Positions 1 through 64,000 of a stretch of 64,000 nt of DNA are shown here, one piece after another. The notes under the pieces were generated by a model. The model had not been told where the DNA came from. It worked only from the letters and a program-made list of their open reading frames with translations, and searched no databases. Made by a program: the position numbers and the translations under genes. The DNA comes from Diprion similis (lineage: Eukaryota > Arthropoda > Insecta > Hymenoptera > Diprionidae). Numbering within the stretch: position 1 is the stretch's first letter; each line of letters starts with the position of its first letter. The stretch covers positions 18,622,001 through 18,686,000 of the forward strand of contig NC_060110.1 in assembly GCF_021155765.1 (NCBI RefSeq), in the 5' to 3' direction.

Positions 1-84
1 ATATCTTTTAATGTGAGAAGTATCAAATTAACTTGTATATAATGATTTAGAAATGTGATATTGACATCTTATATTTAGGGTTAC

Positions 85-3000
85 AATAAAGTAATAAAAA
101 CCATCCAGTTTGACGGCGTTAGTTATCCTTTTATTGACAATCGACTCCACCAGTTGCAGGAAATATCGCATCACTTTCGGCTTCGCTTTCATTGCAAGTA
201 GGTAGAGCAGCGTGCCTTGAGTTGTTGCAATATGTGGGACCCAAATGCGTGCCTTCAATATGTATAAATCAAATGCGTTCTCTAGAAACAAAAATTATAG
301 CTTACCTCCGTAAGGGCTGCTTTAAATCGATTTCGTACTTCGTCATCCCTAATTGCAGCAGTAGCTTCATCAACGCTAAATCCAAGAGCTAATAGAAAAT
401 CAAGAGGCGTATCATGGTCAGAGAAATTGAATATCTCCTCCTGCTCTGATGTTGTGTCACTTGGGGCTCTTGTACACAAGTACTCGTCCCCGGCCAGGGT
501 TAACCCATCTGCTCGAAAACCTCTGCGAAAGCATCGTCCAATTTCCTCTGGGGTTACCTACATTTGATCCATCAGGCTTCAGACTCACTTATAATTAGTA
601 CTCCCTTTTTTATGTCTTACGATTCCAGCAATATCCGGAGATTCCCAAATGCTCTGACCGGCGGTGTTCTTCTCTTCATTTTCTACCACTTGTACTTTAC
701 GAACAAGTTTAGGTTCCGAGCCAGATCGATTATATTTACCCTTCAACATACATTACAGAATTTTTATTGTACATGTGCACGCTGTTCAACGAATATAACA
801 GATTGTCACCAACTTTTTTCCTATCTTCGTCCAATGTGTCCATTTCAGCTCGATTTTTTCTTCGAAATATTTTGAACAATTTACTAGATACTTTTTTCTT
901 TTTTTCATCCTGTTTATTCTCGCTAATTTCAACAGGAGGTTCATCATCTTCATAAACTGAGGAATCGGTTTTCTTCAAATATGATTCAGTGGTATTACTG
1001 CATGGAAGACAGGGTGCGTACCCTCTAGGCATCATTAGCCACTCAGGTGGTGGTTGAGCGTGTATGTTATTTGACATTGTAAAATTCGTTTCACCACGTG
1101 GTAGGTGATTATGTACATTTGACATTGGTGGGAACCATGGAATAGGAACCATATCCGGAGGTGGAGGCTCATTGCCATTCCTTCTGACAGTCGGTTGCCA
1201 ATCTCTGTCAGGAAGTGGAAGCTTCGAGGCCGGCGGTGGTTGCTGATAATTTTGCCAGTACTGCATCATGTATGGAGCAAATGGACAACAAAAGGGATGA
1301 GGTGGCGGTAGAGCTGAGGGAGGTGCAGGTGCAGCCGTATGCAGAGTATTGGGTGCAGTAAGTTGTCTTTGATTTATTGGATATGCAGGTGATAACTGCA
1401 AATGGGTCTCGGTGTCTTTGTGTGAAGTTGAAACATGATTGTTCGGTTGAATGTGCAAATGATCATGATTTTCCTCAGGACTAGCCGCTGTTTGATTTCT
1501 TTTGGAATAATTTGTCTGGATCGGTTTGGCGTAAGTTTTTATGGCAGAATTTGTTCGAAGCAAAGCAGCACTTTCTTGGGGATTTAAAACAGTATCTGAC
1601 TTCCAATAATCAGTATCAGTCGTTGACGACAACATTGTAGACTGTGAGGGTGCAGAGTTTTCGAAAAACGAAGGGGGTGGTTTTGGTAGCTGGTCAAGAG
1701 GAATATGGATGGTTTTTTCACTCTTGCATGATTTGACCTTTCTGAATATATTGAATTTATACTTCTTTGTACCGCATCTCTTCGAGTCATTTGTTGCACA
1801 AACGAACCTTCTGGTTGTCTGAGATTCATTATCGGTGCTATTAGCAGTTGATTTATTATTTGTCCATAGCTCATATACTTTGTTTGAATCATCTAAGTTT
1901 TCATTTTTTGTTTTTAATCGCTTCGAACATTTAATTCTCTTGTATCCTGGGTTCGTTTCTAGAACGATTTTTTTTTTCACTGGGTGGAGTCTTGGATTGC
2001 CAGAGACTGTATCAATATCACTGATACTCGATTTCACTAGTACAGCACCCTTATTGTGGACTAGCACAGATTTTAAATCTGTTGTGCTCCTTAATGTTTT
2101 GCAAGATTCTGTAATCTCTTCATGCTTTACATCTTGTAGTGATGTGATGATTCTATGCTGAGCTGGTGCTGTAAGTATATCTGTGAAACTGTCTTGTCTT
2201 TCTGCTTTATCTAGATCCAGGAAACGCTTACTGGCAATGTATTCTAAACTTCTATGTGCCACATTATCTGGCTCCTTCAGCACTATAACTTTATCCTTGC
2301 CAATTTTGTCATCTCTCGCAGAATTTAGCTGCTCACTAGATTCTTCATCCTCTGATAACTCATCTCTTGAATCTGAACTATTCTCTATTAAATATTTCCC
2401 AATTCGCATCTCAGCATTATCTACGTCCTTCTCCTCGAGCTCTTGATTATTAAATTGGAAAATCCTATTTCTATTCACTTCTTCCGTCTGATAAGCAGTA
2501 ATTTCACATGGTAAATACACGTCCATACAATTGGTAAATGCAGACAAATATTTATTTGTATCATATGGAGTGTATTTTGCTTCAGTATCCCGCTTCTTGA
2601 GTTTTTCTAGACATAAATTTGGGTGCCTTTCAATATTTTCTCGAATTTCATTGTATTTTGTATTGACAGGATCATCCATATGCAAGGGATCGGAGGTACT
2701 TTCAAACCCTCCATCTTTAACATTGTGGTACAGAATAGTTTGAGTGTTGTGAAATTTTCTTTCTGTAGTATGTTCAATTTGTTGCTGCTCACCCGAGTTG
2801 ATTTTGGCTTGATCGGAGGGATCAAAATATCTCGTGCTCAAATCGTTGTGATATGATTTATAGCCACTGCTTTCTCCTCCGCTGGATTCAGTATTTTTTG
2901 CTGTTGTATTGTTACTCCTTCCGCTTGGAGATGTTTTCTCCGAGCCATGACAAACAACACTGACACTGGATCTATCATTAACTATTCTTATTCGGCTGGT

Positions 3001-5091
3001 TTTAGGGGTGTTTTCATCGATGATTATTTTGACTTTTTCTCGCTCTGGATCACCTTTCTTCTCATGTTCCTGATACTTTTTCTCGTTCGATACCATTCTT
3101 TCAATGTAACGTGCCATATTGCAACACATATTTTTCTGTTTATGATTGAAACGTCTGTGCTTTGTCGAATATTTATATCCATTCATTTTCAAATTCGACG
3201 CTATCTCGTCTGAGAAGTTACTTGATGGTTTCTTCAAATATGTTGTGATTTTACTAGGATTCAAAGTCTCATAGCTCTCCATATTACTCAAATTGTCCGA
3301 TGACTGCTTGACAATATTTGATAAGCTTGCTATTTCAACATTCACCATGCTGTTGCTGCTCCGGGAGTTTTTGTGAACACCTTTAGTTCTTTCATCGCTA
3401 CAATTAGCCAGACCATCTTTCGATTGATGTTCGGAAACTAAAAATTTGGTAGTATTATTATTCAATCCTTGAAAATCATCAATTCCAGATGCTGGATGTA
3501 TTAAGGTTTTCATTAGATTATATTTTGCATCATCGTTAACACTGCTTTTATCTTTTTCTGGTTGGGTTAATTTTATATCTGCATTAATAGTATGATTTCT
3601 ATAGTCTTGTTGTTTGTTAGGTCCTTTATGATCTGGCTGATCAGAATAGCATTCAAAATTTATTGAATTGGCGTTATACACTGTTTTGTCTTCAGAAATA
3701 GATGAGAATTTGTTGGCAACTAACAATTTTTTCAGTCTATCACAATCACAGTTCGATGCTTCCATCGAATTCGCTATCGATTGAATCTCTGTTTTTTTTA
3801 AAACATCTTTCTCGCAGCATATTCTCACACCCTTGCTCGGCTGGATAATATTACGATTGGAATCAATACAATGTTTTGTACAATTCAAGTTGGTCGGATC
3901 ACTTGTTCTACTTTTTGGCTCATGCTTTTGCTGTTCTTCAGTTGCAGAATTAACATTATTAGATTCAATCTTATAGGAGGAAAGGTTTTTATCCACATGT
4001 ATAGACTTCTTATGACTGAAAATTCTTGTTCGAGCTGCTCCATGGTTCTCATTGTTTGCGCTGATACCATCATGGTTGTCACAAGCATTGTTTGTTTGTA
4101 AAGTCTTTTTGATTTCAACAATTTTTTGATGATTTTTTTTCTTAGCTTCGTAACTCTTTTTCAAGTTTTCTACATTGTTTTTAATTCGTTGTTTATCTAA
4201 TTCGATTTTTTCCTGCATGGTGGCTTTGGCTGAGATTTTTTTCGAGAAATGGACATCTTGCTTCTTGTTAACTTTTTTCAGAATCTTCTCAGTGCCATGA
4301 GCTAATATTCCCTCTTTTCCCTTTTGCCTTTTGCCTCTAGGTACTTGCTGTGGATTGATACGCGGATCTGAGGACAAAACAGTTTTATAAGACACTTCCT
4401 TTGCATTAGGTGACTTCGTTTCCCCGTTTATTCTGTATGAAGTTTTTTGACAGTCATTTGATTCATTCTTGAGAATTTCTTTATAACCTGTTGATTTAGA
4501 CTGTTTTTTACGTATAGTTTTCACCTCTGATTTATCCTTTGAAATTGAAATCTTGGAATTTTTTTCCTCCTGCTTATCAGAAACTTTATGTCTTGGTTTT
4601 TCTATAGATTTAGGCACGACTTCGTTGAAGTGCTCTGGCCAACGCTTGTAGGTTTGATCCTTTATCAGATTTTCATGAATATGAGGACATTTTTTTATCA
4701 AATTTTTAGGTATTTGTTTTGTTGTTGCTGTTGACACATCAGTATTACTTTTATCATGTGTTCCATAACCCAGTTGTGACCCTTCAGCAGCTATTGAAAA
4801 ATGTAGATTTTCTTGGGCGTGTAAATTATGGTGAATTGGTTGTTCTTTACGTACAGCAAAGCTGCAAGTTTTAGCATTCGTTGTATCGTTATTAGCATGC
4901 AAGTTTTTTTCATTCTTGTTCATAGTAGTTAATGGAACCTGTTCGCAGCTTTTGTAGTCGACGTTAATATCAAATGTAACACCTTCCTGGTCAATGTAAT
5001 GGATCTTTATGCGCGATATGGCAATATCTTGATCCGCTGTATCGGTGGGACAGAGTGTGCGAGCCGTGCTCCCAGTTCTTTTACTAAACAA
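85..5091 (-). CDS. Long disordered Lys/Ser/Asn-rich protein, partial at its 3' end
   Basis: Not recognised. One reading frame of about 1,450 codons covers 740-5091. A donor at 740/739 (GG|GTAAAT, phase 2) fits an acceptor before 522 (TTTCGCAG|A, phase 2). The next exons are 522-306 and 252-85, and the last ends at a likely donor, so coding continues past the left edge. The main exon is low-complexity: charged, rich in Lys, Ser and Asn, with a Pro-rich stretch and a basic patch KLFKIFRRK near its end. The exon at 252-85 (TTQGTLLYLLAMKAKP) resembles an ankyrin repeat; this is a weak inference. The start is unclear. The frame opens after a stop with no ATG for about 56 codons, while another frame gives a protein-like stretch starting with ATG at 5237. 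Either a 5' exon or frame change is missed, or translation starts at the internal Met near 4920. Function unknown. Confidence 0.6.
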
Positions 5092-5237
5092 TGTGATTTG
5101 CTATGTATTGGTGAATCTTTACTGTCACCGGCTATACTTAGAAATAAACAAGGTCGCTGGTTCTTTGAAAATGTCTTGCTTCTTTCTAAGTGCTTCATTG
5201 CGTCTACCACGCTGTTCACAATTGCTGTCACAATCAA

Positions 5238-5987
5238 ATCATCCCAAATAATCCTCTATGTACATACAAAATTGTTGAAATAAATCATGAACACAGGTGT
5301 TTTCAAATTTTGTTTACAAACTTATGTCCTGCTGGTACCAAAAGAGAATTGAAGGTAATTAAAATATATTCAAATAATATCCACATTTTACGACATAAAA
5401 AAATGAGCTGTCATTTTTAGCGACAGGGCAATAGTTTCACGAGCTCTCATTGGTTGCGTCACTTTTATGCTGATTTTTAGACTTAGCCCTGCCTTCAAGC
5501 CTCTACCAAATCAATAGCTAGTGAGAGATGACGAAATATTTCAGTTTCTTGACGTGATGTGAGTATGATTTGAAATTCAAAATCTGCGGCAGTAGAGTCA
5601 ATATGAATACTGAAATTTTATGAGGAACATAGCATTATCGATATAAAAATACTCTACGAGTTGAGAAGTATATTTTTACTCTCAGAATTCAATTTTAACT
5701 GAAATTATCTTTATAATAAGCGAGTTTCGGTTATTAACATGATCGTAAAACACACACAGATGGTCTGTTGATCCTGACCGGCGGAAAAGTCCCGTGCGCG
5801 TGCGTAACGTGACGCAACACCTGACCAATCCTGATAGGCATAGGTGAAGGTCAGGTCAGGCTACACGTAAAGCGTGGACAAGAGCCGAAGAGTTCAGAAG
5901 AGTTCGAAGAGAGCATCCGAGTGGACTGGTCGTTGGTAGCGCATCAGAGGTCGAACCAAGTGCAGTGACATTTTGTTTGGTTATAAA
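5238..5987. promoter_or_regulatory. Divergent intergenic region between the disordered-protein gene and Pgi
   Basis: The two flanking genes point away from each other, so this 0.75-kb stretch should hold both promoters and 5' UTRs. The Pgi side, from about 5760, is richer in GC. It has an inverted-CCAAT-like element (GACCAATCC near 5823), a CRE-like TGACGCAA near 5810 and a run of AGGTCA-type half-sites. On the other side ATTGGTTGCGTCAC lies near 5450. No TATA box could be assigned with confidence. Confidence 0.45.
5845..5853 (+). promoter_or_regulatory. Candidate ERR-type response element upstream of Pgi
   Basis: TGAAGGTCA fits the TNAAGGTCA consensus of estrogen-related-receptor monomer sites and is followed at once by another GTCAGG half-site. 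It lies about 135 bp before the Pgi start codon. In Drosophila ERR is known to drive glycolytic genes. The link here is inference from one motif. Confidence 0.35.
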
Positions 5988-9703
<3,716 letters not shown>

Positions 9704-9723
9704 GCATTTAATTGATTGTGTAG

Positions 9724-9901
9724 TGTGGAGTTGGGTAAACAGCTAGCACTGAAAATCCTACCAATGCTGTATCATAATGGTGCTGTCCAGACCGAAGATT
9801 CGTCTACGAATGGCCTAATTAATTTCATCAAGATGCAGACCTGCATGTGTGCGTCCACCACCTGTGATACAGTGGAATCGGAACCCAAATCGCTTTTTTG
9901 A
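9724..9901 (+). CDS. Pgi: Duplicated alternative terminal exon of Pgi
   Basis: Twenty bases after the Pgi stop an acceptor-like TTGATTGTGTAG is followed by a second version of the last exon. It begins TGTGGAGTTGGG, against TGTGGAATTGGG in the first copy. Both copies start in the same phase, so either joins exon 10 correctly. This copy keeps VELGKQLA with the catalytic lysine and the [10 protein letters not shown] helix, diverges between them, and ends in a longer Cys-containing tail ([18 protein letters not shown]). Using it would give 575 residues. The open frame and kept active site argue for a functional alternative exon over a decayed copy. Transcript support is needed. Confidence 0.7.
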
Positions 9902-10718
9902 CCATTTACGGTTCATTTTCATGTGAGTCAGCCTATTGTGAAATATATCTTCGCATTATGTACTTGAAATTCCTCTATGTATGCTCAGTAAATTCAAATA
10001 TGCATATTAGATTGTTGAATGTTAGCGATAGTTATGGATGTCTACTTTCTCATTTTCATTCGTTTTCTGTTAATATCTAGCTAATAACCCATGACCCGTC
10101 ATCAACCAAATTAGAAAGTCTGGAACTAATCACTTAAACTATTATTGATTAAATTAATACATGTACATGTGAAAAAATGTATACTACTTCGTTTATTATA
10201 CATAAATATTATATACTTTGTTATACGCATAATTTATAATTTTTTTACATCAAATTGATATCCTTGTATCATTCCCAGTGGAAAAACAAATATAATACAT
10301 TGATTTTTAAGATTGATATTAGATATCGGTCATGTATGTAACATCATAACGTTATTCTTAGTAACTATCTTTAATAGAAAAACAGAACTCTAACTCATAA
10401 AACTCGTGAATTTTTTCTATTATTCAATACCTTATTCGTACTGCTGTCATAGTACAAATACCAACCAGTCCTTGTTAGCGCATTTATGTTTCTAAGGATG
10501 TTTTTCCTTTGATATGTAACACTTGGTAACATTTACATACATTATTTCACACAAAGTTGCAAAATAAAATTTTATCTCTTGAAAAAGTTCTATGCAAAGT
10601 GTAGAAATCTACAAAAATGGATTTATACTTGAAGAAGCTTCATGAAAATTTATTCACTAGCATACTTGATGAAATTCAAAAGTGACAATCACATGAGTAT
10701 TATGGTGCAATTCTTCAT
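9902..10718. other. Convergent 3' intergenic region, Pgi to Xdh
   Basis: AT-rich DNA between the ends of two genes that face each other. It should hold both 3' UTRs. No open frame resembling a protein, RNA gene or clear repeat was seen. Confidence 0.6.
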
Positions 10719-13700
10719 TTAGGGTGGAACGTTCCATGGGTTACTTTTGTCGAGATTCTCTAGCTGTAGGTACATAAAATGAGAATAATTTTCGTTAAAT
10801 CGTGTACCTTTATGTTACACCATACGAGTTCTTACCTTCTGTGTTAGATGATCAATGCATGCTGTACGGATACGAGCCGCGGTAGCTGGAGAGTCAAATC
10901 TAAAGTAACCTGTAACATTAGCATCTTGCCGTGCACTTTCTATTGCATTTTTAATAGCAAAGAAAACCGAAGATGCAAGGAACAACGGGGGTTCACCAAC
11001 AGCCTAAAATTTAAAGAACAGAGTTTCTGCTAAAAGTAGCTCTTTGATGAATCACCCACATGCAAAATGTTTCTATTTTTATTATGTCGCACCTTTGAAG
11101 AATAAACCGCTCTAGGATTTGGAGCCCCTTTCAGAAGAGAAACATTGAATTCTATAGGAATGTCTGTAAAGCCAGGTATTTTGTAGGCTCCAGGACCGCG
11201 GCTGTATAGTGTTCCAGTTGGTGAATAGATCAACTCTTCCAGAGTAAACAATCCATACCCCTGGATGAACCCACCTTCAACTTGGCCAACATCTATGGCA
11301 GGGTTTAAACTCTCACCTAAATCCATTACGATATCTGTCCGCAAAATCTGAAAGATTTTTCTATTAGCAAACTTACACGTAATTAGTTAATACAATAAAT
11401 TGTTTTACGTCTAGCGTCAAACAAGGGCAAGCACCTGATGGTCTCCCGTTAGGCAATCAATTTCAACTTCACTACATGCTGTTCCATACGTAAAGTAATT
11501 GAATGGGTTGCCCGAATTAGTTTCAAAAGAGTATCCAACATCCGGAGTGGCATAAAATCCAGTCGCTGAGAGACTGATTCTTTGCATATAAGCTGTACTT
11601 ATCCAGTCTTCCCAGGTACCTTCTGGGTTCGCACTCATAATGGGTTTTAATCGGTCGACAATTTGTTGGCATGCATTCTAAAATGTGGCCAGAAACGTAC
11701 GGAATATTATTTATAATCGACTACTTAGCAGTAACTTTCCATGACTCTACTATGGATTACCAATCGGTTATTGTATTTACCATGACAGCCATTCCATTGA
11801 GATCAGATCCTGCACTGGCTGCAGTAGCAGATGTATTTGGCACTTTATCAGTCGACGTTTCTGCTATATGTATTTTTTCTGGATTTACTTTGAGTACTCT
11901 GCTTGCAACCTAAAAGTAAATTCCAATTGAAGAATCTACGAATACAAAAATGTAGTTCCGTCTTGTTCTTGAAACGTACTTGGATCATTTTGGTATGCAA
12001 ACCCTGTCCCATCTCGGTACCACCATGGCTCATTAATACAGAGCCATCTGTATAGACATGAACCAATGCGCCACCCTGATTAAGGAATGCAGCTGTAAAG
12101 GCAATCCCAAATTTTGTTGGCACTACCGCAATCCCTCTTTTTTTATACCTGTTTTGTCTTTATACGGAAAATTTGCATGACATTAAAGTATTCAATTTAT
12201 TGTGATACTAGCTACTACGAATGTTTGGCAGTGTGTTACTTGATGGTGCCACTATGTAGGATATAGATGATGGACTAAAAACCAATTTCTTACTTGTTAT
12301 AATTTCCAACTGCAGCAGCTCTACTCGTGTAATCAGAAGTCTCAAGGCATTGGTGCCAGCATCGCTGAATTGTGCAATGATTGAGTTGTTGATTATAGTG
12401 TGTCAAATTTCCTTCTTCGTACAGATTCAACTCAGATACCTGTTGTGAAAAGTTAGCAATTATCCATGATAATTTTCTAGACATGAACTAATCTCGATAA
12501 ATCGTATGAAGTATGCAAAAAGTAATTCAATCAAGCAGAGTGCTATCAATAAGAATGCTACGAAAATTACCTTTACGGTATCCATTTTGAGGAAATCAGC
12601 TACCTGTCGTATCATGTTCTCCGCTACGAACATACCTTGCGGACCTCCAAAGCCTCGAAAAGCCGTATTGGATGGTAAATTGGTTTTGCACATGTAACCA
12701 TATAGATCTACTGATGGGATTTTATAGGCATTCTCGAAATGGAACAGTGCACGTTCAAGTATCTATATATCATGAGTATTGTTATTACATCATAGATATT
12801 ACCATATACAGAAAACAAGTGAAATGAAAGCAAATTTAACCTTTAGAGGACGGGGAATTTTTCAGTTCAAATAGAGTATCGATTTTCTCTAAAATTGTCT
12901 TAAATGTTCACTCAACTTCTCAAGACAATTATCTGACTTGGCAGGTGGTCTCTATAGGGACCACCCCCGTCCTCTAAAGGTTAATGATTATATAACGGAC
13001 CATTTTATGCTGGTAGTTTGCATCTACTTGATTTTACTTCAATTTTCAACTTACGGATGATGATAAATCGGCTGAATATCCTGCATTATTGTAAATGTAT
13101 ACTTGTGCAACTTTTATTAATCCATCACTATTAAAACCAATTTTCCATTTATAATAAAATGGATGCCGGGTACCACTGATCATCATATCTTCATCTCTGT
13201 CAAGCATACAACGTACTGGCCTTTGCAACCTAATCAGATTTAGACATTTATCAAATCATTCTTAGTTCTATACAACGTTAATCAATCCATACTACAAAAT
13301 CACAAACCTGTGTGCAGCTAGAGCAACTGGTAGCGCAACTAACATTCCACGTGACTCCTTCCCTCCAAAGCCACCACCCATGCGTTTAACACGAGTAGTT
13401 ACTCTATTGATGGGGACGTGGAGAACGTGCGCTACAAGTTTTTGAATTTCCGATGGATGCTGTGATGAACAAAAAACTTCTATTTCATTCTCTTCATGAG
13501 GTACAGCAATAGAAGCATGTGTCTCCAGATAAAAATGTTCTTGTCCACCCATTCGGACTTCCCCCTCTAGAACATGGTCTACTGCTGCAAATGCTTTTGC
13601 TGGATCTCCTTTCACAATCCGTTTTGGAGTATCTGAGATGAATGACTTCTCCTTGATGGCATCCTGTTTAGTGAAAACTAGATTATATGATTCAGAATGC

Positions 13701-16700
13701 CGGTAGAATGACATTCAATATTTTATTGTCTTTACCTCAATTGTTACAATAATTGGACAGAGATCTTCATACTCAATTTGGACCATTCGTGCGCCTTTCT
13801 GCGCCGTCGCTTGATCAACAGCAACAATAGCACCGATCAGTTGCCCCTGACTAGTTACCTAACATTGAATAAAATGTTAATTATAGACACCCAGTAAGAA
13901 TGATATGTTTGTCCTTTTTTCTTGAAACTTTTTGTGTCACTTAACCAGTTTCTGTGAATAAACATTTAATAATGTTATATTACCTTTTCTGATATGAATA
14001 ATTCCTCATCATGGAAAATAGGACCAATCCATCTTCTATCATCCGGTACATCTTTTGCACTGAAAAATGCTTCAACGCCTTTAAGAGCTAGAGCTGCGGA
14101 CGCATCTATTTTAATTATTTTTGCATGTGCTCGTGTAGAAATAACTAACGCGAGATATAACTCTCCAACGAATTTTGGCATGTCGTCACAGTAAATGGCT
14201 TCGCCTGTAGCTTGTTTAAGTGCACTGGCATGAATGATTGGCCTACCAACTAGATCAGTGCGTTCTTGAGTTTTGGGAGCCTGTAATCAAGTATGATGAA
14301 TAGTAACAAGGTTTACTCCCATCTTGTGAGTAGATTTGAATTACTATTATATGTAAACTCAAGTCATTATTATTGGAGAGCAACATACTACTTGGAAATA
14401 CTGCGAGCTCATTGGAGGTTTGTAGTGAAAACCATCAGCAGCATTGTTCAGCTCTTTGGGTAGTGAATCTACTCCAATTGAGTCCATGTTGAGGTACTTC
14501 GTTATCTGGAGAAAAGCCTTGAAGAATAAACTGAAAGCAGTATCATTTTTCACTTATGCATGTTATATTCAGGTAGGAATTGAGTGTTGTCATCGAAAGA
14601 TTTTTTAATCATACGCACCTTAAAGTTAGTGCACGACGATATTGTACCATACCTCCAGGGACGTTTCCAGGTAATGGCAATTCTATCATAAGCGAATCGA
14701 ACACTGAGTCTAGTAGTGGCTCATCCCATTTTCTAAAAAGTGATGTGTGTTATTCGTATTGAACATGGAGTACTTAGCAGAGGTGTGTTGTATTATTCTG
14801 TCAAATTATCCTTAATGTACCACGTACTTCCCTATCATGCTCTCACACGTTTTTCTGGCCAATGTAGTAGTCGGTGCCATGCCTCCATATGCCAAGAAAG
14901 CATTCTGAACTTCATTTGTTCCTGGGTTGAATGATACATTTATTGCAGAATTGACAATAGCAATGTCGTCGTCTCGTCGTTTTGCTTGTTTGTAGGCAAC
15001 GAAATACTGATACTGAAATATTACGTTTTTCCTAAATACTTTCGTTTATTTTACTACCATTTTGATGCTTTCTTCATCATTATTTCGCAATCTCATGAAT
15101 GATAACAAATGAAGCTACTGATAATCTATTCGTTAAAATAATGATGTTTCATCATACCTGTTTTGTGAAAGGTATTCCAATAGAAACTAAAACTTCATCC
15201 GGTAAAACAACATTGCGACGATAGCCAACCCAAAATGTGTGATCCATCGGAATTTCCCTTTCTCCTCGGTCTAGACTGCGCAAGGTTAATGTTACATTAG
15301 CAGCCATAAATATAGGATTTAAGTCAGATATTGGGCTACCAGTCATTATGTTTCCACCGACAGCCTGCAAAAAAGAAAATACTAATGTTTTGGGAAATTC
15401 AGTGTATAACTGAAATACTTATCCGAACTTACAGCAACATTGCGAATTTGTTTTCCAGCAAACCAATGTAACATAGCTACTATTTCGCTAAATATCCTTG
15501 TCTGAAATCCTGTAAAATAGTGCACATTATTGTAAACGAAAATAATCAATACTCATTCTGAATAACTCACGTGTTCATTAGCAAAGAAATATCGATATCA
15601 TATTCAGTAAATTATAAGGTCGTCCAAATGCTTCATGCGTATGCATCATGATTACACTTTCAATAACGCGAAGTTTTTAAAATTCTCGACTCACTTGGTT
15701 TTTTGCTTATTTGATGTTTAAGAACTTCTTCTAATTCAATCAAAGTTACGCTTGCCCCCACTTTCAAGGTATTTCTTGTTTCTATTATTTGCTTCATCTC
15801 AGGAACCATCGTCGGTTGTATCAGCACAGGATACACGCAGTGCTTGAATTTGACTTCAACACCTTAAACCAAATGCATTCAAGATAATCAAGAGATGATA
15901 TGAAATCTTAGTAACACTGAGTGTGAAACAAATTAACTTACCGACTTCGGAATTTCCAACAATAATTTTTGCAGTTGGATATTTTTTTTTCAAAGCTAAC
16001 AATTCATCGAGTTGATTTGGTCGGTACCATGTCACATTCTTTCCTTTAAATATCAAATATTGCTTATCAAGTTCGTCCGAGATCTATTAATAGTAAAATG
16101 CCGAACATCAAATTATATGGAATTAGATACACGTAATCGTATCAGAAATAAAGGTTACAAATTAGTTATTCGAAACTAAACGTAACACAATGAATGCTTT
16201 TTTTTTATCAATTGTAAAAAATAATTACTTGCATAATTGTTCCTACCTTCAACTTTGGTGGGAATATAAGTTCTTGGGAAGGGTCATAGGGTGTGAATTC
16301 TGTCGAATTAAACAGTTTATCAGATGTAGAGGTGGGATTTGTTTTGCAACAGGCATCTCCGTTTTGACTAGTTTTTCCACACTGAGGCAGCGCATTGCTG
16401 TTTTGACAACAAGCATCTCCCATTTGGCAGGTTTTTTTGCCATTCAGCATTCCATTATTCTGCATGTTTGACAGAATTTGAGATTGTTCCCACTCTTCTG
16501 TAAAAGTCCGGAAGCCTTCTATGATCGGTCGGTATCCTGTGCACCTACACAAATTGCCTGAAATAATTACAAAACAATTTCAGTAATATTGAGCTAAATT
16601 ACATCAATAATTTTGCTGATCAAGTATATGATCACTCGCACAGAAACATTATTTCTCAACTTTGTCTAGTCTGTGTAGTAACAATTTGTGTCTCAACGAT

Positions 16701-17652
16701 GTTAGTACGGTATGAAAAGTTCCCAACATTTACCACATTACCTTGAAATGCTATCTCTAAATTTTCCATAGTAGGTTTTGGAATTGATCGCAACAAGGCA
16801 TACATTGACATTATAATTCCAGGTGTGCAGAAGCCACACTGTGATCCATGAGCCTTGGCAAGACGTTCTTGAACAGGATGCAGCCTTGTTTTAACACTTC
16901 CTATCCCTTCAACTGTAGTTACTGCCATGCCATGCATGGCGCATACAGGCATTAAACATGCGTTTACCGCTAGATGACTGATAGTTTTCAATATAAGAAA
17001 TATAAGGTGTATGACTCAGAGATCTGTTTAAATAAATGAGCATATAATTTGCCAATATGACGATATGCTTCACAGTTATCAATAAAACATTTCTATTAAA
17101 GGATACACAATTTTGTGTGCAGAGCTGTCGTATCTTGAGACCATCACTGTACAGGCACCGCAACCACCTTCAGCACAGCCCAGTTTTGTGCCACACAATC
17201 GTACTGTGTTTACTGTTCAGGTTTTCTTTTCAATAGTGGAATAGATTATACTGTTCAAAATCTGTGGAATATTTCTTCAGCAGTGAATATTCTTGACTCT
17301 AACTTGATTATACGAACTCATCACCACTGCTGAAAGGATTCTTTAATAACACGATTTGTTGCTAGTGTCTATGTCAGTTTTCGGAAAAAAGGATACACTT
17401 ATTTCGCAGATAGTACAATAATGTCCACTCGGGATTGACGCTTTCATCCTCTATCTACAAAGTTGTGAAAGAAATAATGATGTTGTGATAAATTATTTCT
17501 AAAACTTTTGTAGCAACGTTTTTTGTAGATTGCAGTTCAAGATATCAGTTATCTCATACCTCTTTACCGTTGACAAAAAATATCAGTGTAGTGTAGACAT
17601 TTCTAGTTGCAGAAAGTTTCTGAACTTTCTTTACTTTGTAGGAAGTATGCAT
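10719..17652 (-). CDS. Xdh: Xanthine dehydrogenase (molybdo-flavoenzyme)
   Basis: Oxidises hypoxanthine to xanthine and urate in the cytosol. I resolve 24 coding exons whose phases all agree, from ATG at 17652 (exon 17652-17560) to the stop at 10719, giving about 1,374 residues. The two 2Fe-2S clusters are clear: [17 protein letters not shown] in exon 17203-17107, then [10 protein letters not shown] (16977-16742) and [15 protein letters not shown] (16557-16247). The FAD domain follows, with [19 protein letters not shown] at the 15509-15433/15364-15158 junction. The molybdopterin domain carries [59 protein letters not shown] with the substrate arginine, [13 protein letters not shown], and [11 protein letters not shown] with the catalytic glutamate. 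These favour XDH over aldehyde oxidase. The ATG sits just after an acceptor (TTTATTTCAG), so a non-coding 5' exon lies upstream. Confidence 0.95.
12836..12984. mobile_element. Small TTAA-flanked inverted-repeat element (MITE-like) in an Xdh intron
   Basis: TTAA at 12836-12839 is followed by CCTTTAGAGGACGGGG. The exact complement, CCCCGTCCTCTAAAGG, ends at 12980 and is followed by TTAA at 12981-12984. The interior is 141 bp including 16-bp terminal repeats and has no coding capacity. TTAA duplication with C-rich ends is the hallmark of piggyBac-type transposition, so this is read as a non-autonomous piggyBac-like MITE. It lies between the exons at 13229-13055 and 12762-12571 and should be removed with the intron. 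Confidence 0.75.
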
Positions 17653-20600
17653 CTTGAACTTCCTAACTGAAATAAAAATATGTATAATGATCAATCCAGT
17701 ATTTTTATACATTCACAAGAGAGTCGTTTATTAAACAGATGTATTATGTACATAAGTTGCGTTTTGCTCAGGGAAATGTCGTGTCAATATTTTCCGAATG
17801 ATTTCATAATCTCCAAAATCATACTGAACTGAGTATAACATAATCTCTCATAATCACTATCAAGTGTAAGTAATCATGAAATATGTCATCATGGTGTCAC
17901 TTTATTTTCAGCGAAACACCCCTTGATTATGTCGTATTATAATCTCATTCAGTGATGAATTAGGTGAATGCGCGAATTCGAATTGCTGTACTATAATAGT
18001 TTGTCTATAATTAGTCTCTTCTGGTGAGGATGAAATTTTTTTGCATGGATGAATCTGGAATTCAGTGAGAAAATAAGATTCGAACAATGTCTCCTTCAGT
18101 GGTCAATCATCACTTATCGTAACACAATTTAATTGATTCGACTTTTCAACCTATGTAGCCGTGTGAAACATGGATCTAAAAGACAAATTTTATTACTTAA
18201 AATTTACTTCTTTTACGCAATAAAACACTGTTACAGTGTGCAGGCCAGTATTATTTCTATTTACATATCTATCTATATATCTATTTACATTTCTCAAAAT
18301 CTAGACTGACCACATCGCTTTGGTCTCATTTCGAAAAAACGGTGTAGTCAGCCTAGGTTTAGTGACATGACATCAATATCATTGACGCACACATACACGA
18401 ACTGCGTATGGAAATAACAAAGCTCGGATCCTATTACGTGGTATCAGAATACCAGTTATGTTAATTTTTTCGAAGTATTTTCAATCCGTTTTGATTAGTT
18501 GCGGCATAAACGTCATATTCCAAGACTTGCGATACTACAATCACAAAATATGAAATTTCTAAGATATCAGAGATTCGTTTTGGTATCTGCGGCTTATAGT
18601 TCACGAAGTGATACGCCACTTGTATTGAATTATACTGCAAGTGCAATTGAAATTTGAAGAAAGTCTACTGCACACGCATATGCAAGTGGTTCAATCTTGA
18701 CTTTGAAGAAACTAGTTGTAATTTATTAACATGATCATTCACATGTACTTTGATCTCGGAAGGTAAATCAAGACGTGTTTAGCGCTTTTAAAATAATAAC
18801 AATTCGAAAAGATATCTCGTCCGCAAAATTGCTAATATTTTTCATGCGTGCCAAAATGCATTTCAGGCTTCATTTCTCGAGAAATGATAAGAAATCTTCA
18901 AAACAACATCAAATATTTGTAAGAATTTCAAGTTCGGTACCAGAAACCATAGTTCCTCTTGCAATGTTTTTAGATAGGAATAATCTTATCTTCGTATATA
19001 TAGATAATAATACTCATTACCTCGTACAACAGTGCAATGCTGCTTGGTTTGAAGTAAATCATGCAGATTTTAATGCGATGTAGGTGTAAAGAAGATGTAC
19101 TCTCGAATGCGAGGAGAACATAACTCGAGATTCTATTTACATAAACATAATTGCGACGAGTGCAGTGTAAGAATCATGTTATTGAATTTTCTGGAGTTCG
19201 TCTTACTTTTATTACAAAGCGATAGCGCTAACGCGTATTAAAGTAAACCGAACACACATATAAATAATGTAATTTTTCAATTGGTACAGATATACGTCAC
19301 GTTTAATATGAGAACAAACAAGTAGATTCGTGATTCGGACGCAACGAGACGCTTTATTTGATGAACGTCGGGATTTGATTTATAAATGAAGTAAAAAAAA
19401 TATCTGGTAAACAGCACGTCGCAGTTTCGCAATTGGGCATCACTCGAGAATAGCGCCGTGCTTGATGTTGTTTTTTTCATGGTGGATTTTGAGCACTAAA
19501 TATTAAAAACGCGTGTGTATATTCTTGTGGCATTTTTGCAAAGGTTGGCCTTTCAAATAAATGCAAATGTACTTTCAAATTTGGGAAAATTTCGGTATTT
19601 TTTACCATGATTATTGTCCATTTCTTCTGAACGTGATGGTGATTTTATTTGTTCCATTTTTTTGACACACGCACTTTTCCGAAACATTACGATCGGACTC
19701 CAGACATGTAATACTATAATTTATAGCTACATCTTGTTACTGAACAACGACAATCGTTCGGGGCATTGAAAATTTTTACATTACTATCTTCCAGTTTACA
19801 TAAACTAGATGGAAGCACTTATCATCAATCCGCCAAAGGTCAATTAAATTCGCCAAACTTTAGACGTAAATGAGTAATAAAAAGCATATTAATCGGACAG
19901 ACACGCGCGATCCACTTTTTCTTTATCAAATCTGGACGCGTGCGGTCAGATGTTTATGATCACTTATCGTTCCAATTAAAGTAGGTATACATTACAGATA
20001 ATTATTACATCTCTTATGTGCCTTACCTGTTTAAATAACGGCGATTTTAATCGAGAAAAATTGAAAACTTTTCGATGCGTATTGCATACATAATAGTACT
20101 GTAATAGAATGCACCGCTGAACTAAGAAGATCTGAGAAAATCATGCCCAGAAAAAGCGTACGTTATCTGGACGAGTAGTGGGGTTATCAGTGTAGATGAA
20201 CTTTTACGCGAGAAGCTGTTTATACTATATCCTTTTCTTAACCCCGCGGGTGATTCCAATATCTCATGAACAAAGATTCGTGATAAGCATTCGATAACAG
20301 CTGTGTGGCTGGATCATAAGATGGATACCTGGTGATCTCTTGCTAATAGCCTCAAGTTTATTGTACTCGAATATTTTCATTTACTCATTGAAAATTAGCA
20401 ATAATAATTAATTAAAAAAATAATTTCACTTTCCCCGTGGGTTTTTCCCCGAAATTTATCGTCAAATTATTATTAAGTGATTCACTTCCACGGAAACCAC
20501 GTTTCCTTGACTCCTTCTGTTTACAGAAAGTACGAAAATGATTTATATTACGTACTCAAAGTGATGAAAATCAGAACAATTTCTGAATACGATACTGAGT

Positions 20601-20866
20601 ACATATCTGCCAATAAACGAATCGCAATAAAAATTCGCAATGGCGGTAAATTCAAACAAGTTAGCAATATTTTATACCTGAAACAGTAATTGACTCAGAG
20701 TAAATCTTCATGAATCACGTAAAAAAATATGTGATTATGACATAGAGTTACAGATAGATACTTTAAAGATTAAAAATTTTAATTTTATTCAACGGAATAT
20801 ATTTATATCAATAAATTTATTCACTATCGTATGCACGTTTTGATTTTTACTTTTCATGTAATACAT
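17653..20866. other. 3.2-kb region without a recognised gene
   Basis: Lies upstream of Xdh and downstream of Gpaa1. It should hold the Xdh promoter, at least one non-coding Xdh 5' exon, and the Gpaa1 3' UTR. The open frames inside are short, AT-rich and resemble no family. No RNA gene or repeat array was seen. Confidence 0.5.
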
Positions 20867-23800
20867 TCATTTAGAAATTCGTAACATTGGTTTAGAAGTA
20901 ACTACTATCCAGAATGTGAGCCATGTCGGAAGCAAAACGCAGACCGTTACGCTGTACAGCCAATTTCCATAAACCATGGAATCGATAATGCCAAATACGA
21001 TCGCTTGCTTTGATGCTTGGATCCATTTGAGTGCAAGAGGAATGATTGTGTAGTCCGGGAATGTAAAATGCGTATATACCGCTACTACTGTACATGCTAG
21101 ACAAAGCGGATGTAGCAGTATCCAGGGTATACAACGTAAATTGTGGAATCTGAAAATTAAATTTACTTTTTACTCATTTCTCAGTTAAATCACTTGGGAA
21201 TTGTTGTATTCACGATTTAGAATATTAGAAAAAATTTTAGGAAATGTCGAAGAGGCAGTACTTTACTGGAAAACATCAGTGTTTTGCAGCCTCCTTCTTA
21301 ACATGTAATTAATTTTAATTTTTAATATCACAGATAAAGTGCTGCATAGTTCGGTTTTCAATAAGTGCTTACAGAAGGCACTCCCAAAATATCCAAGCAT
21401 TACTGTTTATTTCAATGAAATTGTTTTTAAGTTATTAATTGATTAATGTGAAAACAGCGATTCATCACCCGTGGCACTGTGTGCAAACGTCACAGTTATC
21501 AGCACAATGTTTCTTCTATATTTATCTTATCTAAAATGTATTCAACTTATAATTCAATAGTCAGTTATTGATGACATGTCTGGACAAGAAAAACAAAATT
21601 CGTTGAAAATTAGTAAATGAAATACTAGAAAATTGTGCAAAAATAAGCATAACAAGCTAGGTTTCCAAATAACAGACGTTTGAACAAATATGCACTGCAC
21701 TAGTTTTCGAGCATTACACGGTAGCAAATTAGTAGTAATTCTGTTTAGAAGTAATCAATGGATGTTTTATCATCAGCACTTTTATCATCAGATCTTCTTG
21801 TGTGATTAGATTATTGCAAAAAGTTATAACAGAAACTAAAAAAGAATAAGCTTATCAAACAATGTAAAATTCAATCTATCTTAATTCCTGTTGATTTAAG
21901 TAATAACTGCAAAACAAAAATATTCATACAAGTATAACTTAAGACATCTGACCTGGATTCGTTTCCCTTCTTTGGTATGACGGTTAAGGCTGCAGGAACA
22001 TACACAACGGCAGTTACTAACGCCAAGGAAAAGTTGTGCATTGAAATGCATAAAAGCATCGTTGCCAATTCTATTAATGCTATCACATAAAGTAAGGATG
22101 CAGATTCGTAGGTCTTATGCCTGAAAAAATAATACTGTATAGTTTAAGCTTCTGGTAAAAAGGTTAAAATTCTTGTTGGTGATGGACGTGACATCAATAT
22201 TATAGATTCTGGTTCACAGACGCCTTTTATTTTATATATCACCTTGTGATAATTGATCAGATTACCTTTCAAAACAGAGCGTTCCAATAAACATCAGGAT
22301 TGTGAGAAATAAGAGGCCTAGGGATACAGAATTTTCGGTAGCTAGATGAAATTTTATGCCTATGTAGGTAAACAGTCGTGGGGCAGACAATGTCGCTACC
22401 CCCAACATATGAGTCCAAAGTACCTCCCAAGCGATGTGTGACAGTACAAGTTCTTCCGACTAAATTCAATTATAAAAATTATTGAAAACTTTGTGAAGTT
22501 TGAAGATAAAAAAGGGTGAGATCAGCATTGACAAAATTTGAATATTCAACATTTTTAGCGATTTAAAATCATAATTTTTTACGATACGGTAATACATAGA
22601 AGGAAAGTTGATAAAAATTCACCTTGACCTGTTTAACTGGGTCACTGTCACCATCTTTTTTTTCAGGAGATTCTTGTAATTTAAGCCACACAGAGAATGC
22701 TTTTATGAAAAGCCCAGCAATAATCAGAGCTAATGGTGGCATATATAACCCTGTGAATAAAAATAGCACAATATAGTCTACACAAATTACACACTTTCAG
22801 ACAAAATCCTCCTATTTGGCCAAATTCGGAAGGATTGGTCCGACCAATGTGACCTAAAATGAATTTTATGTTATTTACTTACCAATAGAAATATACCTAT
22901 CTGTCGACGGTAACAGATAAAAAAAGAATGATTGATGGAATCGTTCTAATAAATTATTAAGCGAACGAACAAGACTTTCAACAACCCGTCCTGTGTTATA
23001 AATAGTAGATTCCGTCCCAGACCCAGATTTGGCAAAACCTTCCAATGTAATGGCTTCAATACCAAACCTTGAACACAAAAATAATGCTTAATATTGAATG
23101 ACTTGACCTTCAATAAAAACACATGACACACTAGTTATGATGCTTGTAACTAGATGTAGGCAATATGAGTAGGCCTATGTCACAAACATTGACGGTGAGG
23201 TATAGCATGGTAAGATGCGCTTCAGATGCTTTTTAGATCCAAATTAAGGCTTACTGAACATTTCTTTATATGAAATGTGTTCATACCGCAGCAATTTGTC
23301 TCTTATTTCTATATCATTTTCTATAAACTTAATATTGGTAACCCAAAAAACTGAGAACTCTTTGGAATTTTTAACAGTATCTGTTCAACATGTAGTCAGA
23401 TCGAATTGGGATTAGTCACCATAGCTTTATTTTGCAAAGCAATGTCGATGTGGTATGTGAAACAATTGATTTCACAGTATTTTTCGTAAAAATTTTGGAA
23501 AAAATCAAAACGGAGAGCTAAGACGCAACCCTCTCACAACAAGGTTTGGTCTTGAAACAAGTCGAGCATAGTAATATTTAATATTACATCCAATTATACT
23601 ATTACTCATCATCAAGTTCTTCGATGTGGCTCTGTTCCAAACAATACCTGTGAAAAACACCGTGATTTCCAGTCGGTACACCAGTTGCTTGCGTAGACAC
23701 CATCGACATCAGGGTAACAAATTGGTACCACCATTTTCGTATTTTGTCTTTTGGATTACTGTCTGCCCTGCGCTGAAATGTTCTCCGGATTCCTTCTTTG

Positions 23801-25274
23801 GCACACATTTTGTTTGCCAGATTAACGAGATCTAAATTTGGAAGTTGTCCATTTAAACCTTCGACCTGTTCGAAAAAGTTATAATGTATTTTTGCATAAT
23901 CCAACTGGCTACATAGTAAGTGGTTAATGAACTCCCCAGACACAGGGGTTCAGCTCCAATCACCTTGATGTCAATAGAGCCAATTTTGAAGGAGTGCATT
24001 TCCAAATTTATAGCAGCTTGAATGGACCCAGCTCTTCCTACCAAGTCGCCTGCAATTAATACCCCATCCTGCCCACAACTACAGCGATGATACGCCTCCA
24101 GCCAAGCTTGCATTCCTAACTGTTCGTGCTCAGTCACAACAAAAATGATATCCTTTGCCCAATAATTCTGTTCTGGAAGTGGCAATAATTATAAATATAC
24201 CAAAAGTTAATGCTAGAGCTGAGTTAAGACACATACTTCGGCAGAATTTGGCAAAAGCAAGTAATAGAGCTATCGATGGTGCAGTGGTCAGATGAATGCT
24301 GCTTGCAGATCGGTATGGTACACTTAATATTATTGCTTCGGTACTGGCGCTTCGTGGAGCTCTCAATATGCTGTAAACATTCTGTCCAGTAAACTGTAAA
24401 AGAAAAAATGTCATGCGGGATGAGCAGTGGTAGTGAATTTTGAAGAATCTTGCAGTACAGTTTCAAAGGAACCGAAAGTTGCCTCATTTTTCAAAATACC
24501 ACTAAATACGAAACTCTACTCGTGAAGTTTATATTTGAGAAATTAAGTGCAGTCGTTTGGTTAGATAATTTATCTTGTAACTGTGTTTCCAAAAATTAAA
24601 GCCCGATTTATAGAATCCTAGAGTAAGATTTTATTGATTTTTTTGTAGCCAATTAAAGGTCTTTTGTTTGTGAACCTGCAAAATAGTACTTTAAGATAGA
24701 ACCGTGCCGTAAAATGTAGTAAAATGAGCGTGCAAGTGAAAACAAGAAATAATTGTTTGTAGTAAATCTCACAAGCCAATAATGAGTAATGTTTCTCATC
24801 GATGAAGGAATTATGTTTCTAACAAAATTCATACCTTCTGTTGAGAAAGTGGATAATTAAGCGTAAAGTTATGAGTATAAACATCTAAGTTGAGTTGACG
24901 GAATTTTGCTAATAGCCACGGGTAGGGCATGTCATTTGGATATTCTTTCATCTCAGCGAGGAGCTCATCGTGAAATCGTTTGGCACCGCCATCTTCGTTA
25001 AATTCATTGGTAACCAATCCAGGTAGTAAAGCATTTTCAGAAAAATATGTATCTGTAAATTAATTTCAATTAAAATTGGATTGTACAATACTTCAAAAAA
25101 TCAAACAGTTACGCGTGATAAAATATACTTACTGTCATTGAATTCAGGATACGCCAGGGACACGAACCATATTACGCCGGTTATGTACAGCGTCAAGCAT
25201 AACAATTTTTCCCATTTTATAACAAATTTTATAACTTCTCCATTCCCAGCTCTGGGATCCGTTAAAAGACCCAT
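20867..25274 (-). CDS. Gpaa1: GPI-anchor transamidase subunit GPAA1
   Basis: ER-membrane subunit of the complex that swaps C-terminal propeptides for GPI anchors. Ten exons: 25274-25133, 25052-24835, 24393-24237, 24172-23964, 23865-23648, 23067-22883, 22750-22623, 22459-22266, 22120-21953 and 21149-20867. Phases agree and give 633 residues, close to the usual length of about 620. The start MGLLTDP is the family's; an in-frame upstream reading exists but is not needed. An N-terminal transmembrane segment (CLTLYITGVIWFVSLAYP) is followed by the luminal domain with VYSILRAPRSASTEAI, YWAKDIIFVVTEHEQLG, VEGLNGQLPNLDLVNL and LLERFHQSFFFYLLPS. Several hydrophobic segments follow. In the last exon the phase-correct frame ends GNWLYSVTVCVLLPTWLTFW, a typical membrane C-terminus. 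Confidence 0.95.
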
Positions 25275-25603
25275 TTTTTCCACACCGGGGCGATCAGAAG
25301 AATTCAAAACAGCGGCATATAACCTCAAACATTCGCGCAAGATCGTTTCCTACACTGAAATTACTATTCAAACGCGCAGATAATCCTGAATAGTGATATT
25401 TGAGGTAACTAATTACTCTAGTGAAATTAATTACATCACTCAAATCTTATACCACGTTATTTATAACAAATTTTTACTAGTCAACAATCTGCATAATCAA
25501 TTTTGACAGCCCTGCCCACGGCTAGCGGCCATCTTTGTAATCGATACTGACTATAGCTCTCGAATTGTGATTATCGGCTGCGTAGCGCGGATTCGATATA
25601 TCG
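25275..25603. promoter_or_regulatory. Compact bidirectional promoter, Gpaa1 and kringle receptor
   Basis: Only about 330 bp separate the two divergent start codons. The stretch has a YY1/Pho-type core GCCATCTT at 25528-25535, an ATCGATA element near 25540 and a DREF-like TATCGATG at 25599-25606, which overlaps the proposed receptor ATG. No TATA box is obvious. This fits a shared housekeeping-type promoter. The overlap also warns that the true receptor start may differ. Confidence 0.5.
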
Positions 25604-28600
25604 ATGCTGTGGCGGATAATTTTCAAATCAATACTTCTGATTTCTGATTTAATTTTCCCATTTCCCATTTATATCGATGACGGTGATTCAAACCTAGACG
25701 AGGAATCCCGCTGGGCTTATGCTGTATTCTTTTTCACAAGACCTTACGACGGACACAAAGAGCTTCAAACGACGTATTTTGCACAGTGTTCGACCGTAAA
25801 AATCACTGATACATGTAAAAATATATGTATAACGAGATTCACTTGTTCGACTGGTAGTTGTTTTGCTAGAGCGAAAATTGTGCATCCTCTATGGATATTG
25901 AACCATTTTGTGCAAATAAACTGCATGATATTCACAGTAATTAATCAATCGTTCAGGAATGATTTGTTCTTTTACTTATACGCTATTGTTACTGGATCTA
26001 CAGATTTGTATGATAACTCATTCAAGCGCTTCGAAATGTAAATAATTCGATCCAGGACACTTATTAACCTCCACAAGTGCGATTGTTTGAACATTCTGAG
26101 TCCATTCATGTTTTATTTTCCACAGCGGAACGTAACGCGACCCGTACTGATTTGTCCAAATGTAAGCTCACGCAATTGGGTACCGATTACATGGGTTCGA
26201 TCACGACAACTGCTGGAGGAATTCGATGTCAGATGTGGGATTCGGAGAAACCTCTTCATCAGGTTCACTCTTACTATCCCGTCACGATGTTTTGTTATTT
26301 ATTCTTGCGGTGATAACATAACACGAACAGCTCGGCTATGTCTGATCCATAAATTTTTACGGCCAACACTCATCGTTGATGATTAATTACGCAGCGCATT
26401 TCTTATGACATTATTTTAATCAACGCAGGTCAGCAAATCCATTACTGATAAAGACTTTCCAGAAGGATCTTTACGACTTGTTAGAAACTATTGTAGAAAT
26501 CCAACCAAAGATCCTAAAGGTCCTTGGTGTTATACAATGGACCCAAATCTGATTGACGACGAATGCGAAGTGCCTCTGTGTAATTTTGGAGGTGAAAATT
26601 CAGGATTTTATCTGATTTTGTTATATCTGAGCACTATACCAAAGTATCGCTTTCAACTTGGTGATTCATTTCAATTAATGCCGTATTCATTTCTTTTAAT
26701 CATATTTATAGAATGTAGAATATCAGGAACAGGTTCCGAGTACGGTGGAACTCGAGAGACGTCTTCCTCTGGTAGAAAGTGTAATTCTTGGGACAAGCGT
26801 TTGAAATTGGCCGTTAATAAGGTAGAATTTTGAGGGTCCTTACATTTTGGAAAGTACCGATGGGTCTTATCACCAGCTCATAATCTATTGTGTCATTTCT
26901 TTAGACAGAAAAATTCTCCAGCAATCACTTCTCAGATCTGTCCCGAAACAAGGCCAAAAACTTCTGTAGAAATCCGGATAGTAGCGCAGGTGGTCCATGG
27001 TGCTACGTTGATTCAGAAAGTTATGACATTGTAGAGAAAGAATACTGCAGCGTTCCATTCTGCGATGACAAAGGTTCGTATGAAGAATTAAAATTGTTAA
27101 TTTATTGATTACACTAACAAAAATTTGACAGATGAAACTTCAGTGGAACTTATTTTTTTCTGATGAATTCTTGTCATTCAGCGACTGATGCTTAGCCTCA
27201 CACATTATTCATGATACTAATTTTCATTCATACAGATTGTCTGGTTTATACTAAAAATGCTTCGACGTACTCAATTCTGACAAGCTTGAACAGCGCTTTT
27301 GGCAATATAACGTTCTTGGTCAAGCTTTGGGATCCCGGTGATGAGCAAATAGTACGGTGTGAAATTTTTATTTGAACTAATACCATTATTTAGCTCTAGG
27401 TGTGTTTTGGAGACTAAGGTGAATTGTTGCTTGAAGAAATGATTAAATTTAGGGCCAGGCAAGATTACTATTGACTAATCTACAAGTGCCGTCTTCAGCT
27501 GAGATGATCGCCCAGAAATGGGGAGCAGGTGTCGAAATTCTGATATCAAATTCTGGAAGTGGGCAAAAATATCCACGCACTGATGTTCGTCTCTGTCTAA
27601 TAATATCTGTACGTTTCAATCCAGCAAGAAATAAGCGAAAGATTGTTTGCAGGAGGAGATAGATTTTGAAGAGACTCCCAATATTCTCACTGGCACCAAA
27701 TGGACAACTCTCTGGGTTACTTGGGGTGGCGGTTTCATCTCTGTTGGGCGTTCTGGTTCATCGAAGCCTATTTTCTTAGACGAATTTAGACAGAAGAACA
27801 CGATATCGAGCATGTATCCAGAAAGTTTTTTCCAGTATGGTATAACGGGCACGGGCATTTTATGGAGTATGCCATTCTGCGAAGCAAGTAAGCTGGCCAT
27901 TTCGACCAAACTTCGTCAAAATGGTGGTATTGTATTCTCTGTTGCTTCTGGCACTCCGTAAGGCCTTGGGTTTCAGCATGTGAGGTTCATACTACTTTTG
28001 GACTTGAGTTCCTAAGAATTTGGCCCTTGTTGCAAAGTAACAGCAGTCATGATCTGCAATTTCAAATCAGAGCTAGTCACGGGGCAATGATACAACTGAC
28101 GCAGACTCCCGCTGTTCCATTCCCACGTTTTTTGGTACGCATGTCTTGTTCGTTGAGAATCATATTAGTCACAAAATCTGTTCATCTATTTTCAGTACAT
28201 TGATCGAGTTGCAGAAAGAGTTGTGCAAATAAATCGCTTTCAACAGATTCACTTTTTACAAATTTCAGGTAGTTTTGGGACAGTCTGGTTCTACTCTTCT
28301 CCTGTATCAAGAAAAGGAAACTTCAACGAAAAAAATTTTATTGGACATCGAAACTAAACAAATCCTCAATTTTTGGGCCTGGCATGAATTCACAATTAGG
28401 TTCGACTAACACTGCAACCAATTTTTCGTTTCAATCGTTTCATGTTCTTGACATGATTTTAGCATTTTTGGTATGGCAATACAAATGTTTTGGCATCGGG
28501 ATTATGGTAGAGAAAAAGTTTTCTCGATTCAAGACGACGCCATTCAGACTGTGAGGTGGTTCAGTATTGGAAGTGAGAATACCATAGCATATTGGACACT

Positions 28601-31600
28601 TTTTTGTACTCCAACAGGTGATTTTATGAACGTTTATTTGCATCGCAAGATGTTAATGTTTGCATGAGTGTACATATTGAACTGAATAAAGGATTTATCA
28701 TTAAAACTCAGTAGATACAATAAGGTAGAGTCGTAACGATTCGTATTATTTGCAGCAGAGAATGCGGTCGAAGCTCCGTGGTTTCCAAATTGCATTTCTA
28801 ATTCAGCAGATTCAAGATATGAAGGATCCCAGTGGATGGCTGAAGGCGAAGTTCCATGCGTTCCGTGGATATTTGACAAGGTTCGTTTTCTTCTGCAATT
28901 TTTTTGCTCGTCCATTTATAGAATGGAACAACTGCCTTTTTAGTGCAAAATATCAGTCATTTAAAATTTTTCCGCATCGGATAGATCCCTAAAGAAGATA
29001 GAGAAGATGACCATTTTATCGATGGATCTGCACTGAAAGCACTAAATAAATGCAGGAATCCCACAAATGATCCTGAAGGACCTTATTGTTATACACTACA
29101 GGATTTGCAAAGCTCCGTTGAAAAACAGTACTGCTCCATCAGAAAATGTAGATCTTCTGGTGAGTTTTGTTAGATTCAAAAAAAAATTAGAAACTGTATC
29201 ATAACGAAGATAATTTCCAGAATGTCGAATGGCTGGTACAGCCAATGACTATATAGGAGTCATGTCTGTAACCCGTTCCGGTCGTAAGTGCGCTAGGTGG
29301 TGGACAGGATACAACCAGACAAATGTTACGACTAAAAAAACACCCAGCTTCAAATCTCTGATGGTCAAAGCACTGACTAGTCTGAAATTCAAGAGAGAGA
29401 ATGCGTTGGAATATAAATTACCTGATACGATAAACGAACCTTGGGATAAGATTGGTCTTCGCTCTGGATTGCCCAAGGATTTTGACTTTGGGCACACACC
29501 ACGACGAGTTGCCCGAAGTTATAAACAGTCGGAAGTGGACAAACTTGTTACACCTCACGGACTTTCCATAAATTCAGACAGACACGGTACTCTGAAATCA
29601 GTTGGAGATGGTGATTGGCTTCAGTCAAATTCAAGCACTAGGCAGTTATTAGCTAGATATAATTTGTTTAACTTAAATCGAAGGCTACTTCAAGAGCAAG
29701 AAACTTTAAAAAAGGTTAATCTGCATCCAATATTCAATCCATATCAAGCAATTCAGGAAATAACCACCGAATTAAATGGAAAAGACGAATTTTTCAATAT
29801 GGCCCGAGAGACCGTTCCACAGGAAAACATCTCAAGAACGACTTCGGAGAGTTCTAATTCGATATCGACAAATCCACCATACGGTGAAACATCGGAAGAC
29901 ATCACAATTTTTACAACTTCAAGCCCACAATCAAAAACTGGTAGCACGGAGAAACCATTCAGGTCACGTGATCATACGAAACCGATTCATCCAGTTGATC
30001 CACTTTACCTAAACGACACGCTATATCCTGAGCAAAGTGTTAAAAGTGCAATTAACTTCTGTCGAAATCCTTCGCGTAATATAGCTGGCGCATGGTGCTA
30101 CACAACAGACCCGGAAGTACCACAAGATCTCTGTAACGTCAGAGACTGTGAGCAGCCTGGTATAATTATAACTCTTTGTTAGATCTACTAACTGATTTTC
30201 TCAAATACTTAAATTAATGTTTCATAATTTGTTTTCAAATTTTTCATCTGATTGCAGAAGAATGCATTTTCCTCGTTAGAGGTCACGGTAGTGGTAGACG
30301 TCTGTACGTCTTACCGGATTATCGTTCGGAAGGGCTTCAATTTTCTCTCAAAGAATGGGAACCCGATCGTCCGGACTCGATAACTTTTACGATATTAAGT
30401 GAAGACGATGTGAAGTCCCGTTTTATTCTGAAAGTTGGTGCCATGAAAAATGAGAAAGTACTCTTATACTATGAAACCGAAGGGAAGGGTAAGCTGTCCG
30501 AGCAATTACGAATTATTGTACATGTTTATGATATACTCAAGATTCTTGAATATTGGATTGAATCATCATCTCTATTCTATAAAAAATTATTCCTAAATTT
30601 AACTATATCTAGAAATGAAATTAGTGAAAGAAAAGACGTTACCTCATCTTTTATACCTTGGAAAGTGGACTGGGTTCGTAATTCGTATGGAACGTGGCGG
30701 AGTAAAACTCTACTATGAAGGTGCCCCGTTTCCATTGTTTGAATGGGAAGACCCGGAGCCTGCCAAAGCGTTCCTACCCGTTTATTATCACTACAGTAGT
30801 GAAAAAGGCAACACTATCGGAGTTGCCTTCAAGTGTAACACAAGTATGTATGCATAAGTGTGACAATTAAGATTTTTGAAACAATTTCCTTGCTGTTTTA
30901 CTATACTTTGGTATCAGGCAATGAGCCTTCGATTAAAGTCTTCAGAACATTGATATTTACAAGCAGAACCACCATGTACATAGAATGTCACATAGAAGAG
31001 ACTACCACGGATCGATTCACGAGAATACTGCCAATTTCTATTTGGGAGACTGAGGAAACGCCAAGTCCTCACAGACTGGTACTTATGGTTCGAGGACAGG
31101 GAGTCATACTGCTCCCTTTGTTGATGCTGCCTACTATGCCTGTGTAAGCGTTTTAATTCTGCTCTGTCAGTTTGTTCATAACTACAATCACATCGTTCGT
31201 TTACAGGTACTACGCATTGACTATTGGTGAAAAGGGACGATGGGTGTTTTTTATGAAAAATAAGCTTCCCGTCGTTCACGTACTTCACAAGCAAAATGCA
31301 AAGGGACCATTGTTCAATTCCAATACTTGGACCAATTTGACGGTAGAGTAAGCATGAGCCAACCTTATCGACTGTCTCTGATATGTCATGGTCAATACGA
31401 AATTGATATTTGATAAATTGAATTTAGTCAATCAGGATTTCGAGCATTTTGTGCTGAAAATTTTGGTGTACTTACATGACGAATTGTTTTTCAAGGTTTT
31501 ACAACTATACCATCAAGCTTTTGCGCAATGATACCGAGGTATTCCATTACGAGCATGATTTACCTTTGCTGTTCTACTTTTTTTCTCTTGCTGTCGACAA

Positions 31601-33378
31601 AGGTGGATCAGTTACATGGGCCGCAAATTGTATACCAACAGGCACGTTCATTTATCATTTTATAAGCACGATTGTAAGAATCTACCACAGAAATGCTCTT
31701 TTTACTCTACGTCCAAGTCTTCTGGTTATCTTATTCTCATCTCTGCCATTTCAGACATCGACGGATCTCCGGTGGATGGTGGATGGTCAGAATGGGGCCC
31801 TTGGAGGTGCAGCGTTACTTGCAATGGCGGGATAGGCGTAAGAAAACGGATATGTAACGACCCTGAGCCGAACATAAGGGGTCAGCCATGTTTAGGACCG
31901 AGTACGTCAAGTGGCCGGTGCAACATGAACAAATGTGACGATGTAACGGACGGTAGTATAAACTTGAACACTAGATTATATCGTTCTAATCGTGTAATAT
32001 GTGGTGTCAACATACATATTAATTGACATTTTATAGTCACCCTCGAATTGGTAAAGAGAAAAATCCGAACCCAGCATACATCATTGATCGTGAAGGAAGG
32101 TGATGGTGTGAAGCTTTTAGCCGATCCTGATATCGTTTCGGCATTGAGAAATGAAACGCCAAAGTCTGACATCAATTGGTCCCGCAATGGAATTTTTCTG
32201 GAAGAAGAAGAGGATAGAATCAAACTCGAAGATACTGCAGTATGTGAGTGACGTAGAATATCGAGTCCTTCTACCAAATTTGACACACATGTTTTGAGCA
32301 TTTAAATGATAAATTTTCTCATCTTTCAGCTATATCTTACACAATTGTGAATGACTCGGGTGTATACACGCAAACTTTGCACCGATTGGATGACTCTCAC
32401 CTTATTTTTAAAATCATTACGCTAGCGGTTATTCCCGTCGTGAATGAAATTGTAACTCGAGAAACTTTATCCTTTTCTATGACTTGCCACTGCGTTGTTC
32501 TTGGATACGTTTATTCGGATCTTAAAATATCTTGGAAGTTGAATGGCCAAGTGTTTAAAGATTATGGAGTATCAACCCCTGTTGCAGTGAGTACAAATTT
32601 GCATCAAGCCTGGCGGGTTGTTAATGAACGGGTATTGTATTACTTCGAAACTTGAGGGCCGCTCGGCATCACGTAATTACGTCACATACCCATAATTTAT
32701 TTGAACCGATTTTGTTAGGTTCGTTGATTTATTTATTAGGTAAATGTAGATCATGTTCGTAAAGTCAACACGTCCCATCGCGGAGAATGGAGATGCGAAG
32801 TTGAACAAAAGGACTTGAATTTCAAGTGGACTACCAACGTGGTAAAAGTTCGAGGCAGGTATTTCTAGCTCTGTTTGTAACAAGCTTATATACTGCAGCT
32901 GAATTTTATATCGTAGGTGTGGATCTTATTACCAATCTCTACATGGTAACGTAATTTCAGTTTCAAGCTATAAGCAGAGAATCGATCAACGTTAAGTGAG
33001 AGGCATTTAATTTGCTTATTATGAAACATTTTTACAGTATTGGGTCCTCCTAATTGGCGCACTCATTTGATGGAGGATGAGCTAACACGTCCGATATTCG
33101 GTTGGATGCCGAACGAAAGTTTCGTCGCATTCTCAGCATTTCTATTGACATTTTTAATAATTGCGGCCATAATTGCGTCGACGATTTGGTATTTAAGGTA
33201 TTTTAATACGTTTTCTGGAGAATTGAACTGTATAATTATTTATAATCGATCGAAATTCAACCGTATTCTAACACACAGATTTCGTGAAAGCCTCAAGTAC
33301 AAAGAGCCACAGACAGAAAAGCTAATTGGTAATGAAGAATCAGAAAGTGAAAATCTAATCGACGATAAAAAACGGTGA
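25604..33378 (+). CDS. Single-pass receptor: kringle x4, FAMeT-like x4, TSP1, Ig x2
   Basis: No named gene recognised. About 25 exons give about 1,650 residues. After a possible signal peptide (MLWRIIFKSILLISDLIF; exon 1 ends at 25682 or 25814) come kringle 1 (26126-26262, 26429-26591) and kringle 2 (26712-26821, 26905-27073). Two FAMeT-like domains follow: 27236-27351, 27453-27584, 27653-27887; then 27977-28134, 28269-28399, 28463-28617. Kringle 3 is 28756-28880 and 28985-29159. Kringle 4 is 29221-30159. FAMeT-like domains 3 (30258-30488, 30613-30843) and 4 (30918-31143, 31207-31347, 31496-31641) precede TSP1 (31755-31952). Two Ig-like domains occupy 32037-32243 and then 32330-32586 plus 32740-32858. 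A 29-nt exon (32917-32945) leads to 33038-33378. Each kringle keeps six cysteines and RNP..GP/AWCY-like cores. The helix FLLTFLIIAAIIASTIWYL and a short acidic tail end the protein. Probably a cell-surface binding protein. Confidence 0.85.
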
Positions 33379-34784
33379 AGCAAGGCGGTTCAGGGGCGAA
33401 GAAAAGTGCAGGAAAACGATCGGCACAAAAAAGATTTTCTGCCCTCTGCTGCAACGTCGCATGACCATAATCTACGATGTGCCGCTTGTCGTGCGTGTCT
33501 TATAAGTTATTTATAACTGCAGTTGTAATTATATGAGCGATTTCCGATCACGCAGCGGCAAAAATAGAACTCGATACGGCCGTATTCGATTTGTTTATTT
33601 TTAAAAAAAGGAAAAATAGTCACACCTAGGCATCCGTAAGAAGCCGAGTCAATTCTCGGTTCGACGCACCTTTACGCACTACCAAGGATACCTTATAATC
33701 TCCAGTGTGGTACGCTTCTTTCAAGCCTGCAGTAATCCGTAATGCCATGTTGAACCTTCATACCAGAGAGACGGCGTGCAAAACTAGTTTTCAATGGAGA
33801 AGTTCTCCCCATCAGACTCATTCATTTCCAGAAGAGAAGAAACCGCGGCTAAAAACCCCTCGGCGAACGAGTAGATTGAAGAACAAGATCATTGATTTTC
33901 GCCAGTCCGTATACTTACCGTGTCGTCTCGCGTTGGTGTCGTCCCGATTTTTCATTTGAAAAAAGTCCGCGCTCCGCTAATTACAAGTATATTGCGTGTA
34001 ACAGCTAGTATATATAACTTATTACACGCAGATGCATGCATTAGCAAAGAACTGGCTGCAGCCGTCGAGTGCTTGCTTTTTCTCCAGTATTTATATAACC
34101 ATGTGCAACCCGCAGACGCGGACGGCGATGCACTTGGCACACGTATACCTGATGTGCACGCATGGAGCACCGGAGGGAAAGGTAAAAATGAGGCTGGTTG
34201 GTTGGGACAAAATCAATGCGAACGTAGAAGAATTGACCGGAGGATGGTGCGTGCATGGCAGGCATGAAGGCAAGAGCATGAGGCCAGGGGAGCGACAGGT
34301 GCCGAGTCGCCCACGTGGGTTCTCTTAGCAGTAGAAGACGGCTTCCTTGTGACTGCTTGGAGTCAGGACGACGCCGAGTAAGCGAGTGGGGGGATCCATT
34401 CGGTAGCAAATGCTGCTAACCCGTCGCAAGGTCAAGATCAGTCGGTTAATCTCGTCCAGTGAGCGAAGACCTTGCTTGCACCTTGCACAATTATTGGAAA
34501 TAATTCGTACTTGTCTATGTTCAGGAATAAAATAAATATTGCTACATTATAGTTTGATTTTTCATCAAGAGGCAGAATAGCGCGGCAAACTTGTACGAAT
34601 CATTTCCACCTGTTGACTTGAAGCAATTCTTTCTTCTAGAAAGAGATATTTCGTTTGATGGTGTTTATAGTGCATGAAACTTTCAAATTTTGCCGGGTTT
34701 TATCCCCTCTCTCAATTCACCGCTAATCACTGTTACACGCGCGTGTATTCACTGCACCAGCTATATTATTAATCGCAACTTGTT
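33379..34784. other. Intergenic region, receptor 3' end to PRDM 5' end
   Basis: Contains the receptor 3' UTR and, on the right, the PRDM promoter. The part at about 34030-34440 is richer in GC than its surroundings and has overlapping open frames on both strands, none resembling a protein family. No RNA gene was identified. Confidence 0.45.
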
Positions 34785-37700
34785 ATGGAAACTTGTGTTT
34801 TGATTCCAAAAGAGTTCTCATTGGTTCTTGCTACCGATCCGTCGAACAAGCTATTCAAAAATGCACCCTTCTCCGAGATGCGGATCTCGGTGTGGTCCAA
34901 CGTATTTATACCTTCGGGAACGCTTATATACCCGTTTCAAGGATCAATCAGATTCGATAAAATTGATTTGTACTCTCTTCTCGATGACAACGATGTAAGT
35001 ACGACGTATTTTCTTCATTACACACGACATTATGGTATCATAACGACGACTCGATGTAAATACTAGTCTTAAAACGTATAAATTTTACTCTGTTTGAAGT
35101 CGTAACTTCAAAAACAACACCAAATATCTATATTTTTCTACTAGTACTGCTCTACAATGTATATCCAATTGATTGTAGTTACATCGAGAAAGGAACACTG
35201 TAGTGTGAACATCATTTCCGGTCGTATGATAATCGGGAACCAGAAACACGTTTTTGTTTTAGTCTGATCTAGAACCGTCTGATCAATCAATAACTACCGA
35301 AATACACAGGTTGATCTTGAGTGATTAATGGGCTGGTATAGTTTTGAGATGGAGCTTTAAAAGTGATAAATCAATCGTGGAGGAAACAAGCCAATCAGGC
35401 AAAAAAATATCTAAAATACACAACACACCTCCACGTTTCATTATACATATTTCATGTTATCAGATGCGAAGAGACAGAATTTTAATTGATACTATAGGAC
35501 AAGCTGTTTAGTCGAATGCACGTACAAATGCAGACACATGCGGACCGCTTAATTGGTGACTCTCGGAGGATTGAATTTATACTCGTTATTAACTTCGTTA
35601 AATTATATTCTCCCTTGCAAATGTTCCGACCGTCATTATGTTTTATTACGATCGAGTTCATGTCTGTAACGTATTTTAACACGATTTACGAGCACGTCTT
35701 CGGGATGTTTCGAATGTGCACAAATATCACGCATATGTGCTACGAACGACCCGATAGAGTATTTCCTTTTGTCATTGCCTTTTCTGAAAGGAACAACGAA
35801 CATTATCTACACGTCTATACTTTAGCTAGTAGCATCGAGAGCTCGCGTCTGAAGAGAAAGGTATTATGATTCAGTTATATTGAGAGCTGCAGTGTACGGC
35901 TAGGCACGCCTGAAGTAAATAACAGTTATTACCTTATTTTCAAAAGTTATGTTCCCATGTATGTTATGCGGAACAACATGCTTTCAGTTAGTAAAATCAG
36001 TTGTAGGCAGACTGCCGAAGAGTCGCACAATTACCAAACAAATTCGCTTAGTTGATCAGAATTTCAGAAATGCTGCAAGGTATATTTTTTTTCAATTCCT
36101 AATCACCTAGTCAAAATATTCATACGACATTCTGGATATTAAAAGATTTAGGAGGAATTGTTGATCATCTACTGTCATACTCTTACGTTTTAGATACGGC
36201 GTGAGTACGGCTGCTACGACGAAGTGTCATTTTCGAATTATAATCTAAACTACCGTCAGTGTAATTGGATAAGGTTTCTGCACATTGCACAGACTTACAA
36301 CGAACAAGTGAATCTTATCGGGACAAAAGTCAGGGGTAAGTTACTTGGGAGTTCCTCGAATGAACAGGGTTCATGTTATATATTCATTCATTTCGTCGCC
36401 AATACGTTAGACCCGATGATAAGTGCATGGATGTATAATTGTAAGTGGTAGAATAGGTACGTAGGTTTAACTGCCTACATTTTTTAAATAACAAAAGTCG
36501 AAACGAAAACATTTCGGATCGTAGGAGAACCGATATTTGAGGTGATCAAAGACGTTCAACCGGACACGGAATTGGCGGCCTGTTTCGTACCTGTGGATGA
36601 TCACGATTTAGTGTTTATATCACATGCTCAGTGGACACGTACTGCGATCTACAGGTACACGATCGATTCAATATTGGACGGTAAGTAGCTTGTTCATGCA
36701 CATATAACTTTACTCACGATAAAACTGTTTAATTATCAAGTTCAGGTTCGGTTATGAAGTAACGTAGCGCAGTGCAGAAATCGTTGCTGTGCAAAAAGTC
36801 TGACAAATGTTCCTCTAGGCGTATCGTGCAACGTGAGTTTGAGTGCGGCTGTAAAACATTAAACATAAACTCACTAGCCACTCGATCCCGGAACGGATGA
36901 ATTTGCGAAGCTCCAGCACTGCTTTTTCTGGGTGGAGTTAACTTTTCTCAGACGGAGCTGCAGGCCTTGCCTGTTCAGCGCTCCTGGAACACTTGATTCG
37001 ACTGTAAAGAATACCTCGTAAAAAATTAACGATCTAAGCGGGTCTGAAGGCAGTGCCTATAAATCTAGTCTGATAAAAATAGTTTGGAATAATATGGTAC
37101 CTGTAATTTCATTAGAACAGCGAATTACTGACGAAAAGAGGGAGTGGCTCTTGGTTTCCGAGTACCTGAAGTTTTTGTGGATTTCTGAAGTATACATTCT
37201 GCTTTGGAAAATAACTGAAACTGAATTGTAGTATACATGTTCTCTCTTTTTCTCGTTTCCTCTCGCTATATACACATTATGTTTATGTATATTGCCTCGG
37301 AGGCTCTATTCGAGTTAAACTTGGTAAGAAATACCGAGCCTGTTGTCAGTAGTCTGAACTGGGTTGAAGATGGTAGCTGGGTGGAGTAAACAGCTAAGGA
37401 CCGTCCAGTTGCCACCCATTGTACTGTCTTTCAGTGGCTGTGAGCGCTACACATTTGAATCACAAGTAGCCGCCTTGATCTGCACCGACAAAAATTCCAC
37501 CGATATTTGCATTTCAGATTTGTAGGCCTATTCTGTATTTCGCGTATAATTTAATCTCACGTTCTTCTTTTCACGAATCAAATTACGTTTAAGGGTCGAC
37601 GCCACTTATTCCGGTGCATATTTACCTCACCATCAAAATTCGGCTTGCCTTCAATTCATTGCTCGCCATTGTCTCCTCATATAATCATCTTAGAATCCAC

Positions 37701-40700
37701 TTCAATATTGACCCGAAAATACTCAGCAGTTTCATTTACCAACGCTCAAAGTTCGTGCTTACCTCAAAAGCCGTCATCGGTCGGTTCGAACTCGGTAAAA
37801 ATTCCCTTTTATTTTCGTTACTGCAACGTTCTCCGGAAGTTCGATGATGCTTGAATGATCAGTTGCGCCCATCTTTCTCTGCTGTCGACGAATTTTCGGC
37901 AACTTAGCAAATGGAAGAAAGTCGACATTCTTTCACGGCAATTATTGATACGTAAACTTAGTTTCTACGATTGTTAATTTGTCTTTTAGAGTCACCGCTC
38001 GATCTGTCGATGGCCTTATTATCGCATCAGTCATCGTCAGTTCCATCTTGTTACGAAGCTGATGAATACGAATCGACGTCCGGCGAATCATCGACGTCCA
38101 CGTTGTCCATAGTTGGTGATCACTTAGAATGCAGCATCTTGACAACTATGAAACGAGGTGAACGTGTTTTATTGCCATGCGAAGTTTGCGGAAAATCTTT
38201 CGACCGACCATCCCTGCTTAAGAGGCACATGAGAACGCACACAGGTGAGAATGGTTTTACGATTAATACTCATTTCTATGGATTATTAAGCATTCAAACT
38301 TTCCTTCCAGTCATCTTCCTTTTTATTTAATATGCACTAATAATGCATTACAAAGATATTATTTAAGGCGAGAAACCCCACGTATGCATGGTATGCAGCA
38401 AAGGCTTCTCAACGTCAAGCTCCTTAAATACACACAAACGAATCCACAGCGGAGAAAAACCGCACCAATGTCTTGTGTGCGGAAAGAAATTTACTGCTTC
38501 CTCGAATCTCTACTATCATCGCATGACTCACATAAAGGTGAGTACGTGTAAAACATGTCTACAAGAGTGTAATCACCTTTATTTACAACGTACTAAACCG
38601 CCATTAGCATATAATTATTTATATAAAAAAATGTAGATTTTAAAATCTTCTCCGTCTCGGTATACAACGCGTCTCGCTATCCTTACGTAATTATTGTCCC
38701 GTAGTAAAACATTAACGAAGCAAAAAAATGTCTGCAGAAACATCAAATTGCAAAAGCAAGAGGTTCCGCAATTATTACAGGACTGAGAAAAAATAAATTG
38801 CCATGGTTCTACAGAACTGTTCAGAATGTTTCGAGTTGACGTGCAGAGCTAGCGCAAAAAAATTGTTATCGTCGGTCGAGTTATTTCGTCAAGCGTGTGC
38901 CCATAAATTATACACTCCGAACTTTGAAATTATTTATTCTCCGAACTGATAAAAATGTCTCTAAAGACGAGGAGACTGATATTCGAATTTTCGTAGTTTT
39001 TATCGAACCGGAGGAGAATGATAATGCGCAGAGAATCTCGGGCTTGAGAATGAATTCGACCAGACGACGATTCGTTCAGACTTGAAAGGTGAATGCGAGA
39101 ATTCACTCAATCGGTTCTCCTCTGTCTGCAGCACGCAAAACTGCAGCTTTCGCTTTCCAACAAGGCTTAATTAAAACTTTAACGAACGCGAAGAACGCAT
39201 TTGAATTTCCAATTGAACAAGAATTGTGAACGGGTTTTACTGAAACGGTGGGTCGTTTTTATCTCCCCACAAATGAACAAACTTGACAAGTACTCTTCAA
39301 ACTTAATACGACGCAAGACTGGCCAAGTCCAATCATCCGAAGCAAACGAAAGCTGGGGGTATCGCAAAACCTTGATTTCCGTATTCATAATCAGCGTTCC
39401 GTGTTAATCGTTTCTCGGCTAATAGTTCCGCTCCCGGAAGCTGCTAAAACGTAATAAAAATGAATAAAAACAGCGATTCTATGTTCTGCGAAGATGGTTT
39501 CTCGTCTCCCGATAGCCCTTGAAGCAGTGCCATTAGCTATGCAAAAAACAGTCAAGATTCAAAATCGAATAATCGGCCCGCACAAGTCCACGTGGCCTGC
39601 ATAAGTTAACGAGCCCAAGACATAACAAAGCTATTTATTCGACCCTCCGCTCCAGCAGGTGGATAATAAACTTTGATACGACCTGTAGAATTTCGACAGA
39701 TCTCAGTGGCTTCATCTCTGTTGACCAGTCTTGGCTGCCGCTGGTCAGTTCGCCGACGCCAGTAGCGGCATTGCTTTGAGCGTGTTGAGATAGCCTGCCT
39801 TGAATATCGGAGTAAAATCATTTTGCTGCCTCTGCAAATCCTCGCTCCAACTACGGAGCCGAGTATTCTTTATCCGGACTCTCAATAGCGGGAGAGTCTT
39901 TGCGGCGTATTTCTGTACCATTAAAATTCGACTATCGATTGGTTACCGATGACAATTAATCGGTAAAAGCTATCCCTTGATCGCATGGAAAATGACTTTT
40001 TAAAAAAATATCGCCGTTGCAGGATTTAGAAGTACGGAAAATATATCGTCGCGGATTATACCTACCAGCGTTCTAATATTCGGAAGTAATGGTACTTGGG
40101 AGCAACGCAGGTAGGCCTGCCATCAGCTACTGTAATTGGTCCATTACTTGCTCCCGCGTGGAATGCAATCCAATTAGAGAGACAGAGAACGTTGCCCTGG
40201 GCGATTTCAGTCGGTATTAGTGCTGTGGTGTTGTACTACCGCTCTACGGCCGCAGCGCGTTGCTATCCATACTTTTCAGATTTCAACCTCGGCTTATGTA
40301 GACTCCGGCATGCGTACGTCGGATTAACGAGTGCATGGCGCGATTTTCATTCAGCATCGAAATATGCTTGGGTGTAAGATGTAAACAAACCATTGCTTGG
40401 CCTTAATTATATGAATGATAACGCTGGTAATAGTACGTACTAATTGGGTAATGATCTAGTTGAGGATTGATTTTAGGCGAACGTTTTCAGGTACGTACAT
40501 GAAATCAGGCATTCGTTATGAAAAATTTGAATTGTTTTCAGGAAAAGCCACACAAATGTTCGCAGTGTTCCAAGTCTTTTCCCACGCCGGGTGATTTGAA
40601 AAGTCACACTTACGTTCACAATGGACTTTGGCCGTTCAGGTGCCACATATGTAATCGCGGATTCAGCAAACCGACGAATTTGAAAAATCACATGCTGCTG

Positions 40701-40748
40701 CACTTGGGCAGGTGTTCGAACAAGAAGTTTGTCAAGTCAGACTCATGA
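34785..40748 (+). CDS. PR/SET-domain C2H2 zinc-finger transcription factor (PRDM family)
   Basis: Six exons with agreeing phases (34785-34994, 36194-36335, 36525-36680, 37990-38244, 38368-38537, 40542-40748) give 379 residues. The first three exons encode a divergent PR/SET domain: [52 protein letters not shown]. Exon 4 opens with ESPLDLSM, an exact PxDLS motif used to recruit the corepressor CtBP. Five C2H2 fingers follow, the first four linked in the TGEKPH style, ending [23 protein letters not shown]. This makes it a nuclear DNA-binding repressor candidate. I cannot assign the PRDM paralogue: the fingers match neither Blimp-1 nor vertebrate PRDM13 as I know them. Introns of about 1.2, 1.3 and 2.0 kb hold no other gene that I can see. 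Confidence 0.88.
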
Positions 40749-41924
40749 ACGGCGGATGGATCTCACCAAAATAGGTACACAGATGCGATTACGTAGGTAT
40801 ATCTCGTATATTGGGATAGAAAGGGTGGCAGTTAATCGTCTTATCTTTTCAGACTGACAATTAATTATAGTATGGAAGTTGTCTTACCGCACACTGCGAG
40901 GACGTACGGTTAACGGATATCTCGCGGGCTGCATCCTAACGGGCCGAAAAAGGTGCAAAATGCTCATAAAACAAATTCAAGTGTCATCTACAGGTGTGCG
41001 TAAATTCTCACATCGCTATCGTCTTGCCTGGAATGAATTACGGAGGAGAAAAAATCTCCTCGATCAAGATGGTACGTTCCACGTACACACGTATACACCT
41101 GCACCGCTATACAAGGATCCAGATCGAGTCAGCTCACGAGCAATTTAAAACTCGGATTGACGGAGCAGGTTCACCTTGACGAAAAGCAGTTCCAGTACAT
41201 ATAGGTGACAAGAAAACTATATGTATGCACGCATGCGTGCAGGCGGTTTGCACATTCGGTATAAATTGCGCGTGAATCTTAATTGCTGAATTAAATATTG
41301 TGATTAACGAGATTTCAAGGCTGAAGTCTATGATACTTTGAGGAAATTACAGTTGACGCGACGCGCGTTATAGCTTTAACATTATCAAGTCATGTTATTG
41401 ATACGTATATACTTGGTACTAGCTTTTGTAAGGATTTTTTTTTTTCTCTTTTTTAATCTGTCAATTTGCTTCAATTACAATGTAAGATTGCGATCGAGAT
41501 AAGGAATGGAGACATGGTTAAATAGATTATTATGCATATTTTCTTATTATGGTCTCGTAGGTAAGAATTTTTACTGACTGCCATATACAATGCTGACGAA
41601 TACGTCACATATAGATAATAACGTTATGTATTAAATATTCTATTGTATTATATCGATGAATTGATAATTAGGCATTAAAAAAAAAAAAAAAATTTATATA
41701 CTGTTTACAAGCGACGTTTAGTCTCGCATAACAGATTGGCCATTGTTTGTTGTAAATAATGTTAGTCTAATAAAGTTAGTTTGAATAAATTTGAGTATTC
41801 TTCATTTCTTCTAAATCAGGATAGATCACTTTCGCACTTTTTTACCCGCGTACTTTGCATCGTCAAAACAGTAAGAGCTTAGCTCGCAATAGCGTGAACT
41901 AGCAATGAATCATATATTCGGTCG
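40749..41924. other. Convergent 3' region, PRDM factor to giant protein gene
   Basis: AT-rich stretch between two gene ends. Two plus-strand AATAAA signals at 41769-41774 and 41784-41789 are good candidates for the PRDM polyadenylation site, about 1 kb after its stop. A short A-run lies near 41678-41692. Nothing coding was seen. Confidence 0.5.
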
Positions 41925-44900
41925 TTAATTACCACGACCTGTTATTTTGTCAATCAAGGTTTGGAAGACAATCCTTACATCCATTAAAGCTTCGTCCAAT
42001 GTCGGACCGAGCAAATAGTAGAAGACTGTTGGTGAGCTGAAAAGCAAATCAGTTCATTTTATGTAAAATCTTCGACCGCATTAACCAGTAGCTCTAAATG
42101 TTATAGAAATAAACCATCCAGGCAGGCTGATTCTGACGGCATTTAAAGTTTACCATAAATATGCAGAATTTGCAGTTGATATTATCTCTGGATATCTTCG
42201 TAGGTATTACTGCGCTGAATTATTTCTACTGTAAAACTAAACTGCTTTCTTTACCTTGACGACCCTGCGTCTTGCGAACTACCGGAATCTTCGCCTTGCG
42301 ATTCTTTTCTCGGTGGAACAGCAGTCGCCATCATAACAACGGTGGATTTTCTGGTTGCAAACGGGATTGATTTCAAGTCATTCGGCGTGACCTGTGAAAG
42401 TAAGCTTTTCGGAAAACGTGGTCAACTATTGAGACCCTCCCCTTGGTATAACTATCTCTAGCAGAAAAATACCGTCCCCGATATAATATTCTTTTGATTC
42501 ATTAGAACTGTTAACTTTATTCTGCCATCACCAATTGTCAATCTCACCTTAGATTGGCGCTGGTTTGAAGTATCGTCTTGAATTTCTGTCTCCGGTGTAT
42601 TTTGATCTAGAATACTTGCCAAAAGGCATGTCTCGGAATTTGTGACCACAGGTGGTAGTTCGATGTCCTTATTCTTCAAGACATTCATCGAATGTTTACT
42701 AGATTTTGACCGGACATTAAACAGCGCTTCAACCGACTTTTTTGCGCCATTTCGAATTAACAAAACTGCATTTTCGGACTTGCTCGTTTCTACTTCATCG
42801 GCAGGGTTGAGATATTTGCAATTTTTTTCAAGCTTCGTAAGATCTGACGGATCAGTCGCTCCGTTGTAGGTCACGAAACTTTTATCGTCGAGCTTTTTTC
42901 CCGTTAGATTTCTGCCTGCGTTCTCGATATTGTCATTTCTCAAGACATCAGTCAATGACGTTTTTGTACTTGTTATCTGACGGGCATCAGCCACACTCGT
43001 TTCAGCGTTCTTATTCGAGGCAACGGAGTCGGGTTGAGAGCTTCGTTTTTTGAACAATCTTTTCACACTTCTCGAGAACACGCTATCAGTCTTGGTAACA
43101 CCGTTTTCTCTCCAAGTCTTCTTAGAACCATCGGCTGCCAGTATCGATGAATCTGCCCTCAACTCATCTCGGTTCTTTTCATCCACCCGTCGCTTTGCAG
43201 GCTTGGATTCCACTTCTTTTCCAGTTTCAATTCGCCTTCTCATGTAGCTCTTCGCTACGGACAATAGGCTACCTTTTTTTAGTCGACTCGATTGTTGACC
43301 TACTTGTTGCTCAGTCTCAACCGTGCTGTTCGAATCCGTTTGCCTTACAGGTGATATCACAACCTCAGATACATCCTGTACGATTTCAACATTGTTCGCT
43401 GTGATGTTAGCTTGATCAGATTGTATTAAAACATTATTCAATGCGTATTCGTGATTTTCCATCCCCTGTTTACTGCTTGATTCACCCTGACTTATCGCTA
43501 GGTTATTAACAATCAGCACTTCGCTGTGGGTTGCTGGACTTTGAGGATAGCTGACAGCTTCTAGTTGGGAACTTTTCACTTTTGACTTTGACACCTGCTT
43601 CTTACAGTCTCGTCGACTCTTTTGCTCGTTAGTTTCAAGCTTGTCGTCCATTTGCACCGAAGTCTTGGATTTTTGCTTGGCTTTGTCACTCAGCGAAGCT
43701 TCGAAGGAATCCCTATCTTCTTGGCACTTTACTCCACCAGTTTTTCGACACTCCAAGGAATCCTGCTCAGTTTCATGATCAGTTTTATCGACGGAATGAT
43801 CTTCCGTCCCCGTGTGATCCTGTCTGCTTTTCACCGACGCTCTGGATAAAAGCTTGCGTATCGTCGAAAAACTTTTCCCCGAAGATCTCTTGGGACGTTC
43901 CTCTACGTTATCTTCCTCCTTACATGTATCGTCGTGTTCGTTCGATATGTATTTAGCGCTCTCCACCATCGGGGCATAGGAGACAATTGTACCTTTGTTT
44001 ACGTGGATCTTTTCCGAAGGCTTTCTCATCTCCTCGTTGTCCCTCAACGAATATTTCTTCGTTAAATCATCAGCCTCGAATCTCTTGCTATTGGAAGATA
44101 CTCGATTTACCTCAGTCGAAGCAGCTAGCAAAAATTTATTGCCTAATTTTTCTGTACTGATAATTACGTCGTCTGATGGTTCGGTCGCATGTTGGGACTC
44201 CAGAATTTGGTAGGAACGTTCGATGATTGATAGTTGTCTGTAGTCCTTATGACTTTCCGATCCAGGAACAGAGTCCAATGATTTTACAGCGACAAGCTCC
44301 TCTCTGTTGTCGTCAGCTACGTCCGACTTACGCTTACCGATTTGATGTTCGTTTCCATCCGCATTCGAATGGCTTGACGTTGACAGTGGTATTTTCGTAA
44401 CTTCAAAATGGTCTTGAGAACTCGTCTGCGCGTTACCCGAAACTCTTTTTTTGGAATTAGTGCTAAAAATCCGAGACAACGAATTGGCAAATTTCTTCAT
44501 GTTTCCGTCGATCTTTTCCTCATTATTTTTTATGTCATTATCTAGCGTCCCGTGTTTTGCCTTCACATCTTTACTATTTTCCAGTATTTTTTTCTGCTTG
44601 TTTCTTTTGGTACCGTTACTTGATTCGGAAATTAGTATGGCATCTGCGTCATCCGGTTTTTGCTTTTCTTGCGTCTGTTTTACGGACGATTTTGACTTTT
44701 CAATTTTTTGTTTTACGGAGTCATTTTTAACGTCAGTCTTATTTATCGACTCACTTTTCGGCGGCTCTTGTTCATTCTTGTTCTTCGGTATCGATTTTCT
44801 TGAGGACTTGAATAAGGACTTTAGGCTTTTCCTTAAAATCATGGTATCGTCGTTGACAATGGCTGAGTTCGCATTTTCCCCTACAGATTCCACACTGTTT

Positions 44901-47900
44901 GCAGCAGAGCTAGTTGATATCGATCCTAACAGAGAGTTTCTCTTAGACGTCTTCTTGGATTCTTCTTTACTTGTTGATAATTTTAAGGATTCTTCGGAAT
45001 GTTTCGCTGCTCTATAAACTCCAGCCTCTTCAGTTACGTCACTGGTGTGTTTTTGTACGAAATCGTTTGGGGAAATCGTTGCTTGATACGACTTCTGAAT
45101 CACTTTCTCAATCACCAGTGGAGTATTTTCGTTATCCAACAGCTTGTGGCCGGCCGGCTGTCTCAACTTTTCAGCTTGTTTTCTATTGTCTTGTAAGGAC
45201 TTTGTGCTTTGTATCGTTGGAATTTCTACAGCATACTGTTCCGGAACATGAACATTTTGTTCATGGTCAGTTTCGAGTTCAGAGGCTGACGGCTCCAGTC
45301 CACTGGGCTTTAACGAAAGCAAGGAATTTTCAACGTTCTTCAAGTTTTCTGAATTTTTATTACTGGAATCAGACCCTTTTGTAGGCTGTGATTTGTTTGA
45401 TGACTTAAACATAGATTTCATGTTCAACAATAACCCGTGCTTTTCTTTATTCTCTGTTATGAAATTATCTAACTGCTTTTCGCTCTTTACATTTTCTAGT
45501 AAACTTGAAATTGGTTGTACTTTAACCCCAATTGAACTTTCTCCTGGTAGCTGATCCTGAATCGATGGTTCAACCAGATACGCTGAGACCACAGAGTTTG
45601 GGCTCTTGAAAATAACTGCTGGAGTGTTTCGAGTAGTTGATTCAATCGGTTCCGGTGCTTTTGCCAAGTTGTGTTTACTGTTGATTTCATTGTCTTCGTT
45701 TTTCCCAACTTTGCTCTTGAGACGATTCGCGGAATTTTTGCTTTTTGGGAATCCACCGTCATTCTCTGATTTCTTCAACGTCTCTTTACTAGATATTTTG
45801 AGATGCATCATTTGACGAAGTCTTGAAAATGATTTTTTCACTTTGGGGGAAGGATTTTTTATATTCCCCGATTGAACTGACGTGCAGGATTCTGATCCCT
45901 CTGCATATTTCACTTCGATTGCGAGATTTGGAACTGACTTCTCTTCACTTCCTCCTAAATCGCATTCACGTCTTTCACTCTGCAGGTTGTTTTCACTATC
46001 AAGTGTCAAATGTAAATCAACTATCTCATGTGGCGAAGAAACACTTTGCTTATTGATAGTTTCATTGTCCGTCACTACTGAATATAATTCGATCACATTT
46101 CTAGGTATGTAATCTGCTGATCCTTTTGATACAACAGTACATGTTTCTTCAAAGATATTTTCAACGTCTGTTGATATTATCGGTTCCACTAACAGATTTT
46201 TAGAGTTTATTAATTCCTCATCGTGCTGTCCATCGCCATCTATTGATGAAATATTTTCACCTTTATATTCTTCACTGATCAGAAGATCTTCTTTGCTCAG
46301 TGTTAACAAGTTACTAGCTTTCATAGCGAGCGACTGCAAAGATTTACTCGATTTTTCTTTGTCATTTTCACTCTTGAAGTCGATTGAATGTTGTGAAGCA
46401 AACTCTCCGTCAGTATCTGTCTGCGATTCTGTATCAACTTTTAATATTGCTTTGCTTCTTTTTGTGGATCCTTCTGAGCGTTTTCGTTTAGATTGCAAAC
46501 TTCGTTTCAAGCTTTTGGACAGACTGCTAGGCTCCTTGGCATCTACAGACGCTTGAATGTCAGGATCGACTGATGTCTGGTCGTTTGTCTTTATTGACGC
46601 TGTAAATAACTGCAGTGACGCTAAGTTGTCCTCTGATTTATTCTGAAATTTGCCAGTTTTGAATTTGAAAAAAGACTTGAACTTTTTATCCTCTGTCTTG
46701 GCCGGACCATCTTTCGGATCTTCTTCATCTTCGATTACACCACCTCCTGTCAAAGACGATTTTGAAACCACATTGAGGATGGATTTTTTTCGCTTCATAG
46801 GCTCTCTGGCATTAGAACTCTTTCGTGAAACATTCACACGATCATCTGTGGCATTCACTTGAGTTTCGTTACCACTGAGCATTTTCTCGCTTTCCTTTAC
46901 GTCAGCTCCAGATTTTTTACTACGCAGCGACCAGCGTGAACGATTCACTTTAATGTCCGCTGTATCAATTTCAGTGTTTATTTTTTGCTGCTGTAAAGCT
47001 TCCGCGACAATTGACGTTTGTCCCGTGCTAGGAAGGATTGATTTTAATGTGTCTTCAGTGGCAATGGGGTATGCCTGAGTTTGAATACGGTTGAAATACC
47101 TTTCGAGTCCCATTTCGTTAATTTTTAATTCTTCGCTCAATTCCGGCTCAATTTTATTAACATCTGTATCCACTGAATGCGGATTTTGAGTCACATCTCG
47201 AAGTTTACTGTCGTTACCAGATATTAGCAAAGTTTCCACGGGCTTATTTAGATCCAGACTTATTACCTTGTTGTTATCCGTTTCGGACAATGTTCTCGAT
47301 GATTTACCACCTTTCTGCAGGGAAACTTTTGACGAAGTTTTTTTCAGAGAGGGATCGTTTCCCGATTGTTCGTCGTCGTTGCTATCCATTCTCGACAATT
47401 TCTTTGATAATATACTCCATGTTAGGGAAACTTTCTCCGAAGTTTTTCTCCAAGATTGATCGTTTGTCAGACCACTCTTTTTATCCTCAAGTGTGAGCTC
47501 CGTATTCGGTTTATTACTGCCCAGTGTAGACGATCCGTTCAGAGATTTAGTCTTCGACATTTCCATGCCATCTATTTTTCGAGTCGCATTTTCATCTAAC
47601 TTTATGTTTGGCGTTGAATTTCTTTTACCATCTTCTAAATCATTGCAAGAGTTAGTTTCTGGAACACTCGAACGTTGTGTGCCATCCAGAAGCTCACTAC
47701 CAATTTTTGGTACTACATTGCTCACCTGCTCTGCTGTTGCATTTTGGTCAATCTCATTTTCTTTGGAGACAATATTTTTCTTTGACCTCACAATTCTCGA
47801 TAATAAAGACGGTTTTTTCGCAGAGAATTCAATAATTTCTTTAAATTTTATTGCTGTTTCCATTTCAGGTGAGTTATTGGCAAATTCATTTGGCAAAGAA

Positions 47901-50900
47901 ACGCTCTTTTCTACTTTAGACTCGATCTCTTCAGCTAACATGTTGCTCGATTTCAATCGCGAATCGTTACTGTAATTATCTGGAGCATGATCGTCGGTAC
48001 TTTCGGTCATATTTTCTATGACTTGTCCGTCTTCCAGATACACTTGCGTTGCATTTACTTCATCGTAAGATTTACTGTTTTGAATGGATTCCAAGTTTTT
48101 CACGATGTTTTCATTCTTATTCACATGTTTTTGCATGGGAAAAATAGTTGGAAGTTTTATAGTATTTCCATTTTTCACATTGGCGGTGATTAATCTTTTT
48201 TTAAAAAAACTCATGCTCAATCGATCAACCCTTTCCGTCCTTTCTATTACTTCGACATCACGTGGACTTTGAACAGTCGACGGTGTCTTGGACGAGAGTA
48301 AAATTTCGTCATTTCTAAGTTTCTCAACACTGAGTTTCGCACTTGTCGTAACTTTTTCAGAATTTCTATTCTCACCGGACGGATCCAGCTCCGCTGTCAC
48401 TGTATCGAGTTCAAGAATCGACGAGGACTGTGATTTAAAATTTTCCAACGATTGAACCTTTCGTGAATTCTCCTCTATGTGTGAATCCTCAGCCGCATTT
48501 TTATCCCTAGTGCGCTTTTTGTTAGCCGATAAAAAATTTTCCACAAATTTCGATAAGTGATTAATTTTCTTCTTTTCATTGTTCATATTTTCACCGATAT
48601 CTGCAGTCGAAATATCGACAACATCATTGCTAACGTTCGTATTCTCTCGACTTGGTTTGCTTGTGGTACTTCTATTCCATGACTTTTTTCTCACCACTTC
48701 CAGCTCACCTAAATCATTCGTGTTTTCTGGTTTTTTGTCGCAGCCATCTTTTAAATCAGGCTTCGACGAGAAATACGAAACCTCTAATTTTCTATCCTTA
48801 CTCCTTTCTACATTCTCTTTTACCGATTGTTCTTCTTTCAACTTTATCTCGATATCCACGTTCAAGACTAAGGGTTTCGTTACCGGTGATTTCTCATCCA
48901 AGTATTCGACGCCGTCTACTCGTTTCTCGTTTCTCTCACTACCACTTAGTGACGCTGATAAATTATCGATGCTACTTTCCATCGCGACGTATTTGTCCCG
49001 ACTACGTTTCAACGATTTTGATTTGGATCGGACAGGCCTCTCCTTCCTTATATCATTCTTAATATCATCTGTCGAATGCTTGGAATCATTTTTATCCCAA
49101 AGAGGACGCGCGTTTAAATTCTCGATGATGTCGACTGGCATCTTATTGCCCATCGTGTTCAGATTTTCCAAGCGATCACAATTTTTTACCGACAAGCTGT
49201 TCGAACTATCTTCCGCAGCTTCTGCGTTCACAGGCTGATTTTCTTTCGGTGATTTACGGAAGAGATCCTTCTGTTTTTGTTCGTTAGTCGGTTTCAGGCA
49301 CTCCACTTCTTCATTCATCTCAGCTCGATATTCATCACTGTGTCCATTCAACGGTTTCGATCGATTATTCATTTTCACGATTTCTTTTTTGCTAGGATCC
49401 CTTTGACCTTCGTCAGACTGATCGCTTGTATTGCGAGAGTTACGTCTATTCGCTGGAAGGTATGAAAAAAGTTCAAGATGAGCCGAACTCTCGCGGACGT
49501 CGACGTTTTCTCGTTCCGTGAGCTTATCGTCGGTTTTATCACCTTCGAAAATTAAATTCTTGGATTTTGCCTCTTCTGGACTTCGGGATAATTGATTTTC
49601 ATCACTATTCGAGGTTGTTTTTGGTATCAGAGTTTCTAGATTATCGAAATTCGAGCCGTCATGTCTTAAGTAAATTTCCTCCTCCTTACGAAATCCGTTT
49701 TCTTCCATTTGATGAGAATTCTCAACACTGATATCGTTTTCGCTTTTCACAGAGCTGGTAAAAGTTTTCTCTGAAGTGAGATCGCTAATTTCTTCTACGT
49801 TTTGCGCAGAATTTTTTGGCTCCATCCTATCGTTGTCAATTTCTACCACTTCGGTTACGAAGCTGACTTCCTCCGGGGCAAAAAATTCATTTTCAATTCC
49901 GTCAAAAACCCGCACATCCTCGTTTAAGCTGACGGACTTTTTTTGCTTCGTCGATAAATTTTCACTGGCAGAACTTGGCGCGGGAGATTCGACGTCAATG
50001 TACGGCAAAAAGCAAGCCTGGTCGTCATTGACGACGAGTCGACACACGAGAGACGTTTTTATCCCGTCAAATGGTATCCCCTTTCTGTTCGCCTGCTGTA
50101 CCTTCAGTATTAAACTGTCTTTCACTCGCATGCCAAGAGTGTTGGAGCTGCGGTTGGTTAATTGATCGAAATTATTGTCTATGACGTGAAAAACCGCTTT
50201 TGTAATCGAGTGGACAATATCCGTGATTTCTTTCAGCTCGGTATTTCTTGGTGCTGCGTAATGGATATTGGAGAGTGATATTTGTTGGGGTTCGATGTCA
50301 TGATTTTGGCATTGATTTTCCTGATTCAAATTTTTTGATGCAGCAATCGAAACCCCTGGTTGAGAATTTCTCGAAGAGATTTTGTCGGTCCTCGATTCGT
50401 CACGGTCATTGTTATTGTGGTTCGAGTTTTCTTTACCATTTTGCTCGTCGATCATTTTCCTCTCAATTATTTTCGATGGCAATTTAATCTCACATCTCAA
50501 AGCTGCTATTAATTACGTGTAAGTTACTACGTGATTCTCATCAGCACACGTGAGAGCAATGTCGTAGAATTTTTCCTTAGTTCTTGATCGGAAAACATGT
50601 TGTATTTCTGCTTAAGCGTGAAAAGCCTTCATGAAGATGTCCGGCTACTCCATTCCCAAACGACAGTTTAATTCAGTTCTTGCTTGATTTGTCTGTAAAA
50701 ATTCATTTACAAATCATTCTTCCACTTACTCGTCGCGTCGATCTTACTCTTACTAACAAGAAGAAGACACTTAATGCATATTTCTCTACAATATGATATT
50801 TCAATTACAGGTCCATACCTTTCCGTCGAATGGATTTGACGAATACTCGAATCTTAGGAGTACCAGCACTAACCAGCTGCCTTGACTTTGGAGGGACTTG

Positions 50901-51065
50901 TTCGTTATTTTTGACGATAGTTTTTATCTCGGCGAAACTTTCACGCAATACGTTAAAACAGTCGTTTATTGCTTCGATCAATTCGCTGTCGCTCTCATTC
51001 CCAGTCTCGTGATAATTATTTTCCGATTTTACGGGAGAGTTACTAATTTCCTTAGACTTGAACAT
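41925..51065 (-). CDS. Giant disordered Ser/Lys/Glu-rich protein, about 2,840 residues
   Basis: Not recognised. Four exons with agreeing phases: 51065-50819, 50505-42473, 42391-42255 and 42036-41925. The second is a single 8,033-nt coding exon. The start is the first ATG (MFKSKEISNSPVK), just after a likely acceptor, so a 5' UTR exon lies upstream. The exon-2 acceptor is a TAGCAG tandem that could add or drop one Ala. The body is polar and low in aromatic residues, so mostly disordered. It is punctuated by short basic amphipathic motifs such as SLKSLFKSSRKSIPK, LSRIFSTNSKKR, SVKRLFKKRSS and FKSFFKFKTGKF. The ends look more ordered: RLTIGDGRIKLTVLMNQK spliced to a VTPNDLKSIPF segment, then a hydrophobic C-terminus (VFYYLLGPTLDEALMDVRIV). 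A scaffold or adaptor is a guess only. Confidence 0.85.
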
Positions 51066-53388
51066 CGCTTTGACTATTACGCTGGAGAAATTTAGCACCT
51101 TGTGATCAATGTAAATTGCCTCTCTAATTACGTAGTACAAATAGTAAAATAATTACAGACTTACGTTACATTTTCCTGACGAATTATTGCGCTGCGAAAG
51201 TAGTGATTGACTGGTAGAATTTTATGTGAATGGTTCAATGAAGATGCAGGAGGAAAGATAAGGGAGTATGTATTTTTTACGCAACAGCCTGAAACCGGCA
51301 ATCAGTTCTGCACCCTCTTCCGATTTCATGTGTTTTCAATGTTTCATTGACAACCTTCACCGCATGTACTACAATACTACATATATACAATGAGATCTAT
51401 AAGTTTATGTAAATTGATTGAGAAAAATGCGGAAAAACTAAATTCCGACTAGTTGCTCGACGGTAATCATCGTGATATTGGAATAGAGGGACGAAGACCG
51501 ATTGGCTGTAAAAATACAAGAAATATAATTACCGCATTTGACAGTCACAAAAGTAGAATTTTATTATAGTAATAATAATTTTAACAATACATCATAGTAC
51601 TGCATGAATAAATAATTATTATAGTACGTTTTGCGAATAAGATAATTAATATACGCGACCCGCGCCGTAGGTATTATATTAATTCAAACACCGATCATTT
51701 GTTTGTAAATATTGCAATTATAGATTATTATAAATTTTATTATACTTCCAACGATTGGTACGACAGAAATAATTTCTGCTACTAAACTAGCTACGGTAAC
51801 TATTAAGTATCATCATTTTTCCTTTACAGTATCTAGATTTTTTTTTATCTCTCCGATAAAGTTATTAGATATTTATGTAATAATTTCATTGACGCATCCA
51901 TCGTATAATAATAATAATAATAATACATCGCGTTCGTAATTATTTACACATTTTCACCTATTAATAGTATTATTGTTATTATGTCAATCAACTAGGAATT
52001 ATATAGAGCAGGATTGTGTAAATTATTCCTTCGTAATATTTACAGTAAATTCTCTTAAGATTATTGCCTACTATATAAGTATTAATTATTCACAGACCTG
52101 CATGTAGATTAGATCCGTGGTATTATTGTATGTTTTTAGTTTTTCGAATAGATTTTTTTTGTTTTTGTCTTTTTCTAATTTATATATAATTGTATAATAA
52201 TTGCAATACTATCGTGTCATATAATAATGAACTACTTTATATTATATAAATTCAATATCATGATGAATTATATACGTTAAAAGAATTTAGCAGTAACTGC
52301 AATAAAGCAGACCTTTGGTCGATAAAGCACTGCAGTTTAAAAACATGGTTCTTTTCTTATCGATTGACGCAACACTTTTGCGCAGTCGTGCAGGAAATTA
52401 TACCTATATATATGTATGTGGTATACGAGAGGTTTCAATAATTTTCAAGATAACGCGACGACGCGAGACGCGAACGAAAATACCCGCTGCGAAGAGAAAA
52501 CGGAATTATTGTACGTCGGTAGACATAATTCATTTAAGTATGAATTGTAGTCTGTATACTCCATGTCGTGAGGGTATTGTGGCAACGCTTCCTCGACTTT
52601 GCTTTTCGGGATTAACATTCGTATCTATACGGCGAAGGAGCACGAACCGGATGCTACGGTACACGCGACACACGATCGATCTAATCGATAAGATTTTTTT
52701 TTTTTATATATATAAATATAGAATTTTGTGTATTTTCTGCTAAGAGCTGATATCACATTACACGCGTGAAAGACGACATAGAAGGGAAGAAGAAGAATTC
52801 AACTTTTCACTACTCTTCTATATAGTTATCTTGGAGATTAATTTGGATTGTTTAAAATCTGATTGTTACCTTACTAATTACGTTATAATATATCTTTATA
52901 CTTATTAGTTAGAAAAATTATATATTATCGTTTCAAACGCATTCACTACAATAATCATATAATTATTCACCATCTGCCACTTCTATTGGAAAAATTATCT
53001 GCACGTGGATTGTAATTATATTAGAAATTAGACTGCTATACACCGATTACGAATGTTGAACATATTCATGATTTAGTTGGTACTGCGAATGAGGATTTTA
53101 AATCGTGCTTTATAGGTAGCAGGTTGTTTTTTTCTCGACATCTTGAAGTAAAGAATTAACAACTATACGTGTTCAATATTAATAGAAAAATATCGATTCC
53201 GAATAAAAAAGGTGGGATGAAAACCGATCGAATTGGAAAACGCATAGGAACGAATTTTAAGGAAGATTCATCATCAAACGGAACACAATTTGGATATAGT
53301 TATCATACCTAAGTGTATATAATATGGATTGCATATCGTGGGGCCCAAAAAATATATATCGCTCCAGTATCAATTTCGTTCCGTCAGT
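51066..53388. other. AT-rich region between giant gene 5' end and DPP 3' end
   Basis: Both neighbours are on the minus strand, so this 2.3-kb stretch should hold the DPP 3' UTR and the promoter and 5' UTR exon of the giant gene. It is very AT-rich around 51530-52280, with an AAT triplet run at about 51905-51925. The open frames inside resemble no protein. No RNA gene seen. Confidence 0.5.
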
Positions 53389-63913
<10,525 letters not shown>

Positions 63914-64000
63914 CTGACAAAAACTCGGTTATTTAAAGAGCTCGCTACTCAGGATCAAAGGATCGAGCTACGAGCCTGACAACGCTGGTTAATTTTCAGT

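Follow-up and report, generated by a model that had tools for sequence, protein, structure and literature searches.

The window, a 64,000-nt stretch of Diprion similis DNA in which no tRNA or Rfam family was found, carries on its forward strand (25604-33378) a gene that we modelled with 25 exons encoding 1619 amino acids. All coordinates below refer to that strand. The product comprises, in order, a signal peptide, two kringles (K1 and K2), two FAMeT modules (F1 and F2), two further kringles (K3 and K4), two further FAMeT modules (F3 and F4), a TSP1 repeat, two Ig-like domains, a transmembrane (TM) helix and a tail. The modules, their order, the phase-1 introns at their boundaries and the gene model in outline are all established. 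The first-pass annotation had described a single gene of this architecture with one TM helix, and the spliced model, Pfam, the intron phases, the hydropathy profile with its one main TM peak and a gene finder support that description. The profile search proposed there was carried out with Pfam on the protein cut into nine pieces: all four kringles, each with six cysteines, matched Kringle (PF00051) above the cut-off, as did three of the four FAMeT modules for Methyltransf_FA (PF12248) and the TSP1 repeat for TSP_1, and the Ig models scored under theirs.

Gene model and intron phases

Exon 1 (25604..25682) supplies the start codon ATG and a hydrophobic signal peptide (hydropathy 1.75 at residues 5-24); its end is uncertain, 25814 being preferred by the crude gene finder. 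Introns at module boundaries were in phase 1 in 11 of 11 cases, compared with two of the 13 other introns (Fisher's test, 3e-5); the splice sites of the 25-exon model, on which this statistic depends, were hand-picked with an eye to the frame. Introns range from 44 to 443 bp, the longest being intron 1, which follows the signal peptide; all others are 183 bp or shorter.

The gene finder, whose training set was neighbouring genes, XDH/GPAA1 pieces, was run at five penalties and predicted a single gene at every one of them, with the span 25604-33378 at three. Scores at these three penalties were 114-163, and the controls reached at most 23.4 (reverse strand) and 15.5 (10 shuffles); a further set of three runs gave one gene each time. 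Only 12-15 of the 25 exons were identical between the gene finder and the hand-made model, and several exon ends differed; the bounds of exons 1, 3-4, 6-9, 14, 20 and 22 are tentative. The parts whose genomic location was tested, F2-K3 and the K4 insert, were found in one place only in the 269-Mb genome.

We regard it as improbable that two or more adjacent genes were merged here, or that splicing or truncation upstream of the TM exon yields a soluble form, as the introns other than intron 1 are short, the module boundaries are in phase 1 throughout, and one gene was returned in all five and all three gene-finder runs. Nevertheless, under the harshest of the five penalties the gene was ended at 32655, before the TM helix, and the junction 32854/33038 between the second Ig-like domain and the TM exon can be joined only through a GC donor or through a micro-exon of 29 nt. 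AATAAA or ATTAAA is also present in 5 of the 24 introns and absent from the 1022 bases 3' of the stop codon, the first signal of this type lying near 34526 (by eye). The GC donors in the model number two, one at the end of F4 and the candidate at 32854/33038. Both had gone unmentioned in the earlier annotation, as had the ~225-residue insert in K4, the repetition of the kringle-FAMeT cassette and the ESENLI motif of the tail.

Kringles, FAMeT modules and their repetition

Of the 42 cysteines in the protein, 24 form the four six-cysteine kringles. K1 (26126..26591), K2 (26712..27073) and K3 (28756..29159) are each encoded by two exons with a phase-0 intron inside; exons 3 and 4 in K1 were merged by the gene finder at four of the five penalties. 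Pfam recognised K1 and K2 together as two stretches of Kringle (E = 1.4e-37) and K3 at 4.3e-11. K4 (29221..30159), a single exon, is broken up by an insert between its second and third cysteines and matched Kringle in two stretches (1.6e-13), which became a single stretch (5.2e-14) when the insert was removed. The insert (29304..30035, limits that take in a few kringle residues) occupies the site where K1-K3 have their phase-0 intron and gave no Pfam match. An AlphaFold model of the K4 exon had a pLDDT of 35.6 and was not used further. In viral contigs, the kringle pair gave 9 and the three-kringle alignment 18 pattern matches, none of which was confirmed, and the first 536 residues had no match in phages or plasmids; the divergence of the FAMeT alignment was too high for the viral-contig search.

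The top match of K2 in the PDB was plasminogen (1.5e-39), and HGF, prothrombin and ROR chains were also among the best 60 of its 89 matches. Such matches would suit a protein of the Ror/Nrk or HGF/plasminogen type, in which the kringles serve Wnt or growth-factor signalling or lysine binding. Plasminogen, HGF and prothrombin resemble the Diprion protein in having several six-cysteine kringles, and the Ror/Nrk receptors, which carry Ig-like domains, in combining a kringle with such domains in a type I receptor. However, the Diprion protein has four kringles and a tail of 33 residues, and Pfam found no Fz, kinase or protease-type domain in the nine pieces. A plasminogen-type lysine site consists of D55, D57, R71 and W/Y72; this set is complete in none of the four kringles, which by their residues do not look lysine-binding. 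Kringles were found at two other loci of the genome, namely a separate Fz-kringle locus followed by a hydrophobic stretch (L001) and a separate kringle locus adjoining SRCR-, LDLa- and lectin-like exons (L005, by eye). Given the missing domains, the incomplete lysine sites and the separate loci, the Ror and plasminogen readings appeared very improbable and were set aside.

F1 (27236..27887; three exons; PF12248 2.9e-5) passed its cut-off by 0.1 bit (24.3 vs 24.2 bits), and gave z values of 9.4 and 2.3 when compared with two classic FAMeTs encoded in the D. similis genome. One of its introns (27609-27652) is only 44 bp long and the bounds of exons 6-8 are uncertain; two splice forms of this junction had similar Pfam scores, so that Pfam does not settle it. 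F2 (27977..28617; three exons, the start of the first uncertain) matched PF12248 at 2.6e-6 and F3 (30258..30843; two exons) at 2.4e-5. F4 (30918..31641; three exons) had no PF12248 match in Pfam and no similarity to either classic FAMeT (z 0.3 and 0.0); it is homologous to F2, judging from a z of 10.5 and a common intron position and phase. Thus, of the four FAMeT-like modules claimed earlier, F1-F3 pass Pfam, and F4 fails there and joins them through F2. No match was found with F2, F3 and F4 in NCBIfam or with F2 and F3 in PHROGs, and PDB searches by sequence with F2, F3 and an F1-F3 profile gave best E-values of 0.73, 0.01 and 0.15, none convincing. The C-x-x-T/S tail noted in the first-pass annotation is present in all four modules (CEAT, CTPT, CNTS and CIPT), and is weak evidence because the pattern occurs nine times in the whole protein.

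Kringles and FAMeT modules had been called interleaved; they do alternate, but are better described as a kringle-kringle-FAMeT-FAMeT (K-K-F-F) cassette that occurs twice. The sequences suggest a simple tandem duplication of this cassette. In its favour, F2 and F4 group together in the tree (88/90), K1 pairs with K3 (78/80), and the top internal match of F1 is F3, at a z of only 2.3 (F1 shows no similarity to F2, z -0.8, or F4, z -0.4). Against it, a three-residue insertion and VEK-x-YC are common to K2 and K3. No fork in the trees was starred, and the program warned of long branches.

Membrane-proximal modules and possible function

The TSP1 repeat (31755..31952; WSEWGPW and CSVTCNGG) matched TSP_1 (PF00090) at 1.6e-10, with 41.4 bits against a cut-off of 21.6. 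Ig-like domain 1 (32037..32430, end approximate) contains NDSGVY, and Ig-like domain 2 (32431..32854, start approximate) has stretches of Ig_2 and C1-set under the cut-off. The cysteine list agrees with the earlier observation that the first domain has no cysteine and the second has C, W and C. Ig_3 matched domain 1 with an E-value of 1.6e-5 but with 25.8 bits, under the cut-off of 30, and four other listed Ig models were also under theirs; in the PDB, domain 2 matched Ig C-region chains (best E 8.7e-7). We call both domains Ig-like by motif and weak profile only.

The stalk and TM helix (33038..33197; helix at residues about 1562-1586) include the top hydropathy value, 2.75 at residue 1562, which, with that of the signal peptide, would fit a type I topology by hydropathy only. 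Values above 1.6 were also seen at residues 1156-1158 and 1165-1167, both in F4, and at 1433-1434 (1.98), between the Ig-like domains. In the spliced model, the putative cytoplasmic tail (33279..33378; 33 residues including a split codon) contains ESENLI, ends at the stop codon and has no Pfam domain. Motifs of the form [DE]xxxL[LI] are sorting motifs of the clathrin-adaptor type. ESENLI is weak evidence, since shuffling the tail 20000 times produced a motif of this type in 1796 cases.

We tentatively propose, with a confidence somewhat short of even, that the protein is a multivalent recognition receptor taken up via its tail. One gene would encode a surface receptor of type I whose binding modules make up a long rod; TSP1 and the two Ig-like domains would form its stalk, ahead of a single TM helix and a tail that is short and acidic. 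The FAMeT modules may act as non-catalytic ligand-binding modules for microbial or self glycan-type ligands, and the kringles, lacking lysine binding, may bind proteins or serve as spacers. Multivalency would confer avidity, and ESENLI might carry bound cargo into the cell; a rod of ligand-binding modules with such a tail would therefore suit uptake by a receptor of the recognition or scavenger kind. The earlier proposal, that this may be a multivalent extracellular binding receptor, is a reasonable one; the kringles do not look lysine-binding.

The main rival of the uptake reading is an adhesion or guidance receptor without uptake, with TSP1 and Ig as in UNC5-type receptors, in which kringles and FAMeT modules would attach to matrix or to partner cells. 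The Ig and TSP1 modules would fit either equally. In the PDB, TSP1 matched thrombospondin-1 (1.5e-30) and, weakly, UNC5 chains (UNC5B 2.7e-6), and the Ig-like pair and TM helix are present; nevertheless, no intracellular signalling domain was found in the 33-residue tail, and we consider such a receptor rather unlikely.

By analogy, the uptake reading may draw support from FAMeT proteins described in print as non-enzymes linked to recognition. The available text of PMC10015273 states that FAMeT methylation was never reliably shown, and that of PMC4361637 that in jhamt-mutant flies the additional loss of CG10527 made juvenile-hormone deficiency no worse; with the family's catalysis disputed in these passages, the FAMeT-as-enzyme reading was set aside. 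Against this, excerpts of other papers treat Methyltransf_FA as a juvenile-hormone enzyme (PMC9363628, PMC9358689). An oyster "Methyltransf_FA domain containing protein" (MFCP) with "microbe binding activity" is cited in PMC9358689, and a passage in PMC5712788 lists CG10527 among fly phagosome complexes and presents DM9 as a pattern recognition receptor that binds mannose. Against the uptake reading, the evidence on microbe binding and DM9 comes from other proteins, and the link of CG10527 may rest on its DM9 part.

Relation to known families and significance

Like the FAMeT family (PF12248 with DM9/DUF3421, e.g. fly CG10527), the Diprion protein carries modules of the PF12248 type, which in that family stand singly or several in a row; unlike it, it has kringles, TSP1, Ig-like domains and a TM helix in place of DM9, which Pfam did not find in any of the nine pieces, and it thus falls outside the insect FAMeT family as defined by PF12248 with DM9. 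Elsewhere in the genome PF12248 was found at three loci, and all three adjoin DM9 repeats within the 9.9 kb examined at each. CG13492, a possible fly relative, is named in two insect papers whose available text does not mention its domains. The oyster MFCP, compared by its title, shares a Methyltransf_FA module in a reported microbe-binding protein. CPAMD8 of the alpha-2-macroglobulin family, described in excerpts of PMC9363628 and PMC9358689 as having Methyltransf_FA and Kazal, shares such a module inside a large multidomain protein; Pfam found no macroglobulin, thioester or Kazal domain in the Diprion protein. No text joining kringle with Methyltransf_FA, farnesoic acid or FAMeT was found in the literature searched, within which the combination is, as had been claimed, undescribed; insect protein databases lay outside that search, and unnamed orthologues may well be deposited there.

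It is attractive to speculate, although we rate it as distinctly unlikely, that duplication of the K-K-F-F cassette gave rise to an unrecognised class of arthropod multivalent recognition receptors, with the "methyltransferase" modules as ligand-binding heads and an exonised intron as the long flexible loop of K4. The protein places kringles in a multi-kringle, receptor-like setting outside those of Ror and the proteases. It would be an exception to the statement, in the available text of PMC10015273, that insects possess only the pfam12248-DUF3421 type. PF12248 is still named after a juvenile-hormone methyltransferase, though its catalysis is doubtful according to passages in PMC10015273 and PMC4361637. 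Its use four times beside kringles in a receptor-like protein speaks for a role as a binding module, and the Diprion protein would be a clean object for identifying its ligand.

Gene model and neighbouring genes

Hand splicing of positions 24001-35000 yielded a receptor-like gene on the plus strand (25604-33378), whose 25 exons encode 1619 residues. The intron donors are GT in 22 cases and GC in two (31642 and 32855), and all acceptors are AG. Because splice sites were picked to keep the reading frame open and the domain patterns intact, the frame does not count as independent evidence, but Pfam domains that span exon junctions inside modules do. The introns that we chose to assign as module boundaries are all in phase 1 (11/11), versus 2/13 of the other introns (Fisher's test, P = 3e-5). 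Intron 1 is 443 bp long and the longest thereafter is 183 bp, leaving little space for a gene end and a promoter. Two observations count against the model as drawn: AATAAA or ATTAAA is present in 5 of the 24 introns, and neither occurs in the 1022 bases 3' of the stop codon, the nearest downstream one lying, by eye, at ~34526.

With 2049 codons from pieces of the neighbouring xanthine dehydrogenase (XDH)- and GPAA1-type genes as its training set, a crude gene finder was run at five intron penalties and predicted a single gene each time. Three runs placed the gene end at 33378, one at 33604 and one at 32655, upstream of the transmembrane (TM) helix. The three runs ending at 33378 recovered 21-22 of the 25 exon starts and 16-17 of the 25 exon ends of the hand model, with 12-14 exons exact. 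Scores over the five penalties were 91-189 on the gene strand, against 0-38.9 on the reverse strand and at most 45.6 in 10 shuffles. In a first run, the penalty was laxer and selectivity was poor: the gene strand scored 253.6, the reverse strand 101.5 and the best of 20 shuffles 140.6. That run gave 12/25 exons exact and an end at 33604. Exons 3-4 were merged at four of the five penalties, and exons 24-25 at one. Together with the Pfam domains across junctions, the phase-1 boundaries and the short introns, the gene-finder runs make the span and the single gene proposed in the first-pass annotation likely. The ends of exons 1, 3-4, 6-9, 14, 20, 22 and 24-25 are doubtful, as is the Ig2-TM junction, formed by a GC donor or, alternatively, a 29-nt micro-exon.

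Upstream and head to head lies a GPAA1-type gene (20870-25349, minus strand), with Gaa1 matches in two open frames (2.2e-25 and 1.5e-9) and a first open frame, assigned by eye, that had no Pfam match. Its upstream-most open frame ends, by eye, ~250 bases from the ATG of the receptor-like gene, and a common promoter is possible. Further upstream is an XDH-type gene (10818-17216, extent by eye, minus strand; Pfam Fer2_2, MoCoBD_1 and MoCoBD_2), while C2H2 zinc-finger exons follow downstream on the plus strand and open frames resembling the dipeptidyl-peptidase (DPP4/DPP10) family were seen by eye at 53659-63928 on the minus strand. Two stop-free minus-strand frames had no Pfam match: one of 1454 residues (739-5100), rich in K, S and N and proline-rich near its end, and one of 2684 residues (42461-50512), rich in S, K, E and N. 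In the latter, short basic-aromatic stretches such as KSLKSLFKSSRKS recur (seven matches to a loose pattern).

A repeated cassette and an enlarged kringle

Kringles (K) and FAMeT modules (F; PF12248, Methyltransf_FA) are both present as first annotated, albeit not simply interleaved: the order K1 K2 F1 F2 / K3 K4 F3 F4 is one four-module cassette in two copies, a repetition that had gone unreported. Three FAMeT modules pass the Pfam cut-off, F1 barely. Against two pieces of classic FAMeTs (PF12248 with DM9) from the same genome, z scores were 9.4 and 2.3 for F1, 7.5 and 3.8 for F2, 6.3 and 4.9 for F3, but 0.0 and 0.3 for F4, which counts as a fourth module through its homology to F2 (z 10.5). 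In 12 control comparisons of F modules with Ig, K2 and the K4 insert, nine fell below z 0.5 and the maximum was 2.0. The remaining pairs gave 4.6 (F2-F3), 2.3 (F1-F3), 1.5 (F3-F4) and below 0 (F1-F2 and F1-F4). F2 and F4 also have in common a phase-2 intron at an aligned place. The F2-F4 kinship supports a putative block duplication of the cassette, on which the kringle relationships are ambiguous. Each FAMeT module has a cysteine near its start and another at its end (221/386, 390/533, 952/1101 and 1127/1271), suggesting a closing disulphide. F3 (30258-30843, plus strand) matched the PDB chain Protein C10 (8ag3) over 88 residues at E 0.023, probably by chance.

The first-pass annotation had likewise not reported an insert of ~225 residues in K4, where Cys 2 and Cys 3 are 256 residues apart, versus 29-33 in K1-K3. 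The extra residues occupy the place of a phase-0 intron found 7-13 codons past Cys 2 in each of K1-K3 and missing from K4; a kringle at another locus of this genome is likewise split internally. The insert had no Pfam match, and a protein search placed it at one position in the genome. Its coding score in its own frame (0.092 per codon) lies within the range of 16 left-out windows of the remaining coding sequence (0.055-0.177), versus at most -0.023 for 1000 stop-free intron-like sequences; an alternative frame scores 0.123, so that the score does not select the frame. The chance of 224 stop-free codons is ~1e-7. Third-position G+C is closer to introns (insert 0.339, introns 0.335, remaining coding sequence 0.400). 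An intron turned coding and a late insertion at an intron site would both fit.

The annotated TSP1 repeat stands, with the motifs WSEWGPW and CSVTCNGG, which we take to fit C-mannosylation and O-fucosylation patterns; profile support for the two Ig-like domains is weak.

Putative function

The residues D55/D57/R71/W72, which we take to be the lysine site of plasminogen-type kringles, correspond to T/D/I/D, D/S/E/K, T/D/E/K and S/N/P/Q in the four kringles, which thus differ in having no lysine pocket. No domain was found in the tail, which carries a single [DE]xxxL[LI] motif (ESENLI), a type seen in 9% of shuffled tails. What the sequence shows of the protein is its anatomy; judging from literature on other proteins, the FAMeT modules may be binding modules. 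In the portions available to us, methylation by FAMeT is described as never reliably demonstrated (PMC10015273), loss of the fly FAMeT CG10527 in a jhamt background as without effect (PMC4361637), and CG10527 as a member of phagosome complexes and DM9 as a mannose-binding receptor (PMC5712788). A reference-list title on the oyster Methyltransf_FA domain containing protein (MFCP) was taken as pointing the same way. On the opposite view, the domain is handled as an enzyme in the parts seen of PMC9363628 and PMC9358689, and likewise in several further paper titles. From the FAMeT literature, the kringles without lysine pocket and the tail motif, we tentatively favour an uptake or recognition receptor; weighed on the same evidence, an adhesion or guidance receptor seems somewhat less probable.

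Occurrence of the kringle-FAMeT combination

Profile searches covered 269 Mb in 60 contigs, and their counts are lower bounds. Outside the receptor-like gene, PF12248 gave at least eight exon matches (12 candidates scored) at three loci, each of which also showed DM9 in the 9.9 kb retrieved; one of these FAMeT loci (L024, G000:C2:10818000-10827900) combines several PF12248 matches with two to DM9, all on one strand. The gene's own FAMeT modules were absent from these eight; being split and weak, they presumably escaped detection. At least six kringle matches (10 candidates scored) comprised three in the receptor-like gene, one at an Fz-kringle locus and two at a third locus, where SRCR-, LDLa- and lectin-like exons were recognised by eye. 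The Fz-kringle locus (L001, G000:C8:8468067-8471303), presumably Ror/Nrk-like, combines a weak Fz match (22.1 bits, below the cut-off of 32.1), a kringle in a single exon (1.5e-23) and a hydrophobic stretch, in that order. The protein stretch from F2 through K3 found only the receptor-like gene and one chance-level match on contig C11 (E 0.567, four internal stops). By these counts and this search, the combination appears to be unique within the genome as far as searched.

The modules are known, and we did not find their assembly described in the literature searched, in line with the earlier remark that no named protein is known to combine them: among 5.39 million papers, no publication pairing kringle with Methyltransf_FA, farnesoic acid or FAMeT was found, and no kringle-FAMeT protein was apparent among the titles and abstract openings listed by broader searches. 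Orthologues are likely deposited but unnamed in insect protein databases. According to the parts of PMC10015273 available to us, crustaceans and insects are the only arthropods from which PF12248 with DM9 has been reported, which lends support, short of proof, to a pancrustacean and probably insect source of this genome. The same paper states that insects have the pfam12248-DUF3421 type only; the receptor-like gene, if from an insect, would be an exception to that statement.
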